From the IMG/VR virus record IMGVR_UViG_3300042553_000326, positions 1 to 64,000 of that record: a stretch of 64,000 bases of DNA. One strand, given 5' to 3'. Shown here in pieces: positions 1 to 64,000 of the stretch. The position numbers and the translations under genes are program-made. The notes beneath the pieces are model-generated. The model did not search any database. It saw only the letters and a program-made list of their open reading frames with translations, and had not been told where the DNA came from. Source of the stretch: a virus. Every line of letters starts with the position of its first letter. The first letter of the stretch is position 1.

Positions 1-30
1 TGTTGTCTATTTTTTATTATATTTTAAATA

Positions 31-64
<34 letters not shown>

Positions 65-74
65 TAGAGAATCA

Positions 75-102
75 CCTAGGACAGCCCGAAGGCCGTCCTA
101 GG
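75..102 (-). terminator. Rho-independent terminator, UUCG tetraloop
   Basis: On the minus-strand RNA a 12-bp stem (with one G-U pair) closes a UUCG loop immediately downstream of the stop codon at 108. The U-tract (30 U) begins 13 nt after the stem rather than directly, which is unusual. Confidence 0.8.
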
Positions 103-107
103 ATTAA

Positions 108-305
108 TCAAGGGTTCTGCTGTTGCTGTTTCATCAGCTCAGTATTACGCTTGTGACTCTCTTCCATCCTTCTTAGGGACATTTCCAAGCTGTACAACGA
201 TGTTGCAACTTCGAGGAAAGATACCGTTGAAGTACTCGAGACCCAGGCCCAGAAACCTTTTCGTTTCTTTTGCTTAGGCTCTTCTTTGCTACCCTTCTCA
301 GCCAC
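108..305 (-). CDS. hypothetical protein, 65 aa, GTG start
   Basis: Not recognised. It starts with GTG inside the end of the upstream gene (8-nt overlap) and is the last gene of a three-gene operon ending at the terminator at 75-102. The N-terminus is rich in Lys and Glu, the middle (residues 17-40) is moderately hydrophobic or amphipathic, and the C-terminus is a charged helix ending in a Gln run. Its position after two genes with membrane or export segments suggests an envelope-associated role, but nothing specific supports a function. Confidence 0.6.
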   Translation of the reverse strand: MAEKGSKEEPKQKKRKGFWAWVSSTSTVSFLEVATSLYSLEMSLRRMEESHKRNTELMKQQQQNP

Positions 306-642
306 GATTCTGCATCCGCTTCGGCAGCTGCGAATTCCACCAGTCCTTCATTTTCTGTTTCACCGGACGATTCTTCCAGGCCAGTTCCTTTTCAAGCTCG
401 GCATTGCGGAGTGTCAGCTGCTGGACACGCGCATCGCTTTTCTTCAGAAGCTCAGCTTCGACCGTGGTGTTCGTGAGCTTGTGAACCAGCGCATGGGTCG
501 CTTCCATCGCAGAACCTTCAGCCTTCGCCTCCATGCTGACGAAGGTGACGCCCAGAAGCAGAACAGACACGGTTGCCAATGTCGCAACAACGGTGCCAAT
601 ACCCTGAAGCATGTTACCGACAGTTTCGAGAATCTTTTTCAT
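298..642 (-). CDS. small membrane protein with one TM segment and coiled coil
   Basis: 114 aa from the ATG at 642, which overlaps the TGA of the upstream gene (ATGA) and follows AAAGGA. An N-terminal helix is followed by one hydrophobic segment (about residues 12-37), then a charged, Glu/Lys-rich probable coiled coil and a basic C-terminus. This topology (N-in, one TM, periplasmic coiled coil) resembles inner-membrane spanins of the Rz type, but the gene is about 3 kb away from the recognisable lysis cassette. The Rz reading is only a possibility; no family was recognised. Confidence 0.7.
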   Translation of the reverse strand: MKKILETVGNMLQGIGTVVATLATVSVLLLGVTFVSMEAKAEGSAMEATHALVHKLTNTTVEAELLKKSDARVQQLTLRNAELEKELAWKNRPVKQKMKDWWNSQLPKRMQNRG

Positions 643-1055
643 TTTGCTGCCTTTCCTTTCTTGGATGGGATATACATGCAAACACGCTTTTCACGTGCAC
701 AACGTTCGAAGAACAACTCCTTTGCTTCTTTGATGCGTAACGCTTTCACCTCTACCTTCTCACTATTGAAGGTGACGATCAACCTCTCGGTCTCGCCTGT
801 CTTCTCAAAGTGATAATGGCTGGAGTCGATGCTGGCGTAGGCTTCCATCAATGCCTCGAAGTTCCTGTCAGAAAACGGGATCGTTTGTCCCATTTCCTTC
901 GAGATATTCTTGGCCATCTGTACAGCTGCCTTCAGGGACTCCCTTTCAGCGTCCTCAATCTGCGAGGCCTGGGAGACTTCAAAGCTGCGTACTTCACCAG
1001 CGCCTGCTGCATTACTTACGGCGAGTGCAATCAACATCAAAACCAGTGCAACCAT
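639..1055 (-). CDS. secreted or periplasmic hypothetical protein
   Basis: 138 aa from the ATG at 1055, chosen because AAGGAGAGG lies just upstream; a longer frame to 1154 would run through the leader hairpins. Residues 1-20 form a signal peptide-like hydrophobic stretch ending in small residues (AAGAG). The mature part is charged and has two Cys near the C-terminus (RCAREKRVC). First gene of the leftmost operon; its mRNA leader carries two stacked hairpins (1077-1134). Function unknown. Confidence 0.75.
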   Translation of the reverse strand: MVALVLMLIALAVSNAAGAGEVRSFEVSQASQIEDAERESLKAAVQMAKNISKEMGQTIPFSDRNFEALMEAYASIDSSHYHFEKTGETERLIVTFNSEKVEVKALRIKEAKELFFERCAREKRVCMYIPSKKGKAAK

Positions 1056-1471
1056 GATCCTCTCCTTCTTTGTTTGAAATCTAAAAGTACTCTTTCGAAT
1101 ACACTTAGATTTCCCCACTGAGTTTTCAATGGGGTGCCCTACATCCGATGACAAGGCTCTGCCAGTCCAATTTTCGCGGCGGATGCTTCGACGAACCTTA
1201 TGTTAGCAAATATACTACCATCTCCCATATTGGACGTATGAGATACTCTCGTGTATCTGGTCTATTGTAAAACCTAATGTCAAGCTTCTGACAGTTCGGT
1301 CCACTGTTGTAATAGACAACTCGCAGTGTATCGTTACAGGTTGATTGTGAACCGCTTTCTAGTTTAAAGTCGTTTTCGGACTAAGGTGAGTTTACTCTAT
1401 AACAGGCTACATCTATCTTGGCCCTTTGCCCAAAGGGGTTGCGCCTATTTAACCCATAGGTGGGTACTTCA
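1056..1471. other. 416-bp non-coding leader/intergenic region
   Basis: No convincing gene on either strand. It contains the 5' leader hairpins at 1077-1134 and a CCCTTT/AAAGGG inverted repeat near 1420-1436 without a U-tract. A minus-strand TTGACA hexamer lies near 1289, but no good -10 sits 16-18 nt downstream. A degenerate similarity to the conserved promoter core (GAGATAC near 1240) is too weak to call. Confidence 0.6.
1077..1134 (-). promoter_or_regulatory. two stacked leader hairpins before the SD of the gene at 639..1055
   Basis: Reading the minus strand, CCCCA/TGGGG with an inner TGA/TCA (1113-1134) is followed directly by a long imperfect hairpin with AAATCTAA/TTAGATTT arms (1077-1112). 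The ribosome binding site AAGGAG comes about 10 nt later. Such 5' hairpins can stabilise mRNA or serve as RNase III sites; the role here is inferred. Confidence 0.5.
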
Positions 1472-1714
1472 CTACGACCAACTGATGCCGTAGGCGTTAC
1501 TGCCGAGGTCAACCACTTTGTATCCCAGACCCTCCAGCAATTCCCTGCACAACGGCCAGACATCTCCCGCTACTGTTATACGATCAATTTCGATCGCAGT
1601 AGTAGTGCAACCCGCCTTGGCAAGTCTCTCGACCTTATCCAAGATGTTATGCGTGCAGGCATTGACTGCGATATTCTTCCTGGCCAATTCTTTTGCTGCG
1701 GCAGCTGTAAGCAT
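1472..1714 (-). CDS. hypothetical protein, 80 aa
   Basis: Ala/Leu-rich N-terminal helix, then a mixed alpha/beta-looking sequence with Cys at 19, 35 and 56. Family not recognised. The start ATG at 1714 follows AAAGGAG, and the gene sits directly under the conserved promoter-like block at 1747-1776, so it appears to be individually transcribed. Confidence 0.75.
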   Translation of the reverse strand: MLTAAAAKELARKNIAVNACTHNILDKVERLAKAGCTTTAIEIDRITVAGDVWPLCRELLEGLGYKVVDLGSNAYGISWS

Positions 1715-1746
1715 TTGAATCTCCTTTGGGTTAGGGTATTGTTTCT

Positions 1747-1776
1747 TTCATATAAGATACCCAAAAACCCGCAGTT
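1747..1776 (-). promoter_or_regulatory. conserved phage promoter-like motif, copy 1
   Basis: On the minus strand CTGCGG, 12 nt, then CTTATATGAA, with GGGTAT preceding the last block. The spacing is identical in all four copies. It lies 33 nt upstream of the start at 1714. The motif is not a sigma70 promoter in layout. Confidence 0.75.
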
Positions 1777-2075
1777 TAGCCTGTGGCGAATTCGTGGATT
1801 TCCTTCGTGCTTTTGAAGCCATGCCGCAAAGCCTGTTGCAACAGCCGCGCATCGTACTCGCGCTTTGCCGAGGTCTTGACAGCCTCGAAGAACTTCTTTG
1901 CCGACTTGTAGTCAGCGAAGGAACACAGCGTGCTCCCTTCTGAGAAGTTCACCCTGCCGTCGAAAGACAGGCGGTCCTCTTCGTGATACACCCTGTAAAC
2001 GCGGTCAAGATCGACAGTGAGTACTAGGTTTTCTTCCTTGAGACTGTTAAACCACTTCTTCAGCGTAGCTTTCAT
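1776..2075 (-). CDS. hypothetical protein, 99 aa
   Basis: Charged globular protein with a predicted N-terminal beta-rich part (residues 18-52) and a helical C-terminus. It begins at the ATG at 2075, 2 nt after the stop of the 55-aa gene at 2078..2245, whose last codons include its GGAGAG ribosome binding site. The two are probably co-transcribed from promoter copy 2. Function unknown. Confidence 0.75.
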   Translation of the reverse strand: MKATLKKWFNSLKEENLVLTVDLDRVYRVYHEEDRLSFDGRVNFSEGSTLCSFADYKSAKKFFEAVKTSAKREYDARLLQQALRHGFKSTKEIHEFATG

Positions 2076-2077
2076 CT

Positions 2078-2245
2078 TTACTCTCCTGTACAGAAATGAA
2101 GGTTACTTAGAATTTCCTTGCGCGGCTTTCCATTCAACTCGTGCGCATCTCTGATATAGCCTAGTTGAATAAGCTCATCGACTTCCCAGTCTCTGAGTAC
2201 AAGCCCTTCGCAATCGAGTACTATAAATTCGACGCCACTCCACAT
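2078..2245 (-). CDS. small protein, 55 aa
   Basis: A 55-codon frame from ATG 2245 to TAA 2078 with a good ribosome binding site (AAAGGAG, 6-nt gap), directly under promoter copy 2 and tightly packed against the next gene (2-nt gap). The protein starts MWSGVEFIVLDCEG and is acidic. Recognised from context, not from homology; function unknown. Confidence 0.75.
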   Translation of the reverse strand: MWSGVEFIVLDCEGLVLRDWEVDELIQLGYIRDAHELNGKPRKEILSNLHFCTGE

Positions 2246-2272
2246 GTGAATCTCCTTTGACGGTTGTTTCTA

Positions 2273-2302
2273 TTCATATAAGATACCTGCTTTTGCGCAG
2301 TT
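2273..2302 (-). promoter_or_regulatory. conserved phage promoter-like motif, copy 2
   Basis: Minus strand CTGCGC, 12 nt, CTTATATGAA. Upstream of the 55-aa gene. A shortened look-alike on the opposite strand (2292-2315) shares the same TGCGCA core but has a 7-nt spacer. Confidence 0.75.
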
Positions 2303-2349
2303 TACCTTATATGAAAACCCTGCCAATCTACCTGGGCAGGATCAGGTTT

Positions 2350-2604
2350 TTAACCGACACGGGCTGAAATCAAATTACTCATCGACTCCTGGTGATCCTT
2401 GTTGGCATCGAACAACAGCTTGAATCGCTGCCCGGTCCTGGTATTCACCATGATGATGTACGCAGGATCTTCCTCACCCACATGCTTATCAAACATGGCA
2501 GTCCAACGCCCGCTGACTTGCACGCCCATGCTGTACAAGTCATGTTGGAATGGATTGCAGTCAGCAGGCAGTGGATCCATTTGAATCATTTGCGGCAACT
2601 TCAT
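2350..2604 (-). CDS. hypothetical protein, 84 aa
   Basis: Start set at the ATG at 2604 because AAGGAGAG lies 5 nt upstream; a longer start would overlap the preceding gene. Small protein with a Trp/Phe-containing middle and a probable beta-sheet core (residues 28-62). No family recognised. Last gene before promoter copy 2. Confidence 0.7.
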   Translation of the reverse strand: MKLPQMIQMDPLPADCNPFQHDLYSMGVQVSGRWTAMFDKHVGEEDPAYIIMVNTRTGQRFKLLFDANKDHQESMSNLISARVG

Positions 2605-2615
2605 GTGACTCTCCT

Positions 2616-2963
2616 TCAGCAATGGTTGTAGGTCATATGATCAGCGTACTCTACCGGTACCCACCACGCGCTAGGCGTAAGACCTCGCTCACGCAATTCA
2701 TACTGTGGGCCAGCGGTAGGTTGATTCCGAAGACGAGGCTGATCAATCAAACCGTCCTCAATCAGTCGCTTGGCAATCGTCTCGGCCATAGCGGGATACC
2801 TGCGCCAGTACACTTCTTTGTAAGCATCAAGCACACTACGAAAGTCCTCCGGTGTTGCACACATCGTTGACGTCGTAATCTTTGCAACGTCTTCGTACTG
2901 CACAGTGCCTTCTGCGATTGCCTTGACACAGTTGGACAGCGATGTTCCAATCAGTTTGCTCAC
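2616..2963 (-). CDS. hypothetical protein, 115 aa
   Basis: Predominantly helical in residues 1-75 (KAIAEG...VLDAYKEVYWRR...AETIAKRLIEDG), then a Pro/Trp-containing tail ending HMTYNHC. Not recognised. SD AGAAGGAGA upstream of the ATG at 2963. Operon of unknown small genes. Confidence 0.75.
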   Translation of the reverse strand: MSKLIGTSLSNCVKAIAEGTVQYEDVAKITTSTMCATPEDFRSVLDAYKEVYWRRYPAMAETIAKRLIEDGLIDQPRLRNQPTAGPQYELRERGLTPSAWWVPVEYADHMTYNHC

Positions 2964-2981
2964 TTCTGTTCTCCTTCTAGG

Positions 2982-3176
2982 TTAGGGGTAAGTCTTGATA
3001 AACCAACCGACGTTCTTGCGCCACATAATCTTACTGCCGTCCTTCAGTAGAAACTCACCTGCGTCCTTCCTGCAAATGCGAATCATCTTATTGACGTTAC
3101 CTTCAAAACAGAAAGGTCTATCGCCCATGTTCTCGGCGATGAAACATGCGGCTGCGAAACTAATGTAGATATTCAT
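2982..3176 (-). CDS. hypothetical protein, 64 aa
   Basis: Starts MNIYISFAAACFIAEN and contains three Cys, two of them (11 and 23) near the N-terminus. First gene after the terminator hairpin at 3199-3222, followed 18 nt later by the 115-aa gene. No function can be assigned. Confidence 0.65.
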   Translation of the reverse strand: MNIYISFAAACFIAENMGDRPFCFEGNVNKMIRICRKDAGEFLLKDGSKIMWRKNVGWFIKTYP

Positions 3177-3198
3177 GTTTTCCTCACTTAATAAATTA

Positions 3199-3222
3199 CG
3201 GAATACGCTTTCGCATACTCCG
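3199..3222 (-). terminator. hairpin terminator with GAAA loop
   Basis: 10-bp stem (two G-U pairs in RNA) closed by a GAAA tetraloop on the minus strand, followed by the AU-rich TAATTTATTAAG rather than a pure U-tract. It separates the basic-protein gene (3242..3553) from the next unit. Confidence 0.6.
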
Positions 3223-3241
3223 GGTTTATTAATTGAAAGGA

Positions 3242-3553
3242 CTAGCTGAGCTGCTTGATGTGCTCAACCTGCAGGACACGATTGCTGACACCATGTTTCG
3301 TCTTCGCGGTGTGAGTACGCTTGAACTCCTTCCAGGTAACAGGAGTCAGCTCGCCGAACTGTGCAGCACATTGTTTGCGGAGCGCGTCACGTGCAGTACC
3401 ACGAGGTGTAGTAACACGGCTGGACTTCTTTGCAACGGCCTTGATCATTCTGACCTTCTTACGCTTGGCATTGATCTCCCAACGCTTAGCACCCTTGTAG
3501 GCCTCATTCGCCTTGGACTTCTTGTTCCTACCTGCCTTGTCACAACCGGCCAT
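3242..3553 (-). CDS. highly basic small protein
   Basis: 103 aa with many Lys/Arg (clusters at 9-14, 29-34 and 38-46), suggesting nucleic-acid binding; no family recognised. It overlaps the end of the SleB gene by 14 nt and its SD (AAAAGGAG) lies inside that gene, so the two are translationally linked. Followed by the terminator at 3199-3222. Confidence 0.7.
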   Translation of the reverse strand: MAGCDKAGRNKKSKANEAYKGAKRWEINAKRKKVRMIKAVAKKSSRVTTPRGTARDALRKQCAAQFGELTPVTWKEFKRTHTAKTKHGVSNRVLQVEHIKQLS

Positions 3554-4028
3554 CTTGATTTCTCCTTTTGTAAAAGATGTGATTATTCACAACTAATGCT
3601 ACATCGAAATGTTTAGCCCACTGAGGCTTCACATGTTTGGCATGAAAGAACAATGCCCCATCTGTAATATCTTCTGTTGCATTTACTGCATACTGCACGA
3701 TATGCTTTGCCTGTTGCCAAGCTTGCGTATCTAATACTCGCTTCTCTACTGCTGTCCAGCTAAACTGTGACTCCTGATAAACAACATCGCAGATATCACT
3801 TGGGAAACCTTTAGCCTTTACTCTATTCAATGTTACCATTGCCACTGCTTCCATACCGATGAAGCCCTCACCTCTAGCTTCGTGATACAGATTCTTAGCT
3901 AAACAATCTAGCTCTCTCTGTGAGTACTTCACAGTGGTGGCCTCTACTGTCCTTGTAACGACAGGTACAGAGACCATTGTAGTAGCCATTGGAAAGAATA
4001 CCAACGCTACGAAGGTTAGAAACCTCAT
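3540..4028 (-). CDS. SleB-type cell wall hydrolase with signal peptide
   Basis: 162 aa. Residues 1-20 form a signal peptide-like segment; from about residue 37 the sequence matches the SleB/hydrolase_2 family (lytic transglycosylase-like), with the diagnostic NLYHEARGE (putative catalytic Glu50), VAMVTLNRV and QFSW segments. The export signal suggests periplasmic murein cleavage during lysis or a structural peptidoglycan-remodelling role. It has its own promoter-like element (4052-4080) and SD AGAGGAG, and is separated by a terminator from the holin/endolysin operon, so it is controlled separately. Confidence 0.85.
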   Translation of the reverse strand: MRFLTFVALVFFPMATTMVSVPVVTRTVEATTVKYSQRELDCLAKNLYHEARGEGFIGMEAVAMVTLNRVKAKGFPSDICDVVYQESQFSWTAVEKRVLDTQAWQQAKHIVQYAVNATEDITDGALFFHAKHVKPQWAKHFDVALVVNNHIFYKRRNQDGRL

Positions 4029-4051
4029 TACAGTTCTCCTCTATATCTTCC

Positions 4052-4080
4052 TTCATATAAGATACCATATTTGCCGCAAA
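4052..4080 (-). promoter_or_regulatory. conserved phage promoter-like motif, copy 3
   Basis: Minus strand TTGCGG, 12 nt, CTTATATGAA, 24 nt upstream of the SleB gene start at 4028. Same fixed spacing as the other copies. Confidence 0.75.
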
Positions 4081-4087
4081 ACAATTA

Positions 4088-4111
4088 CCCCCAGGAGGGG
4101 TCTCCTAGGGG
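4088..4111 (-). terminator. Rho-independent terminator
   Basis: CCCCTAGGAG/CTCCTGGGG stem on the minus strand followed by TAATTGTTTT. It ends the lysis operon just after the stop at 4118. Confidence 0.75.
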
Positions 4112-4117
4112 CCAAAA

Positions 4118-4303
4118 TTAAGATATCGTCTTTTTAGCGGCAGTAACAGAAGGATATTTTAGCTTTCGCCAACGCTTTAAAACTTCTTGCATCTCTACAG
4201 TAGGTTGCAGATTATGTCGTCTACAAAATTCTAAGGCGTAGGCAGACTCATTGGATAATATAGCTTTCTCAATAAGTTGTTTGTCGCATAAAGACTTTAT
4301 CAT
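4118..4303 (-). CDS. hypothetical protein, 61 aa, last gene of the lysis operon
   Basis: Small, helical and basic. The ATG overlaps the endolysin stop codon (ATGA), so it is translationally coupled. No TM segment. Possibly a lysis accessory or regulator by position only. Confidence 0.7.
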   Translation of the reverse strand: MIKSLCDKQLIEKAILSNESAYALEFCRRHNLQPTVEMQEVLKRWRKLKYPSVTAAKKTIS

Positions 4304-4653
4304 TTAGTACGTCTCTCAAAGTGGGGCAGATCTTTGAAGTTAGACTTACCAGCCTCTATAAGACCTCTCCAGGATCCGCCCCATCTATTGCGCTCGTTGA
4401 GTGATTCCCAGAACTTACCCAGATACTCTGGATAGCAGATGACACCGTCCTTGGTGAAGTGAATGTCTATAGCACACTTATTAAGGTGCTCGGAATCCAT
4501 TGTCTTGGATTTACCAGTCTGTACATATATGATTTGCATATCTGTAGGACGCCATAGTTCACCACCACGCATCTTATAACCACATCGCAGAGCCTCAGCG
4601 CCCAGAATCAGCACATCCTCCATGAATGCTTCTTGATGTTCACCTAGTTTCAT
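4300..4653 (-). CDS. M15-family peptidase endolysin (L-Ala-D-Glu peptidase type)
   Basis: 117 aa, typical length for T5-endolysin-like M15 peptidases. The expected zinc ligands are visible: His56 and Asp63 in SEHLNKCAID, and His111 in the C-terminal DLPHFE with the catalytic Asp108. RPTDMQ (35-40) is the usual substrate-side motif. No signal peptide, so it needs the adjacent holin for release. It overlaps the holin gene by 4 nt (ATGA). Cleaves the peptide stem of murein (family knowledge). Confidence 0.9.
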   Translation of the reverse strand: MKLGEHQEAFMEDVLILGAEALRCGYKMRGGELWRPTDMQIIYVQTGKSKTMDSEHLNKCAIDIHFTKDGVICYPEYLGKFWESLNERNRWGGSWRGLIEAGKSNFKDLPHFERRTK

Positions 4654-5201
4654 TTTGTTGCCAGAGACCTGATAGTGTCATCCTTACCTTGCGACTTAGC
4701 GGATGACCCTCTATGGAAGTTCAACACTGTGCCACTCATAGTAACAAGTGAGCCGAACACCATATATGCGATCTCTTTATTCTCAACAGGAATCTTAAGC
4801 ATGAACAAGGCAAATGCCATAATAACTGTTGCAGCAACAATCAAAAAGTCTAGGTAATAAGCAGCTTCTTTTACAAATCTAGTTGTATTCTCCGTTTGCT
4901 GAATACTAGTATTCGCAACACGAGCACCCTGAGTATTATCATTCGCAACTTTGACACCCTCAAGCTCCAATTCAGCTTTATCTTGCGCTGCCTTAATAAG
5001 AAACTGTTCGTGATCAGTCTCGATCTGTTTCCACTTCAATGCATTATCTGTGATATCCTTAGCATCAAGCTTGACACCAAGCTTCTCCTCAATCACAGCT
5101 TCGCCTTTAGCCATTACAGCATTACCAAGAAGGGTCAAACCTTTCTCAAATAGAGCCGATACTATAGGCGACAATGCCATTCCAATTAATGGAGCAACCA
5201 T
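4650..5201 (-). CDS. holin (3TM holin-like)
   Basis: 183 aa. A small-residue-rich N-terminal hydrophobic segment (1-30), a long polar helical region (31-108), and two C-terminal hydrophobic segments (about 110-132 and 140-160) followed by a charged tail with SSAKSQGKDD. This matches the organisation of phage 'holin of 3TMs' proteins and it sits directly before the endolysin. Predicted to permeabilise the inner membrane. Confidence 0.8.
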   Translation of the reverse strand: MVAPLIGMALSPIVSALFEKGLTLLGNAVMAKGEAVIEEKLGVKLDAKDITDNALKWKQIETDHEQFLIKAAQDKAELELEGVKVANDNTQGARVANTSIQQTENTTRFVKEAAYYLDFLIVAATVIMAFALFMLKIPVENKEIAYMVFGSLVTMSGTVLNFHRGSSAKSQGKDDTIRSLATK

Positions 5202-5204
5202 TAT

Positions 5205-5618
5205 TTATTTTCCTAAAGGATTTGGTAAATGCATTATTTCTGGTGTATGTCCATTCCACCAGAACACAAATATAGCTATTACTACAAGCATTAGAACCCA
5301 TGTAGATTTCTTACCTAGTTCTAAAGTCATTTGCTCATAGAAAGATGCTGTAGTTTCCTTCTTCCTTATCTCCGCATCGATCCAATTTTTCCTTAACTTG
5401 ATCTCTTCAAGCGTTCCCAATGAGTCAAATATCTTATCCTCATGTGCAATGTGCGGAATAAGAATCCTAGCAATATTGTTAAGACCGTGTAGAAGTAATT
5501 TGTCTACATTCCGTCGATCTCCACAGAGGAATAAATCAATCTCCTCACTAGAATAAATCTTTACACTCTCTTCAGGTTTTACAGTCGATACTGTCTCCTT
5601 AACTTGTACCATGTTCAT
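5205..5618 (-). CDS. tail-anchored membrane protein of the lysis operon
   Basis: About 137 aa from ATG 5618 (the longer frame would need a TTG inside the upstream gene). The N-terminal 100 residues are soluble and charged; one hydrophobic segment (about residues 108-127, WVLMLVVIAIFVFWW) lies near the C-terminus, followed by a short Pro-containing tail. Located between the transglutaminase-like gene and the holin. It may be an inner-membrane spanin or antiholin-like factor; the orientation is unlike classical Rz, so this is open. Confidence 0.65.
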   Translation of the reverse strand: MNMVQVKETVSTVKPEESVKIYSSEEIDLFLCGDRRNVDKLLLHGLNNIARILIPHIAHEDKIFDSLGTLEEIKLRKNWIDAEIRKKETTASFYEQMTLELGKKSTWVLMLVVIAIFVFWWNGHTPEIMHLPNPLGK

Positions 5619-5620
5619 CT

Positions 5621-6055
5621 CTATCGTTGATGTGGCCAAGGGGCCTTATAGTCGAAAGACTTGACATAGTGCCAAGGCTCACCTTTTTCAAACCCAGATA
5701 AGCTAATGGGGATCATGTTAACTTCATTTTGATGCATCACAAATGGATGATTGCAATCTGAGTAGTAACCGTGAGAGTACGCCGCAAGGTGGTATCCTCC
5801 GCTAGCACCTGTTGGAACCCAGCAGAATAACAACTGCGAGGGAATACCATGTTGTCTACAGAAGTGCCTGATGATGAGCGCGAAGTCATCACAATCACCT
5901 TTGTACTTCCCAATATTCGCCATCGCAATGATATCCTGTGAAGTCACCCAGTACTCTGGAGTAGCCCATAATTTGGCATCACTAATGTATTCGAAGTTAT
6001 CGTACGTTTCTCGGTGTATCTCCTCTAGCTTGTTCGTCTGTTCAGCAGTCAACAT
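5621..6055 (-). CDS. transglutaminase-like cysteine peptidase
   Basis: 144 aa. KGDCDDFA (Cys55), GGYHLAAY (His89) and SDCN (Asp100) fit the Cys-His-Asp triad of transglutaminase-like cysteine proteinases (BTLCP/transglut_core). No signal peptide. In phages such proteins occur near tail-fibre and lysis genes; the substrate is unknown. Overlaps the lipoprotein gene upstream by 14 nt. Confidence 0.75.
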   Translation of the reverse strand: MLTAEQTNKLEEIHRETYDNFEYISDAKLWATPEYWVTSQDIIAMANIGKYKGDCDDFALIIRHFCRQHGIPSQLLFCWVPTGASGGYHLAAYSHGYYSDCNHPFVMHQNEVNMIPISLSGFEKGEPWHYVKSFDYKAPWPHQR

Positions 6056-6158
6056 CTTGTTTACACCCTATAGGCGTCGGTGCAATATCACCAGTTTCTA
6101 ATTGCACAGGTAGGTGATTACAGCCTGCAATAAATAAGACCAGTATCAATTTGTACAC
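6042..6158 (-). CDS. 38-aa putative outer-membrane lipoprotein (o-spanin candidate)
   Basis: GTG start at 6158 preceded by GGAGGCGTC. The product starts MYKLILVLFIAGC: a one-Lys N-terminus, short hydrophobic core and a lipobox ending in Cys13, then about 25 residues. Size, lipobox and position at the head of the lysis cassette fit Rz1-like outer-membrane spanins. It is less Pro-rich than typical Rz1 and its inner-membrane partner is uncertain. Confidence 0.65.
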   Translation of the reverse strand: MYKLILVLFIAGCNHLPVQLETGDIAPTPIGCKQDVDC

Positions 6159-6173
6159 GACGCCTCCATTTTG

Positions 6174-6452
6174 TTAAGCAGGTACTTCTGCGTTTTTCGA
6201 CTGTTCGGCAGTCTTCAGTTGCTCAGAGATCTTACCTAATAGAACGAATGCACCGGATTTGGTAGGCAATTCGTTAAGCAGGTTGATGATGAATTGGAGT
6301 TGCGAATCTTCTACAGATAACTCAGATTTGTTATCATTGATATTCTGAATGAATTGCATAAGCAAGGGATAACTATTGCTCTTTGTAGGCAGCTCGCCAA
6401 CGACATTAGCAATAAATTCAATTTCCTTGCGATCAAGATTTAAGGTTACCAT
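6174..6452 (-). CDS. hypothetical protein with internal duplication
   Basis: 92 aa built from two tandem units of about 36 residues, each with I(E/I)FI.N...ELPTKS and a following helix. The duplication is visible directly (ELPTKSNSY and ELPTKSGAF). No family recognised; positioned just after the tail fibre module, overlapping the upstream gene by 7 nt. Confidence 0.75.
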   Translation of the reverse strand: MVTLNLDRKEIEFIANVVGELPTKSNSYPLLMQFIQNINDNKSELSVEDSQLQFIINLLNELPTKSGAFVLLGKISEQLKTAEQSKNAEVPA

Positions 6453-6781
6453 GGTTTTCCTATTGTGGTTATTGGTTCAAACAAGTTATCTACTTCAGAT
6501 TCTAATTTTGCTTCTAATTGTGATACAGTCTCGGCTGTCAAAACATCTTTCAGCCAAGCCACTACAACTTCTTCAGTGAGTGCCTCGTATGCTACGAAAT
6601 CTGGAGACTCAGGGTCAGCTGTAGGTAATACTTGAGTCCCAATTGCTGCAGCACTCTTCGTTACAGACTCAGAGTCCACATCGCGTGTCTCGGACACAGT
6701 TACACGCCAGTCAACGCGAGTAACCACACCTGTGGCTATCTCACGTACTAGATTTTCTACTTTCCATTCAGTGCTCTTCAT
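6446..6781 (-). CDS. tail-fibre-associated hypothetical protein
   Basis: 111 aa, beta-rich N-terminus (VTRVDWRVTVSE) and a helical C-terminal part (LTEEVVVAWLKDVL...LEAKLESEVDN) ending in KPW. Short proteins of this layout are common directly after phage tail fibre genes; the role (chaperone or structural) is not established. It is separated from the fibre gene by the terminator at 6805-6829. Confidence 0.7.
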   Translation of the reverse strand: MKSTEWKVENLVREIATGVVTRVDWRVTVSETRDVDSESVTKSAAAIGTQVLPTADPESPDFVAYEALTEEVVVAWLKDVLTAETVSQLEAKLESEVDNLFEPITTIGKPW

Positions 6782-6804
6782 TATGTACCTTTGAGTATTG
6801 AAAA

Positions 6805-6829
6805 CGGTACCCCAAACTGTGAGGTACCG
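6805..6829 (-). terminator. Rho-independent terminator after the tail fibre genes
   Basis: CGGTACC/GGTACCG stem with a 9-nt loop followed by TTTT on the minus strand, 18 nt after the fibre stop codon. Confidence 0.75.
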
Positions 6830-6847
6830 TGTCCATTAAGTTAACAG

Positions 6848-9802
6848 TTAGGCGTAGAAATTAGATGCCTTATTCTTCGTACCAACGTTGCTAGACTGGT
6901 AGTGGATATCAATGTATTCAATAAAGAAGTCTCCTGCGGTAATCGTAGGAATCGTATTTACTTTGAAAGATATCTTGAGTAGTCCATCTGGTTCGAAATT
7001 GTCAGTATCTAACTGGTATGTACCTGATGTCGTATTTGGCGTAGCTGCGGATAGCTGAATCTCATTGACAAACGTGGTTAATGCCGGATGCGATGTTATA
7101 TTAGTGACACTAATAGTTTGTGACAATAGCCTCTCAGCCTCATAAGCACCATCACGCTTGCCCCATCTATAGCGGTAATCCACAGTAGCCGATCCAGATA
7201 TTGCAGAACCGGTATGTGACCAGTGGACGTGAATATAAACATCAGTTCCGGGCACATGATCGTGTGGCCAATGGAATTTCAGATCGATAATATCATTGGC
7301 TACAAACTTCCACTCCTTGATGTTACCAGACCATGTAGTCCATACCGGTGCTCCTGCGCCGCTTTCTTTAGGCTGTATTACACCTTCTAGATCGCGCCAA
7401 GACCATGTAGGCGCGGCTGGGTCAACCTGGATACCACTACCCGATGTCTTGGGTAGAACTAAATTACCAGTGGAGACTTCTACATTCCCACCACTCTTTA
7501 TCTTAAATCTAGTGGTATTACCGTCGTTTCTTAGGTGTAATTCATTTGCCACGGTAGCATGCGACTGACCGAAGCATATAACCGCCGCACCTAACACACT
7601 GGAGCTTCCGCCGGACAAGAGTGTGTATCCATCTGTTCCACTAGAGTATGTACCAAACCCAGTAGCCATAACGATGCTGTCACCGAAGTACGCCTTCTTC
7701 GCTACACCCAATCCGCCAGAAACTACCAATGCGCCGGTTGTGGTGGAGGATGAGTCGGTGGTGGAACCAAGTGTGATGACGCCGGTTGTTTTGGCAATCT
7801 GAAGCGGTGTAGTTCCAGCGGGAACATCTCGAATAACGAACTGCTCACCGGTGTCATATCGATACCCAATCCGATACTGCTCCACGGTGCTGTTATACCA
7901 AGACATGTACGTGTTGCTGTTTGACAGTTCCGTACCGACAGTGATCCCATAACCTATAACTGCAGCCTTCGCCACCCCTAATCCACCCGCCGTCTTGAGG
8001 GATGCGGCTGTGGTGCTGGTGGCGTTGGTGGTGTCGGTGACTGCCAACGGCGATGCGTAACTGGTTAATGCTAAGGTAAAGGTAGCAATTGTTGAGGTGG
8101 AACCGTCATCCCTTCTCAACACCAACGAAGGAGAGTCTGCGGCTTGTTCAAATGCAAATCCATAAGAAGCAGAAGATAGCGCATACTTTCCGCCGCCCGT
8201 CGCAAAATATGCCGAATACGTCTTAGCGTATACACCACTGCCAGCAGCACTCAGCGTACCAACTACAGCAGCTCCTGTAGTCGATAAGGATAGCGTCTTT
8301 ATTCCACCAGCGTACAAATCCATCGTATTTGCGGCGGATTCTACTAGATAAGTGTCACCTACTGCAGTAACACCATCCAGATACAACTTAGCAGTAGATC
8401 CTATGGCAAGATTTCCGCCAGATGTTATCCTAAGACGTTCCGTATCTGCACCAAGATTAGAGCTGCCAGTTCGCAAGGTGAATTTGAAACCAGTATCTTG
8501 ATTGTTAACAGTTGCGTTCTCACGGAATGCTTTAATAGTGCCCGTACCCGCGTACGCTGATCCAGCAGAGGACCATGGTACGAATGAAATACCGATCGAG
8601 GAGCCGGAATTGATAGTTGTACTTGCAGGATGCTGCAATGATAGCGCACAGTGCCACGATTGGCCAGAGTCATCGCCTGACAATATTCTAGTCGCGACTG
8701 CACCAGTAGTAACAGTGAATGTATTAGTACCGCCTGCATAAAAATCCATCGTATTTGCGGCGGATTCTACTAGATAAGTATCACCACCAACCCCAGAAGC
8801 GCCGTCAAGGTAATGTTTCTTAGTGGCTGAAGTCACCATATCACCTGCGGTCGTGATGGTGAAGTTTTCGTTGAGGGTAGCCGCAGTCCCTACTGCAATA
8901 AGCGAAGCGTTAGCCTGATAGAACCTCAGAGCATTGTCCATCACCAGAGCGCCGCGTGGATGCGATGCCGCCGCAGAGGTCGAAAGGAACGTACTTCCAG
9001 TAGTGGTAGAACTACGTACCCCGTACCCGAGCATGGTGGCCCCAGACGAGTACATGGCACCGAAAGTGTTCAAGTAATCTGTGGTGCCGTATCGTAACTG
9101 CAACCCAACACCGCCAGAAGTTGACACTACGTCGCTAGCTGTAACGACACCGGTTACGGTAAGCCCCGTGGATCTAACCTGCAATGTCTTAACCCAGGAG
9201 CCACCGTATGCCCAACCGTCCATACCCTCACCGCCAGCTGGCAGTTGCCACATAGCGGTGTTTACACCAACGGACGGACCGACTCCAATATAGGGACCAG
9301 CCGCAACTGAATCAGAGCCTGCTCTATTTGCTGACAGGCCAACAGTGGAGTATAACGTACTAGTACTGGTCAGTGCGCCAGTGACTGCCGCACCTGTACT
9401 ATTCACTGTCAGTATGGCTGACCCATTAACTCTCAGGTAATGTGACTGGCCTGTGTTAGTGTCGTAGTACAACCCAGAGCCGGTATATCCGAATATCGAG
9501 GAGTGCACCGCGACTGCCGACGAGTAGAACTGTATCTTCTGGTACACTGCTGAGCCTGCGCTGCGGAGATATATAGTGCCATCTCCATTAGACTCACCAT
9601 ACACATCTAGCGTACCAGAGATTCCAGTGTTTATCGAGTTGACACTGACACCTAATCTGCCACCAGCATATAGCGACAGATTATTAGCACTGGATTCAAC
9701 TATATAGGTATCACCTGTACCTGCCACACCGTCGAAATACAGCTTAGACAAAGCCGCCAGTGAAGCAGCATTCTGCACTACTCTTAAAGGCGACTTAGCC
9801 AT
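6848..9802 (-). CDS. second large modular tail fibre protein
   Basis: 984 aa. Repeats of two unit types alternate: 'K.YLDGV...GDTYLVESAANTMDLYAGG' (near residues 22, 345, 480) and 'TTxATSTTAASLKTAGGLGVAKxA' (near 600 and 690), the same modules as in the neighbouring fibre. The last ~150 residues (EWKFVANDIIDLKFHWPHDH...) form a different, probably jelly-roll-like terminal domain. The start overlaps the stop of the larger fibre by 8 nt, so both are likely in one fibre complex that contacts the cell surface. Confidence 0.85.
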   Translation of the reverse strand: MAKSPLRVVQNAASLAALSKLYFDGVAGTGDTYIVESSANNLSLYAGGRLGVSVNSINTGISGTLDVYGESNGDGTIYLRSAGSAVYQKIQFYSSAVAVHSSIFGYTGSGLYYDTNTGQSHYLRVNGSAILTVNSTGAAVTGALTSTSTLYSTVGLSANRAGSDSVAAGPYIGVGPSVGVNTAMWQLPAGGEGMDGWAYGGSWVKTLQVRSTGLTVTGVVTASDVVSTSGGVGLQLRYGTTDYLNTFGAMYSSGATMLGYGVRSSTTTGSTFLSTSAAASHPRGALVMDNALRFYQANASLIAVGTAATLNENFTITTAGDMVTSATKKHYLDGASGVGGDTYLVESAANTMDFYAGGTNTFTVTTGAVATRILSGDDSGQSWHCALSLQHPASTTINSGSSIGISFVPWSSAGSAYAGTGTIKAFRENATVNNQDTGFKFTLRTGSSNLGADTERLRITSGGNLAIGSTAKLYLDGVTAVGDTYLVESAANTMDLYAGGIKTLSLSTTGAAVVGTLSAAGSGVYAKTYSAYFATGGGKYALSSASYGFAFEQAADSPSLVLRRDDGSTSTIATFTLALTSYASPLAVTDTTNATSTTAASLKTAGGLGVAKAAVIGYGITVGTELSNSNTYMSWYNSTVEQYRIGYRYDTGEQFVIRDVPAGTTPLQIAKTTGVITLGSTTDSSSTTTGALVVSGGLGVAKKAYFGDSIVMATGFGTYSSGTDGYTLLSGGSSSVLGAAVICFGQSHATVANELHLRNDGNTTRFKIKSGGNVEVSTGNLVLPKTSGSGIQVDPAAPTWSWRDLEGVIQPKESGAGAPVWTTWSGNIKEWKFVANDIIDLKFHWPHDHVPGTDVYIHVHWSHTGSAISGSATVDYRYRWGKRDGAYEAERLLSQTISVTNITSHPALTTFVNEIQLSAATPNTTSGTYQLDTDNFEPDGLLKISFKVNTIPTITAGDFFIEYIDIHYQSSNVGTKNKASNFYA

Positions 9803-12800
9803 TTCTGCGTACTCCCATAACTGTTATTTGATCACCGACGACACTTGCATCTGCTAATACCACAGACCATCTGAAGCCATCGAACGTTGTTGTGTAATCC
9901 TCAGTGCTACCCGGCCAGAGTAACATACCATTGCGATACACGATTTCAATCTCATAGCCAACTGGTAGCTGGAAGCTTGTCTGTGAGGCAGTTGCAGTGA
10001 ATCTAGTTGCAACCAATGCAGCACCGAACTTAGCAACCTGTTCAGCTTCTCTACAAAGTTCTTCTCTGAGGTTATACGCTGGAACATAGATGTCTACTCC
10101 ACTAGCGCCACCTTGTGCAATAATGCCACCAGAGGCTGACAATGCTGTGATGGAACCTACAGCTGTTGCTTCAGATGCGGTACGCACGAGTCCCTTGAAA
10201 GTGGACCTACCATAGGACGTACCTGCATGTAGCAAATCAGTTTCGTCATCATAAGCAAGTGCAGTTACAGTATTGCTTGTACCCGCGAGGCAGCATTGCG
10301 CGTTGGCCGAGAACAGCCCCTTCTCAGTTTCGTAGATGTGTTTGATCTGCTCGGCGGACGGGGCGGTTGCGGCGAAACGGAGCAGCGCCAACTGACCATA
10401 ACTCCAAGGTTCATCAGGTGCGGAACCTTTCTTTCCTAGGCGAAGATACGCAGAGGTATTTGTGAGGTTGTTCGTGTTGGCTACGGTTCCGGCTGCTACG
10501 GCGTTAATATGCCATTCCATTACGCCAGATCGACGCACCAGTGCAAAGAACGTCATGACGCCAGACGCAAGGGCAATGCTGGACACGAGGCTCGCCGTGG
10601 TGACGCCGCCCGAGTCTCTTGTGTACGCTGAAAATACCCCGGTATTGGCATTCAACTCGATAGCAATGTACGCATTGGCATACGCTGCCGCCGACCGATC
10701 GAGCAATCTGAAGTTCGCGCCATAGGTCGTATAGGATGCCCACCCCAGGATGCAGAAGTCACCCGTCCCGAAATCCAAATCGGAGTTGTACGGCTGTTCG
10801 AGGTAGTTCGCGGCGCTGAATCCGCTGTAGCCCATCAGCGCAGCGCCGGAGGCGACGGCGGCTTTGGTCAGCGAACCAAAGGCTTGTAAGCCCTTGGCCT
10901 TGATGCTGCGGTCGACGTCGGCGAGGCGGCAGGACACGTTGTCTATTGCGCCAACGAACGAAGTATTGTTCGACTGTATGTATAACACCGCGTCACCAGC
11001 CGCAACACCTGACACCGAATAAGTATTTCCAGCAGTAACCGCAAAGGTTTTTAGCGTGTTAACACCTGTGTAAACACTTAGGTTTCCAGAACCAGTCGCG
11101 ACAGTTAGTGTTGTTACGTAAGTTTTCCCTGAAACAAGGCCTACGTTCTGATAACCCGTTGCATTTGAGAAGACGGTACCATCAATATTAAGCGTACCAC
11201 CACTGATCGTCACTCCAGCAGACTTTGTCCACGCAGTGTCAGACGCAAATGATCCGTTAGTCACCAGATCAGTACCAACCAAGGTCTCCGCTACGGTATC
11301 GGCCAGCCATGCGCCTTTGATTGCGCCTACTTGCCAGCCGGAGTTAAAGTCCTTGGTTACGTAGGCGACCATACCTTTCGATGGGGTCGATGGGTTGCGC
11401 TTGAAAATGTTCAGCCCAAGCTCTGTCCCGATTGCTTCGGGTACGGCAACAAGCTGCGTGCCGACTCCACCGCGATAGCTCAAGTCTGGCACACTGGCGA
11501 AAGCGCCGTTGTCGTAGAACTCAAGCGAAGTGTTCTTGGTGGTGTAGACGTGGGTTGTGTCTGCTGTTGGAATCGCATCAACACGAACACTACGCCGGGT
11601 TCCGTTTCCGTCATTCTCGAACATGATGGTTTTCTCGGGCGTGAAGGCCACCATGAAACAGTAGGCCGCGCCACCATCCGGCACGATGTCCCACACGCTG
11701 CCGGTATCGGTGATAACGCTTACACCACCTGCCGTAGCCACCGCAATCGTAGGCACAGGTAATCCTGTAGCGACATCGACCGGGGCGTTGGGTAGGACGG
11801 TCATGGCGACATCATTAATCTGCGAGGAAATTACAGGCTTTGTTAATAGACTATTTACGCCATACCCACTCGCAGAATTACGAGCAGCAATATTTCCTTT
11901 ATACACACCACCTTCGGACGTATACTGTGGATCCATCCTATACACGAATTCAGAGATGAAGTTAATAACCGGTGCTCCATAAGAGTCCGATCCAGTATTA
12001 TGAACCTCCACAAGGGTGCCGTTTAACATGGCTACAGAGCGTGCTGTTGATAGAGTTTGAACCATATTGACTGTTACCATGCCCTGCGAGCCAGCTGCAA
12101 ACACCATCCACATCGGTGCATTCGCCTGTGTCAAGTCGTGGATAACTACTCTATAAGAGTCAGCTGTGATAAGTGCCTTCGCTGGAAACTTTCTAGCATT
12201 GCCACGGTATACTAACGTAACCCCACTACCAGCGTTAAGGCTATACCACCAATTTGAAGTACTATCGTAATAGTAACTTCCTGTTGTGGCTCCAGCAATC
12301 GCTCTGGCTGCCGCCTCATTAACCGCTACACCTAGCCAGCTACCTGCAAGGGTTTCATTTTCCCAGCTAGTATGACTACAGCGATGCCGCCATGCACCAC
12401 CATCGCTATCCTTCTCGGTGTCATATAAGAATACATCTAAGATAGCATATGTGCTTAACAATCTGTCAACCGCCACAGAGGTTATGTCAGTCGTAGACAG
12501 AGAGCCTGTAACAGCGGCCCCTGTAGGGGTCAGCGACACTGTCTTAACGCCACCCGCGTACAGGTCCATTACGTTAGCGCTTGACTCGACTATGTAAGTG
12601 TCACCGCCGCCGTCAAGATAATGCTTCATTGTGGAGGCTTGTACCAGATTCTTCGCCAGGCCCATTCCGCCACTAACCACAAGTGCGCCGGTGGTGGTGG
12701 AGGATGAGTTGGTTGTGTCGTGGAGGGTAGCTATGACGCTGGCAATGCCTGTTCGAGAGAACGATAGAGCCGTCAGTCCGTTAGTGCGTGCATCGTTGAA

Positions 12801-14365
12801 TGCGCGAATCCGGAATATTCCATCACCGACAGCTGTACCAGACTGAATACCCCACCGCTTTTGATCCACAGATGCCGATGCGTTGTATAACTCCATAACG
12901 CTGTTCGTGGCATTACCAAGAATTAGCGTTGAAGTTGTTGTATCACTTAATCCACCGAGCCATGTGCTCTTCGCCACCGCCAATCCACCAGCCGTCTTGA
13001 GCGATGCTGCGGCGCTGCTGGTGGCGTCTGTGGTGTCGAGGACGGAGAGAACGCCCAAGGTTTCTAGGCGAGTGGTCCCTGTTGGTATTTGAGCTACTGA
13101 GCTACCAATGGAGTTGGCAAGAACAAAGTCGTGTGTTGATCCAGCACCGCTGACAACCATACCGCCTGTGGCTGATCCGTTAATCTGCCACCCACCGGCG
13201 GATGGTGCTGAATACGTACCTGATGTTCCAGACAACCTTCCAATGAAATCAACCCCACTTCCTGTCGCAGCCAAGCGCTCAACCAATCCACCGTCTTTGA
13301 TATAGACACGCTGCGTTCCGGTACTGGTGAAACCCATTTGGAATGAGTTAGCTACTGTAGACATCGTTATTGTGGCATCAGCAGTACCACGCAATGTCAG
13401 ACGACCGACACCATTCGAACCAGTAGTACCCAGGTCTGCGCCGATGTTGCTGCTAATAAATCCTGTAGCACTCAGCGTCCCGGTGACTGCGAGGCCAGCA
13501 TCTGTAAGCGTCAACACAGGAGTAGTGAATGACGTTCCACCTACCGTGCTAGACGGGGTAAATTCCAAGGCTCCTGCTGTTGTACCGTTTGTCCCGATCA
13601 GCCAATTCTTAACTGTGTTGGAGTAAATCATGCGAAGCTGTGCGGAAGAATTTACAGAAGGGGATGTCGGCCCCATCTGTAGGGAACTACCGCCTGTCGT
13701 CGTGTTGGAGACATAAACGCTGTCACCGAAGTACGCCTTCTTCGCCACCCCCAATCCGCCCGCCGTCTTGAGCGATGCTGCGGTAGTGCTGGTGGCGTCG
13801 GTGGTGGAGATGATTGCTATGTCGCCAGTTGATGCGTTGATGGTTAGACGCGATACAGACGCTGTGCGGAAATTAAGGTCTTGGGCGTCCATCGTACCGA
13901 TGGTGCCGTTATTGATAATTTGAACACCCGAGGTTCCAACAACACCGGCTGTAATCTGACCGGCGGATGTCGTGATGTTATTTGTCGCCGAGAGCGCTCC
14001 GGTGACGGTGAGGCCGGTAGACGACAAACGCATCTGCATTGCTGCGCCATTGTTAGCAGAGAAGGCTATACCGGAAGGGCCACGTAAGATAGTGTCATAA
14101 CCTGTTGCGCCTACTATGAGGTTATTGCCACCTGTGCTATTCTCCATCCCGAAGATGGCGTTACCACCTGTATTAGTTAGCTGGATGGCAGTGTAGCCTG
14201 TCGACACGTTAGTTGAACGTAATGCAAGTGTGTTATTACCGCCAGCTGCGTAGAAACTCCCAGATGTGTAAGTATCAAGACCTACTCGTAAGCTTTTAGC
14301 TACAGCTAGGCCACCTGCAGTCTTAGCCGATGCAGCAACGGTGCTAGTAGCTTCTGTTGTGTCTG
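7680..14365 (-). repeat. dispersed coding repeats in the two tail fibres
   Basis: Two repeated coding units are scattered through both fibre genes. One encodes TTGALVVSGGLGVAKKAYFG or the ASLKTAGGL variant (about 7690-7750, 7965-8035, 12645-12715, 12975-13045, 13735-13805, 14300-14365). The other encodes GDTYLVESAAN...YAGG (about 8300-8370, 8730-8800, 9670-9740, 12550-12610, 14910-14985). Nucleotide identity between copies is visibly high, which would allow recombination within and between the genes. Confidence 0.8.
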
Positions 14366-15155
14366 TGATGGATACAATACCGGATGCTGCAAGCGTTCCA
14401 GTAATACCAACACCAGCTGCGTTCCATGATAGGATACCTGAACCAGCAACAGCTAAGTAACCTATCCAGCCAGTGGGCGTATTAATGAACGGAGCAGAGT
14501 TGTACAGAGATAACCCAGCTTCTGTTGATAAGGGAGCGCCTGTAGGTTTAAAGCGAGAAGCATCAGCGACACCTGTAGAACTAAGTGTACCTGTGATTAC
14601 TGCATTACCATTGGAACCGCTACCTGTGATACGAAACACTTCCGTTGTCGAGCCGCTGTACCCAAGCCTAATGGCGAAGGCTGATTGCTGTCCAGCCAAC
14701 GCATACCCATAAAGTGCAAAGGTGTTGTTATTAGCGGATGTAGAATCCAGGCTTTGCATACGAAGTATTGGACCACTAATACCAGCAGAATATGCTGCAG
14801 TATCTCTCACCACCAGCGGAATTGCACCAGTAAGAGTGACAGTATCAGTTGCACTGATTGTACCTGTTACAGAAGCGCCTGTGGCAGTCAGCTTCAGTGT
14901 ATTCACTCCGCCAACGTAAGCATCCAACACATTGGCGCTAGACTCAAGCAGGTACGTATCGCCACCGACACCTGCGACACCATCCATGTATAACTTCTTC
15001 GTACCAGCCAGAATGATATCATTCAGCGAGCTGATATTGTTGATTGCCTTGTTGAGATTGTCAATGTTAGTGTCAATCTCGGCGTTAGTAAGTGGGAGAC
15101 CCTTTACCGTACTCCCAGTACTATTTCCAGTTTCCCGTAAAAGGATAGTTGCCAT
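9795..15155 (-). CDS. very large modular tail fibre with lectin-like domain
   Basis: 1,786 aa. The N-terminus (LPLTNAEIDTNIDNLNKAI) is a common fibre attachment segment. Residues ~40-930 are beta-structured repeats; ~930-1300 contains a different region (DSDGGAWRHRC..., GSVWDIVPDGG...) resembling surface-binding domains. A CBM-like segment begins NGSFASDTAWTKS (about 1315). A concanavalin A/laminin G-like lectin domain is at about 1430-1615 (NSDLDFGTGDFCILGW to LLRFAATAPS). The C-terminus (IVYRNGMLLWPG) is a typical fibre end. Predicted receptor-binding fibre. The lectin region is GC-richer than its surroundings, suggesting module exchange. Confidence 0.85.
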   Translation of the reverse strand: MATILLRETGNSTGSTVKGLPLTNAEIDTNIDNLNKAINNISSLNDIILAGTKKLYMDGVAGVGGDTYLLESSANVLDAYVGGVNTLKLTATGASVTGTISATDTVTLTGAIPLVVRDTAAYSAGISGPILRMQSLDSTSANNNTFALYGYALAGQQSAFAIRLGYSGSTTEVFRITGSGSNGNAVITGTLSSTGVADASRFKPTGAPLSTEAGLSLYNSAPFINTPTGWIGYLAVAGSGILSWNAAGVGITGTLAASGIVSITDTTEATSTVAASAKTAGGLAVAKSLRVGLDTYTSGSFYAAGGNNTLALRSTNVSTGYTAIQLTNTGGNAIFGMENSTGGNNLIVGATGYDTILRGPSGIAFSANNGAAMQMRLSSTGLTVTGALSATNNITTSAGQITAGVVGTSGVQIINNGTIGTMDAQDLNFRTASVSRLTINASTGDIAIISTTDATSTTAASLKTAGGLGVAKKAYFGDSVYVSNTTTGGSSLQMGPTSPSVNSSAQLRMIYSNTVKNWLIGTNGTTAGALEFTPSSTVGGTSFTTPVLTLTDAGLAVTGTLSATGFISSNIGADLGTTGSNGVGRLTLRGTADATITMSTVANSFQMGFTSTGTQRVYIKDGGLVERLAATGSGVDFIGRLSGTSGTYSAPSAGGWQINGSATGGMVVSGAGSTHDFVLANSIGSSVAQIPTGTTRLETLGVLSVLDTTDATSSAAASLKTAGGLAVAKSTWLGGLSDTTTSTLILGNATNSVMELYNASASVDQKRWGIQSGTAVGDGIFRIRAFNDARTNGLTALSFSRTGIASVIATLHDTTNSSSTTTGALVVSGGMGLAKNLVQASTMKHYLDGGGDTYIVESSANVMDLYAGGVKTVSLTPTGAAVTGSLSTTDITSVAVDRLLSTYAILDVFLYDTEKDSDGGAWRHRCSHTSWENETLAGSWLGVAVNEAAARAIAGATTGSYYYDSTSNWWYSLNAGSGVTLVYRGNARKFPAKALITADSYRVVIHDLTQANAPMWMVFAAGSQGMVTVNMVQTLSTARSVAMLNGTLVEVHNTGSDSYGAPVINFISEFVYRMDPQYTSEGGVYKGNIAARNSASGYGVNSLLTKPVISSQINDVAMTVLPNAPVDVATGLPVPTIAVATAGGVSVITDTGSVWDIVPDGGAAYCFMVAFTPEKTIMFENDGNGTRRSVRVDAIPTADTTHVYTTKNTSLEFYDNGAFASVPDLSYRGGVGTQLVAVPEAIGTELGLNIFKRNPSTPSKGMVAYVTKDFNSGWQVGAIKGAWLADTVAETLVGTDLVTNGSFASDTAWTKSAGVTISGGTLNIDGTVFSNATGYQNVGLVSGKTYVTTLTVATGSGNLSVYTGVNTLKTFAVTAGNTYSVSGVAAGDAVLYIQSNNTSFVGAIDNVSCRLADVDRSIKAKGLQAFGSLTKAAVASGAALMGYSGFSAANYLEQPYNSDLDFGTGDFCILGWASYTTYGANFRLLDRSAAAYANAYIAIELNANTGVFSAYTRDSGGVTTASLVSSIALASGVMTFFALVRRSGVMEWHINAVAAGTVANTNNLTNTSAYLRLGKKGSAPDEPWSYGQLALLRFAATAPSAEQIKHIYETEKGLFSANAQCCLAGTSNTVTALAYDDETDLLHAGTSYGRSTFKGLVRTASEATAVGSITALSASGGIIAQGGASGVDIYVPAYNLREELCREAEQVAKFGAALVATRFTATASQTSFQLPVGYEIEIVYRNGMLLWPGSTEDYTTTFDGFRWSVVLADASVVGDQITVMGVRRNG

Positions 15156-15613
15156 TATGCGCCCCTAAGAGTCCAGATGACGGACATCGAGTCCGCAGCA
15201 CCTTTGGTGATCACGTCGAAGATTGCCCTAGCAATCATACTACCGCCTGAAGCTGCATTGAACATGCCAACCTCAACTAGAGCACCCGTACCGGTACCGG
15301 CAGGGAACACAGCAGTGACAACCAAGCTGTCATTCGCAAAGTTCGTTGTAGAAATTACAGCGCTGTCAATGGCTACTCTCCCGACTTCAGCCACTAAAGC
15401 AGTCTGTGCAGCAGCTGCAGCGGTATTGGTAGTACCTACAGCCATATGTGATAAAGCGCTAGCAGCTGCATCTTTCATTCTGGATATAAACAAGGCTAAT
15501 CCAGTTTGTACAACTAAGTTATCAATCTCTCGTGTTTCTTTAAGAGCACCTTCTGCATCTCTGATTTCTATATGCAGTCTGCCCTTGAAACTTACAACAC
15601 TATTGAATTTCAT
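15155..15613 (-). CDS. tail-associated virion protein
   Basis: 152 aa from the ATG at 15613 (AAGGA 8 nt upstream). It begins with a beta strand region containing EIRDAEGALKETREI, then NLVVQTGLALFISRM and an Ala-rich segment (ALSHMAVGTTNTAAAAAQTAL). This layout is common in phage proteins encoded next to tail fibres. Stop and start overlap with the fibre gene (1 nt). Exact role unknown. Confidence 0.7.
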   Translation of the reverse strand: MKFNSVVSFKGRLHIEIRDAEGALKETREIDNLVVQTGLALFISRMKDAAASALSHMAVGTTNTAAAAAQTALVAEVGRVAIDSAVISTTNFANDSLVVTAVFPAGTGTGALVEVGMFNAASGGSMIARAIFDVITKGAADSMSVIWTLRGA

Positions 15614-15624
15614 TTCTTGCATCC

Positions 15625-16194
15625 TTAAGTGAATTGTGCATATGACCCTACAGCGTAGTCTTCTGCGAAGTACGTACCGTTGTTATAACTCTGTATCAGG
15701 CATGCACCTGTGGATGTGAAGCTTACAGCATCGTCTAACACTTTAGACATGCTGATGTAATTCGTATCCGCTATAGAAACGGTATCTAATAAGGACTTTG
15801 TAAGGTCTATTGCAGTTATACTATCCAGCATACTATAGGTATCGGATAAAACTTTAGATACATCAATAGCATCGAGCTGGTCACTAAAGGATATAATATC
15901 CTCTGCTAGTGGTTTGGTCACAGATATTGCAGCACTGTCTAAAATACTAACAGTGTCTACATTATATATTTCTCGGTAGTTATCTACGATATTACTATCG
16001 GATAGCGGGCCGAAATCTGTTATCTGAATATCTATGCTCACAGTATCAGCTGAGGCACTGAGATCGCCCTGCACTGGTTCGTTTACAGTAATATTCTCGA
16101 TTACTGAAGAATCTACAGTAGTACCACTCGAACTGGTAGCAGGTAGATCGATAACACGAGAGGTACCAGATAAAGTTATCGTCTTAGTTGACAT
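15625..16194 (-). CDS. repetitive virion protein, 189 aa
   Basis: Acidic, Ser/Asp/Thr-rich, with repeating D.VSI.D..AI...K.L.D units of roughly 25 residues (residues 45-165), suggestive of a beta-structured, repetitive structural protein. No homologue recognised. Start and stop codons overlap with the 200-aa gene upstream (1 nt). Confidence 0.7.
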   Translation of the reverse strand: MSTKTITLSGTSRVIDLPATSSSGTTVDSSVIENITVNEPVQGDLSASADTVSIDIQITDFGPLSDSNIVDNYREIYNVDTVSILDSAAISVTKPLAEDIISFSDQLDAIDVSKVLSDTYSMLDSITAIDLTKSLLDTVSIADTNYISMSKVLDDAVSFTSTGACLIQSYNNGTYFAEDYAVGSYAQFT

Positions 16195-16796
16195 TATGTT
16201 AGCTCAGTTGGACTAAATAAAAACTCTATCATACCACGCATAGGTTTCCATGTGCGAGGATATAGTGCGCTATTAGGTTCAGTCACACGTAATTCAAAGA
16301 ATCCATTTGTAGGAATTCCGGGTTTTGGTTGAACTGCCCAATCGGTTGACAATGTTTTTGGAAATTGAATATAAACCTTATTAGGTATATAACTAACCCA
16401 ATCTGAAGACTGTGACGGAGGTACAGCATTGACGATACTAGTGCCATTTAATCGTTTATAGTAACCATCACCGTAGGTAACCACTTCTTCGCGTGAGTAT
16501 GAATTGGCAGCATTCCATACTCCTGTCTCTACAGGGACACGTACAGTCAGTGTGTCAGTCTCACCACCAGGTTGCACAGTAGTAGGTACTACTTCTAAGC
16601 CATCTTCGTCTAGCTCACCAGTATTGGCAGCTTCAATTATAGAAGCTTCAAATATATAAGCGCCACTATAGGCGTTAGTCAGAAAGGCCAATGTTATTTC
16701 AAATTCCTGTTGTTCACCCTGAACGAGAGACCAGAGTACGGAACCTGAATCCGTTTGTAAATCTGTTGTTGTATCGATAATTCTTGCTCTAGCCAT
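16194..16796 (-). CDS. putative virion protein, first gene of the fibre operon
   Basis: 200 aa, beta-rich, no TM. It contains VWNAANSYSREEVVTYGDGYYK, which resembles the 'W....Y..GD.V.y.G..Y.' carbohydrate-binding/chitin-binding style motif seen in many phage tail proteins (residues about 92-115). The gene follows a non-coding region that carries repeat A, so the fibre operon probably starts here. Confidence 0.7.
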   Translation of the reverse strand: MARARIIDTTTDLQTDSGSVLWSLVQGEQQEFEITLAFLTNAYSGAYIFEASIIEAANTGELDEDGLEVVPTTVQPGGETDTLTVRVPVETGVWNAANSYSREEVVTYGDGYYKRLNGTSIVNAVPPSQSSDWVSYIPNKVYIQFPKTLSTDWAVQPKPGIPTNGFFELRVTEPNSALYPRTWKPMRGMIEFLFSPTELT

Positions 16797-16863
16797 AATG
16801 CTTAAGTCCTAGGTTAATACATAGGTTAATGATTAAGGAGGTATATACATGATACTGCTGACA

Positions 16864-16916
16864 TCTGTAGCGATTAATACAGGGGAGCGGTAAAGTTCAA
16901 TAATTTAACAGTTTCG
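16864..16916 (-). repeat. intergenic repeat, copy A (upstream of fibre operon)
   Basis: 53 bp that match 45674-45725: a shared TCTGTAGCGATTAATACAGG block, AGCGGTAA, then AATTTAACAGTTTCG. The first block is an inverted repeat (CTGTA...TACAG). Both copies precede a morphogenesis operon on the minus strand. Confidence 0.8.
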
Positions 16917-16921
16917 TACAA

Positions 16922-16983
16922 GATAGAATTATCGCAGTTACTATAGTATCATCGACTATAGATTTATCTGCGATTTCTCTATC
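16922..16983. repeat. compound three-tier inverted repeat
   Basis: Nested arms GATAGA/TCTATC, ATCGCAG/CTGCGAT and ACTATAG/CTATAGT around a 7-nt loop, giving a 62-nt hairpin or cruciform. It lies between repeat A and the GC-rich island. No U-tract follows on either strand, so it is not a simple terminator. Confidence 0.8.
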
Positions 16984-17170
16984 GCCCGGAGTGTGTTGCG
17001 CCACATGGGTTTCGGCGGTTTTGCACGCTACGGGGCCAGGTTGGGCCATAGCGAGGCGCAACGGCGCGGGATGGCATGGGTATCGGCGACCTCCCAATCG
17101 CCCCGCCTGCACCAAACGTCGAGGCCACTCGTCCGGTCGGCGCAAACAGGTCGATCGAGAATAGCCCAAA
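16984..17170. other. GC-rich non-coding island, copy A
   Basis: Clearly GC-richer than the flanking genes and without a supported ORF. It shares the words GCACGCTACG, CAGGTTGG and (inverted) GTCCGGTCGG with the island at 54010-54172. Either a foreign insertion or a structured RNA or DNA element. Confidence 0.6.
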
Positions 17171-17175
17171 CAGCT

Positions 17176-20100
17176 TTAGTCGCCAACTGCAATCCAGTTT
17201 AAAGTACCGGAAGCTAGGATGGTTGCAGATGTCAAATCATAGGTGTAACTTGTAACCTCGTATGTATTTGAAGGTGTAGTACTGTTTGCTTGGACCGTAC
17301 GTCTGTAAGCTGTTATTGTACCTGTCCTCTCACCTGATATCGTAAAGTCTTCATATGTAGTCCACTGAGCGTAGATGTTAGTCTTAAGCTTAGGGTTTAC
17401 GTCAGCTTCTACCGTCAGATTACTCCCAGAGATTGTACGATTATACGTGACAGAGCCTGTCACAGTATAGTCATTACCTGTGGTGTACGGAAATTGAATA
17501 TTAGCATAACCGTCTTCAGTTGAGCCATTGTAATACCATGTTACTGTTGAATATATTGGCTGCTGACCAGCGCCGACGGCGTCTCTGTGAATAGTAGCAT
17601 TGAACGTGTAGCTGAGGTTTATCTGATATATCTCACCTGAGCCGGATGGTGTAGGTAATGAGCCGAATGTGTCAGAGTTCACTGGCCCAGGTCTCGTAAC
17701 AGGGTGTAATGCTTCAAACGCTGTATCTGAGAAAGTAGTAGACGAGTCAGTATAGGTATAAGCAACTGAACCAAATATGGAGCCGTCAGTGTCCTCAGCT
17801 TCGAAGTAGATACGCCATTGCCATGCAGCTGAACTAGGAAATGTAAATAGTTTGCTATCTACAATCATACTGCTCGTTTGCTCGCCTATGTTCACTGTAC
17901 GGAAGGCGTCAGATGTCACCCATGCACCGCCACTGTAATACTCAACCCTCCACTTGTATCGTCTGTAATAATGCTGCGATAATCCATTTCCTTTGACGCT
18001 CAGCGCACGTACATTCACAGTAATACTGCTGCAATTTGTAGGTGTTGTAACTGTATTAGAGGTCCAGTTATTCGTCGAAATAGCACCAGAGCTATTATTT
18101 ACAGCCACACTAGCATTGTACGCTGATAGTACAAGATCGGCCTTAGCTAGGAATTGCCAACGTTTTGAATTAGGCGCTGTCTCCACAAGGCTGGTGGCGC
18201 TACATATTACAGATTGATCCTGCGCGGAGTAGGCTGTTTTATATAACCCTAGAGATGCTGGTGACACGAGCACTTTAGGCTGTGTCTTCCAATAACCTGG
18301 AATTACCACAGTGTCTCCGCTATTAGCAGAACCAGTCTCTAATCTAGATAATGCAGTATATACTATATCACCAACCCCATCTATGTATCGATGTAGTTCC
18401 ACTGATCCGGATGTTATCCTGGCGTAATCAGCGAGACGCGTAAAGTTTGCTCCAGCGTATGATTCAATCCAGCCTTCTGCAGATAGCTTTAAATTGTCGC
18501 CAACCGCTATTTCGTTACCAGTCTGTAATGTACCGGTTGTTATTTTATCAGCTGTTAAGCTACCTATCATTGCATTGGTAATCGCACCGTTCTGAACAGC
18601 TAATGTACCCACAGCAATTGAATTAGCAGAGAGATGAGTAGCATTTACGGAGTTCTCAGCGAGGTTCGCTGCTTCAATTATTAACGGCCCTAAGTCCACA
18701 TTCCCTATTTTCCCAGTTGATGCATCTAAGCCGGCACCGCTCGGATAAGGGTTTATAGAGACAACACCATCTCGTGTCTTAAACTTAAACCATAATCTAA
18801 GATCTCTATCTAAAGAGCTACCATAAGTGCCACTGTTACCTTTAAAAGAACTTAATTCCACAGCGTCAGCAAATACAGGGTTCGGTGTGGGTATTGAAAC
18901 CTCTGCACCATATATAACGGTAGCATCGTGTCCGTGACCTTGCAAGTACGTCAATGTATCATTAACATCTAGGAACACGGTGGTCAATGCTGTAGAAAGA
19001 GTTATATCAGTAGGGTCAGGCGGTGGTGTAATATCTCGTGTAGCACCTACATTAATCGCGCCTACATCTACCCTGACATCATAATTAATGGAATCATATA
19101 AGCATCTTACGATGAAATGACCTAGATTACCTGTCAATGAGGATACTGAAAAGCTACCCCTAGCAGCTGTCGCTGTATTGTCAACCGATGCAGTACAATT
19201 GGTATTGCTGAGTATTGAGTATGCGACTGCCACATTTGTAGAATAGTCTACAGAGCCATCTAATAACTGTATTCTACCAAAGGCATTAGCGTATCCATAA
19301 TTTGTGCCATCAGTGGCTTGTAGCACCGGTAACGCACCTGGCATTGCTGAAGCTCTGACTACTGCTTCCGTAATAGGTGTCGGGGTCTCCCAAACTAAAT
19401 CACTGTCAACTCCAATACCTGATACAGCTACAGCGACACACTCGCTTCTGTATAATGCATCTACACCTGCTGGTATTGTAGCGCTCCAGCCAGATGGTAC
19501 ACTAGAAAAAGATCTCGCAGCTACATCGAAGCTGCCACCAGTAGGCGTAGCCGGTAAAGTAGCACTACGCTTGTACACAAAGATAGTAACATAGACGTTA
19601 GTATCGAACAACCTATTAGTAAGATCCGTCGATATCAGCGGCCATTCCGTCTGTGAAGCTCTCGCGTCTGCTGATCTAGGAACCACTGTTATCGTCTGCT
19701 CACCTACTAAATCTGTGGGCAACTGGAAGGAAGTTCCACCTGATGTACCTACTGTCTGCCACTCTGTGTATATCGTTATGTCGTCCACAGGCGTAGTGGT
19801 AGCTAATATCTCAAAACTGTTTACACGACCATCGCTTTCAGCCGTCCAAGTAATTAACCCAGGTGATGTCGAAGTATATGTACTATTTGGCACATACGCC
19901 AGATTAGATACTTGAGCAAGAGCCTCTCTAAATAGATGTCTAGTTGCTACTACTTCATCGTCCTTAGCATTCCAAGCTAAAGCAGCTGCATCGAATTTTA
20001 CACCGGATATTTGTATTGATCTATCGTTAGGATTGACTTCAGTTACCTTGATTATTTCACCTGGAATATTCAATACATCAGATGTGACTTTAGTTATATC

Positions 20101-21675
20101 GCCAGGCTCTAGCTTGAAATAATTCTTATTCAGTGGTAGCGTATATGTAGTTGATACTCTACTTAGTCTTACAATCTGTTCAGCATGTGCTAATGCTAAC
20201 TTGTACGAATCAACATGAGACGCAAACACTTCAGTTTCCAGTGCCTGATTACTATCCTCTACAAGATACTGTATGTAAGCAGCGCTGTCACGCTCAGGCC
20301 ATGAAACGGTGTCTTCTGTATAGTCTTTTGCAGTATTCAGGTAACGGACAGTACAGTAATTAAATCGTGACTGTGCATTAGGCCACACTATACTGTTTTC
20401 ATCACCTCGAATTATATCGTCATCAGTGAGATAAACATCAATAGCGTCCACCCAGTCGGTCTGTGCTGGCGTATCAGGTGAGACACTGGTTGAATTAACT
20501 GCTCTAGATAATGTCAAACCTTGTTGTACAACTGCGCCAACAGGGTAAGTTACACCTGTCTCATAAACGTAAGGATACTGCACGCGTAACTTATATTTAC
20601 CGCCTGACCACACGAATTCACAATTAGGCATTGACTCTAAGAGTATCTCTACGTTCTCACGTATTGTCTTCCTAGAATCTAATGCTATATTACACTCATA
20701 CTTGTGGAGTTGTCTGGTACCACCCTTAGCTCTCCAGATAGAACCCTCTAATGAAGACGTATCAACAACCTGTTCGCATAGAATATAAGCTTCATAGAAT
20801 GAATCGAGATCTAGTTTGTCTACAGACAGTCCACGTCCATATAGAGAATTAGTGAGATAATCAATTAGACACAAGGCTGGATTATTAGAATAAGTTTTAC
20901 CAGCTGATAGCGTTCTAGAACCCGCCGTACCCTCGATGGTTTTAACCTTCATACCCTCTACATAGAACTGAGCAGTAGGAGGACCACCAAATTGAGGATC
21001 GTCTCTGTTAATACGATATGCACAGGTAGCATAGGCTACGTTGGTGAATTCTGCAGTTTCTCTTGTTGAGTCATTTGCAGTCATCCAGGGATCAGCCATA
21101 CTACCATCTTTATACACTGCTACCTTAGCACCATGTGTATATGGATCTACCTTAGTGACGCCAGAGGGTACCGCATTAGGATCTATGTTATATTGAACTT
21201 CATTGAACTCATTGACATACTCACCATTGATCTTCTTTGAATCGATGTCAACAGCGTATACAGCATTGATACCACCGAAACATAATGATTGTTGCGTCAA
21301 TAAAAATTCATGCTTTGAGCCAGATATATTAGAGTCTAAAGAAGTGCTAGCTTTGAATATAGTTGCGGATTCGTCTGGTGCATTGGCATAATAGTTGTTA
21401 AGTGTGACATGATGCACCCTGTTTCCACCTACCAGTTGTCTACCATAGATTACACTCAGTGAGATTGCCTCACTATCTGCAACAATCTTGATACCCTTTG
21501 CAGCATCAGCTCTTGCCTCCGCCTCTTCTTGCATCTTTCTTTGCTTCTCACGTTGCTGTTCAGCTTGCTTCTGCTGAAATACAGCTGATAGCACAAATGA
21601 GATTACCGCCATAGCAATCTTAACTACAATAGAAGTACTAAGCGCTGCTATTATCGATGTTACAATACCAACCAT
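17176..21675 (-). CDS. gpJ-like tail tip/hub host-specificity protein
   Basis: 1,499 aa. A hydrophobic N-terminal segment (1-33) followed by a charged coiled coil (34-60), then a region characteristic of phage tail-tip attachment proteins, with NPALCLIDYLTNSLYGRGL at about 265-285. Fibronectin-like beta domains fill the middle. A segment resembling central tail-tip (DUF1983-type) C-termini, with IGNVDLGPLIIEAANL...LTADKITTGTL, lies near 985-1050. Predicted to close the tail tip and contribute to receptor contact and membrane perforation. Start overlaps the cupin gene stop by 1 nt. Confidence 0.85.
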   Translation of the reverse strand: MVGIVTSIIAALSTSIVVKIAMAVISFVLSAVFQQKQAEQQREKQRKMQEEAEARADAAKGIKIVADSEAISLSVIYGRQLVGGNRVHHVTLNNYYANAPDESATIFKASTSLDSNISGSKHEFLLTQQSLCFGGINAVYAVDIDSKKINGEYVNEFNEVQYNIDPNAVPSGVTKVDPYTHGAKVAVYKDGSMADPWMTANDSTRETAEFTNVAYATCAYRINRDDPQFGGPPTAQFYVEGMKVKTIEGTAGSRTLSAGKTYSNNPALCLIDYLTNSLYGRGLSVDKLDLDSFYEAYILCEQVVDTSSLEGSIWRAKGGTRQLHKYECNIALDSRKTIRENVEILLESMPNCEFVWSGGKYKLRVQYPYVYETGVTYPVGAVVQQGLTLSRAVNSTSVSPDTPAQTDWVDAIDVYLTDDDIIRGDENSIVWPNAQSRFNYCTVRYLNTAKDYTEDTVSWPERDSAAYIQYLVEDSNQALETEVFASHVDSYKLALAHAEQIVRLSRVSTTYTLPLNKNYFKLEPGDITKVTSDVLNIPGEIIKVTEVNPNDRSIQISGVKFDAAALAWNAKDDEVVATRHLFREALAQVSNLAYVPNSTYTSTSPGLITWTAESDGRVNSFEILATTTPVDDITIYTEWQTVGTSGGTSFQLPTDLVGEQTITVVPRSADARASQTEWPLISTDLTNRLFDTNVYVTIFVYKRSATLPATPTGGSFDVAARSFSSVPSGWSATIPAGVDALYRSECVAVAVSGIGVDSDLVWETPTPITEAVVRASAMPGALPVLQATDGTNYGYANAFGRIQLLDGSVDYSTNVAVAYSILSNTNCTASVDNTATAARGSFSVSSLTGNLGHFIVRCLYDSINYDVRVDVGAINVGATRDITPPPDPTDITLSTALTTVFLDVNDTLTYLQGHGHDATVIYGAEVSIPTPNPVFADAVELSSFKGNSGTYGSSLDRDLRLWFKFKTRDGVVSINPYPSGAGLDASTGKIGNVDLGPLIIEAANLAENSVNATHLSANSIAVGTLAVQNGAITNAMIGSLTADKITTGTLQTGNEIAVGDNLKLSAEGWIESYAGANFTRLADYARITSGSVELHRYIDGVGDIVYTALSRLETGSANSGDTVVIPGYWKTQPKVLVSPASLGLYKTAYSAQDQSVICSATSLVETAPNSKRWQFLAKADLVLSAYNASVAVNNSSGAISTNNWTSNTVTTPTNCSSITVNVRALSVKGNGLSQHYYRRYKWRVEYYSGGAWVTSDAFRTVNIGEQTSSMIVDSKLFTFPSSAAWQWRIYFEAEDTDGSIFGSVAYTYTDSSTTFSDTAFEALHPVTRPGPVNSDTFGSLPTPSGSGEIYQINLSYTFNATIHRDAVGAGQQPIYSTVTWYYNGSTEDGYANIQFPYTTGNDYTVTGSVTYNRTISGSNLTVEADVNPKLKTNIYAQWTTYEDFTISGERTGTITAYRRTVQANSTTPSNTYEVTSYTYDLTSATILASGTLNWIAVGD

Positions 21676-22181
21676 TATAAACTCCTTTCTAAGAGCTTAA
21701 CATCTTCGTCGAGAAAGGATAGGTAGTCCGCATATCTATCGAACTTTAGGAAATCAAGTATTTCATCTCTCGGTAATTCATTCGGTACTCCAAATGCGCA
21801 CACCCAATGTGTATCTTTATGTGCATATCCCGCACGTTTCATACCACGACGAACTTCGGTAATATGCGGTCCGAATACATCATGGACTCCATCTTCTGGT
21901 GTCCATATAGTCATATGACCACTTATCATGATACTGACGTGATCGTGTCGGTGAGTAATGCCAGTGGCTATCGTACCTGCCTTAAAAAATATCTCCCTGA
22001 CATACACATTATTGCCGTAATAGTGAGACGGCTGAAGATCATTCTTAGGCATGCTTGCTTCGAGTCTCTCTATCTTCAACATAGAGTCTTCTATATTATC
22101 AGTGAGCTTCAACTGTCTGAATTCGTTCAAAGGTTTGAGGCTATTGAATGTTAGTTGCGTTTCTAACTTAGCGGGTAACAT
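21675..22181 (-). CDS. cupin-fold tail-region protein
   Basis: 168 aa. Residues 65-125 resemble a cupin barrel: VREIFFKAGTIATGITHRHDH (two metal-binding type His), then ISGHMTIW and later HITEVRRG...AHKDTHWVCAF. Such proteins are found in several siphovirus tail-tip operons with unknown role. One-nt overlaps on both sides show tight coupling with the hub genes. Whether it binds metal or acts as an enzyme is not known. Confidence 0.7.
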   Translation of the reverse strand: MLPAKLETQLTFNSLKPLNEFRQLKLTDNIEDSMLKIERLEASMPKNDLQPSHYYGNNVYVREIFFKAGTIATGITHRHDHVSIMISGHMTIWTPEDGVHDVFGPHITEVRRGMKRAGYAHKDTHWVCAFGVPNELPRDEILDFLKFDRYADYLSFLDEDVKLLERSL

Positions 22182-22786
22182 TATGCCTTACCCCATAGAT
22201 AAGCCGTCTTCGATGATGTGAGTCCTACCTGATCGAAAGCACTGTCGTCAGGGTTAATCTTACGTAATGCATCCTTTGTGGTCATAAACAGTTTAGTGAG
22301 ATTTAATGCTGCCATAGGACTTGAGCACTCTAGCGTAGCTACTGCAGTACCTTCTTCAGGTTCTACAGCATACCCAGTTGTATCAATAACACCTGAGTAA
22401 GCGATTATCAGGTCAGCTACATCAGTTAGATATTGTCCAGGTGCTGCACCACCTAACGTACCATTAGTGGTATTAAGGAAACACACATAGATATTCACTT
22501 CAGAACCTACTACACCGTCTTCAAATAACTGACGCTTACTGAAACTAGGATCCACATATAGTATTTTATAAGTTTCTCTATCGACAGCTTGTGATAACTT
22601 CGGTGCCTCGACCATACTCAAGCCATTGCCTGTTTGAAACGTCACACCAAGCCCAGATACCGTTATAGGGATTGCAGCTGTAGTATCTAGCAGAGTTTCA
22701 GTAGGTGCAATAACATGCACTAGGTAAGCGAATGACACATTATCTAACGCGAGCAGTGTAGTGGCATTAGCACTTATCGATCTCAT
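22181..22786 (-). CDS. tail hub/distal tail protein
   Basis: 201 aa, beta-rich. The C-terminal segment NPDDSAFDQV...KTAYLWGK (175-201) is a recurrent ending of phage tail-tip proteins that sit between the tape measure and gpJ-like genes. Overlaps the upstream gene by 4 nt (ATGA). Assigned from position and this signature. Confidence 0.7.
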   Translation of the reverse strand: MRSISANATTLLALDNVSFAYLVHVIAPTETLLDTTAAIPITVSGLGVTFQTGNGLSMVEAPKLSQAVDRETYKILYVDPSFSKRQLFEDGVVGSEVNIYVCFLNTTNGTLGGAAPGQYLTDVADLIIAYSGVIDTTGYAVEPEEGTAVATLECSSPMAALNLTKLFMTTKDALRKINPDDSAFDQVGLTSSKTAYLWGKA

Positions 22787-23391
22787 AGTGCCTCCACAAG
22801 TTTCACTGAACCATTATCGCTAAGAATACCATCTGTGAATTTTATACCTAATGCAACATCTTTTTCGTACAAGGCTGTTAAGGTAACGTTTCCACCTGTT
22901 TTTATTGCGACACCGTTGGTTAATGCTGATACTAATGGAGGTGCTATTCCAACGTTAGCACTAGCAGCGCCTGCATCGGTAACCATATATACTTTGGAGT
23001 GATTAGCGAATTTAATGAATTCTCCAGGAACCATTGCGGATGCGCCAGTGATATTCAGTGTACTAGCACCAATAGATGCTGTACCGTTTACAACGATTCC
23101 GTCAGCAGATGTAGTCAGATTAGGAACCTGCGGCATACGAACGTATATTGGAGTATAAGCCCCATTTTTAACACTATGCACTAGAAATCCTGTAGTCCCG
23201 TTTTCAGGGTGCACATTTGCTTCGATCTCCCACCTTTGCACATTCTGCGAACCAGTGACTCTACGTAGGCTCAGCATATCTTGCACATAAGCAGGTTGGT
23301 TACTTGTAATAGACAATGGTGCAACGAATACTGTTTGTAACTCGGAATCCTGTCCGGTATTTGTACTTGTTTTTAGTATCCCATATTTCAT
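22783..23391 (-). CDS. distal tail protein candidate
   Basis: 202 aa, first gene after the tape measure gene. Beta-rich with MLSLRRVTGSQNVQRWEIEANVHPEN (residues 38-63), the type of sequence found in minor tail/distal tail proteins. SD AAGGA upstream of the ATG at 23391. No enzyme motif. Confidence 0.7.
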   Translation of the reverse strand: MKYGILKTSTNTGQDSELQTVFVAPLSITSNQPAYVQDMLSLRRVTGSQNVQRWEIEANVHPENGTTGFLVHSVKNGAYTPIYVRMPQVPNLTTSADGIVVNGTASIGASTLNITGASAMVPGEFIKFANHSKVYMVTDAGAASANVGIAPPLVSALTNGVAIKTGGNVTLTALYEKDVALGIKFTDGILSDNGSVKLVEAL

Positions 23392-23411
23392 ATAGTGTCC
23401 TTAAGAAAGGA

Positions 23412-23431
23412 CAAGGGGATCGCTCCCCTTG
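23412..23431 (-). terminator. hairpin terminator after the tape measure gene
   Basis: CAAGGGGA/TCCCCTTG stem with a 4-nt loop, 6 nt after the tape-measure stop; minus-strand tail TCCTTTCTTAA. Probably partial termination, as the tail-tip genes follow. Confidence 0.65.
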
Positions 23432-23437
23432 TTTACC

Positions 23438-26400
23438 TTATCTACGGCCCTTCTCAGCGTTGTGCATGTTGACACCTGTCGCTATTTGAGGGATCATCTT
23501 TTGTATCTCAGAGCGTGTCTGACGAGATACATCGCCAGTGATATTAATATTGAACACCTGTTGAGACTTCTGTTCATCCATCCTCTTACTTGAATCAATA
23601 GATGCCATTGCGGGCGTTACAGCTAATGCACCTGCAACTAAGCCACCCTCTGCGAAACGTCTGAAAGAACCGTTGTTAATAGACTCAAGTAGTGGTAAGA
23701 ACTTCTTTGTAGAATTAGCATTTATTACATACTCTCCGTTAGAAAGCATGGTTGCTATACTATCAGAGGTTCCGGTACCAGCACCACTTACTCTACCGCC
23801 GCTAGCCATCCCGTATCCAAAGTCCCATTGCCATTCTGGAATCTCTATGATCATATCTGGAGGAGCTATAGGCGTCGATACTGCAGCACCTGCCGCCGTA
23901 CCACCAGCTGTATCTCCTGTAAACCATTCTTTGGCACCAGATATCAGACCACCGATTCCACCTAACAGGCCTCCACCTCCTGGAGCTGTAGATCCACCTG
24001 TAAATATGCCTTTAATGATATCCCAGGCTGATGTGAGGATGCTCTTGAGATCACCCCAAGCAGACTTCAAAATACCACCGAGATCTCGCCAAGCACTAGA
24101 TAAAGAGGAAAAGAAGAAGTTATTATTATCATTTAGTACACCAGCATTTGTATTAGCAGCTGCATCTAATACTTTAGCTTGTGCATCTAAATTTACAGCA
24201 GACATCTGCTCGGATACTTTATTTTCTGCTGAGAATAACTTAGATCTGATTGTGTTACCAGAATCTACTACTTCTTTCAAAGCGATAGGTGTAGATTGTA
24301 ACGATTCAGTAAGCGAACCAGCGGAGTCAGGTAGTACAGCTCCTAGATTCTTTAGGTTCTTCTGTAGTAGGTCAGTAGCTTCACTTCCATCTGTAGTAGA
24401 ATTCTTCCCACCTAATATGAATTCGTTGAAGTTATCTTTAATACCTTTGAAGTACCCGCCAATACCTTCATAACCAGGCCCCTGCTTGGATTCAAAGATT
24501 CTACCAATATTAGTAAAGCTTTGAGCTTGATTGGCCATATATCTAGCGATGAATCCTTCAATAGTACCTTTCATGAAGGCTTTAACGAAACTATCAACAG
24601 ATACCTCAATAATTCTATTAGTGAAATTATTGAACATACCCCTAATCAGCGATTCCGGACCATCGAACCAGTTCTTGTTACCCTTGAATACTTCTGACAT
24701 ACTTTGTGAAAGTTGTGAAGTGAATTCAGACGCAAGTGATATACCGAGGTTTCTAGCTTCAGGCTTAATGAAGACGCCCCATTTAATGTTAGCCAATGAC
24801 TCGCCTACTGCCTTAGCTATCTGTGGGCCTACAGTCTTCTCTGCTGATTTCTGCTTTCGCATATTCAAAGAGATGATCCGCTTATCACCACCACCTGGCT
24901 TAGCCTCTTCAGCATCAATAGCGTTCCTAGCCTCTTCGAACCTATTAAGGTGATACTCAATAGATTGTTCAGTCCACTCATCAAGACCATCAGCTACTTC
25001 TTTTGTAAAGCCATTCAGCATCTCTCTGAATTCGCTATCGCCTCTACCAGCGAATGTCTGTATAACAGCCTCAGAGAAATTCATGCTGTCAAGCTTCTTA
25101 GAGAATCCGCCCTTTGTCTCATTAGGTACTAACGCGTCCTTTGGAGATGCATTGGCATTAAGGATATCATCAATCCTAGGACCACCTTTTCTGAGAAACT
25201 CCGTAGCTCCAAAGATACCACCAAACGGTTGAAGCGCCTTTGCAGCTTCATCACGTACTTTACCTAATATCTCACGTCTAGCTTCCGAAGTCTCTGCGGC
25301 ATAACCTGCCTCTGCAGTTCTATATGCAACAACCTTATCTCTTATCTTGGTGTATTTATCTAGAGTATCTACAAGTTCGCTTCGCTCGGCATCCCCAAGT
25401 GCAGCTATCTTTTCTATAGATGTGGTAAAGCCTGTGGACTCCAATGCATCTTGTATAACGCCATTCGCTTTATCTAATTCCATATTACCCATGGCATCAC
25501 GAATAGCATTACTAGATTCATCAGCCGTCTTACCGAAAGCTGAACGTATAGCATTGAGAATGCGGTCTCTGATACCACCCAGACCCATAGAGTCAATTAC
25601 CTTATTGAAAGCTGCTAATGCTCTGTCTGTAAGACTTCCTCCACTGGAAGGAACCATCCCTTCTATTTCCTTCGGACCTAATCGTCTGCCAATAAACTTC
25701 TCTACGTAGGCTGGATCTTCAGCATAGCCGCCTTTCTGCAAACCAGTAGCAAACTTGACCATATCAGCTTCGGCGTTTAGAGACTCTTTATAGCGTCTCT
25801 GAATCAAACCTGAGTACTCTTCCTCAAATTCGATTATATCCTTGAAGACTCTGAAATTCTGCTTTATAGGATTGCCCTTAGCATCTTTATCACTACGCGT
25901 CACGAACGGTTGATTACCTACTGCAATCATATTGCCAAGATTATTGCCTACAATCTTTGCACCATAACCAGTCTCAAGACCCCAATGTCGAAGAATCACA
26001 TCTGGACTTACACCCAGTGTATTACCGACACGTTCGGCAGATGTACGATATGTACGTTCGAATAGCGCCTTTCCACCTTCACTAAAGCCCGGTAGCCCTG
26101 CACCACTATTGATTGCCTCAAGCAGACCCTGGTATTTGGCAGTGGACTTCGCATTGACAACAAACTCACCATTAGACAACCTAGCGAGAATACTATCTGA
26201 TGTACCAGTTCCAGCGCCTCTAATAGATCCACCAGCAGCATAACCTTCAGGATCTTTACCCTCATTACCCCTTAGCATCCATTCAAAGAAGTCAAATGGT
26301 GTCTTAAATTTAGTTTGCCTAAACTTAGGAGCTTTGTATCTAGGATTGTCCTCGAAATGCTGAGGCTTACCGTATATCGATGGATCAGGATTGTATTGAG

Positions 26401-29400
26401 CGGGTACAAGATCTCTATACTTAGTGCCCAGCATCAGTGCACCAGCAGCATGCCTTAGTGTCTGTGACATCGGACCTTTATCAGCCATCAGTCTTACCAT
26501 CTCATCAGACATAGCGATGCTCATTATACTGAATGGGTTCTTAGATCCATTGAATGTAGCATCATCTGCGAAATCCCAGGCATCATCCAGAAACTTAGAT
26601 TCACCGGCTGTCTCTTGTGTCAGATTCGATATATAAGCACGCATTGCTAGTGCCATGAATGACTTGCCATCACTGCTTATAGGGAATGGAGCGTTTGCGA
26701 TAGTATGCATATACGCAAGGTATTCTTCATCTATTCTGGCACCACCTATTCTGGAGGATGCGTCAGCGATATAGTTACTCATGCCCAACGCTTTACGATT
26801 ACTCAGTAGTTCATGATGCCCAAATTCGTGGCGACCAATAATATACTTCAATTCATTTTCTAATTGACTACCCTTATTTCCGAACTTAGGATAGGCAATC
26901 ATCTTGTCGCCGAAGCTGTAGCCTCCTTCGAAAGCATCTCCTGATAGTAGTCTCTTCAGGCCAGCGCCTTTGACATCAGAATTTAGTCCACCGTAAAGAC
27001 TATCAAAGTCTATAAAACCGCCTGTCTGAAAGCCTCTAAGCATTCTGTCGCGAGCATCCAGTGTACCAAAGATATGTAACTTTTCGAAGTAATTAAATAA
27101 ATCAGCGTTAGCGGCGTTATCTACAGCAAGATTTTTCCTAACGTGATTACTAGAACTAGCTATTAATCTACCATCAGAATCTCTGACACTACCATTGCCG
27201 TTAGTACGACCAGATAGGATTGTATCGGCTATACTGCTCTTTCTGCTCTCTCGCATCTTTAGCAACGTATGGAATAGATAAGTATTAGCTTTGAACGTAT
27301 GTAAGGAATCTAAAGTGTTTCGACCGTCGTCAATATAACTAAGAGCACTACTAAAACTATCCAACTCGTGTATATCACCAAATGCCCCAAGTGACTTTCT
27401 TATCAGATTAGATACACCTAATTTCCCAGCAATATCTTGCGCAAATGGTAAATCAAAATCTCTTCTATAACGGCGTTGTGGAGGACCAAGTGGATTTACT
27501 CCAATCAGACTCATAGCTTCCTCTACAAGAAGCTGTGCACCATATGGATCAGCATCAGAAACCGATGCCTTACTCCAAAGATTCCTTATACTAGGTATCA
27601 TAGATGGTAGTATCAAATCTCCGTACTTCTTGATGGAGGCTTGAACTAACGGTTCTACAAACTCAGGCTTAACACCTCTCTCTAGGACAGAACCTACCTT
27701 ACCCTCTAATAGATTGACACCATAGTCAAGACGATTCTCTGTAAGAGCGTTGGTGAATAATGCCTTTGCATCTTCCGCAGAAATGGCAACTCCGTTCTGT
27801 CTAGCAGCTGAAATGGCCATTGCTAATGCACGAGGGTCGAATGAAGTAGTTTCAGGTGCATATTTCTGCTTACCATTCGGCAGTTTAGCAGCCATTCTAT
27901 CGTTCTGATAGAAGCTGTTATACCCGCCCTTGGCAAACCCAGGTAATCCACCGTTGTTGATAGTTTCCAGCAAACCTCTATGTCTCGCCGTAGCTGCTGC
28001 ATTGACAACGAACTCACCATTAGACAATCTAGCTAAGATACTATCAGAAGTACCTGTTCCAGGGCCACGTATCGGGCCACCGGCAGCGTTCGCTGGAATC
28101 TGATTTACCTTGGCGGATTCAGTCTGTTGTGGCAGGTCTGTACCAGAAGCATAGCGTAATGCTTTGTATATCAGGTATCCAATACCAGCAGCCACAGCAA
28201 GTTTCGCAGCTATAACGGCAGCAGCAATAACAGCTGGAGAGGAGAATACAGCAGCAACAGCACCTAGAGCGATACCTAAGGTTGTTATGAGATTTCTAAC
28301 TATTGGTGACGTTATACCAAATGCTTGTCTAAGTTCTTTGGCAAGTTCTAAAAATAAGCCATTAAGCAGTGGGCCTATATTTTGAAATATCATCCTAAGC
28401 GATACACCCATAGATGACAAGGATGACAACGTTGTAGTCCCAAGCTGTGTAGCTAGAAGCTTAACAGCCACCCAGGTTCCAATCAACCCACCGCCAACAA
28501 AAGAGCCGAGATCACCTACTGTGCTATCTGTGCCAGGAATTTTGGTATCAGTTTTGAGAGTGTCTCTGACGAAACTACGAGGACCATTTGTCAGAGCGTC
28601 TATATGCTCCTTGATCTTCTTACTTACATTCTCCCAGAGTTCGCCCATCTTATTTACAAACGGGTCTAGCGCATTCTCTTTCACGAATGTAAAGGCTGTT
28701 TTTACAGCCCCTACCAGCGTATCCCAATTGGTCAGAGCAAGTACTAATGCCGCGACACCAACTATAAACAAAGTGATAGGCGCTGTCAGAATTGGCAATA
28801 GGAATGCAACAGCTTTACCTACACCGGCTAGAATTGCACTGGAGAATAACGCTGTAAGCTGAATAGCTGCTACGCCTATGAAAGCGCCTATCGCCTGCCC
28901 AGTTAACGCGGATGCGATAATAGTTCCATATTTTGCCCATTCAGATGATTCACCCATACCTTTGACAATTTCGACACCTATTTGGTAGCCAGCGAATGTA
29001 CCCGCCGTGCCACCGATGCCACCACCTAAAGTCATCAGTCCGGCCTTCGCATTCTTAGAAGCTTCTGCCAATGTTTTATTCAAGTCCTTCAGCTGTGTAT
29101 TAACTGCCTGTCTGTTAGCAGTGGCTGCAGCTAGATCAGCTGGATTACTTTGTCTAGCATTAGCTATTCTTAAGTCAGCATTAGCTAATCTGTTTTGTAA
29201 CACTTGTTGCGTAATCTTGTCTGTGCCGATTTGCGCAAGTCTAGTAGGGCCAGTCGCTATCGTCTTCAATGCGCCTAGCGCTATCTCACGCCCTTTCTCA
29301 AATAGCAGTGCTAACTTGGCAATAACAGTAAGTGTACCAATTAACCCAGCACTACCTGTTATTCCTTTCCCAAGGAAACCCTTTACGATCATATCTACGA

Positions 29401-31600
29401 ATTCTCTGAATCCACCGACTAATCGCTTAGAGGCATCTGCAACCAGCTGCTTATCCAGTATCTTTTCCATGTATAACAACAGTACAGTTGTATATACACC
29501 GAAGGTAAACATCGGTAGCTTTTCGCCGAATATAGGTATCAACTTCTTAGACAGAAGATGTAACGCTGTTCCAACCATTGTGGCTAGGGCTGCAAATACA
29601 GGAACTTGAAAGCTAGATGGCAATGCATTGAAAGCATCATGGCCGAACGCTCTCGACTCTCTGCCCTTCTTTGGACCTCTCGCCACCTGCCCATCTGGGT
29701 CAGAATCAACCATCCTGCCTAGCTTTTCATACTTGAACTTAACCTTATCTTGTATACCTAAGACTTGTTTCAGCGTATGAATAAAGGCGGCATCCGACTT
29801 AGCGAACCAGTCTTTGAAATCAGCTATGAACATCGAGACGTACCTGCCTATGCTGGTAGATAATAAGCTATCCATAACAGATGAGAACTTCTGCGAGAAG
29901 TAACTCTTTATGGACTTCATAACATCTACAAGTTCTGCATAGTTGGACTTAACAGCATCCATGAAGGATAAGAAAGGAGTTTCCTTTTGACCCTGTGCGC
30001 CATTCAATCCGACAGTTCTAACGCCACTGTTTACCCCAACCATCGTGAAACCACGACGATCAGACATTTCTGAGTCTGAATAAACTCTGCCAGGTCCGCG
30101 ACCGATTTTCTCTGGGACTTTCTCAACAGCACTTCTGGATTTTAAATCCTTCAGATAAGCTCTAATGGTAGTAAGTGTTTTGGAAAAGCTTGTTGTAATC
30201 TTATCGATACTGGAGGATAGACCTCCAAAAATATCTTTGAATACACCACCTATTAATACTCCCGCTGCGACAAATACAGCAACTACTTTAGCAGCCCACA
30301 TTTTCACAGAAGACAGGTCAGGCAAAAATGTCAACAACTCTTTGAACTTAGTTTTATACTGTTCAAAATCGAAGAGACCATTCATCATACCTTTGATAGC
30401 TTCGAATGCATTCCTGGCAATAGCTGGTAAATCTTGGATAAATTTGATCGTATCCAGCATAAGGTCTATGATCGCAATTTCGAACACAGACGCGTAATGC
30501 TGAATTCTTTCAGCGAACTTACCCATGGCTACGGCCATATTGTTTATTTGTTCAGCTGGGCCGCCGGAGCTAGAAAAGAATAGATTAGATATAGCTCTGA
30601 ATAACAGAAGTCCAGATGTCTGAGCATTTTGGAAAGCCTGTGCAAATGTAACACCAACTTTCTTGAACTTAGAGTCCATTACATCGGCCTGACTCAGTAT
30701 TGCTCTAAACACTTCATCAGCAGTAAGTTTACCCTCCTCACCCATCTTACGCAGGTCGCCGATAGCCTTACCCATTCCTTCGGCTATTGCCCTGGCTAAT
30801 GCAGGTGCATTCTCTAACACTGAGCGAAGTTCTTCACCAGCTAAGATACCAGATGCTAAACCCTGGCCTAACTGCAAGATAGCGCTTCTAGCTTCCTGCA
30901 TTGTGGTTCCAGACACAGCTAATGACTTGCCAATAGTAGAAGTCACTCTAGCAACCTCACGTTGGCTCACACCAAGTGTGTCACTAGCTTGGGCAATCTT
31001 GGTGTACAGTGTTGCAATATCAGCTAATGGTGTGCGAGTAGCCGTTGCAATGTGAGTTACATCTCTGAAGGCATTAGCGAACTTAGTAGTGGAATTTGTA
31101 ACTAAATTAATCTTCGTATCGATATTGGTTAAGATATCTGAAAATATAGCTAGTGAGGCAGCTGCACCGGAGGCGACAGTCACCTTAAGCAAGGTATTAG
31201 TTAATCCACCAGTCGACTTACTCGCCTTCTCAGTAACAGATGAGAATTCTGAAACAGATCTAGAATACGTCTGTAATTGTCCAGAGGCTTTATCAAGACC
31301 GTCAGCAGTAAAGTTAGTAGGTCTTCTAAGTGCATTCTTTACCTTATCTACTTCTCTACCGAGCTTTTGTACATTAGCTGTTGCGGTTCCAGTAGCGACC
31401 TCTGCCTTATTGCCTTTTAAACCTTCTTTGAAACTGGTAGTGGACTGACCCAGCTTATCGATTTTCTTTTGTGCTTCATCAGCATTGACTTTAAGCTTTA
31501 TATCATTTACGTTATCCAATCCACGTAACTTAGCTCTTAATCTGTCAACGGTAGAATTAGCTTTCTTTCCATCAACTAATACTTCTAATTCTATTGACAT
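23438..31600 (-). CDS. tape measure protein with embedded HExxH and muramidase-like domains
   Basis: 2,720 aa. The N-terminal region matches the tape-measure N-terminal domain (VLENAPALARAIAEGMGK near 265). Hydrophobic segments occupy the middle (about 725-750 and 925-965). Near 1591 HEFGHH gives an HExxH zincin motif with a downstream DEEYLAY. At about 1855-1990 a FlgJ/glucosaminidase-like domain contains WGLETGYG (Glu1876). Three copies of a GG.I.G.GTGTSDSI...LSNGE(F/Y)V(V/I)NA block lie near 1173, 1787 and 2597. It sets tail length and is likely ejected to open the cell wall. SD TTGGAGAA. Confidence 0.9.
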   Translation of the reverse strand: MSIELEVLVDGKKANSTVDRLRAKLRGLDNVNDIKLKVNADEAQKKIDKLGQSTTSFKEGLKGNKAEVATGTATANVQKLGREVDKVKNALRRPTNFTADGLDKASGQLQTYSRSVSEFSSVTEKASKSTGGLTNTLLKVTVASGAAASLAIFSDILTNIDTKINLVTNSTTKFANAFRDVTHIATATRTPLADIATLYTKIAQASDTLGVSQREVARVTSTIGKSLAVSGTTMQEARSAILQLGQGLASGILAGEELRSVLENAPALARAIAEGMGKAIGDLRKMGEEGKLTADEVFRAILSQADVMDSKFKKVGVTFAQAFQNAQTSGLLLFRAISNLFFSSSGGPAEQINNMAVAMGKFAERIQHYASVFEIAIIDLMLDTIKFIQDLPAIARNAFEAIKGMMNGLFDFEQYKTKFKELLTFLPDLSSVKMWAAKVVAVFVAAGVLIGGVFKDIFGGLSSSIDKITTSFSKTLTTIRAYLKDLKSRSAVEKVPEKIGRGPGRVYSDSEMSDRRGFTMVGVNSGVRTVGLNGAQGQKETPFLSFMDAVKSNYAELVDVMKSIKSYFSQKFSSVMDSLLSTSIGRYVSMFIADFKDWFAKSDAAFIHTLKQVLGIQDKVKFKYEKLGRMVDSDPDGQVARGPKKGRESRAFGHDAFNALPSSFQVPVFAALATMVGTALHLLSKKLIPIFGEKLPMFTFGVYTTVLLLYMEKILDKQLVADASKRLVGGFREFVDMIVKGFLGKGITGSAGLIGTLTVIAKLALLFEKGREIALGALKTIATGPTRLAQIGTDKITQQVLQNRLANADLRIANARQSNPADLAAATANRQAVNTQLKDLNKTLAEASKNAKAGLMTLGGGIGGTAGTFAGYQIGVEIVKGMGESSEWAKYGTIIASALTGQAIGAFIGVAAIQLTALFSSAILAGVGKAVAFLLPILTAPITLFIVGVAALVLALTNWDTLVGAVKTAFTFVKENALDPFVNKMGELWENVSKKIKEHIDALTNGPRSFVRDTLKTDTKIPGTDSTVGDLGSFVGGGLIGTWVAVKLLATQLGTTTLSSLSSMGVSLRMIFQNIGPLLNGLFLELAKELRQAFGITSPIVRNLITTLGIALGAVAAVFSSPAVIAAAVIAAKLAVAAGIGYLIYKALRYASGTDLPQQTESAKVNQIPANAAGGPIRGPGTGTSDSILARLSNGEFVVNAAATARHRGLLETINNGGLPGFAKGGYNSFYQNDRMAAKLPNGKQKYAPETTSFDPRALAMAISAARQNGVAISAEDAKALFTNALTENRLDYGVNLLEGKVGSVLERGVKPEFVEPLVQASIKKYGDLILPSMIPSIRNLWSKASVSDADPYGAQLLVEEAMSLIGVNPLGPPQRRYRRDFDLPFAQDIAGKLGVSNLIRKSLGAFGDIHELDSFSSALSYIDDGRNTLDSLHTFKANTYLFHTLLKMRESRKSSIADTILSGRTNGNGSVRDSDGRLIASSSNHVRKNLAVDNAANADLFNYFEKLHIFGTLDARDRMLRGFQTGGFIDFDSLYGGLNSDVKGAGLKRLLSGDAFEGGYSFGDKMIAYPKFGNKGSQLENELKYIIGRHEFGHHELLSNRKALGMSNYIADASSRIGGARIDEEYLAYMHTIANAPFPISSDGKSFMALAMRAYISNLTQETAGESKFLDDAWDFADDATFNGSKNPFSIMSIAMSDEMVRLMADKGPMSQTLRHAAGALMLGTKYRDLVPAQYNPDPSIYGKPQHFEDNPRYKAPKFRQTKFKTPFDFFEWMLRGNEGKDPEGYAAGGSIRGAGTGTSDSILARLSNGEFVVNAKSTAKYQGLLEAINSGAGLPGFSEGGKALFERTYRTSAERVGNTLGVSPDVILRHWGLETGYGAKIVGNNLGNMIAVGNQPFVTRSDKDAKGNPIKQNFRVFKDIIEFEEEYSGLIQRRYKESLNAEADMVKFATGLQKGGYAEDPAYVEKFIGRRLGPKEIEGMVPSSGGSLTDRALAAFNKVIDSMGLGGIRDRILNAIRSAFGKTADESSNAIRDAMGNMELDKANGVIQDALESTGFTTSIEKIAALGDAERSELVDTLDKYTKIRDKVVAYRTAEAGYAAETSEARREILGKVRDEAAKALQPFGGIFGATEFLRKGGPRIDDILNANASPKDALVPNETKGGFSKKLDSMNFSEAVIQTFAGRGDSEFREMLNGFTKEVADGLDEWTEQSIEYHLNRFEEARNAIDAEEAKPGGGDKRIISLNMRKQKSAEKTVGPQIAKAVGESLANIKWGVFIKPEARNLGISLASEFTSQLSQSMSEVFKGNKNWFDGPESLIRGMFNNFTNRIIEVSVDSFVKAFMKGTIEGFIARYMANQAQSFTNIGRIFESKQGPGYEGIGGYFKGIKDNFNEFILGGKNSTTDGSEATDLLQKNLKNLGAVLPDSAGSLTESLQSTPIALKEVVDSGNTIRSKLFSAENKVSEQMSAVNLDAQAKVLDAAANTNAGVLNDNNNFFFSSLSSAWRDLGGILKSAWGDLKSILTSAWDIIKGIFTGGSTAPGGGGLLGGIGGLISGAKEWFTGDTAGGTAAGAAVSTPIAPPDMIIEIPEWQWDFGYGMASGGRVSGAGTGTSDSIATMLSNGEYVINANSTKKFLPLLESINNGSFRRFAEGGLVAGALAVTPAMASIDSSKRMDEQKSQQVFNINITGDVSRQTRSEIQKMIPQIATGVNMHNAEKGRR

Positions 31601-31618
31601 TTAATTCTCCAAAAATAA

Positions 31619-31645
31619 CCCCCGATGACATAATGCCATCAGGGG
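31619..31645 (-). terminator. Rho-independent terminator before the tape measure gene
   Basis: CCCCTGATG/CATCGGGGG hairpin followed by TTATTTTTGG on the minus strand, between the stop at 31648 and the tape-measure start. It would reduce read-through into the large gene. Confidence 0.75.
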
Positions 31646-31647
31646 TC

Positions 31648-31953
31648 TTATTTTGTTACCTTTCCGACGGGTCTTCCGTATTTTAAAGCAACTTTCTCTA
31701 CGAAAAATGGCGGAGCTTGTTTTGAACTACCTGCGTTAAGCTCATCTATATACGGGACAGGATTACTAACATTAAATCTATCATCACCCTGTGGTGTTAC
31801 TTTCCAACTATCCTGTGCTAGACCTGTATCTACTGGTGTAGCCAGTTTCAAGTCAGCTAGCAGAGCGACCATAGTGATGGCTACCTTATCAGATCCAGCT
31901 TTCTTCAGCTTATCTCGAAGCTTGCCTATCTCATATTCTAGATTTTTAATCAC
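31648..31953 (-). CDS. HK97 gp10-like tail completion protein
   Basis: 101 aa from a GTG overlapping the TAG of the chaperone fusion (TAGTG). TPVDTGLAQDSW (39-50), the NPVPYIDELNAGSS segment (64-77) and QAPPFFVEKV match HK97-gp10/minor tail completion proteins. Its position between chaperones and tape measure, rather than in the neck cluster, is somewhat unusual. Confidence 0.75.
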   Translation of the reverse strand: MIKNLEYEIGKLRDKLKKAGSDKVAITMVALLADLKLATPVDTGLAQDSWKVTPQGDDRFNVSNPVPYIDELNAGSSKQAPPFFVEKVALKYGRPVGKVTK

Positions 31954-32605
31954 TATGCATCCCCTACTATTGATGTCAGAGATTCACCGCCTTTTGCACC
32001 AAGCATCTTTCTAAACAATGCTGAGTTCTTAAGGCCATTATCACCTTTCTTACCCTTAATAGCAGCTAGCGACGGGAATAATTTATCCCTGGAGATCTTT
32101 GCTCCAGCAGCTTCTATTTGTAACGCAGCTCGATAGTCCTCACGCCATCCAACAGGTCTATCCTTAAAATACAGTTGCCAACCTCTAAACTCTGTGTACG
32201 GCATATCACAGACTTCTTGAAAGGAACAGCGAAGAGTATAGGCTAGTTCGTATAGCTCTATATCTTCTTCGCTTAATTCGACTTTCCCGCCTTTGCTAGC
32301 CCGGAATATTCCATGATGGCAGCAGATAGACTGGACAAGTCATCCAGCGGAAATTCTTGCAATTCCTCAGACGTAAATTCAGCCATCTCAGGCGCACCAA
32401 GCTTAATGACCACTTCAAGCATCTTCAAGCCAGCATCGTCTGTGGAATTATCTTGTTCTTTAGCAAGCTTCTGAACTTCGATAACTTGCTTTGTGCTCAG
32501 CTTGAAAATCTCCACGGTCTCACCCATGAATTTGACTTTCTTGCCAGGAGCTGCTTTGAATACACGCTTTTCCATAATTTCTTTATCTTTCTCAATTGTT
32601 AACAT
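31953..32605 (-). CDS. tail assembly chaperone GT fusion by -1 frameshift
   Basis: Ribosomes slipping -1 on GGGAAAG (32282-32288) leave the 110-codon G frame at its last codons and continue through VELSEEDIELYELAYTLR... into the downstream frame, ending at the TAG at 31953: 217 aa. The downstream frame has no independent ribosome binding site and reads as continuous coding sequence from the slippery site. In lambda the analogous gpGT recruits tail tube protein onto the tape measure. Confidence 0.85.
32273..32605 (-). CDS. tail assembly chaperone G-type protein
   Basis: 110 aa. KAAPGKKVKFMGETVEIFKLSTKQVIEVQKLAKEQ is typical of siphovirus tail assembly chaperones. Located between the tail tube gene and tape measure. 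The frame ends 7 nt after the slippery heptamer, the arrangement needed for a minor frameshifted product. Confidence 0.85.
   Translation of the reverse strand: MLTIEKDKEIMEKRVFKAAPGKKVKFMGETVEIFKLSTKQVIEVQKLAKEQDNSTDDAGLKMLEVVIKLGAPEMAEFTSEELQEFPLDDLSSLSAAIMEYSGLAKAGKSN
32282..32288 (-). promoter_or_regulatory. programmed -1 frameshift site GGGAAAG
   Basis: Heptamer G GGA AAG in the zero frame of the G gene, identical to the lambda G/T slippery site. The -1 frame stays open from here to 31953. Confidence 0.9.
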
Positions 32606-32607
32606 GA

Positions 32608-32853
32608 TTATTTAGCCTTGAAAGCTTCTTTGTGAATAAGCTGAAATTCATCTAGTTGCTTTCGCAAACCATGAAGAATTGTCAACGTACGGAAGACTTC
32701 AGACGATTTTACTTGATCACCTTCAAATTCTGCAATACGTGCAGTCGTCTTTCTGATACTAATATCAATAAAACGACGCATATGTTTGGCAGTAATTCGA
32801 AGGACGTAGCCTTGAGTAAAAGGCTTATCTTTGTCGTTTTCGATATTATCCAT
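32608..32853 (-). CDS. small tail-module protein
   Basis: 81 aa from ATG 32853 (AAGGA 7 nt upstream). Basic helical protein containing KHMRRFIDISIRKTTARI and LTILHGLRKQLDEFQLIHKEA. It lies between the tail tube and chaperone genes; possibly a third chaperone-like factor. Not recognised as a named family. Confidence 0.7.
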   Translation of the reverse strand: MDNIENDKDKPFTQGYVLRITAKHMRRFIDISIRKTTARIAEFEGDQVKSSEVFRTLTILHGLRKQLDEFQLIHKEAFKAK

Positions 32854-32944
32854 TATTATCCTTGATATTGAGGGCACTGAGACTTATGGTACTCAGATAT
32901 TTAAGTTAGTGGTACCGGTACATAACCCCTCAAAACATCAGCTA

Positions 32945-33520
32945 TTAGGCCGTAGTGAAAGCGCCGTAGAAGTCAGACTGCACCGACAGAGTCAGGGTAG
33001 CGGTATTCGCATCCGTCAGCTGCGGGTTAACAAGCAGAGCTTCGATCTTACCAAGCCAGAAGAACTGGGTATTCGGCACGGTCATCACCGACGCACCAAC
33101 AGAGCCATCAGCGCCGTTAGTATCAGCGTTAGCCAGCGTAAAGCGGAAAGCGTGAATCACGCCGTCAGCAACCGCATCGCCAAGAATCGTACCGGCAGCC
33201 CAATCAGCGGGGACGTAGTTAATCGTTACTTCCAGGTTAGGGGCGTCAGATTGACCCTGAACCTGCTGCGACTGAGCTTGACCGTACACAGGTACGTTAA
33301 CAATATTCGGAGGAGTACCGATAGACGGGAACTCACGAATGTTGTTGATCAGTTTGAACTGAGTAGCACTCGCCGTATCAGCCGCAGTGGTGAACTTGTC
33401 ATCCCACGAACCGTACACAGTCGGCGAAGCCGGAAGAGCCACGTCGGTCGAAGCACTCGTACCGAAGTGAATTGCCAGCGTCGAATAGATACCAGCGCCA
33501 ATAGAAGTGATATGTGCCAT
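32945..33520 (-). CDS. major tail tube protein
   Basis: 191 aa. Beta-rich sequence with KLINNIREFPSIGTPPNIVNVPVYGQ (54-79), typical of lambda gpV/phage_tail_2-type tube proteins, and located directly after the neck cluster and before the chaperones. Strong codon bias (also in the capsid gene) is consistent with very high expression. Confidence 0.8.
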   Translation of the reverse strand: MAHITSIGAGIYSTLAIHFGTSASTDVALPASPTVYGSWDDKFTTAADTASATQFKLINNIREFPSIGTPPNIVNVPVYGQAQSQQVQGQSDAPNLEVTINYVPADWAAGTILGDAVADGVIHAFRFTLANADTNGADGSVGASVMTVPNTQFFWLGKIEALLVNPQLTDANTATLTLSVQSDFYGAFTTA

Positions 33521-33525
33521 AAAGC

Positions 33526-33930
33526 TTAGACTCCAGAAGTGAAATAGTTAAAAGGTACTGAGTAAATAGCGCGATACAAAGATGGATTATCTCTGTCCGC
33601 ACCACTAAGTACCAAGTTACTAGCACCTATCTGTGTGACACCACTGCCCGTAGACAAGTGTTCTCCCACTAGAAAGGTATCTAGTGTATCTGCTATCTGA
33701 GTGACCTTGTTAGGTCCTTTACCAGCAGACACAAATATGTCTATATTTAGTATTCCGGAAACGGAGTTAATGTTAACCCCTTTACCACCCGAAATGATGT
33801 GTACCCTAATGTAATCGCCAGCAGCCTCTCCAATGAAATTAGATGGGAAGGTATCGATATTTTTCGATGTCCATCTAGTTGTCTTGAAGATTGAGAAGAC
33901 GTCTTTTTGTATATCGGCGTATTTACCCAT
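33526..33930 (-). CDS. tail terminator/neck protein
   Basis: 134 aa from ATG 33930, which overlaps the upstream stop (TAATG); the longer frame to 33999 lies inside the upstream gene. Length and VTQIADTLDTFLVGEHLS fit tail terminator (gpU-like) proteins that cap the tube below the head. Assigned by position. Confidence 0.65.
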   Translation of the reverse strand: MGKYADIQKDVFSIFKTTRWTSKNIDTFPSNFIGEAAGDYIRVHIISGGKGVNINSVSGILNIDIFVSAGKGPNKVTQIADTLDTFLVGEHLSTGSGVTQIGASNLVLSGADRDNPSLYRAIYSVPFNYFTSGV

Positions 33931-34298
33931 TAATTGGTCCTCGCCACATCTAAAACCACAATATAGCCATTGTCCTTTACAGGCTGAATGACCTTCCAAC
34001 TCTTACCTTCAAAGACAGCAGTATCATAGATTGTCAAATCGGAGATGTCAGCTGTGATAACAATGATTTCAGCCTTTAAAGTATTGGCCTCACTCGTTTG
34101 TATCTCGCGTTTGTCTCTTTTCTTTTCAATCACAACACCTTTTATTACAGTAGACACAACGGCTGTCTGTTCTGCACTAGCTGTTCTGAAGTTGAAGCTA
34201 GAAGAATCACTCTGCTGCAACGTAATATCTATGGCTAAGTCCTTAATAGCAGAGAAGGCTTTCCTAACATTAGATCTTACTGTAGAGCGTAAACTCAT
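33930..34298 (-). CDS. head-tail joining (stopper) protein candidate
   Basis: 122 aa. N-terminal helix, then a beta-rich core (TAVVSTVIKGVVIEKKRDKR ... KAEIIVITADISDLTIYDTAVFEGKSWKVIQP), matching the fold pattern of neck stopper/closure proteins. 1-nt overlaps on both sides. Function by position. Confidence 0.65.
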   Translation of the reverse strand: MSLRSTVRSNVRKAFSAIKDLAIDITLQQSDSSSFNFRTASAEQTAVVSTVIKGVVIEKKRDKREIQTSEANTLKAEIIVITADISDLTIYDTAVFEGKSWKVIQPVKDNGYIVVLDVARTN

Positions 34299-34780
34299 TA
34301 GTTTGCCCTCCAGACAGTTCTACTGCCAGCCCCTCCTATACTACGCAGCGGTCTTATCATGTTATATACAACACCGGGGATCATACTTACACTCTTAACA
34401 TTCTTAAGCTTGATTGGGCCTACTTCGATGTCGGTAACACCACCGGTGTCATCCAACAGACCATCATTATTAAGCAGATGATAAGCCAACTCGTAAGTCG
34501 ACTTGATGATTCTTTGAGGAACCTCATCGCCTAACGTGACGGTCATACCTAATTTAGGGTCGAAGTAGTCACCATAGCGTGGGAATGCTAATAGCTGATC
34601 TTCACTTACGGCATAGCCTGTCCAGTTTAACTCATCTAAAATGCTGGTAGCAGTAACCAGAGATTGAGCCTTTTGCGTCTCGGACGCGTCAGTCCAGGCC
34701 ACAACGTCGAGTCTGTCAGCGAAGTATGCATCTGCCTCTTCGACAGTAACGTATGAGTTAGTACTTTTAGCTAATGCCAT
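34298..34780 (-). CDS. head-tail adaptor, DnaT-like/gp6-like
   Basis: 160 aa. NSYVTVEEADAYFADRLDV...A.ETQKAQSLVTATSILDELNW is the signature of the 'DnaT-like' head-tail adaptor family placed after the capsid gene in many siphoviruses. Helical connector to the portal ring is the expected role. Confidence 0.8.
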   Translation of the reverse strand: MALAKSTNSYVTVEEADAYFADRLDVVAWTDASETQKAQSLVTATSILDELNWTGYAVSEDQLLAFPRYGDYFDPKLGMTVTLGDEVPQRIIKSTYELAYHLLNNDGLLDDTGGVTDIEVGPIKLKNVKSVSMIPGVVYNMIRPLRSIGGAGSRTVWRAN

Positions 34781-34791
34781 AAGCTACACCA

Positions 34792-35991
34792 TTACGAGTG
34801 GAAGACCGGGAGAATACCAAGGCTCAGAGCAGAGCTATACTTACGCTGCCACACGCCTTGCACGTACGCCGGAGTACCAGTAACCAGACCGTCAGTAGCG
34901 GCGGTAAGGGCAACATAAGCGGCATTTTCCACAACTTCCTTGTAGTCAGCATCAGACGCGAAAGCATCTTCGCTACCAGCCCAGGTGTAACCAGCCGGAT
35001 GAGCGATGTAGCCCCAGCGATACCAAATTTCAGTGGTACCACCACCTTTGTAGGCGGAAGGCGAACGTGCCATTTCGACCGGAGTCGGAACAGCCAGAGC
35101 GTTAAAGTTGATCGAGCCAGGCAGCACGATGAAGCTGGTCTTCGTACCAGTGATATCAACACCAGGACCAGTGTTCAGCTTAGTCAGCTCGGCGCTAGAC
35201 ATCGACTGAGTGGCTCTAGTCAAGATAAGACGAAACTTACCCTGGAAAATCGTCTGGAAGTCAACGCCGGCTTCGCTAACCTTATCCTGATCCACCAGAT
35301 TGGCGGAGCGGAAAGAGGCCATAACTTCAGGGCTAGTAACCAGGTAGGCGTACGACGGTTCGTAATCCTTCCAACCCTTACCCATAGCTTGCAGGAAGCC
35401 TTCGGCACGAGCAGCGCCTTGAATGATAGCGGTAGCATCGACAACAGCTTTAGCCGAGCCCAGATCCACGTAGAAGCCATACTTCTTGTCAGTCGGGTCG
35501 TTATCAAACGTCTGACCACCCAGACCGTTAGCGCCTTGAGCCTTACCAGCACCATTAAGGGCTTCGGTAATAGCAACACCCTTAAGCACAGCCAGAAGAG
35601 CGTTATGCTCGTCTTGAGTACGCGTCTCGGAGAAGTCGCGACCAATCTTGGCCAGACCATCTTCCTGCGTAACAACTTGCTTCATGTTGACCTTCTCAGC
35701 GCCATGCGTACGAACGGTCTTAACATACTTCAGGAACTCGCTGTCTTGCGTAGTCTTAGTACCAGCGGTGCTATCGGAGATCGACGCAACGTTGATAGTG
35801 GGATTCAGCGGCTTTCTCCAGCGAAGTTGACCAATATAGGTCTCGGTGTCAACGTTAATCTCAGGGTTCGAGACAGCGATACCGGTACCAACCAGTTTCT
35901 TAGCATTGGTGTAAGCTTCATCAGCATAAGCACCAATTGCCTCTTGCAGAACGGTGTCAGTTGCACCGGTAATAGACTTTGTAGCGGACAT
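34792..35991 (-). CDS. major capsid protein
   Basis: 399 aa located between the scaffold and neck genes. Sequence fits an HK97-fold coat protein without an obvious protease-cleaved delta domain: a VNMKQVVTQEDGL...E.R..DEHNALLAVLKGVA helix region, and a C-terminal EIWYRWGYIAHPAGYTW segment seen in large phage capsid families. SD AAGGAAAC. Strong codon bias creates a long antisense open frame, an artefact of composition. Confidence 0.85.
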   Translation of the reverse strand: MSATKSITGATDTVLQEAIGAYADEAYTNAKKLVGTGIAVSNPEINVDTETYIGQLRWRKPLNPTINVASISDSTAGTKTTQDSEFLKYVKTVRTHGAEKVNMKQVVTQEDGLAKIGRDFSETRTQDEHNALLAVLKGVAITEALNGAGKAQGANGLGGQTFDNDPTDKKYGFYVDLGSAKAVVDATAIIQGAARAEGFLQAMGKGWKDYEPSYAYLVTSPEVMASFRSANLVDQDKVSEAGVDFQTIFQGKFRLILTRATQSMSSAELTKLNTGPGVDITGTKTSFIVLPGSINFNALAVPTPVEMARSPSAYKGGGTTEIWYRWGYIAHPAGYTWAGSEDAFASDADYKEVVENAAYVALTAATDGLVTGTPAYVQGVWQRKYSSALSLGILPVFHS

Positions 35992-36006
35992 ATTGTTTCC
36001 TTGTTA

Positions 36007-36708
36007 TTATCGAGAGAATTTACCTGCAGCAGCCATCGCAATGACTTCTGCCTGTGATTTAGCAAATAAAGAAGTACTCTTCGACTGCTCACCTTGGCCA
36101 CCTTTAGGTTCGCCTTGGCCACCAGCTCCAGAGTTAGTTCTCGGTTTAAACAAGAAGGCTTGATCTTCGTCAGCCGCAAAGGACTTGACAAAATCGTGCA
36201 ATGATACACCAGACTTATGAATCCACTCGCCTTTATCATTACGTACGAGCTGATCGATTACTTCCTTAAAAGCAATCTGTGAGGCTCGTTCGTTTCTGAA
36301 TTCTAGAATACTAAGTGCGGTTTTAACTTCCACGTCGCGGGTAAGTTCAACAACACGCTTCTCAGCAGCTTCTCTGGCAATCTTCTCGTCCTTCAGACGT
36401 TGCTCATAAGCTTCCTTATGTTTACCTTCGTCCTCCAAACGCTTAAGTTCAGCCTCACGCTCAGCAGTTTCCTTAGCCTTTAATTTAGCTTCTGCTTCAT
36501 CACGTGCTTTGTAAGCCTTGTCTAGATTTTCTTTGATCTTCGCTAGTTCAGCATCAGATTTCTCTTTAGCCAGACGCTCAATCTTTTCCTCAGCGGTTTC
36601 GTTCTTAAGTCTTTCCTTTTCTTCCTCTTTCTTAATTGCAAGCTCTTCCGCAGCAATCTCTTCAGGAGTCTTAGGGGTACCGTCTTCTTTGTTTGGATTT
36701 ACAGCCAT
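36007..36708 (-). CDS. scaffolding protein
   Basis: 233 aa, highly charged, Glu/Lys-rich long coiled coil (residues 15-135) followed by a compact region and a Gly/Gln-rich linker and short basic tail. This is the usual form of internal scaffolds encoded just before the capsid gene. It would organise procapsid assembly and leave or be degraded. No protease gene is visible nearby. Confidence 0.8.
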   Translation of the reverse strand: MAVNPNKEDGTPKTPEEIAAEELAIKKEEEKERLKNETAEEKIERLAKEKSDAELAKIKENLDKAYKARDEAEAKLKAKETAEREAELKRLEDEGKHKEAYEQRLKDEKIAREAAEKRVVELTRDVEVKTALSILEFRNERASQIAFKEVIDQLVRNDKGEWIHKSGVSLHDFVKSFAADEDQAFLFKPRTNSGAGGQGEPKGGQGEQSKSTSLFAKSQAEVIAMAAAGKFSR

Positions 36709-36747
36709 TTTGTTTCATCTCCTGGGCACGGCCCAAAAACTTCTCAA

Positions 36748-36770
36748 GAGAGCACACACGGTGCACTCCC
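36748..36770 (-). terminator. Rho-independent terminator before the scaffold gene
   Basis: 10-bp stem including G-U pairs with a 3-nt loop, followed 8 nt later by TTTTT on the minus strand. It separates the MuF-polymerase gene from the scaffold/capsid genes. Confidence 0.6.
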
Positions 36771-36784
36771 TGAGTAGATTAAAA

Positions 36785-39700
36785 TTATCCGATCCCGTAC
36801 CAGTACAAATTCTTATCGAACTTATGCTCAATAGGTTTCAGAATGTCTTCTCTTGTGAGGATATCCTCGATTTGCAATACTTTACCACCAACAACAGAAC
36901 GACCAGGCACTGGAATAAGTCCTGTGTCGATAGCCTCATTGAGATATTGGTCATACAGATCCTTAGGCAAACCTCTTGCACGCATCTCATTCAGTGTGTG
37001 CAGGATAACGTTAGACTCTAAAGATTCAGCATATATCTCTCTAAGTGCATCCCTTGCCTTCAGCATGTCAGCAGCGTTCGACAAGAACGCATCATGAACA
37101 GTTGAAGTATCTATGTTATTCCTTCTTCCCCATAGATGATATTTCTTTACTAATACAGCATCGTTACTGTGGTTAGTGTTAACCCCGAAAGCTGTCTTAG
37201 CTTTGTTTAAATCAGCGATATCCTGCATAGTATCAGACTTATTTCTAATCTCTTGCCACCATGTAGGATCGGTCTTCTGTTTAACCTGAACGATATTCGT
37301 TATCCACTCACCATCCTTACTTTTGTACAATAGTTTTTCCTCGAAAGACTGTGTGAACTTTTGTTCAACAACCTTTCCATCGAAATTAACTACAGGTACA
37401 TTAGTCCAGTTCTTAGGTAATTTATTTGGATGCAAAACATCGAATCCACCAAACAGATTCTCTTCTATATCGCCTAACTTAAACTTTACCTTTCCAAGGT
37501 TCTTACCTGTTACACGATCTATAGGATCTTTAACTCCGAATACAATATCAGAGAATGTACTATCAGGTTTGAACCAAGGTATTCTTTTTAGAAGTTTCTC
37601 GCTAAGAGATTCAGATGCTTTAGTACCTAGTATTTCGGCTGCTAGTGGTGACAACTTATCACCAGAGCTGTAATTACCAAATACCATCTGTCTCGCGATA
37701 ACTGCAAAGTCTAATGAGGATTGCGATGGCTTAGCACTGGTTAGGAAATCAGCTGCTAGTCTACCAAAGAACTTAGTGAAGCCTTTTAGAATAGGGACTT
37801 CTTCAGATAAGTTTTCACTCATTATATTTGCTATTAATTTAAAGTCATCAGGAGTGACGACCTTATTGTAATTTCTAGACATCTTCTCTACGAGATCATA
37901 CGTCTTAGGTTCAAGGAACCAAAGTTCCTCAAGAATGTCATCCCCAGGATCGATACCTTTATTGAAGATGTCCTTCACGTCTTGTCGTAAACTCTTAAGT
38001 TCAGCAGCTGTATCAGGATCAAACCTTTCGAATCTAGCTGCACGAGCACTTATCTGCTCTAATACAGTGTCTCTATCCGAAGCCTTAACCACTAGGGTCG
38101 AGTCTTGTTTATCTAATGCTTTAGCCAACTTAGTTTCTACGTTGATAATACCAGTACGTTCACCTGCTCCGTAGAAGGTCACCATGTTTTGAGCTTTAGC
38201 AGCCTTACGTAGATCTTTTTCCGTTAAGCCTAACTTTTGATTAAGCTTAATGAATCTTGGGTCATCGAAGGTTCTTGCTGCAATCTCATCGTACAAACGT
38301 TTCTTCTGATTGGTTGGTACTACATTAGATAACTCAGCCAACTGCTTATTTTTAGTTGTGAGTGCAATGATCTGAGCGCCAGACGACGATGCATCCTGCT
38401 CAAGAGCTATTGCTATCTTGTAATCACTTAGCTTAGCTAAAGACAGCTTATCATATTTCCCATCAAGGAAATTATGTATTTTAGCTGCTTCAAGTGACAG
38501 TCTAAGAGCCTTACCGAGGTCTTCACCATCTATCTCTTGGACAAACTTAGAATCCAGCACAGCTCTAATGTCACCTGGCTTACCACGTAGAATGTGATTA
38601 CCAATCTTAACCATCTCAGGGCGTAATTCTGATGCTATCAGCTGTCTACCTGTGACGGATAATGAGTTATGTCTACCTTCGAACTTATCAGAAAGTCCAC
38701 CTAGAAATCCACCTATCTGATCATTTAGGTTCCTCCATCCAGCTTCACTGAATGGCTTTGCTTCCTTACTATTTAAGAAAGGTCTAAATGATTCACCAGA
38801 TTGAGGCCCAATAAAGCCTCTTTCGTAGATACGTGCACGGTGATCTAGGAATGGTATATTACTGAACGAAGCATTCTTCTTTCTGAGCCAATCCATTACT
38901 TTGAATCGCTCATAGGCATCGCCACGCTCTACCATGTATTCGCGGTAGGTATTCAACTCATTGTAATGTTTAGCGCGACCTTTATCGTCTTCAAACAACA
39001 TCAGCTTATTGATGAAATCATAGAACTCATTATCGATACGATATTCAGTCCTACCTGCCCAATTAAGAGCTTGTGTCATCGACTTATCAATTAATGCCTC
39101 TGGAAAGTCGGCAAAGGAGTCTGTAGACGTTATAGGTATGCGGGTATCGTAATAACCTAGAACACCTTCGTCTATGAAATACGTTTTGTAACCCTCTCTA
39201 ATAATTAAACGGTTTCGCGCATCGATTGGTGTGACACGGATACCTACATCTACTTTTCTAGTTAACTTAGAGTAGTCTTGGATGCGTTTATCGACAATAC
39301 GAAGATGCACAGAGAATGTATCATAAGCAGGACCAAAGTATTTATTACTATTCTTACTCTTCATCCGCCTCTTCTGAACACCAAAGGTTTCTAACTCGTA
39401 GAATCCCTTTCCTTTTGCATCGTCTAACAGTTTAACACCAAGCTTCCACCACTCTTGTCTACTGCCTCTGTAGTTAGCTAGATTATAGAGATCACGTCCG
39501 ATTGCTACAGCGAGCTGATCCCTATCAGGACCATCTGCCAGAGCTAATCTGTTTGCAAACTTAAGATAGAATTGCTTTTTCTGAGGTTCTTCTAGGCGAA
39601 CTAATAGTTTTAAAGGAATTTTCCTATCCAACACGTTACGCAATTCTCTAGCGATCTTCGGTAAGGTTTTATCTTCCCATTTATTCTTTCGTTTTATATT

Positions 39701-41419
39701 AGCTAGGAACTCATCATGAAGCTCGTCTAGTTGGCTAGGTCCAAGAACTGGATCTAGAAAGTTATCTTGCTTCAACCGCTGAAGTAACCCTGTATTGCGC
39801 CTCAGCTGTGTCTCCATGAAGTCCGACACGTTCATCACATCAAACTTCATCTGTCCATTGAGGACTGCCTTAAGATTCTGCCAAGGCTCTTTATTGTTTC
39901 TAAACCTGGTAAATGTAATTCTAAGATTCTCTGTGACAACAGCTCTCTCATTAGAACTCATTTCATCTTCAAGCTTATCTACAAACTTTATGATGAAGTC
40001 TTTATCAGCTTGCTTAAGGTCTGCACTCTCATTAACTAACCTATAACTGTTACTCAATACTGAAGGATTGGGCTGAAATACACGGCTATCCTCGTATCGT
40101 CCCGTTAAGGGGTTGAATAATAACTGATCTTCATTAGGTGGTGTAGATAGAATTCTAGTCTTACTAGCTTTCTTAGTGCCTAGCAGATTACCTCTATAGT
40201 TCGTAAGTGATAACGTACCTTCTAAGTCCCTAGACTGCAGCAGGTAATACTCTTTAAGTGCCTTCTGCAATTCAGTAGATGCAAGTATCTCATCAGGCCT
40301 TGATGCACCTAACTTAAGTACATCTAATCTTTCCTTTGCAGCAGCAAACTTCATCGTATCACCAGGTAAGCCTATACCTGAGGTAGTCATTCTGCGAAGC
40401 TCAGCAATACCTACTTCTTTACCAGAAGGATTAGTGAATTTATCCACAGTAAGCTGTCCACTTCTAAACATATTCAGTCTAGTGGTATCACCAAGGTGTC
40501 TAAGCTGGACTTCAGTAGGTTGACGTTGTAACCACTCACTATAGGACTCTTTTAGTGGTGATTGTCCGTCGTAGTAAGCGATTTGCTTAGCTGTGAGACC
40601 CTCTAGATTACGTTTTCGAATTTGGGCAATATTCTCGAGTGAACCCAAGTCGCTATAGCTTTTGACAATAGGTACAGTGGTACTCCTGCAATGAAAATGA
40701 GCAGGAGGCAAATGAGATACATCACTAATAGGATACACAGTGCCATCGCGATGACGGCAAATAGGGGTAGTTCTAGAATCGAGAACAGCAACGTACTGCC
40801 AACCTCTAAGGACTTTCTCATTAGCTTTATAGACCTCATGATCTGTTTGTGAACGAACCGAGGTCATAGCAGTTCTTACTAAGCCTAATGACTGATTCAT
40901 TGAGATATCAAGGACGTTACCTTTACGTATGGACAACGCAATAGCCTTTTCATCTAGCCCTTGTGCAATACCATTACGTATTACAGCTTCTAATCGTTTA
41001 CGCTCGGAGAGGCTTACTGTATTCCAGCCTTCGAGCAGTGTAACATCATTGTAGATAGGACGCTTTAACACAATGTCTTCAGCTATACGATATTGTGGCT
41101 TAGATGTGCGCCATATCTTACCAACAGCATTATCCAACTGTTGATAAGTGTAGGATATTTGGCTGGATACTAAGTCAAGTAAAGATCTAGAGCTTACATT
41201 ATATGCTTGCCCATAGGTCTTTCTTAATAGCACATCTATCTCTTCCATCATCTTAGGTGACATAGACGCCTTATTACGCAAGATGATATCATCTATCTTC
41301 GTCTTATGGCCATTGACAATGGTGTATATCTTACCAGATACACGCTCCTCGTACAACCTCATCATTGCAGCTCTGTCTACAATATTATCGTATAGAGCTG
41401 TATTCACATTTTGTTTCAT
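36785..41419 (-). CDS. MuF head protein fused to a T7-type single-subunit RNA polymerase
   Basis: 1,544 aa. Residues ~1-255 are a MuF/SPP1 gp7-like domain ending in AVLDSRTTPICRHRDG and LPPAHFHCRS. The C-terminal half carries single-subunit RNA polymerase signatures. These are PEALIDKSMTQALNWA..TEYRIDNE (like the T7 AINIAQNTAWKIN segment), DHRARIY (859-865, T7 DWRGR), QDASSSGAQ with Asp1009 (motif A), R1071-x3-K1075-x3-M1079-x3-Y1083-G1084 (motif B, spacing as in T7 R627/K631/M635/Y639/G640), and VHDAF with His1442-Asp1443 (motif C). All catalytic residues are present. The B-to-C interval is about 190 residues longer than in T7. It lies between portal and scaffold, where head-ejected proteins are encoded. 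SD AAGGAG. Predicted virion-packaged RNA polymerase (inference). Confidence 0.88.
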   Translation of the reverse strand: MKQNVNTALYDNIVDRAAMMRLYEERVSGKIYTIVNGHKTKIDDIILRNKASMSPKMMEEIDVLLRKTYGQAYNVSSRSLLDLVSSQISYTYQQLDNAVGKIWRTSKPQYRIAEDIVLKRPIYNDVTLLEGWNTVSLSERKRLEAVIRNGIAQGLDEKAIALSIRKGNVLDISMNQSLGLVRTAMTSVRSQTDHEVYKANEKVLRGWQYVAVLDSRTTPICRHRDGTVYPISDVSHLPPAHFHCRSTTVPIVKSYSDLGSLENIAQIRKRNLEGLTAKQIAYYDGQSPLKESYSEWLQRQPTEVQLRHLGDTTRLNMFRSGQLTVDKFTNPSGKEVGIAELRRMTTSGIGLPGDTMKFAAAKERLDVLKLGASRPDEILASTELQKALKEYYLLQSRDLEGTLSLTNYRGNLLGTKKASKTRILSTPPNEDQLLFNPLTGRYEDSRVFQPNPSVLSNSYRLVNESADLKQADKDFIIKFVDKLEDEMSSNERAVVTENLRITFTRFRNNKEPWQNLKAVLNGQMKFDVMNVSDFMETQLRRNTGLLQRLKQDNFLDPVLGPSQLDELHDEFLANIKRKNKWEDKTLPKIARELRNVLDRKIPLKLLVRLEEPQKKQFYLKFANRLALADGPDRDQLAVAIGRDLYNLANYRGSRQEWWKLGVKLLDDAKGKGFYELETFGVQKRRMKSKNSNKYFGPAYDTFSVHLRIVDKRIQDYSKLTRKVDVGIRVTPIDARNRLIIREGYKTYFIDEGVLGYYDTRIPITSTDSFADFPEALIDKSMTQALNWAGRTEYRIDNEFYDFINKLMLFEDDKGRAKHYNELNTYREYMVERGDAYERFKVMDWLRKKNASFSNIPFLDHRARIYERGFIGPQSGESFRPFLNSKEAKPFSEAGWRNLNDQIGGFLGGLSDKFEGRHNSLSVTGRQLIASELRPEMVKIGNHILRGKPGDIRAVLDSKFVQEIDGEDLGKALRLSLEAAKIHNFLDGKYDKLSLAKLSDYKIAIALEQDASSSGAQIIALTTKNKQLAELSNVVPTNQKKRLYDEIAARTFDDPRFIKLNQKLGLTEKDLRKAAKAQNMVTFYGAGERTGIINVETKLAKALDKQDSTLVVKASDRDTVLEQISARAARFERFDPDTAAELKSLRQDVKDIFNKGIDPGDDILEELWFLEPKTYDLVEKMSRNYNKVVTPDDFKLIANIMSENLSEEVPILKGFTKFFGRLAADFLTSAKPSQSSLDFAVIARQMVFGNYSSGDKLSPLAAEILGTKASESLSEKLLKRIPWFKPDSTFSDIVFGVKDPIDRVTGKNLGKVKFKLGDIEENLFGGFDVLHPNKLPKNWTNVPVVNFDGKVVEQKFTQSFEEKLLYKSKDGEWITNIVQVKQKTDPTWWQEIRNKSDTMQDIADLNKAKTAFGVNTNHSNDAVLVKKYHLWGRRNNIDTSTVHDAFLSNAADMLKARDALREIYAESLESNVILHTLNEMRARGLPKDLYDQYLNEAIDTGLIPVPGRSVVGGKVLQIEDILTREDILKPIEHKFDKNLYWYGIG

Positions 41420-41443
41420 TTAGGCTCCTTGATAAATATTAAA

Positions 41444-41467
41444 AAGAGCACTATTGCTAGCGCCCTT
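41444..41467 (-). terminator. Rho-independent terminator after the portal gene
   Basis: 10-bp stem (with G-U pairs), TTGC-type 4-nt loop, followed by TTTTTAATA on the minus strand. Confidence 0.75.
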
Positions 41468-41481
41468 GAAGTATTCACCAG

Positions 41482-43068
41482 TTATTCCTTATCTTTGAAC
41501 GGCTGTTCGTCATTATCAAAGTTTGCTCTATTAGCCTCAGCATCATGTTTCTTTTTCAGAGACACGATGAATTCATCTGCATTAATCTCATCTTGTGCTG
41601 TCTCATCATCATAATCAGGTGGCACAATATCATTCTGCTTAAGAATAGCAAGCCAAGTAGAACGCGGAATAAGACCTTCCTTGTACCATTCAGTAACGAG
41701 GCGTAACCATGCGTCACCAAGCGGTGCAGGATTGAAGTCAGCTGATAGATTGAACTCTACATCTGAAGACTTGAAGTCAGTATTGTAACGCCAATTAAGC
41801 ATGAATGCTATAATGTCAGCTAGTGTATTGCTAACCTTAGTATTCATCGTGCCTAATTGAGCTGTCTGTGAGGCATTCCTAATATCAAGTGCAATACCAG
41901 ACTGACCCACCTCAGGCGTAAGCATTCTAACACCTAACCTAGCCATCTCATCGATAGCACTAGCGATAGTAGCTTCCATATCCTTAAGAGCTTCTGTAGG
42001 TGTCTTCAGGACGTCCGCAGTATCGCCTCTATTGAGTTTAATCCAAGTACCTAACCCGGAATCAACGATCTTGTCAAAATCCTCGTCAGACATGTCTGTG
42101 GAAATCACAGGTGTATATGTAGCTGCCCCATAGATCAGATGATTACGTCTACTCATCTTGTTATAAAGATTAATCTCTTTATCAACGAGCGGAGTAATAG
42201 ACGGTTCGATAGGGTCAATACAACCATTAAGAGGCCATGCAGGGATAAAATCCAATGGCTTATTGTTCATTAAGATACCTGTGATGGTATCTTTAAGCTT
42301 CATTGAGATATTCTTACCGTTAGAGGCGGATACAGATCCACCTGTAGCCTTAGCCTGTGTATCAACCTCAGCCTGAAACACCCTTATCTGATACTTACCG
42401 TCTAGAAGCTCATGCACCCATACTGTTTCAATGTATTCTGGGTGAAATTCATTCTTAATGAAGCTTTCTGAATGACCCTTCACAATGACACGAGTTAGCT
42501 GTGACCTACCATTTACAACTTCAGTCTTCCAGTTGATAATACTCTCAGCTGGCCAAATGATAGGAAATGGAGCAAAGCGCTCTATAAGTTCAGCGTTAGT
42601 CATACCATGATTCTTTGGCACAACAGGGTAATCTACATAGATCCATGTACGTGACGTTTGTACTTCTTCCCACAGAGCGCCATCTAAGAATGCTGCTAAA
42701 GGTTGACCATCCGAAGTAAATGCATCTAGTATCCATTGCTGTGCCTCTTCAGGAGCCTTCTCAGGAAGCTTTAGATGAGGCTGTTTACGAAGCAATCCAC
42801 CTACAATGAACTTAGCAAATGTACTCACAATACCAGGCAATTCAGCCTCGGACTTGTAGAATTCATATTGCTGTGGTGTCATGTTAGGGGAGAAAGGGAT
42901 AAGCAGATTAGTGTAGTTGACAGTGTCAATCAGAGAGTCATAATCTTTAACATAGCGCTCACCGCTACAGACAGCTCTACTACGTTTCCATAATTCAGCA
43001 ATGCTATCATATAAGCTACATGGCTCACCTACACCACGTAGCGGTTCAGAAGCGCTAACGTTAGCCAT
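41482..43068 (-). CDS. portal protein (DUF4055-type)
   Basis: 528 aa, within the portal size range. Sequence resembles the DUF4055 portal group: MTPQQYEFYKSEAELPGIVSTFAKFIVGGLLRK near 65-95 and SGIALDIRNASQTAQLGTMNTKVSNTLADI near 395-425. It forms the dodecameric DNA channel and terminase docking site. Follows the 108-aa gene with a TAATG overlap. Confidence 0.85.
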   Translation of the reverse strand: MANVSASEPLRGVGEPCSLYDSIAELWKRSRAVCSGERYVKDYDSLIDTVNYTNLLIPFSPNMTPQQYEFYKSEAELPGIVSTFAKFIVGGLLRKQPHLKLPEKAPEEAQQWILDAFTSDGQPLAAFLDGALWEEVQTSRTWIYVDYPVVPKNHGMTNAELIERFAPFPIIWPAESIINWKTEVVNGRSQLTRVIVKGHSESFIKNEFHPEYIETVWVHELLDGKYQIRVFQAEVDTQAKATGGSVSASNGKNISMKLKDTITGILMNNKPLDFIPAWPLNGCIDPIEPSITPLVDKEINLYNKMSRRNHLIYGAATYTPVISTDMSDEDFDKIVDSGLGTWIKLNRGDTADVLKTPTEALKDMEATIASAIDEMARLGVRMLTPEVGQSGIALDIRNASQTAQLGTMNTKVSNTLADIIAFMLNWRYNTDFKSSDVEFNLSADFNPAPLGDAWLRLVTEWYKEGLIPRSTWLAILKQNDIVPPDYDDETAQDEINADEFIVSLKKKHDAEANRANFDNDEQPFKDKE

Positions 43069-43394
43069 TATTTACCTCGCAAAATCGCTTTAAATCCAGG
43101 CATTTCGCCTTCGTAGACTCGTCCTGTCATATTGTTGTAAGCCCTGATAGTCTCAGCGCCAGTAGCCACAATAGACCAGTTACCAGATACCATCTCAGCG
43201 GCCTTACTACGCTCAGAGACAGCTGCACCAGTATCTTTAGAAGGTTTTGGCGGTTCTACAACAGGAGGCGCGACGGGTTGTACTTCAATGGTAATCACAG
43301 GTGCAGGATCAACAGCAGGTGTATCATGCTTATCGATATGCACTTCGACAGTCTCAGTTACTTTTACATCATCATTAATCTTTAATGCTTTCAT
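43068..43394 (-). CDS. hypothetical protein with Pro-rich linker
   Basis: 108 aa. Residues 25-55 are Pro/Val/Thr-rich (extended linker); the C-terminal 45 residues (NWSIVATGAETIRAYNNMTGRVYEGEMPGFKAILRG) look like a small beta domain that recurs in phage proteins encoded next to terminase and portal genes. May decorate the head; unproven. Confidence 0.7.
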   Translation of the reverse strand: MKALKINDDVKVTETVEVHIDKHDTPAVDPAPVITIEVQPVAPPVVEPPKPSKDTGAAVSERSKAAEMVSGNWSIVATGAETIRAYNNMTGRVYEGEMPGFKAILRGK

Positions 43395-43406
43395 TTTTAA
43401 TCCTAA

Positions 43407-44741
43407 TTAGAATCCAAAGCCACGTTTCGCTGTAGTACCACCAGAACGAACAGGAAACTTATATTCAAAGAAGTATCGAATACCATCAGAGTAGTGTTCA
43501 ATACCAGCTGATTTATCTATTGTTGCAGTATCTGGATTGTTATCAACCCAAACAGTCTTCTCTAACGACTCTATGACGCCTTGACATTGTGGATTAACAT
43601 AAGCATTAACCTCACCAGCTGCGGTCTTGAAGTGCTTATTCACAGAAGCCACACTGTCCACTATCTTAGGCGCAGCATCTCTTGCCAACACAGTAAAGCC
43701 CATGCTTCTTAGAATGCTAAAATCAGTAACACCAACAGGAGCAGAAGTCTTTCTACTATTGCCGGATGGATCTGGGTAACAAATAACACGATGTCCTTTA
43801 TCCTTGTATTTAGCTTTAATTGCGATCCCTAATGTTTCTGTATCAGGATGCCCCTTGAATTCGTGATGACAATCAGCACGCTTACCTCTAACTGTCCACA
43901 CAGATGAGCATTGTAATCCGACGTTAAAGTCAATTGCAACATGAACATCTTCACCATCATGTATAGGCTCGATATTCTTGTTAACATGTATCTTGCGATC
44001 AAAGCAATAGAACACATTCTTACCAGAGCCTTCGAACTTAGCAAGGTATTCTCTATTAAAGAATACAGGATCAACACGATGGCGTATCTTGTCTATTTCT
44101 TCTGGATCTAACAGCGGTGATTGTGTGTAATCGAAATGATAAGACTTGAATGTAGGATCTACCTCTTCAAAGTGATACATATCGTATAGATAGTTGTACC
44201 CTTTAGGCGTAGATATTGTCAATGATCTACCTGCAGAAGGTGCTCTATAGAGTTTAGCTCTCTTAGGCGACCAACGTGTCGAGATACAGGGTTCTATAAT
44301 ACTTTCCCATGCATCTTTATGGCCAGCACCTTTAGTCCACGAGGATACCTCATCATTAACAGCATAATATACACCTGTACCACGCTGTCTCTCTACAGCC
44401 TCGTAGGAGAACAACTTAATTTCTACATCATTAGGCAACTTTATTCTACCAAGGTCTCTGCTGGAACTTTGAGCATAACGTTCTAATCCAAGTTGATACA
44501 TTAGCAAAGGATAATAAACGTCAGTCACCTGTGAATAGGTAGGTGCATTTATTACAACATTCTTATTAGGGACGCTAGGACGTAATGTCATAAGCTCCCA
44601 TGCTGCAGTAGATGCAGAGACAGCTGCCATGTGTGACTTGCCCCATCCTCGTGAGGCTACAACAACAGCGTGTCTCACACTCTTCTCTACAAATAGATCT
44701 CTATAAACCTTACTCTGGGTGGGGTGCAGACGGATTGACAT
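43407..44741 (-). CDS. terL: terminase large subunit
   Basis: 444 aa. ATPase domain: Walker A-like ASRGWGKS (29-36) and Walker B YYAVNDE (Asp130-Glu131), coupling STPKG (178-182). Nuclease domain (RNase H fold): acidic residues in AIDFNVG (Asp271), YPDPSG (Asp324) and EHYSDGIRYFFEY (Asp419). It cuts and translocates DNA into the procapsid. Overlaps the small-subunit candidate by 32 nt. Confidence 0.95.
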   Translation of the reverse strand: MSIRLHPTQSKVYRDLFVEKSVRHAVVVASRGWGKSHMAAVSASTAAWELMTLRPSVPNKNVVINAPTYSQVTDVYYPLLMYQLGLERYAQSSSRDLGRIKLPNDVEIKLFSYEAVERQRGTGVYYAVNDEVSSWTKGAGHKDAWESIIEPCISTRWSPKRAKLYRAPSAGRSLTISTPKGYNYLYDMYHFEEVDPTFKSYHFDYTQSPLLDPEEIDKIRHRVDPVFFNREYLAKFEGSGKNVFYCFDRKIHVNKNIEPIHDGEDVHVAIDFNVGLQCSSVWTVRGKRADCHHEFKGHPDTETLGIAIKAKYKDKGHRVICYPDPSGNSRKTSAPVGVTDFSILRSMGFTVLARDAAPKIVDSVASVNKHFKTAAGEVNAYVNPQCQGVIESLEKTVWVDNNPDTATIDKSAGIEHYSDGIRYFFEYKFPVRSGGTTAKRGFGF

Positions 44742-45234
44742 CTTCTTCTTCCCTCAGTAAGGCTTCTACTTCTTCGTAATCTGTTTCGCTAGGATCAATG
44801 ACAAACACATCACCTTCTTGTGTTAACTCAATAGTCAATGGCGGTGGCACATCATCCTTCTTAGCTTCATCCACAGGAATCTTAGCATAACGGTAAGGTA
44901 TTAAGTCGTTAAGTAATTTCTCTTGTGCAGTGGCGAAGCCCATGTGGGCCATCGCTGAATATCCATTCTTCACCTGCTTACCCGTCTCCAGCTCTGCAAC
45001 ATCTTTCATAGCCTGGAGCTCTTCTTGTCTTGTAAGCTGTGCATCAATACGATGATACAGCTGTACCATCTTTTGTATAGGATCGAAGTCTAACTTTGCT
45101 AATGCACGGATAGATTCTCTGGAGTACTTCTTCTTGAAGCCTGGAAGAGGACCACCTCTACGTAAATTAGGTGAGACATTCGGATCAGTTACCCTGGGCA
45201 TTTCATCATCTCTTGAGGCTTTATCGTTAGCCAT
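44710..45234 (-). CDS. terminase small subunit candidate
   Basis: 174 aa, directly before terL and overlapping it. Charged helical centre (FDPIQKMVQLYHRIDAQLTRQEELQ) and acidic C-terminus, like many small terminases. No clear helix-turn-helix was recognised, so the call rests on size and position. First gene of the packaging and assembly block, behind a long non-coding region. Confidence 0.65.
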   Translation of the reverse strand: MANDKASRDDEMPRVTDPNVSPNLRRGGPLPGFKKKYSRESIRALAKLDFDPIQKMVQLYHRIDAQLTRQEELQAMKDVAELETGKQVKNGYSAMAHMGFATAQEKLLNDLIPYRYAKIPVDEAKKDDVPPPLTIELTQEGDVFVIDPSETDYEEVEALLREEEDVNPSAPHPE

Positions 45235-45823
45235 ATTGTATCCCGTAAATAAACTTCGAAAACTAATGCGGTATCAAGTACTTACACCGAAACCGATAAG
45301 AAAATCGCTCGCGCTTTCTATATAGCGCCTTCATTAAGATAACACTTTAAGCATTCGTATTTGCTAATGCTGTGTTCAATGTAGTACTCTGCAATTTAAA
45401 CCTACCTATTTACCTTCTCATTGATTTCTCATTTTCAATATAGGGTTACTATACAAGGTACTTATACATAACTCCCCTTGAGTTATCTAATGCTGTAGGT
45501 TAAAGCATTAGTTATTCTATATTGTTAAATACATAGGTTATTAATACATATTATTATTAATAAAGAAGTATAATAAAGAAGGGGCTTACATTGGTAGACG
45601 AATGCATTAAGCTACATCTGTATTATACCTACATATACCTTCTTCTTAATAGATACATACATACATACAGACGTCTGTAGCGATTAATACAGGGGGAGCG
45701 GTAATGGGTTAATTTAACAGTTTCGCGATAGAAAATAATTGTGTAAATCTTGAACTTTGGAAAATTAAACCTTTAAGTAATCTTGTGGCATTTCGAATCA
45801 AAAAAAAAAAAAAAAAAAAAAAA
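45235..45823. other. AT-rich non-coding region upstream of the packaging genes
   Basis: About 590 bp without a supported gene. It holds a CTAATGC/GCATTAG hairpin (45489-45513), an AT-rich stretch with short repeats (TAATACATA, ATTATTATTAATAA at 45530-45580), a minus-strand TATAAT (about 45620), tandem TACA/ATAC repeats (45648-45668), a perfect 12-bp palindrome ACAGACGTCTGT (45667-45678) and repeat B. Candidate origin and/or late promoter region. Confidence 0.7.
45674..45725 (-). repeat. intergenic repeat, copy B (upstream of terminase operon)
   Basis: Match of copy A at 16864-16916 with few differences. On the minus strand CGAAACTGTTAAATTA is followed by TTACCGCTCCCC and the CTGTA...TACAG inverted repeat. 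Similarity fades into GATAGAA beyond the block. Confidence 0.8.
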
Positions 45824-45824
45824 G
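45800..45824. repeat. 25-nt poly(A) tract
   Basis: Run of 25 A on the plus strand, immediately beyond the terminator hairpin at 45829-45873, so it forms a 25-U tract on the minus-strand transcript. Confidence 0.9.
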
Positions 45825-45828
45825 TTGG

Positions 45829-45873
45829 AGAGACCCTTACCCAGTACCCGAAGGCACCAGATAAGGATCTCTC
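45829..45873 (-). terminator. strong Rho-independent terminator with 25-U tract
   Basis: Long interrupted stem (GAGAGA/TCTCTC and CTTA/TAAG, inner part with a UUCG-type apex) overlapping the stop codon at 45872 and followed after 4 nt by 25 U. It ends the right-hand operon. Confidence 0.85.
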
Positions 45874-46309
45874 ACAGGTGTATTACCTTGTCGATTGAAT
45901 CTATCAGAGTGTACAACCTCTGAGTTTCCTCTGTGAAGATACCAAGTCGTTCTTTTCCTTCTTCACCTAGTCTTGTGTAATCCAGGACGAGTCTCTCGTA
46001 GCGCAGAAGATCGAACTTGACACTTGACCTACATGATTCTACCAGGTTTCGTAACTTTGTATTCTCTACGATAAGCTCAGAATTGCGAATACATTGCCTG
46101 CCAAATTCACCTGCCAGTTGCTTGTTCTCGGCTTCGAGGGCGGCGAGTTGCTCCTTCAGTTCATTTCTCAGCCTCTTATACTCGGAGTGATCGAATGTAG
46201 AGGCTTCCTTCAGCCGATTCACCTGCATACGAAGTGACTTAATCTCGTACTTCCAGGAGCCATCTGCTAAGGCTTCAAACTCTTGTTCAGTCATATTGTG
46301 GTCCTCCAT
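45872..46309 (-). CDS. coiled-coil hypothetical protein
   Basis: 145 aa from ATG 46309, which shares an A with the upstream stop (TAATG) and has AGAAGGAG upstream. Almost entirely alpha-helical, with heptad-like Leu spacing (LKEQLAALEAENKQLAGEF, NSELIVENTKLRNLVE). No known family. Last gene of its operon. Confidence 0.75.
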   Translation of the reverse strand: MEDHNMTEQEFEALADGSWKYEIKSLRMQVNRLKEASTFDHSEYKRLRNELKEQLAALEAENKQLAGEFGRQCIRNSELIVENTKLRNLVESCRSSVKFDLLRYERLVLDYTRLGEEGKERLGIFTEETQRLYTLIDSIDKVIHL

Positions 46310-46560
46310 TATTTCTCCTTCTTCACCCACAGGCTGTCGAAGCAGATTCGCATCATCCATCGAACAAACCAATTAGGCTCTCCACCCTTACGCGGTGTAT
46401 ACATCAGACCTGGACCACCTGGCCTGTTGCCAAATAGGTAGCAAGACCATTCAGACGACTCTTGGATATATAGCTTAAACTTCTGTGAATCTTTGACGGC
46501 GAAGTTAGAAGAGTCTATAGTTTTGGTACTGCCGCTCGTCTCGAAGCTTTCATCACTCAC
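46309..46560 (-). CDS. hypothetical protein, 83 aa
   Basis: Contains a Gly/Pro-rich stretch (FGNRPGGPGLMYTPRKGG) and a Trp-rich C-terminal helix (PNWFVRWMMRICFDSLWVKKEK) that could be membrane-associated. Coupled to its neighbours by overlapping start/stop codons. Function unknown. Confidence 0.7.
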   Translation of the reverse strand: MSDESFETSGSTKTIDSSNFAVKDSQKFKLYIQESSEWSCYLFGNRPGGPGLMYTPRKGGEPNWFVRWMMRICFDSLWVKKEK

Positions 46561-46823
46561 GTACTGACCTCCGAGAGTTTACCATTAGCGGCGATACCTT
46601 TAACAATAAGACATTTGTAATCATTGTCGATTCTCCCAAATAGCTTCTTAATGATTCTATGGTAGAGACTGCCGTTTACTACGATACAAACATGGTCCTC
46701 TTTGAACTCCACACATTGCTCAAGTGTGAGCTTACCCTCCATTACCATAGCGTTAACAGTAGCCTCCATCGCCATAGAAGCAAGCTTATCAATCTCCTCA
46801 CCTTCAATCGATATGTGTCGCAT
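46557..46823 (-). CDS. hypothetical protein, 88 aa
   Basis: Start placed at ATG 46823 (TAATG overlap with the upstream stop, GAGGAA upstream) rather than 46850. MRHISIEGEEIDKLASMAME...; mixed alpha/beta protein, no motif recognised. Part of a tightly overlapping operon. Confidence 0.7.
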   Translation of the reverse strand: MRHISIEGEEIDKLASMAMEATVNAMVMEGKLTLEQCVEFKEDHVCIVVNGSLYHRIIKKLFGRIDNDYKCLIVKGIAANGKLSEVST

Positions 46824-47011
46824 TATGTGTTCCTCATAAGTAGAAACCATTTAATGATAGCATCAACAACTTCCTTCTGCTCATCTTCGAGTGGAACCTT
46901 TACACCACGAACGTAAAAGCCATCAGGCGCTATCTTAAGCATCTCTGTGTTGTTAGGTGGCGATTTAAATACGATTACACCTTCCTGTGTCCTACTAGGC
47001 CCAATACTCAT
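46823..47011 (-). CDS. hypothetical protein, 62 aa
   Basis: Start at ATG 47011 (MSIGPSRTQEG) because GGAG lies 6 nt upstream; an alternative ATG at 47023 overlaps the previous gene. Has a short beta-rich segment (LKIAPDGFYVRGVKVP) resembling small phage proteins with 'DGFYVRG' loops. Function unknown. Confidence 0.65.
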   Translation of the reverse strand: MSIGPSRTQEGVIVFKSPPNNTEMLKIAPDGFYVRGVKVPLEDEQKEVVDAIIKWFLLMRNT

Positions 47012-47012
47012 T

Positions 47013-47414
47013 TTATTCTCCATCTCGTAATATTAAAGCCTGAAGTTTACAATCCACATTCTCGAAATACAACTCGTTACTGTCCTTATCATACCATGCT
47101 ATAACCTCAGCCATGAATCGATCAAGCTTAATATTCCAACAAATTAAATCATTAAGCTTTTTCTTTGCAGTTTCGTAAGTATCCTCATCGCAGGTGACTC
47201 CGAGATGTGCAGACACAAGAGCTTCATCTACAGTACGCTCCCATACATTACACTTGAGTATAGTCTCTTGCCACAGTCTCCAGGCTAATTGTGTAGCAGG
47301 ATTTGTGTAGGTGTCAGCTCCATTTACATTGTGACCGCGTTCGAAATTCCAGGCACCATTATTGCAAGCCCACGATATAAACTTTTCATGCTCAACTTTA
47401 GTATTGGTCGCCAT
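47013..47414 (-). CDS. hypothetical protein, 133 aa
   Basis: Trp-rich N-terminal half (FISWACNNGAWNFERG, QLAWRLWQETI) and an acidic C-terminus. The W..A..NG..n...G...Y.n..T...W..W pattern is found in short phage accessory proteins; no enzymatic motif. Follows the 47-aa gene with a 1-nt gap. Confidence 0.75.
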   Translation of the reverse strand: MATNTKVEHEKFISWACNNGAWNFERGHNVNGADTYTNPATQLAWRLWQETILKCNVWERTVDEALVSAHLGVTCDEDTYETAKKKLNDLICWNIKLDRFMAEVIAWYDKDSNELYFENVDCKLQALILRDGE

Positions 47415-47415
47415 G

Positions 47416-47559
47416 TTAGAAATTCATCTCAATAAAGTCAAGAAGGTCGCTCATATTCTCAAATACCTTGCTCTGCGGGCGGTCATCAGCAATATACCAC
47501 CTTAGGTTAAACTTTCCAGTTGCTGTCGGTAATACAGTAAGACTAGTCCAATCAAACAT
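47416..47559 (-). CDS. small protein, 47 aa
   Basis: ATG at 47559 preceded by AAAGGAGAG, TAA at 47416. The product MFDWTSLTVLPTATGKFNLR... reads as a compact alpha/beta peptide. It is the first gene of the operon that ends at 45872. Found by reading the gap; no homology claimed. Confidence 0.7.
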   Translation of the reverse strand: MFDWTSLTVLPTATGKFNLRWYIADDRPQSKVFENMSDLLDFIEMNF

Positions 47560-47587
47560 TTACTCTCTCCTTTGTGAAATTTTATAG

Positions 47588-47611
47588 GTACTCTCTGTTG
47601 CCAAAGAGTAC
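47588..47611 (-). terminator. possible terminator hairpin
   Basis: GTACTCT/AGAGTAC stem with a 10-nt loop just after the stop at 47621; the downstream tail CTATAAAATTT is a poor U-tract, so this may be an attenuator or mRNA-end structure. Confidence 0.45.
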
Positions 47612-47620
47612 ACTAAAACA

Positions 47621-48604
47621 TCACTTAAGTCGAATGCCCTCGATATAGGATAAATCAAGTGCCTTCTGCGTCTTCACATTCTCTTTACCATACAGTGTTT
47701 GCATAGCAGATGAGATAGCATGCTGTAGTGACGACGGTGTCATCTCATAATCGGCTACAATGTGCTGCCTTGTTTCACCTACATTCATATCCTTGACAAG
47801 ACTACTCCAGAATTCCTTACTACGACGCTGAGGTGTCTTCTCTTCTTGCGGGCGTGATAGGTTAATGTTAATAGCTTTAAGTTCAGCTAGAATCTCATTC
47901 AGCAGCATATGAGTGACTTCAACTGACTCCACTATCTTAGGTTTCTCAGCTTCAATGCTCGGCTTCGGCGGTTCAACTTTAATAGACTTCATAGTGATAG
48001 TTCCCTTCTTTGGATTAGGAATTACAGGTTGTTTGACTTTGATAGGCCGGGGCACATAATAGATAATGTTAGGTGCCTTACCCTTCTGTTCGATCTCAGA
48101 GTTGTTCACTAGGTACCGGAGATAGTCGTCGAAGTGTGAATTATCATTAAACCTAAGCTTTGCGTTAATTGCGGCTTCTAACAGCTTTCTCCTGGTCATC
48201 CCATGTGCAGACTTGCTAAGTAATGCTTTCAGTTCACCCATAGAGTTCTTAAGTTTAGTGGCCTCATCGCTGTCGTCATTCTCTATATCTAGCTGATAGA
48301 ATTGCTTACAAGCATAGCAATAACCTGTATAATCAGCGTAGAGTTCGAGTGAGTTTGGATTACCACATTTACATGGCCGATTCCGAGATATGACCTTTCC
48401 TTTTTTAAGTTCACGTTCCATGACTCTTCGGATATCTCGCTTAAGCATATCTATGTAATGGATATCACTAGATGTTTTAGAAACAGTAATAAGATCACCT
48501 CGTGGCGATGACAGTTTGAGATGCTTAGTACCATTCTCGAGAGTCCAACCACATTTTAACAATGGTGCAATTACTGCATCAGCTTCTTTATCCTGTGTCA
48601 ACAT
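47621..48604 (-). CDS. zinc-ribbon protein with HicA-like N-terminal segment
   Basis: 327 aa from ATG 48604 (GAGGGGA upstream). Residues ~12-60 (LLKCGWTLENGTKHLKLSSPRGDLITVSK) resemble the dsRBD-like fold of HicA-type proteins. Residues 77-100 hold a C-x-C-x16-C-x2-C zinc ribbon (CKCG ... CYAC). The middle and C-terminus (170-327) include Pro/Lys linkers and a helical region. Probably a nucleic-acid-binding regulator; the exact role is unknown. It begins a transcription unit just after a terminator and T-tract. Confidence 0.65.
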   Translation of the reverse strand: MLTQDKEADAVIAPLLKCGWTLENGTKHLKLSSPRGDLITVSKTSSDIHYIDMLKRDIRRVMERELKKGKVISRNRPCKCGNPNSLELYADYTGYCYACKQFYQLDIENDDSDEATKLKNSMGELKALLSKSAHGMTRRKLLEAAINAKLRFNDNSHFDDYLRYLVNNSEIEQKGKAPNIIYYVPRPIKVKQPVIPNPKKGTITMKSIKVEPPKPSIEAEKPKIVESVEVTHMLLNEILAELKAININLSRPQEEKTPQRRSKEFWSSLVKDMNVGETRQHIVADYEMTPSSLQHAISSAMQTLYGKENVKTQKALDLSYIEGIRLK

Positions 48605-48623
48605 CTGTAGTCCCCTCTTGCTC

Positions 48624-48643
48624 AAAAAAAAAAAAAAAAAAAA
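48624..48643. repeat. 20-nt poly(A) tract
   Basis: Run of 20 A on the plus strand, 13 nt beyond the hairpin at 48657-48674 and just before the ribosome binding site of the gene starting at 48604. Confidence 0.9.
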
Positions 48644-48656
48644 TTATTTAACAAAT

Positions 48657-48674
48657 AACGCCCCGGAGGGCGCT
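48657..48674 (-). terminator. Rho-independent terminator
   Basis: 7-bp GC-rich stem (AGCGCCC/GGGCGTT) with TCCG loop, followed by TATTTGTTAAATAATTT and a 20-T run on the minus strand. Confidence 0.7.
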
Positions 48675-48953
48675 ATGAAACAGACAACCCAAATTACACT
48701 CAAGGGTGCACAGCCACATGTTCTGATCTCAATCTGCGTTTCACTTAGTTAGCGCATCATGCGTCTCACATTACAGGCCTCTCGAATGTAATCCAGGTTG
48801 CCGACTCTAGTATTTCCTGTAGCCCAGGACCATACTGAAATCAACAGCTTGCACTATCATACCTGCTGTCAGAGGTAAGTAGTACCGTACAGTTCTGACG
48901 CTTTGACATGCGTCCCCTCCTCCATGCAAGACTGTAGGCTCGCTGGCAGTAAA

Positions 48954-49292
48954 TCATTCCCTTACAGCATTATTTGAATCAGTGTGTCCTTCAGGAAGAG
49001 ATACACCCCAGATCTGCTCTGCATCAAGAAACACAGACTGTGGGTGATCGTCAATCCAGACGTTAGGCTGAATGCCTATATTCTTCATGTACTGTTTCTT
49101 AGCTGTACGTGAGGAATAAAACACATTCTCTTCACCGATGTAGCTTTCTAAGGTCTTGTCAATGCCTTCAGATTTATACCGCATTGTTACGACCACAACC
49201 CTATGTCCACGAGATTCTGCAGATGTTATAAATACCATCCACATACCAGGATCCTCTGTGTACGTCCCGTCATAATCCAAAGCTATGATCAA
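48954..49292 (-). CDS. HAD-like phosphatase
   Basis: 112 aa. The TTG start at 49292 is supported by GGAGGA 6 nt upstream and by overlap with the preceding stop (TTGA). Motif I LDYDGT (nucleophile Asp6, Asp8), a Thr-containing VVTMRY motif II, a Lys around 69 and an acidic WIDDHPQ (about 79-85) match small HAD hydrolases. The substrate is unknown; phage relatives include nucleotidases and 5'(3')-deoxyribonucleotidase-like proteins. Confidence 0.8.
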   Translation of the reverse strand: MIIALDYDGTYTEDPGMWMVFITSAESRGHRVVVVTMRYKSEGIDKTLESYIGEENVFYSSRTAKKQYMKNIGIQPNVWIDDHPQSVFLDAEQIWGVSLPEGHTDSNNAVRE

Positions 49293-49459
49293 GATTTTCC
49301 TCCGTTAATACTGACAAGAATAAGCCTTGCATCCTTAAATTCTTTCTTAAGGTGCTCGTAGAAGAGTGTCATACAAGAGACCTCTTCATTTACCACGTAC
49401 TGCTGATCTCTCAGATTATTACCACGTTTCTGATAAATGTAGATCTTGTTGATTGACAC
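49289..49459 (-). CDS. small protein, 56 aa, GTG start
   Basis: GTG at 49459 with AAAAGGAGAAG upstream; the stop TGA overlaps the TTG start of the HAD gene, indicating translational coupling. VSINKIYIYQKRGNNLRD..., mixed alpha/beta. Follows tRNA-Arg by 19 nt. Function unknown. Confidence 0.7.
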   Translation of the reverse strand: MSINKIYIYQKRGNNLRDQQYVVNEEVSCMTLFYEHLKKEFKDARLILVSINGGKS

Positions 49460-49478
49460 TTGCTTCTCCTTTTAAATG

Positions 49479-49555
49479 TGGTCTCTCGAGATGGAATCGA
49501 ACCATCGACCAACCGCTTAGAAGGCGGTTACTCTTATCCGCTGAGCTATCGAGAG
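49479..49555 (-). tRNA. tRNA-Arg (anticodon TCT)
   Basis: Complete cloverleaf: acceptor CTCTCGA/TCGAGAG, D-arm after TAGCTC, anticodon stem ACCGC/GCGGT with loop CTTCTAA, TTCGATT T-loop. The 3' CCA is encoded. Ten bases at its 5' end lie within the last codons of the HNH endonuclease gene. Confidence 0.95.
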
Positions 49556-50013
49556 TATACTGTATATTTATCGATAAGATTGTTGTCTACTGCAGACTGC
49601 ATTTCTTCTGACAACCCGTCTAACTGGGCCTTTCTAGAAAATTTACCACTACAACTCCTAGAACAGAATACACCGTATTTCTTAACGGCTGTTTGAAATG
49701 CCTGTCTGTAGCTACGTTCGAATACGCATTTGCACTGTGGGCACTCTAATAAACAAGTCAAGACACCCTGCTCATAACCATGCATTCTCATATGCTCGAT
49801 GCGATCCATAACCTGAAGATTATCTACACTATTATCCCGCTTGTCATGATTTTTATGATGCACAATCTCTTCGGACGTAAGTAATCTGCCTAATTTATTT
49901 TCCATAATGATTCTGTGGTGAAACACATAGCCTAACACAGTAGCATTTGGGTGGTCCGGCACTTTAGCGTAAATATAGTCGCCTTTTGAGACAATACCTT
50001 GTATTATCCACAT
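49546..50013 (-). CDS. HNH homing-type endonuclease
   Basis: 155 aa. HHRIIMENKLGR and IVHHKNHDKRDNSVDNL (about 33-66) are the HNH catalytic region, and a C-terminal zinc-ribbon-like C-x2-C...C-x3-C (CPQCKC, FCSRSCSGKF) follows. Free-standing selfish endonucleases of this type spread among phage genomes. Its end overlaps tRNA-Arg, which suggests insertion beside the tRNA gene. Confidence 0.88.
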   Translation of the reverse strand: MWIIQGIVSKGDYIYAKVPDHPNATVLGYVFHHRIIMENKLGRLLTSEEIVHHKNHDKRDNSVDNLQVMDRIEHMRMHGYEQGVLTCLLECPQCKCVFERSYRQAFQTAVKKYGVFCSRSCSGKFSRKAQLDGLSEEMQSAVDNNLIDKYTVYSR

Positions 50014-50045
50014 AACGATCTCTTTCTGTAAATGGTTAGCGTAAG

Positions 50046-50204
50046 TTAATATTCCTGATAATCTTCAGGGTAAGGCTGTGGTGGACCGCTGTAGAATGGA
50101 TTCTTGTACCACACATCTCTGTCGGACAGTATCCAGGCTAGATCAGGACGATCCCTACCAACATTTAATGCGTATTCCCTGTCCGCTTGCTCTTCAAAGG
50201 ACAT
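50046..50204 (-). CDS. small protein, 52 aa
   Basis: ATG 50204 to TAA 50046, starting 7 nt after the previous stop. MSFEEQADREYALNVGRDRPD...WYKNPFYSGPPQPYPEDYQEY: acidic, with a Tyr/Pro-rich C-terminus. Weak ribosome binding site, so somewhat less certain; the coding pattern and tight packing support it. Confidence 0.6.
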   Translation of the reverse strand: MSFEEQADREYALNVGRDRPDLAWILSDRDVWYKNPFYSGPPQPYPEDYQEY

Positions 50205-50211
50205 ATTTAAT

Positions 50212-50583
50212 CTACTTATAGTAGATAAAGACGCCGTTTCTGGATTTTTGAGAGGTACCTACAACACCTGCCCCGAATACGTCCTTACAGGCGTTCTTAA
50301 CCGCAGTGCCGAAGGCTCTAAGTGGAGTATCTGGTGGGGTGAAGAAGAACATTGACTCACCTGGCGCTAATTTAGCCACCTTGATATTCAACTTCTCCTT
50401 TAAGAAATTATACTGTTCAGCTTTAGGAGTGGGTGCTTTCCTATTCTTAGGGGACGCTCTTTTACTAATTAATTTCAGCGGCTCCTCAACTATTTTTATC
50501 TTGCGCTCAATATCTACCGCGAGCTCCTTCTTCTTAAACTGTCTGTCCATGTACCTTATCTGACTCTCAGTCCTTGCATCCAT
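50212..50583 (-). CDS. hypothetical basic protein, 123 aa
   Basis: Lys/Arg-rich N-terminal half, then a beta-rich C-terminus (AKLAPGESMFFFTPPDTPLRAFGTAVKNACKDVFG...RNGVFIYYK). Possible nucleic-acid-binding protein. Starts directly at the stop of the 63-aa gene. Confidence 0.7.
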   Translation of the reverse strand: MDARTESQIRYMDRQFKKKELAVDIERKIKIVEEPLKLISKRASPKNRKAPTPKAEQYNFLKEKLNIKVAKLAPGESMFFFTPPDTPLRAFGTAVKNACKDVFGAGVVGTSQKSRNGVFIYYK

Positions 50584-50775
50584 TTATTGACCTTGCTCCG
50601 TCTCGATCATAGCATCGTGAATGTACTTATGTTGCGCATTCAATGCTGAACGAATAGAGTCGTTCTCGTTCTCACTAATGAAGATTTCGCCTTTTCGATC
50701 GATCATTGCAATTTCCCAACCAAGCTTACGAATTACTGCAGCTGCTTCTGTTGCGGTTTCAAATTCTTTATCCAT
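50584..50775 (-). CDS. hypothetical protein, 63 aa
   Basis: Acidic alpha/beta protein (MDKEFETATEAAAVIRKLGWEIAMIDRKGEIFIS). AACGGAGAAA precedes the start. Immediately downstream of tRNA-Thr. No family recognised. Confidence 0.7.
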   Translation of the reverse strand: MDKEFETATEAAAVIRKLGWEIAMIDRKGEIFISENENDSIRSALNAQHKYIHDAMIETEQGQ

Positions 50776-50805
50776 TTTTATTTCTCCGTTTGTAATATGT
50801 GGGGG

Positions 50806-50877
50806 TTCCCTATGTCTGGATCAAACAGACGACCTATCGCTTACAAGGCGATTGCTCTGTCACTGAGCTAATAGGGA
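50806..50877 (-). tRNA. tRNA-Thr (anticodon TGT)
   Basis: Acceptor TCCCTAT/ATAGGGA, TAGCTC D-arm, anticodon stem ATCGC/GCGAT with loop CTTGTAA, T-stem GTCTG/CAGAC. Discriminator A; CCA is not encoded (CCC follows). Confidence 0.93.
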
Positions 50878-50959
50878 ATAGATCGGTTAACCTTAAAGCC
50901 GATACCATGCACCGAAAGGTCTGGCATCCGCGATACGTAGGTGTATCACTCCTAAACGG

Positions 50960-51033
50960 TGGCCCCTGTTGGACTCGAACCAACAACCAAAGGATTATGA
51001 GTCCTCTGCTCTCACCAATTGAGCTAAAGGGCC
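50960..51033 (-). tRNA. tRNA with CAT anticodon (Met or Ile2)
   Basis: Acceptor GGCCCTT/AGGGGCC, anticodon loop CTCATAA, canonical GGTTCGAGT T-loop. CCA is not encoded (CCG follows the discriminator A). Elongator Met and lysidine-modified Ile cannot be distinguished by eye; no initiator C-A mismatch at the acceptor end. Confidence 0.93.
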
Positions 51034-51040
51034 GTACTAC

Positions 51041-51259
51041 TTAATCGCGCTGCATGAAGTCGCCAAGAGACATCGACACACCGGCGTAGTTACTGCCACG
51101 ACCCCAGGGAGCATATTTATTACGCTCCAGAGACCTCCAGTCGACACACGAGATGCGAACCTTTCCATGGTACTGCGGAAAGCCCTCTTTGGCATTGGGA
51201 TGCGGGACACAAGCCAGATTGCGCTTCGTCATCTTAACAACCATGTTCGGATTAAACAT
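51041..51259 (-). CDS. hypothetical protein, 72 aa
   Basis: MFNPNMVVKMTKRNLACVPHPNAKEGF...; small, with two Cys and a Trp/Arg-containing middle. Overlaps the upstream gene by 8 nt and ends 7 nt before tRNA-Met. Unknown function. Confidence 0.7.
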   Translation of the reverse strand: MFNPNMVVKMTKRNLACVPHPNAKEGFPQYHGKVRISCVDWRSLERNKYAPWGRGSNYAGVSMSLGDFMQRD

Positions 51260-51455
51260 TTACAGCTCCTTCTGATTTAACGTAACCTCTGATATAGAAC
51301 TTAAGACGTTCTTCATCTTTCTTAAGCTCCGCTTCTGTAGCTCTGAAATCAGGATTCAGTATTGCAAACCCTTTATCCCACAGCTCAGGTGTCATACACA
51401 TTGTTCTGAATATGAAACCCTTATGCACAACAGTGACGCAACGAATACTCGCCAT
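51252..51455 (-). CDS. hypothetical protein, 67 aa
   Basis: ATG at 51455 preceded by AGGAGACTC. MASIRCVTVVHKGFIFRTMCMTPELWDKG..., a short beta-rich start then a charged helix. Overlaps the neighbouring gene by 35 nt. Unknown. Confidence 0.7.
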   Translation of the reverse strand: MASIRCVTVVHKGFIFRTMCMTPELWDKGFAILNPDFRATEAELKKDEERLKFYIRGYVKSEGAVNV

Positions 51456-51711
51456 TTCTGAGTCTCCTGTTAGCCTTCAATTTGCTGAGTTCATGCGTGT
51501 AGACCTCATTCTCAAATATTGCCAAGAGGTCTGCCTTACTACTAAGACCATGCTTCACATTCATAATCCAGGTCTTACCATGAACATGCCTGAAGATGTC
51601 TTTCTCCCACGTTAGTACGTAGTTACCCTCAGCGGTAATACCTAGAATACGATACTCGGTTCCGATGCGATGCTTCTTTTGCGTTGTAAATTTCTTGGTA
51701 TTGATGTCCAC
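51421..51711 (-). CDS. hypothetical protein, 96 aa
   Basis: Beta-rich region RIGTEYRILGITAEGNYVLTWEKDIFRHVHGKTWIMNV followed by a helical Lys/Arg-rich end; resembles small phage proteins with an SH3-like 'G..Y.I.G....G.Y.L....' pattern. No confident family. Confidence 0.65.
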   Translation of the reverse strand: MDINTKKFTTQKKHRIGTEYRILGITAEGNYVLTWEKDIFRHVHGKTWIMNVKHGLSSKADLLAIFENEVYTHELSKLKANRRLRNGEYSLRHCCA

Positions 51712-51738
51712 GGTAATATCCTCATGCGTTAAACTACG

Positions 51739-51942
51739 TTATTTATTAAACCACACAACATGTGTTGCCCAGGAGGGCGTAGCCCACCAGCAACTACTTT
51801 TAGCGTCGTAGAACTCAGAATTGGCAAAGTATCCGACACCGTCGTCTTCCACAAACTCGCCTTCATCTACTGCTTCGCTGAACTCTTCCACAGTGAAGAC
51901 ATCACAATGCTCTTCAGAGGGAATTACACATGGTTTTTCCAT
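51739..51942 (-). CDS. acidic hypothetical protein, 67 aa
   Basis: Very acidic (many Glu/Asp in residues 9-36) with a Trp-rich C-terminus (SSCWWATPSWATHVVWF). Such small acidic proteins can mimic DNA or inhibit host factors, but nothing here shows it. Follows tRNA-Leu by 13 nt. Confidence 0.7.
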   Translation of the reverse strand: MEKPCVIPSEEHCDVFTVEEFSEAVDEGEFVEDDGVGYFANSEFYDAKSSCWWATPSWATHVVWFNK

Positions 51943-51955
51943 AATACTCCTTTAG

Positions 51956-52040
51956 TGGTCCGAGGAACGGGAATCGAACCCGTATAGCTATCGCTGGCAG
52001 ATTTTAAGTCTGCTGTGTCTACCAATTTCACCACCCTCGG
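51956..52040 (-). tRNA. tRNA-Leu (anticodon TAA)
   Basis: Type II tRNA with a long variable arm; acceptor CCGAGGG/TCCTCGG (one G-U), anticodon stem GCAGA/TCTGC with loop CTTAAAA, GGTTCGATT T-loop, encoded 3' CCA. Confidence 0.95.
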
Positions 52041-52047
52041 TAATACA

Positions 52048-52194
52048 TTAGCGACAGATAGCTTGATAGTACTTCGTATAACCTTGGACATTGCATACAG
52101 CTATGCCACCAGCTAATACGTAGCCTTCTTCAATCCACTGTCTGACAATAGCTTCAAGCTCTATTACCGAACCAGCTGTAAGCACTCTATACAT
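52048..52194 (-). CDS. DUF1737-like small protein, 48 aa
   Basis: MYRVLTAGSVIELEAIVRQWIEEGYVLAGGIAVCNVQGY... fits the DUF1737 pattern (short strand, helix, eGW..xGGi). The ATG lies inside the end of the upstream gene (8-nt overlap). Found by reading the gap before tRNA-Leu. Function of the family is unknown. Confidence 0.75.
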   Translation of the reverse strand: MYRVLTAGSVIELEAIVRQWIEEGYVLAGGIAVCNVQGYTKYYQAICR

Positions 52195-52384
52195 GATACT
52201 GATTCTCCAGCTTACGAAGACGGATACGCCAGGTATTATGACGTATCTTTTTATCTTCTAAAAGTTCGCGTATCTCATGCAACTGCTTTTCTAGCTGATT
52301 GCAATCTTGTTCAAGCTGCACTACGATAAATTCCATCATATCATGCGTATAGGTTTCTAGTGTAGCACCGTTTTCGGCAGACAT
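52187..52384 (-). CDS. coiled-coil hypothetical protein, 65 aa
   Basis: Start at ATG 52384 (AAAGGGA upstream, just after the preceding stop). Helical with heptads (IVVQLEQDCNQLEKQLHEIRELLEDKK). Unknown. Confidence 0.7.
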   Translation of the reverse strand: MSAENGATLETYTHDMMEFIVVQLEQDCNQLEKQLHEIRELLEDKKIRHNTWRIRLRKLENQYHV

Positions 52385-52394
52385 TATTTCCCTT

Positions 52395-52712
52395 TCAACT
52401 GTAATTAATATTGACATTGTTAGCTATTGCCTGTCTGAACAACTCTTTCAAATCGCGAATCCTATCTCGAACATACTCAAAGTTTCTACCACAGTAGACC
52501 ACATTACCATCTGCTATAGTAGGCTCAATGAAGTTCTGCATGAGATACCAATTATCAAGCTTCATAAGCATAGTATGAATCTGATCCTGGTTGAACTCAC
52601 CGCACTCCTCGTGAGGCATGTCAAGTATATCCATCAGATCAATAAAGTTCTTATTGGACATATTAACAAAATCCTCAATATCGCAATCAGCACACGACAT
52701 CGTAACACTCAT
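52395..52712 (-). CDS. hypothetical protein, about 105 aa
   Basis: Start set at ATG 52712 (MSVTMSCADCDIEDF; AGGAG 9 nt upstream); ATG 52718 is an alternative. Acidic N-terminal half with three Cys, helical C-terminus (EYVRDRIRDLKELFRQAI). No family recognised. Confidence 0.65.
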   Translation of the reverse strand: MSVTMSCADCDIEDFVNMSNKNFIDLMDILDMPHEECGEFNQDQIHTMLMKLDNWYLMQNFIEPTIADGNVVYCGRNFEYVRDRIRDLKELFRQAIANNVNINYS

Positions 52713-52788
52713 TTTCATCTTCTCCTCTTGTAAAAGCTTACTAGAAGACACTCTTTTGGAATGCCCTCTATAAACTCAGTCTTTTGGA

Positions 52789-53004
52789 CTAGGCGTGTTT
52801 ATCGCAGATATTGTAAGACTTCACATACTTACCCTTACAGGTGCAGTATAGCAAATCACCTACCTTTTGTTTCACCTTCTGGCTGCAAGTCCCGCAGCTA
52901 GCTCCAGCTGCTTTCTTATCGGAGATCTTAACGTTATCCACCTTATTGAAAAATGGATGAATAACAGCACGTCCGAAATGTGGTACGGTCAACTGTACTT
53001 GCAT
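52789..53004 (-). CDS. zinc-ribbon-like small protein
   Basis: 71 aa. Residues 37-69 contain CGTCSQK, YCTCKGK and ICDKH: a likely Cys/His zinc-binding domain. Basic overall. AAGGAGC precedes the ATG. Candidate nucleic-acid-binding or host-takeover protein; unproven. Confidence 0.7.
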   Translation of the reverse strand: MQVQLTVPHFGRAVIHPFFNKVDNVKISDKKAAGASCGTCSQKVKQKVGDLLYCTCKGKYVKSYNICDKHA

Positions 53005-53076
53005 GAACCAGCTCCTTTTAGCACGACGATTGAATTACCAGTGTTGTGCCAGACACTGACAACCTGCAAAAATAAA

Positions 53077-53098
53077 CCCCAGGAGTATTCTCCTAGGG
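53077..53098 (-). terminator. Rho-independent terminator
   Basis: CCCTAGGAG/CTCCTGGGG stem, AATA loop, followed by TTTATTTTT on the minus strand; ends the unit containing the gene at 53302..53877. Confidence 0.8.
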
Positions 53099-53165
53099 CT
53101 CATTTTCTAGATTCTTTAAGATGTAGCATTCAGAGTGCGCATTCCGAATGAAACCTTTAGGCCTT

Positions 53166-53300
53166 CTAGTGACCTGTTAGCGTAGAGACGCTGAATTCAT
53201 GAACGGCTTCTTTAGAGTCCACACCGAAAACGGACTTAACTGAGCGACCAGTGGCTAGATCACGAGAAAGGGGAACATGATCCAGCGTCGCTTCAGTTGT
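53166..53300 (-). other. possible +1-frame C-terminal extension of the gene at 53302..53877
   Basis: Directly after the TAA of the 191-aa gene the +1 frame stays open for 44 codons (NTTEATLDHVPLSRDLATGR... to the TAG at 53166) with protein-like composition and no start codon with an SD. Could be a +1 programmed frameshift at the stop (GCG TAA T), a sequence indel, or chance. Confidence 0.35.
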
Positions 53301-53301
53301 A

Positions 53302-53877
53302 TTACGCGGCCTTCTTCTCAGCCTCTTCGCGAGCCTTCTTTGCGGCCTGAAGCTTAGCACGAGCTTCAGCAAGACGATTCAGGGTATCTTGAGTAACTTC
53401 ACGCTTCTCAATACCAGCTTCGTAGCCAGTCTTGATAGCCTCACCGTTAGTCATAACCCACTTGGCGACATCAGCGTTGCCATCAGCAAGCGCCGTCAGA
53501 GCAGCTTGAGCAGCAGCCAGAGCTTCGTCGTCCTTCAGACGCTTAACAGCAGGCCACTTGAAGCACTCAACCAGCTGATTAGCCTGCTCGATCACGAAAG
53601 CAGCCTTCTTATCTTCCTTCATCGTCTCAACAACGTGATCCATAGCCTTTTGCAGCTTGTTACGCTCCGTCTTCAGAACACGTCGCGACTTACCAGCGTC
53701 CAGCGCGGCAAGAATTTCATCTTCCTTCTCAACCAACCAGTTTACCAGTTCCTCGTTAGCGCCCTTGATAGCTTTGAACGCCTCCTTAATCTTCGGGAGA
53801 CGAATGAAGTCTTGAGCTTCTTGCTTAGTTGCAAAGAACTTACCATCAACGATGAAACCAGACTGAATATTGCTCAT
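53302..53877 (-). CDS. probably abundant helical protein under promoter copy 4
   Basis: 191 aa, almost wholly alpha-helical and charged, ending in a Lys/Ala/Glu coiled coil (RLAEARAKLQAAKKAREEAEKK). Codon use is strongly biased, as in the capsid and tube genes, implying high expression. It has its own promoter-like motif (53928-53956), an SD AAAAAGGAAAT and a terminator (53077-53098). No family recognised; a DNA-binding or host-takeover role is conceivable. Confidence 0.75.
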   Translation of the reverse strand: MSNIQSGFIVDGKFFATKQEAQDFIRLPKIKEAFKAIKGANEELVNWLVEKEDEILAALDAGKSRRVLKTERNKLQKAMDHVVETMKEDKKAAFVIEQANQLVECFKWPAVKRLKDDEALAAAQAALTALADGNADVAKWVMTNGEAIKTGYEAGIEKREVTQDTLNRLAEARAKLQAAKKAREEAEKKAA

Positions 53878-53927
53878 TTAATTTATTTCCTTTTTAATAA
53901 TGAAAATACGAAGTCTCTATTCTGAGC

Positions 53928-53956
53928 TTCATATAAGATACCCTTAAATCCGCAAG
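53928..53956 (-). promoter_or_regulatory. conserved phage promoter-like motif, copy 4
   Basis: Minus strand TTGCGG, 12 nt, CTTATATGAA, 51 nt upstream of the start at 53877. Same spacing as the three copies at the left end, about 50 kb away. Confidence 0.75.
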
Positions 53957-53995
53957 GGCCACGGTCTACAAAACCTACACATATAGCATTGTTCA

Positions 53996-54012
53996 TTAAT
54001 TCAACAGTTTCG
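53996..54012 (-). repeat. partial intergenic repeat, copy C
   Basis: Minus-strand CGAAACTGTTGAATTAAT matches the CGAAACTGTTAAATTA part of repeats A and B, again next to a GC-rich island and upstream of a transcription unit. Confidence 0.55.
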
Positions 54013-54172
54013 ACCGGCAAGACGCACCGACCGGACTGCCATGCTACTAAACGCAAAAGTCGCCCCAAAATGCCACGCGGCATACCCAGGTTGGCACGCT
54101 ACGCCACGTACGCAACGACGCCATAATGCCCCTATGGGGCGCGGTTCCGGCGGCAAGACGGAGCACTTTTGC
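54010..54172. other. GC-rich non-coding island, copy C
   Basis: Contains a CGGCAAGACG direct repeat (54015-54024, 54151-54160), a GCCCC/GGGGC hairpin (about 54126-54140) and a GCAAAAGT/ACTTTTGC inverted repeat at its edges. Shares three 8-10-nt words with the island at 16984-17170. Confidence 0.6.
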
Positions 54173-54194
54173 AAGACTTCAATTACTGCTCTAC

Positions 54195-54413
54195 TTAGCT
54201 TGCTTCGATGCTAGTAACCTTACACAACGCCTTAAGTACAGCCACTTCACGATTTAACGTAATTAGTGCACGACTATGGCGTTCCTCTGCGATAGAAAGC
54301 CTTTCACTTGCCTTCTTAAATGCAGATTGCGACAATTTCATTTCCTTTGTTGCAGCTTCAAGTTCAGCCTGTAGCGTCGACAGCGGCATGCTCTTCTCAC
54401 TTTTTGCTTTCAT
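54195..54413 (-). CDS. coiled-coil hypothetical protein, 72 aa
   Basis: Helical throughout (LSTLQAELEAATKEMKLSQSAFKKASERLSIAEERHSRAL), ending VLKALCKVTSIEAS. Its start overlaps the upstream 59-aa gene by 17 nt. Last gene of the metabolism operon before the GC island. Unknown. Confidence 0.7.
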   Translation of the reverse strand: MKAKSEKSMPLSTLQAELEAATKEMKLSQSAFKKASERLSIAEERHSRALITLNREVAVLKALCKVTSIEAS

Positions 54414-54576
54414 TCAGTGCCTCTCTGGGTAGTATCGTAAACACCCTTGTATTTAAATTCACGGCAAAGATATCGCCGCGTGTTATTACATCATGAATGG
54501 TAGTGCTTCTAAAGAGAGTCTTGGAAGGCACTATGTGCATCCATATGTCCCCATTATATGTGAAGATTTTACTCAT
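54397..54576 (-). CDS. small protein, 59 aa
   Basis: ATG at 54576 overlaps the TGA of the DHH gene (ATGA). MSKIFTYNGDIWMHIVPSKTLFR...RGDIFAVNLNTRVFTILPREAL: beta-rich, like small OB/SH3-type proteins. Supported by tight coupling on both sides. Function unknown. Confidence 0.75.
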   Translation of the reverse strand: MSKIFTYNGDIWMHIVPSKTLFRSTTIHDVITRGDIFAVNLNTRVFTILPREALNESKK

Positions 54577-55535
54577 GACTTATACTTCAAAGATGTACCC
54601 TGCTTCAGGTACAAATTTATATTACCAGTGGGGATCCTACAACCTGCTGCATGCTTATGCCCACCACCGCCAAACGATTGCGCTATTGCTGCTACATCAA
54701 TATCTGAACCTGGAAGGCTTCTCATCGAGCAATTAGATTGCTCTGTCTCAGCCGCATACCAAACTAAAACCATCTCATCCTTATACTTAGTGTAAAGACG
54801 ATCACCTATTTCCGATTGATAGATTGGTGAGTTGACTAGAATAGCAGGTACACCTAGAACACTTGTTGATACAGCATTCCTACACATGCGTTCTACAGCC
54901 ACATCGATTTGCTTTATTAATGCAAATCCTGTTTGAATACCATCATACAGCATTTCATCATCTGAAACAATACGATCCCACTGCTCGAAGGACCAAGGTG
55001 TCTCTGCATTTAGAAATGCGTGAAGCGCTCTTGATTCAGGATACTGAAACACCCAGCGATCTCGATCATCAATACGATCTACAATGAAGTTATTGTTGAA
55101 GGTATTAGTACTTAGTGCAAAGTAATCCATTGCCAGTTTCGCACCAGACTTTTTGTTGTCAAGCTTAATGAACAAACGACGTCCATTCTGTGTAATATAA
55201 TCCCACATGAATGAACTAGGGTTATCTCCAAAGCCACTAAGCTGTGCCTCTTTGCTGAAGTACTCGAAAGCTGTTTGGTGATGATCCAGAAGCACTGTTT
55301 GCAACGCAACTTCTGCTAGCTTGTAGATGTACTCTGCCGGCATACTCCAATCAAGAATGAATACCTTCTTGTCCTTGCATCTAGCAATAGTTTCTTCAAA
55401 ATATTTTACATCGGTAGCCTTTACATAGTCCCTACCAATGTAATCAGCGTTAGCACCAAATACACGCCATACTTGATAGGCTGCTGCAAAGCCATCTGTA
55501 CAGTGCTGGTGATACAATACAACTGTATTAGCCAT
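54573..55535 (-). CDS. DHH-family phosphoesterase (NrnB-like)
   Basis: 320 aa. HCTDGFAAAY (Asp14), LDWSMP (Asp62) and LDHHQTAF (Asp84-His85-His86) are the DHH-domain metal ligands, and SFGGGGHKHAAGC near residue 295 is the DHHA1 substrate loop. Members degrade short oligoribonucleotides or cyclic (di)nucleotides, so roles in nanoRNA recycling or destroying host signalling nucleotides are both possible. Confidence 0.88.
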   Translation of the reverse strand: MANTVVLYHQHCTDGFAAAYQVWRVFGANADYIGRDYVKATDVKYFEETIARCKDKKVFILDWSMPAEYIYKLAEVALQTVLLDHHQTAFEYFSKEAQLSGFGDNPSSFMWDYITQNGRRLFIKLDNKKSGAKLAMDYFALSTNTFNNNFIVDRIDDRDRWVFQYPESRALHAFLNAETPWSFEQWDRIVSDDEMLYDGIQTGFALIKQIDVAVERMCRNAVSTSVLGVPAILVNSPIYQSEIGDRLYTKYKDEMVLVWYAAETEQSNCSMRSLPGSDIDVAAIAQSFGGGGHKHAAGCRIPTGNINLYLKQGTSLKYKS

Positions 55536-55857
55536 CTAATTCCTCTATAAGTTTATTGATTCTATCAATACTACCTGCATTATGCAGGCAGTGATAACTA
55601 GAAGCCACGTCTAATCCACACCATTCGTTTATCGCTGATCTTAGATCGGTGTGATGTATCTTTGAGCTCTTTAGAGTAACAGCATCGTTAAACCTCTTAG
55701 AGCCCCAATGCCAATAATCATCTACCCATTTACAGAAGTAGTAACGATAGCCACCATCATTAAATTTGAATCTGACCAAATAAACACCTTCATGGCTTGG
55801 CTTTACATTTACATCGAACCACTCAGATAGTACTAACTTGTTCTGTCTCACTGGCAC
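55528..55857 (-). CDS. DUF551-like small protein, copy 1
   Basis: About 109 aa; GTG start at 55857 or 55851 (uncertain). SEWFDVNVKPSHEGVYLVRF...WHWGS shares its pattern with the protein at 57761..57994 (EWxxxxxKPxHxGVY), the DUF551-like W...P...G.YL....W...W arrangement. Unknown function, common in phages. Confidence 0.65.
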   Translation of the reverse strand: MPVRQNKLVLSEWFDVNVKPSHEGVYLVRFKFNDGGYRYYFCKWVDDYWHWGSKRFNDAVTLKSSKIHHTDLRSAINEWCGLDVASSYHCLHNAGSIDRINKLIEELDG

Positions 55858-56158
55858 GTTTAGCCTCCATATACTTGATCATAATATTCTCGCTACCGTA
55901 CGAGTGACTTGGAGCTTCGTTATAAAGATATGCTACATATACAGGCACTATCCAGAGATTCGTGGAATCCGCTGCATGAATAGCTTCTTTCAGATTGTTA
56001 GAAAGGATACAATAAAGAAACTGTCCTGGTTGTATTCCATATGCAATGTACTTAGCGAGACCTTCATGCATATAACTAGGAATCTGCTTACCCATAAATC
56101 TGAATAGATTTAATGAGGATAGCACTTCCTTAAACAATTCATCATTTTCTTTCGCCAT
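55823..56158 (-). CDS. hypothetical protein, 111 aa
   Basis: Helical, with FMGKQIPSYMHEGLAKYIAYGIQPGQFLYCILSNNLKEAIHAAD (22-65). The 'iP..m.egl..Y...g..pG.Fl.all.n.l..a...AD' pattern recurs in small phage proteins of unknown function. Overlaps both neighbours. Confidence 0.75.
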   Translation of the reverse strand: MAKENDELFKEVLSSLNLFRFMGKQIPSYMHEGLAKYIAYGIQPGQFLYCILSNNLKEAIHAADSTNLWIVPVYVAYLYNEAPSHSYGSENIMIKYMEAKRASETEQVSTI

Positions 56159-56393
56159 ACTTCAGCTCCAGTTCCTTATTAAGTTCAACTGCGATATCGT
56201 ACCATAGCTTTGGTGACACGAGAGATTTTGTATCGTCGATCTCTGGTGGTGGATTTGACAGTACATGATCACAATAGAAGCCCAAAGCCTCTACAATAAA
56301 TGCCTGCTTCAGCGCACCAAATCTAGAGTACTCCATCGCCTCTACAACAAACTCGACATTTGTCTTTTGCTTTATCGGCTTCAAAGGTCTCAT
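56142..56393 (-). CDS. hypothetical protein, 83 aa
   Basis: NVEFVVEAMEYSRFGALKQAFIVEALGFYCDHVL matches a recurrent short phage protein pattern (helix 'Plkq.fv..al..Y...v'). TAATG overlap with the nucleotidyltransferase stop. Function unknown. Confidence 0.75.
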   Translation of the reverse strand: MRPLKPIKQKTNVEFVVEAMEYSRFGALKQAFIVEALGFYCDHVLSNPPPEIDDTKSLVSPKLWYDIAVELNKELELKYGERK

Positions 56394-57343
56394 TAATCAA
56401 AGATCCTATCAATAACTTCAGCAACGTACGAACTATTGATCTTATCAGCATCAACATTCTGCAGTGCTTGTACTAACTGTTGCATATAGGCAGCATCTAC
56501 ACCTGTAAGCTGCTCCTGAAGAATATTCCAGTCCTTCAGATTCAACTCAGAAATCTGCCACATGATCTTCAGCAACTGACCTGCAGTAATGCTCCAGCCA
56601 CGTTCAATAAATTTCTTACTACGAAAGATCGATGCAATGGGATACAGACTGCCATTGTACTCCAGAGTCTTTGACAGCATCAGCTCTAGAGCCTTTGGAG
56701 GCAGTACAAGTTCTTGCGGAGTATGCTCATACCAGCATGTAGCATGAATGAAGTCGAAGTTTCGATGGATATGAAGAGGATCCCCAAAGAATCGAATAAT
56801 CAACTGCACCTTATCAGATAATGTGATAGCATTCTGCGTCATAAGAATAGGACGATACTTTGGCTTTGTCTTATCCTTCTTATCCTTCACAAGTGAATCA
56901 GCGAATTCTGCTGCAGCATCAGGACGAAGACTCTCAAAATACTTGTATGTGTCTTGTTCTTCAGCTGCAACGCCTGCTGACTTGATGTAGATCATTACAC
57001 GAGGCTCATCTTCACCTTTGCAGTTTACTACATTAGTGCGTCGAATCTCAGGTACAGCCGTCTTCTCAGTACCTACTGCTGAGGTTGGTTTACAGGTGAG
57101 ATTGAACTTGTCCACATAGTACCTAGCGATTGCCTCGGTAGTATCTATCGTTTTAAAATAAATATCGTAATCATTCACCTTAGTACCCATCAGCATCGAT
57201 GAGATACAGCCACCAGTCACCACTACATCTCTTGCTGCACGCTCTCTGATATTATCATCCTCAATAGATGACAACCAATCCGTGACCTTTCGATTGATTA
57301 CACGTCGTACAGAGCTCTTCTTGAGTCCCTTAGTCGTCTCCAT
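56393..57343 (-). CDS. pol-beta-superfamily nucleotidyltransferase
   Basis: 316 aa from ATG 57343 (GGAG 6 nt upstream). VVTGGCISSMLMGTKVNDYDIYF (GG at 44-45; Asp58 and Asp60) is the nucleotidyltransferase GG...DxD signature, as in CCA-adding enzymes and poly(A) polymerases. Helical C-terminus. Because two of the four phage tRNAs lack encoded CCA, a tRNA-end function is tempting but unproven; modification of other RNAs or proteins is possible. Confidence 0.78.
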   Translation of the reverse strand: METTKGLKKSSVRRVINRKVTDWLSSIEDDNIRERAARDVVVTGGCISSMLMGTKVNDYDIYFKTIDTTEAIARYYVDKFNLTCKPTSAVGTEKTAVPEIRRTNVVNCKGEDEPRVMIYIKSAGVAAEEQDTYKYFESLRPDAAAEFADSLVKDKKDKTKPKYRPILMTQNAITLSDKVQLIIRFFGDPLHIHRNFDFIHATCWYEHTPQELVLPPKALELMLSKTLEYNGSLYPIASIFRSKKFIERGWSITAGQLLKIMWQISELNLKDWNILQEQLTGVDAAYMQQLVQALQNVDADKINSSYVAEVIDRIFD

Positions 57344-57764
57344 CGTCGTCTCCATCTTCATCGCTTTCTTCATCCTCGTGTGTCGGATCTTTCCAAGTTG
57401 TATCAACGCCTTCCATCGACTTTACAATAGAGGCTCTAAGAGCAGCGTTATCGACTGCAGCGAAGTCCTCAATGACTTCCCATGCCATCAAATACCAACG
57501 ATACTCATCATTCTTTTGAGCAATGTAATACTTAAAACTCCTTGAACGCTCTCCCTTGATCAGCTGGAAGTTACCACTATTTATCTTACCGTAGCGAACA
57601 CTTCTAATATATACGAAATGTCGTTTGAGGATCTCGTCGTAATGCTCTGCGCTTACAGCTAATACGATATTAGCATGTCCGGGCTGACCTCTGCCACGAA
57701 CCAGATCTCCTACCTCAGGTATTCTCTTTCTAGGTCTTACTGCTGCGAATATATGTCGTGTCAT
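57330..57764 (-). CDS. hypothetical protein with acidic tail
   Basis: 144 aa from ATG 57764 (ATGA overlap with the upstream stop). N-terminal beta-rich part with PEVGDLVRGRGQPGHANIVLAV (SH3-like), C-terminal tail of Asp/Glu/Gly repeats. Unknown; the acidic tail resembles those of DNA-mimic or chaperone proteins. Confidence 0.7.
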   Translation of the reverse strand: MTRHIFAAVRPRKRIPEVGDLVRGRGQPGHANIVLAVSAEHYDEILKRHFVYIRSVRYGKINSGNFQLIKGERSRSFKYYIAQKNDEYRWYLMAWEVIEDFAAVDNAALRASIVKSMEGVDTTWKDPTHEDEESDEDGDDDGDD

Positions 57765-57994
57765 TTCAATAACTCTCCATTCGTATCTCGCAATACACCG
57801 CGCCATTCAAACGATTTGAATATTGATTTACGCCCACAAGTAGCAGCATTATCTACGAATAGACTGCCAGCCATCCAGTCTTTGCCATCCCAGAGAGAAT
57901 ATACTATTTCCACCTGTAAACCACTTATAACACGCTGATACACACCAACATGCGTCGGTTTAATCTCAGATGGGTACCATTCAGAGTATCTCAT
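57761..57994 (-). CDS. DUF551-like small protein, copy 2
   Basis: 77 aa. MRYSEWYPSEIKPTHVGVYQRV...YSLWDGKDW...WRG, paralogous in pattern to 55528..55857. ATGA overlaps with both the ligase and the next gene. Function unknown. Confidence 0.75.
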   Translation of the reverse strand: MRYSEWYPSEIKPTHVGVYQRVISGLQVEIVYSLWDGKDWMAGSLFVDNAATCGRKSIFKSFEWRGVLRDTNGELLK

Positions 57995-58917
57995 AAATCT
58001 CCTAAATCAATATCACTACGAAAGCCTACTGCACGTGGAAAACGTGGTAGTTCTTTTATACCATAACTCATATAACGGAACTTGAGAGTCTTATATCTGA
58101 ATTGCTCTCTTTTATCCCAGATCACCTGTCTTTCAGCATGAGTAAAACTGCCAGGTGCTACTCTAATTTCTGTACCATTATAGTCACATACAAACATGCC
58201 TAGTGTGCCAGCTGGTATCATGTTCTCTTGATTCGTACTGCGTTTTGCATTGCCAAGGTTATCTCTGACGTCAACATTTGTATTGGTCAATTGTTCCTCG
58301 AAAGCTGTAATGATAGCTTCGTCGTCATCAAAGCGTTTCAACTTCAGTAGTATACCTTCATTAAATGTCGACCTATTATGCTTGTATCTACCAATAGGGT
58401 CGCGCATCATGATGCCCTCATAACCTAATGCCAACTGTGATGCTTCGTAATCCATCAGCTGTTCATACGACTCGATGTACTCATGATCGACAATATGCAA
58501 TGTACCTGACATGTCATCGAGTTCGAATACCTTAATAGCCATGTCAGCCTTTTCTAGACGTACATAGAACTCTAGGTTACATAGCTTCTCATCTGCATAA
58601 TCAAACACGTAGAATCTGAAATCATCATGAAACTTATCATCAGACATTACGTGACTCTGTGTGCGATTATACACATCAGAGTCTGTAGGATTACCTACGA
58701 TAATCTCGCCATCTAAGTGTTCGCAATTACCAAATGCTGCTTGAACATATACACTTGGCAGGTCGATTAATTTTCTGCTAACGCATTTACCACCACGTAC
58801 AATACATCTAATGCCATCGAATTTAGGCGAACACAATAGAGGGTATCTGAGCTTTTTGAAGAAGTCAGAGTCCTTTAATGGATCGCTGTTTGGTGCAAGC
58901 AAAGGTTTAAACGTCAT
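57991..58917 (-). CDS. ATP-dependent DNA ligase
   Basis: 308 aa from ATG 58917 (a GTG at 58923 is possible). T7-ligase-like: motif I KFDGIR (Lys32, adenylated), motif III FYVFDY, motif IV GYEGIMMRD, motif V LLKLKRF, then an OB-fold domain ending RFPRAVGFRSD. Seals nicks in phage DNA during replication or recombination. Confidence 0.93.
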   Translation of the reverse strand: MTFKPLLAPNSDPLKDSDFFKKLRYPLLCSPKFDGIRCIVRGGKCVSRKLIDLPSVYVQAAFGNCEHLDGEIIVGNPTDSDVYNRTQSHVMSDDKFHDDFRFYVFDYADEKLCNLEFYVRLEKADMAIKVFELDDMSGTLHIVDHEYIESYEQLMDYEASQLALGYEGIMMRDPIGRYKHNRSTFNEGILLKLKRFDDDEAIITAFEEQLTNTNVDVRDNLGNAKRSTNQENMIPAGTLGMFVCDYNGTEIRVAPGSFTHAERQVIWDKREQFRYKTLKFRYMSYGIKELPRFPRAVGFRSDIDLGDL

Positions 58918-59353
58918 AGTCACGATTCCAGAGCCAATGCTGCCACACTTGTTCAGCTACGTACTCTTTATTCTCTGTGTTAAGCAATTTTGTGGCTTCT
59001 TCTTTCGCCCACGGACGCCACTCTCTCACAACTTCATTAACTTGTGATTCGATATCATACTGTGGATACAACATGTCATAGCCCTTAATGAGCATAAAAG
59101 GACCTTTAATATGTCGTATTCTACGAATAATATCCAGGTCTGCGCAACTTGCTTGAAACCCTGTAACACCCTCTTTGTAAGCTACATAGTTAAACGTAGC
59201 TACAGCTGCCATACTCATGGCGTACACTGCTGTACCATAATCATGCTCTTTGGCGACGAGAGCATTTATATATTCTACAAGTTCCTCCATTGAGTATATC
59301 CCAGGGACTTCTGTATCGCGCATTTCTTGTTCTGTCGCAGTATTAATATCCAT
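58907..59353 (-). CDS. hypothetical protein, 148 aa
   Basis: Start at ATG 59353 with GGAGG 5 nt upstream. AVYAMSMAAVATFNYVAYKEGVTGFQASCADLDIIRRIRHIKGPFMLIKGYDMLYPQ is a recurring segment in phage proteins of unknown function found near DNA-metabolism genes. No catalytic motif evident. Confidence 0.8.
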   Translation of the reverse strand: MDINTATEQEMRDTEVPGIYSMEELVEYINALVAKEHDYGTAVYAMSMAAVATFNYVAYKEGVTGFQASCADLDIIRRIRHIKGPFMLIKGYDMLYPQYDIESQVNEVVREWRPWAKEEATKLLNTENKEYVAEQVWQHWLWNRDYDV

Positions 59354-59669
59354 TAAGTCCTCCAATTGAAGCTCTAAAGGGATGCGGTATAGGGTCTATG
59401 TAGAGCTCTACAGGTTCATACCAACCTTTTCCCTTCTTTGGTTGCTTGATACGACGTAGCTTCGAGAACTCAAAGGAACCTACATTGAGGTTACCAATAT
59501 TGATTACTTCGAATGGCTCTAACAACACTACCATGTAAATACGATAACCCATGGATCGACTCCTGGCGAAACCGCCCTGTTTGAAGTCTGCAACCTTATG
59601 AGCTCTTAGACGTTTTCCCTCCCAACTATGGCAGAGTCCCCTGACCTTGGTCATCCTTCGCAGGTCCAT
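59343..59669 (-). CDS. hypothetical protein, 108 aa
   Basis: Basic, beta-rich protein (GYRIYMVVLLEPFEVINIGNLNVGSFEF). ATG 59669 has AAAGGAAA upstream and overlaps the previous gene by 44 nt. Unknown function. Confidence 0.65.
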   Translation of the reverse strand: MDLRRMTKVRGLCHSWEGKRLRAHKVADFKQGGFARSRSMGYRIYMVVLLEPFEVINIGNLNVGSFEFSKLRRIKQPKKGKGWYEPVELYIDPIPHPFRASIGGLNGY

Positions 59670-60180
59670 CAGTCTTTTCCTTTAAATGATCGTTAGCATG
59701 TTCCCAGAAATGTTCAGTTGCATGTACAGACAGCTTCACATTATCCGTCCAGAGAGTTTCAGGTATGTAATACACAGGACCACCTGCATTGTTCCAGCAT
59801 AGCAGAAACATGATGAACTTAGGATCACCCTGGATATGACAACATGCGTCGCCTTCAAGCGGCATATCTGCCATGTTCGGCCAACGTTCATCATCATTAG
59901 CAGCTGCGAATTCCAAATCACAGCCTTCTATCTCCTTCAGATCCTCCAATGTTTCACAGATGTAGACCGACCCTCCGAGATATTGATCATAGTTATCATC
60001 GATCGTAGAACCTTTCTGGATCATCTCATCGATATATTCTAATGTCACATCGCTAGAATCCGGTGTCTTATCATTCACACCAGGTAGAGCAACTGTTGCC
60101 TGCTCCTGTAGTAGGTTGAATGACAGTGTACCTGCTTGGTACATATCATACGCCTGCTTGAAGTTCTTTATCTCTATCAT
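59626..60180 (-). CDS. hypothetical protein, 184 aa
   Basis: Acidic; central Cys/Gly-rich part (CETLEDLKEIEGCDLEFAA, GDACCHIQGDPKFIMFLLCWNNAGGPVYYIP). The 'f.l.wnnaGGp.yyIP' segment recurs in phage proteins of unknown function. SD before ATG 60180 is weak (AAGGATTATGA). Confidence 0.75.
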   Translation of the reverse strand: MIEIKNFKQAYDMYQAGTLSFNLLQEQATVALPGVNDKTPDSSDVTLEYIDEMIQKGSTIDDNYDQYLGGSVYICETLEDLKEIEGCDLEFAAANDDERWPNMADMPLEGDACCHIQGDPKFIMFLLCWNNAGGPVYYIPETLWTDNVKLSVHATEHFWEHANDHLKEKTDGPAKDDQGQGTLP

Positions 60181-60195
60181 TCATAATCCTTCGAA

Positions 60196-60417
60196 TTAGT
60201 ATCGCGAATTGAGATTAGTTACTGTCTTCTTAATATCCAACTCATCAAAGTCTTGCTTGTAAATCTCTGATGTAACATTAACTACATTGCCACTTGGTGG
60301 TGCATAACCGTGAGTGTCACCTCCAGGTTCATCCGGACAATCACGCAGTCTTGACCACACTCGTTTGGTGTCAGCCTCCTGGGAGTGCTCTTGGATTATT
60401 ACAGTATATTTAGCCAT
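60196..60417 (-). CDS. hypothetical protein, 73 aa
   Basis: MAKYTVIIQEHSQEADTKRVW...TSEIYKQDFDELDIKKTVTNLNSRY: small alpha/beta protein; shares an A with the upstream stop (TAATG). 'Y.Q.fdeLDi..vi..vN' segments occur in other phage small proteins. Function unknown. Confidence 0.75.
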   Translation of the reverse strand: MAKYTVIIQEHSQEADTKRVWSRLRDCPDEPGGDTHGYAPPSGNVVNVTSEIYKQDFDELDIKKTVTNLNSRY

Positions 60418-60854
60418 TAGTCACACTCCAATGCGAATACGTATTCTGTCCTTGCCTCGACATATTGTTCACCAACTACTACCTTTCTGCATGTAGGCGA
60501 GTCTGCAACTACGTAGGCATATACGCAGACAATTATGTTCCCTGGAAAGTCAAATCGATAATCCCGGTTTAGATTATTAGGGTAATCTGAAGATCTGCAT
60601 CCTTCGGGATCAAATGACAGTACTGTATCAAGTACTGTAACCAATCTATCGTCCTTAAAGCCTGTCAGATTGGTCAATGTAACACCCATAGTGCAGCTCG
60701 TTAGGCTATGTGATGGAGTCCAGATGTTCGGAATGCCTGCGTTAGTCAACTTTACAAACAGTTCTTGGGCAGCAGCTATTCTACTCTGAAGTTCATCTAG
60801 CTGTTTTGCGTAGTCTGGGAAATCTTTCTTAAACTGTCTTTTTGTCAATTTCAT
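60417..60854 (-). CDS. hypothetical protein, 145 aa
   Basis: N-terminal charged helix (1-50), then a beta-rich region with four Cys (SCTMGV, EGCRSS, IIVCVYAYV, SPTCRKV). No motif for an enzyme. Overlaps the upstream gene by 26 nt. Confidence 0.7.
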   Translation of the reverse strand: MKLTKRQFKKDFPDYAKQLDELQSRIAAAQELFVKLTNAGIPNIWTPSHSLTSCTMGVTLTNLTGFKDDRLVTVLDTVLSFDPEGCRSSDYPNNLNRDYRFDFPGNIIVCVYAYVVADSPTCRKVVVGEQYVEARTEYVFALECD

Positions 60855-61116
60855 ATTTGAATGTAACCCTTCCAGAATTGAATGTAAAACCCTTGTAGTT
60901 CAGCTTGTTCGTGGTCTCGTATATCTTATACAGCAGTTCACGACTGGCATCCCTACTTGGGAAATGATCTACAGCTTCTATCCACTCACCTTCATTAAGT
61001 AATGCCATCGATATGTATCTGTGAACTAATGCCGTAGATCGACCTGTACGCCTGAAACCATCATCTATGATAGATAGTTCTGATTCAGGTATTCTTACAG
61101 TCTTAAAACCTTTCAT
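60829..61116 (-). CDS. hypothetical protein, 95 aa
   Basis: Start at ATG 61116 (MKGFKTVRIPESEL), just inside the upstream gene's end; the longer frame is out-of-frame overlap. FRRTGRSTALVHRYISMALLNEGEWIEAVDH resembles the P-loop-like start of small phage proteins of unknown function ('GR.ta..~y...'). Confidence 0.65.
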   Translation of the reverse strand: MKGFKTVRIPESELSIIDDGFRRTGRSTALVHRYISMALLNEGEWIEAVDHFPSRDASRELLYKIYETTNKLNYKGFTFNSGRVTFKYEIDKKTV

Positions 61117-61438
61117 CAGTACCGCCATAATCTTCATCAGTACCCCAGCCTGCAGAACGAAGGACATCTGCATCGGCCTCAGCATCTGAATTAAACGGAT
61201 CAATTTCATCTGTCTCAGGCTCACCTAGCCTCAACTCAGGGAAAGCCTCGCGTAGCGTATCCAATGATTGCGATAGATCTTTCACATGATCAGGGATATG
61301 TGCATTACCCCAGATGGTGTACATCAATTCGAATATATCGATTATTACCTGTCCCTGATACTCTGACAAACCATGTGTAACCGTTTCATCATACTTTACA
61401 GGCGCAACAACATCAGGGTGTGTGTAAATATTACTCAT
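61103..61438 (-). CDS. acidic hypothetical protein, 111 aa
   Basis: SNIYTHPDVVAPVKYDETVTHGLSEYQGQVIIDIFELMYTIWGNAHIPDHVKDLSQSLDTLREAFPELR: helical centre, Asp/Glu-rich C-terminus. Overlaps neighbours by 8-14 nt. Unknown. Confidence 0.75.
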   Translation of the reverse strand: MSNIYTHPDVVAPVKYDETVTHGLSEYQGQVIIDIFELMYTIWGNAHIPDHVKDLSQSLDTLREAFPELRLGEPETDEIDPFNSDAEADADVLRSAGWGTDEDYGGTDERF

Positions 61439-61649
61439 CTAGATTCCTTATATCTTGCTCGACCACAGATAGATTCTCGATTATATTTGGTAGGATCGCT
61501 GATATATACTCAACACCTTCTAAATCAGCTGTGGTTCTGGTAACGACAGTAGGTATATCATCAAGTATCTTACCATACACTTGTCCTAATGCCGCGATGA
61601 TTGGTAATGTACAAAGCAATCGTTGTTCCAATTCTACAACAGAGGCCAT
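61431..61649 (-). CDS. hypothetical protein, 72 aa
   Basis: Helical, hydrophobic but soluble-looking. AAGGAGAATAG upstream of ATG 61649. First gene after the terminator that follows the ribonucleotide reductase. Unknown. Confidence 0.7.
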   Translation of the reverse strand: MASVVELEQRLLCTLPIIAALGQVYGKILDDIPTVVTRTTADLEGVEYISAILPNIIENLSVVEQDIRNLDE

Positions 61650-61668
61650 CTATTCTCCTTAAATTTTA

Positions 61669-61692
61669 AAGGGCAGCCCGAAGGCCACCCTT
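61669..61692 (-). terminator. Rho-independent terminator, UUCG tetraloop
   Basis: 10-bp stem with two G-U pairs and a UUCG loop, just after the reductase stop at 61701, followed by TAAAATTTAAGG. Confidence 0.7.
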
Positions 61693-61700
61693 GTGTTACT

Positions 61701-63650
61701 TTATCTTACAGGACATACACCTGTAGGACACTCGTCTCCACCTTCAAATTCAGCGGAGCTAATACCACTAATCAATTTCGTCTTAGACACGAGATCATCG
61801 TATTGCTCTTTCGTGATCTCCTCATATGGTGCTTGTTTGAAGCCATGCTCAGAGTGTAGCAGGAAGGACAACGTCTTGAAGTTATTTCTATAGTGCTTCA
61901 TCAAGAAGTCTTTTATCTCAGGAAGCTCCTCCTTACGATAATACACTGTGCAGCTAACGCTGTTATCTGACCAAGTCTCCTGCATACGTTTAACCCACTT
62001 CAGCTGCTCCAGTGCAGTCATATCTTTCGCAAGAATAGTACCTTCTGGATATGAGAATGGGAATGTGACAACTACTGTATTGTAATCCTCTGAGCCGTCG
62101 AAGTTTCTTACATACTCAACGGGATACCCATTATCACGACACACCTTAGTCAGTGCATGATCAGATGCAATTCTAATGCGTCTAAACATATATTGTGCAT
62201 AACCAGGGTGTACACCAGGAGTTACTCCAGGCAACAATGATAATGTACCACTAGGTTTCACAGTTGTAAGTTTGATAGATGGACGCATTTCGTTCACCTC
62301 AGAATACATATAGTCGTACTCTCTAAGGTGCTCATAGCATTCATCCAGCCAACCAAGCTGCTGTTCTGTTGCTTGCATTACACCGGTCATACCAACGCCC
62401 ATGCGCATGTTTCTATGCACTACTTCTTCTGTTTCTGGGTGATGACAAGGCAACAGCAATGAGTGCTTGTTGATGCGATACAGCAGTGTTGCGATATCCA
62501 GCAGTTCATCTTTAGATTCGATATTCGGTAGGAATATCTCGCTGAGGCAGCAGGTCTCAAACGTATTCAGACTCTGCTCACCACAAGGGTTGTAACCTTG
62601 AACATCTGGATCAGGATACTGCGGTTCATTAAGACGACCTACTTTCCTTGACAATCTCAAGTTAATAAGACCATAAGGCTCTCTAGGGTGACCTTGTGAG
62701 TCAGGCTGATATGTATCCCAGAAGTACTCGTGTAGATCACGAAGATCATCACAAGCAACACTGTTATTACTCATAGCACGCCATGCCGGTACATTACCGA
62801 TGTCAAAGCGTTTTGCTAGGAGGAACTCAATGTCATCAGGATCACCGATAGCTATTTGTGCTGAACGTCTAACATTACCGGCAACAATTATGTGACCAAT
62901 AATATTCATGATATCAAGGCAGTCGATAGGTCTTACCTTCTTGCCTCTTCTATGCATGAGTACTTCAGAAATCTTTCCAATCCCCCAACATAGGTCTTCT
63001 GGTCCGGAAGCAACTCCTCCGAAGCCTTTGATAGGTGTCCCTTTTCCGCGTACCACTTGCGTAGAGTATGTAAAAGTCCCCTTTTCCTTTCGCTCACTAA
63101 GAAAAGCTGCCTTAAGAGTTTTGGCAAGGAATCTGACCCAACCTTCTCTTGAATCTGGGATAATAAAGTCTGCTCCTCCGTGGTCAACTCTTGTAGGTGG
63201 AGTAAACCACTCTCGAACCATTGGGAGCTTCTCAACGTTTTTCCTCTGTATATTGTAACCAACGCCAGCTCCTAAGGCTAGAGCATCCATTGTCCACGTG
63301 AAAGGCACTATAGGGTTATCTACAACTACGAATGCGCAGTTCTGCAGTGACAGCAAACCAAATCTGTCAATCGTATGTGTCCCTAATTGCCACCAGAATC
63401 TTCCAGCAACACTACCCTTAAGCTTCAGGAAATAGTAACGTAGTCTACTCTTTTCATCTTCATCGAATCCGCAATTAAGCTGTGACTCACAGGCACTTAT
63501 CACTCTATCTACGGTCTCGGGGAACTCTTCAGTTCTATTACCGTCGACGCTGCGACTGTAAGTACGTTTATATGTCAGATATCCCACCGAAGACCATGGT
63601 GTGATGATATCTTGTTCATTGGCAGTAGACTGCTCTTTTTGTGTACTCAT
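61701..63650 (-). CDS. nrdJ: class II (adenosylcobalamin-dependent) ribonucleotide reductase
   Basis: 649 aa, close to the monomeric Lactobacillus-type RTPR. Active-site pattern: Cys105 in LQNCAFVVV, thiyl-site Cys356 and Glu358 in NPCGEQ, Cys367 eleven residues later (same 11-residue spacing as C408/C419 of RTPR), and the C-terminal redox pair Cys641/Cys646 in ECPTGVCPVR. It supplies deoxynucleotides without oxygen and depends on host or environmental B12. Ends before the terminator at 61669-61692. Confidence 0.93.
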   Translation of the reverse strand: MSTQKEQSTANEQDIITPWSSVGYLTYKRTYSRSVDGNRTEEFPETVDRVISACESQLNCGFDEDEKSRLRYYFLKLKGSVAGRFWWQLGTHTIDRFGLLSLQNCAFVVVDNPIVPFTWTMDALALGAGVGYNIQRKNVEKLPMVREWFTPPTRVDHGGADFIIPDSREGWVRFLAKTLKAAFLSERKEKGTFTYSTQVVRGKGTPIKGFGGVASGPEDLCWGIGKISEVLMHRRGKKVRPIDCLDIMNIIGHIIVAGNVRRSAQIAIGDPDDIEFLLAKRFDIGNVPAWRAMSNNSVACDDLRDLHEYFWDTYQPDSQGHPREPYGLINLRLSRKVGRLNEPQYPDPDVQGYNPCGEQSLNTFETCCLSEIFLPNIESKDELLDIATLLYRINKHSLLLPCHHPETEEVVHRNMRMGVGMTGVMQATEQQLGWLDECYEHLREYDYMYSEVNEMRPSIKLTTVKPSGTLSLLPGVTPGVHPGYAQYMFRRIRIASDHALTKVCRDNGYPVEYVRNFDGSEDYNTVVVTFPFSYPEGTILAKDMTALEQLKWVKRMQETWSDNSVSCTVYYRKEELPEIKDFLMKHYRNNFKTLSFLLHSEHGFKQAPYEEITKEQYDDLVSKTKLISGISSAEFEGGDECPTGVCPVR

Positions 63651-63658
63651 AATTACCT

Positions 63659-63844
63659 TTATTGGTATTTTACGGAAACTATCTTACAACCTGGGTATTT
63701 CTTTCTAATCTTTGCTTCAGCAACATAGTGATCATTCTTCTGGGCGCATTTGACGTCTTCCTCTTTTTGCTCCCATAGATCAGTCTCTGTATTTAGAATC
63801 CAGAATTTAACACTAAACGTCTCAATCGCTTTCAAAGCCGTCAT
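63659..63844 (-). CDS. hypothetical protein, 61 aa
   Basis: Start at ATG 63844 (TTGGAG about 9 nt upstream). TALKAIETFSVKFWILNTETDLWEQKEEDV...; small alpha/beta. Ends 8 nt before the reductase start and overlaps the helicase end by 23 nt. Unknown. Confidence 0.65.
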   Translation of the reverse strand: MTALKAIETFSVKFWILNTETDLWEQKEEDVKCAQKNDHYVAEAKIRKKYPGCKIVSVKYQ

Positions 63845-64000
63845 CTGCGTAATCTCCAAGGCCCACTAATCTACCTGTTTCTTTGATATACCTTGCCCCA
63901 GGTACTGGTCCAGTTTGTCCAACTGTTCTGGATTTAAGAACGCACATCTTGATTTGGTTGCGCTCTCCTTCATCAACCGCAGCCATATTCCTAGCGAAAG
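63822..64000 (-). CDS. replicative helicase C-terminus (partial)
   Basis: The last 58 codons of a gene running off the right edge, ending at the TGA at 63822. NQIKMCVLKSRTVGQTGPVPGARYIKETGRLV has the C-terminal pattern of DnaB/T7 gp4-type helicases ('lK.R..G.TG.....y...TGRL', with the arginine-finger-type end). Only the tail is visible, so this is a moderate call. Confidence 0.65.
   Translation of the reverse strand, partial: FARNMAAVDEGERNQIKMCVLKSRTVGQTGPVPGARYIKETGRLVGLGDYADDGFESD

Follow-up and report, generated by a model that had tools for sequence, protein, structure and literature searches.

The closest known logic to that of the genome described here is found in Thermus phage P23-45, which encodes a virion RNA polymerase (RNAP) fused to a structural protein as well as a non-virion RNAP, and in which two promoter motifs occur (PMC10770324). 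Phage N4 ejects a phage-encoded single-subunit RNAP carried in the particle, and a 5-7 bp hairpin with a 3-nt loop is conserved at its promoters (PMC4496689). The promoters of T7 and T3 consist of a contiguous 15-25 bp consensus with a purine at the start, and are present in many sense copies, the first of which lie downstream of the polymerase gene. The cultured roseophage DSS3_VP1 (MN602266.1) was reported to have deoxyuridine DNA (PMC12697855). The closest named record, EBPR siphovirus 1 (JF412302.1), is partial and has neither polymerase nor motif annotated.

The present work deals with an intergenic repeat in 64,000 nucleotides of viral DNA (the window; positions 1 to 64,000 of the 75,242-base record IMGVR_UViG_3300042553_000326). 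The conserved core of the repeat is best explained, with a probability of roughly 0.7, as the promoter of a phage-encoded RNAP, most likely a stand-alone T7-like enzyme, followed by a transcribed leader; promoter function, enzyme assignment and the +1 position are inferred from the location of the sites and from known phage systems. As in P23-45, the genome appears from sequence and modeling to combine a structural-protein-fused RNAP with a free RNAP, and it has two candidate promoter motifs. The enzymes of P23-45 are of the two-barrel type, its fusion involves the tape-measure protein and its late genes use the host RNAP, whereas both polymerases of the window phage are T7-type and the fusion is to a MuF domain.

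Repeat copies in the window

The first-pass annotation described a 53-bp block at 16864-16916 that recurs almost unchanged at 45674-45725, and re-reading of the window sequence bore out both positions (copies A and B). Both are non-coding and read on the minus strand, in the same sense as the genes, with B heading the terminase/head operon and A the tail-fibre block, as had been noted. Each copy consists of two conserved stretches with a short variable spacer of a few unlike bases between them: the first, TCTGTAGCGATTAATACAGGGG(G)AGCGGTAA, is identical at 25 of 26 positions in a repeat search, and the second, AATTTAACAGTTTCG, at 15 of 15. With as many as 3 mismatches allowed, the window still contains just two matches to the 19-mer TCTGTAGCGATTAATACAG (0.02 expected from shuffles), and the entire record has two to its 20-base extension.

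The core of copy B, AAACTGTTAAATTAA (45709..45723, minus strand), is a candidate promoter upstream of the terminase/head operon, which comprises a gene in the TerS position (44710-45234, minus), the large terminase TerL (phrog_2; 43407-44741, minus), the portal (phrog_145), the gene of the MuF-fused polymerase (MuF-RNAP) and the major head protein (phrog_247). A long non-coding leader (45235-45673) separates this core from the first terminase gene. The core of copy A, AAACTGTTAAATTAT (16900..16914, minus), has a Phage-tail_3 gene on one side and the tail-fibre block (6848..16796, minus) on the other. Further copies, for which the first-pass annotation had advised a search, were found in the form of a third core that it had missed, AAACTGTTGAATTAA (53996-54010, minus), which is without the late box described below. 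A weak candidate core, TAACTGTTAACTTAA (6836..6850, minus; <9 bits in the matrix scan), is found where a tail-fibre gene ends and is followed by a hairpin.

GC-rich blocks occur just upstream of copy A (16985-17170) and of the third core (54020-54180). The former is absent from the close relative L265 and may thus be a recent insertion; in this relative copy A is kept letter for letter and the surroundings differ. Around motif 1 sites in general, GC content has a slight excess upstream, with no clear signal. Upstream of copy B there is a terminator-like hairpin (45828..45873, minus) followed by a run of 24 T (45800..45823, minus). Sense-strand runs of 20-30 T after hairpins are found in the window at 45800-45823, 32-61 and 48624-48643 and in the record at 75169-75198, and runs of at least 10 T in the contigs number 21 in sense and 1 in antisense. 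Some relatives have a ribosome-binding site or start codon within a few bases of the end of the T-run, so the run may have more than a terminator role.

Conservation and distribution of the core

By means of the 1544-aa protein encoded at 36785-41419, 53 related loci were gathered. What they conserve is a strand-specific linear motif of 15-18 bp (motif 1), AAACTGTTAAATTA in the window and AACCCGTTAAATTAA(CCC) in relatives, most of which have the form AACCCGTTAAATTAACCC. Genomes of relatives carry 1-7 copies, intergenic and on the coding strand, and the loci contain 27 distinct sense sites vs 2 antisense. In L020, a long relative whose 1544-aa protein is 73% identical, the terminase is preceded by the same arrangement as in the window, a terminator-like hairpin, a T-run and finally AACTGTTAACTTATCCCCCATTCGCCTCCCCCCTTTATTACC, in which the linear sequence survives and the CTGTA arm is broken. 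More distant relatives retain AACCCGTTAAATTAA at the same place. Unrelated sequence in related phages, the outcome that the first-pass annotation had set against its own proposal, was looked for and did not occur.

With a scoring matrix built from 36 relatives' sites, window excluded, copy B scored 23.7 bits, the third core 15.8 and copy A 12.6, against a maximum of 11.5 in shuffles of the record; by matrix score alone copy A is marginal, only just above the shuffles; a site occupies the corresponding place in five genomes. In public collections of viral contigs, 106 stretches contain the exact 18-mer AACCCGTTAAATTAACCC. Cellular genomes (257 Gb) gave 11 matches vs about 7.5 expected by our own arithmetic for a random 18-mer with uniform bases, which is near chance; five of these 11 records were checked and contained neither MuF-RNAP nor relatives, and no host was inferred from them. 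Among large viral contigs with the 18-mer, which like the other contigs compared are metagenomic and mostly incomplete, a PF00940 polymerase is encoded in 18 of 18 and the MuF-fused one in 15; the other three (G015, G026, G028) look like fragments and are therefore uninformative on which enzyme reads motif 1. The 18 contigs have 72 exact CCCGTTAAATTAA sites, every one of them on the same strand as the polymerase genes; a reversed control gave 0.

Megablast against named phages yielded no match. EBPR siphovirus 1, whose MuF-RNAP is 62% identical, has variant cores (GACCGTTANATTAACCC) both before the terminase, after a hairpin and a run of 19 T, and after the MuF-RNAP gene. Motif 1 is absent from DSS3_VP1 and Kolga, and G011 has only weak candidates. 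In G010 both polymerases and a second motif (motif 2, below) are present and motif 1 is absent; a search of this genome for a replacement found none.

The two RNA polymerases

The MuF-RNAP gene (36785..41419, minus; 1544 aa) joins a MuF domain (PF04233) to an RNA polymerase domain (PF00940). The protein, which thus includes a complete T7-type polymerase, is conserved in about 50 viral contigs, and its catalytic motifs are invariant across 17 relatives. A sequence search of the PDB with its profile returned no polymerase and one weak unrelated match, so that a fold comparison was needed. The model of the polymerase part (mean pLDDT 75, pTM 0.78) has T7 RNAP as its best fold match (Z 29.6, 517 residues, 4.0 Å) and is nearer to it than to the N4 virion RNAP (Z about 20). 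The MuF domain and the known phage systems lead us to expect the enzyme in the particle, as in N4. No report of a MuF-RNAP fusion was found in the open-licence literature searched. DSS3_VP1 encodes a homologue, QGH74596.1 (33% identical), annotated as 'minor head protein-like'; the stand-alone polymerase of this phage is QGH74624.1.

The second polymerase, a stand-alone T7-like single-subunit enzyme, is encoded outside the window (record 72026-75006) by a gene interrupted by a group I intron that carries an HNH reading frame (RF00028, 86 bits; L056:10253-10451, equal to record 73252-73450, minus). In several relatives RNAP or MuF-RNAP genes are interrupted as well. The specificity-loop region of the stand-alone enzyme reads NTYQV in ACTG-type genomes, NTLRL in G010 and NTLQL or similar elsewhere. 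That these residues differ where the motif differs is only suggestive, since two lineages underlie the comparison.

Location of the sites and identity of the reader

Motif 1 sites adjoin the same genes in different phages: six genomes have one upstream of the large terminase, five have one beside the tail-fibre block and tail_3-like gene, and in several a site immediately follows the MuF-RNAP gene. Relative to the stand-alone RNAP gene, the first core lies 0.4-3.6 kb downstream of its end in 23 of 27 contigs; of the remaining four, three are without a core in the fetched stretch and one breaks off within the gene. In the window genome this core is a weak one (record 71587). In the available sequence of the 27 contigs, the 2.4 kb preceding the stand-alone RNAP gene contain no core, and where there is a tail-operon core farther away on that side, a terminator-like hairpin and T-run usually separate it from the gene. 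The leaders of this gene have no common hairpin, the T-run being their only shared element.

Multiple same-strand copies at operon heads, downstream of a T7-like RNAP gene, are what T7-type promoters present, and first sites after the gene with none in its leader follow the same logic as T7. As the two polymerases co-occur, presence alone cannot assign the reader of motif 1; the stand-alone enzyme is favored because motif 1 begins downstream of its gene. The late-gene promoter suggested by the first-pass annotation is supported by conservation, strand, position and phage RNA polymerase genes. G010, which has both polymerases and no motif 1, counts against a promoter of the stand-alone enzyme.

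The likeness to T7 and T3 has limits. The window core could not be aligned with T7-type promoters having a purine at +1; its sequence runs on into TTAA(CCC), with a further C-rich box at late sites. In DSS3_VP1, by comparison, an unannotated motif, TAATAGGGTGCGTTAAAGAGGG, aligns to T7 without gaps and has CGTTAAA in common with the window core. Its 13 sense-strand sites (2240 to 59194) include none just before the RNAP gene, the first ones coming after it, and the -17 to +6 layout with a purine start, clear in this phage, is not evident in the window family.

A second motif bears on the choice of enzyme. Motif 2 (window repeat TTCATATAAGATACC in plus-strand form, AAcTGCGGAAAAANNGGTATCTTATATGAAA in sense; TGCGGAAAAANNGGTATCTTATATGAA) has four copies in the window, all on the minus strand, which score 32-37 bits with a matrix made without the window (shuffle maximum 10). 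Three are candidate pre-early promoters (1747..1773, 2273..2299 and 4052..4078) and the fourth (53928..53954) lies 42 bases downstream of the third motif 1 core; motif 2 closely 3' of a motif 1 core is also seen in G000, G001 and G006. Its exact pattern was matched in 74 viral stretches. In relatives, nearly all motif 2 sites are in sense, and most precede the stand-alone RNAP gene by 1-5 kb, with some elsewhere (distances in G000, G006 and G011 assume circular maps). Two distinct candidate promoter motifs stand at the positions expected for pre-early and later regions. The best candidate role for motif 2 is that of pre-early promoter of the MuF-fused polymerase; possibly it is read by the host RNAP instead.

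The MuF-fused enzyme might itself read motif 1 and would then transcribe middle and late genes. It is encoded in 15 of the 18 motif-bearing contigs, the rest looking like fragments, and a site often lies directly 3' of its gene. This reading is nevertheless unlikely, as the stand-alone RNAP leader, where a pre-early promoter would be expected, has no core and has motif 2 in that position, and G010 has no motif 1 although MuF-RNAP and motif 2 are retained. The first-pass annotation had also considered a virion polymerase for the block; such an enzyme is probably encoded, but motif 2 is its likelier promoter.

Somewhat less probable again is an operator role, with the core serving a phage activator that works together with the host RNAP at late operons. 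The TTAA-A-TTAA sequence of the core is palindromic, some late sites have an AT-rich box 17-20 bases on, and the likeness to TATAAT 13-26 bases past the core is 3.94 at late sites vs 3.12±0.22 in shuffles. However, a 5/6 match to TATAAT is attained by only 25% of late sites, other sites are near the shuffles, no sigma-70-like site is common to A and B, and conservation of the flank is confined to one side and strictly oriented.

In the preferred reading, copies A and B would each be a promoter and transcript start read on the minus strand. The core AAACTGTTAAATTA (AACCCGTTAAATTAACCC in most relatives) would be the recognition site of a phage single-subunit RNAP, most likely the stand-alone enzyme, which would serve middle and late operons. 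Transcription would start at the core or a few bases past it and continue into the operon, and at late operons the first transcribed bases would be the C-rich box and a small variable hairpin, probably a 5' leader element. A wider scheme is put forward more tentatively, at a little under even odds: in a large uncultured siphovirus-like group two T7-type polymerases of its own would run the genes, the MuF enzyme entering, reading the ~30-bp AAcTGCGGAAAAANNGGTATCTTATATGAAA and making the free polymerase, which would then read motif 1 at middle and late operons. Such a scheme would supply a sequence signature of how a widespread but little-known phage group organizes its transcription, and the predicted delivery of a polymerase within the MuF head protein is unlike both the ejected polymerase of N4 and the tape-measure fusion of P23-45. 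DSS3_VP1, with both polymerases and a T7-type motif in a cultured phage, makes the idea testable.

Leader elements and hairpins

Late-type sites carry an extra C-rich box (GCCGCCCCCC, GACGTTCCCC), represented in copy B by CCGCTCCCC (45693..45701, minus), common to relatives' late-type sites, and in copy A by CGCTCCCC (16883..16890, minus). Next to it is the CTGTA..TACAG inverted repeat that the first-pass annotation saw in both copies, confirmed here with 5-bp arms and an 8-nt loop; as a leader element it is moderately supported in B (45675..45692, minus), and A has it at 16865..16882 (minus). Hairpins in the 45 bases 3' of the core score 12.13 vs 9.97±0.36 in shuffles, above 200 of 200, and vary in sequence from site to site; some relatives have 3-nt-loop hairpins immediately 3' of the core. 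When the pairing of the window hairpin was followed across 15 sites, it was kept at 53.5% vs 42.9±3.8 in the control and beat all slid versions; the 5-bp CTGTA/TACAG hairpin is mostly lost in relatives. The support from pairing is moderate, and the window's hairpin does not appear to be an obligatory shared structure. The hairpin CTGTATTAATCGCTACAG was also tried as a conserved unit and rejected, since it gave only scattered chance matches in the 53 relatives' loci with up to 5 mismatches.

An N4-type promoter, in which the CTGTA/TACAG DNA hairpin itself is recognized by a virion polymerase, had been raised for this block and is now very improbable. The hairpin is in both copies, a MuF-fused polymerase exists and some post-core hairpins in relatives have 3-nt loops. 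Yet the arm is broken in L020, among the nearest relatives, the loop in A and B is 8 nt, not 3, those scattered matches are all that the relatives offer, and the conserved sequence is linear and upstream of the hairpin. A packaging, replication-origin or recombination site, the last also proposed earlier, is no more credible: B is near the terminase genes and iteron-like repeats occur in relatives' leaders, but many phages have several same-strand copies at conserved operon heads, most far from the terminase, where an att site would be single and tied to an integrase, and the core is constant while leader repeats differ among relatives.

The only integrase-like match is weak (45872-46372, E 4e-4). 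The terminase leader of relatives contains tandem iteron-like repeats of 12 and 23 bases (L020:5061-5145; L016:1227-1327), which are candidates for a packaging or origin site.
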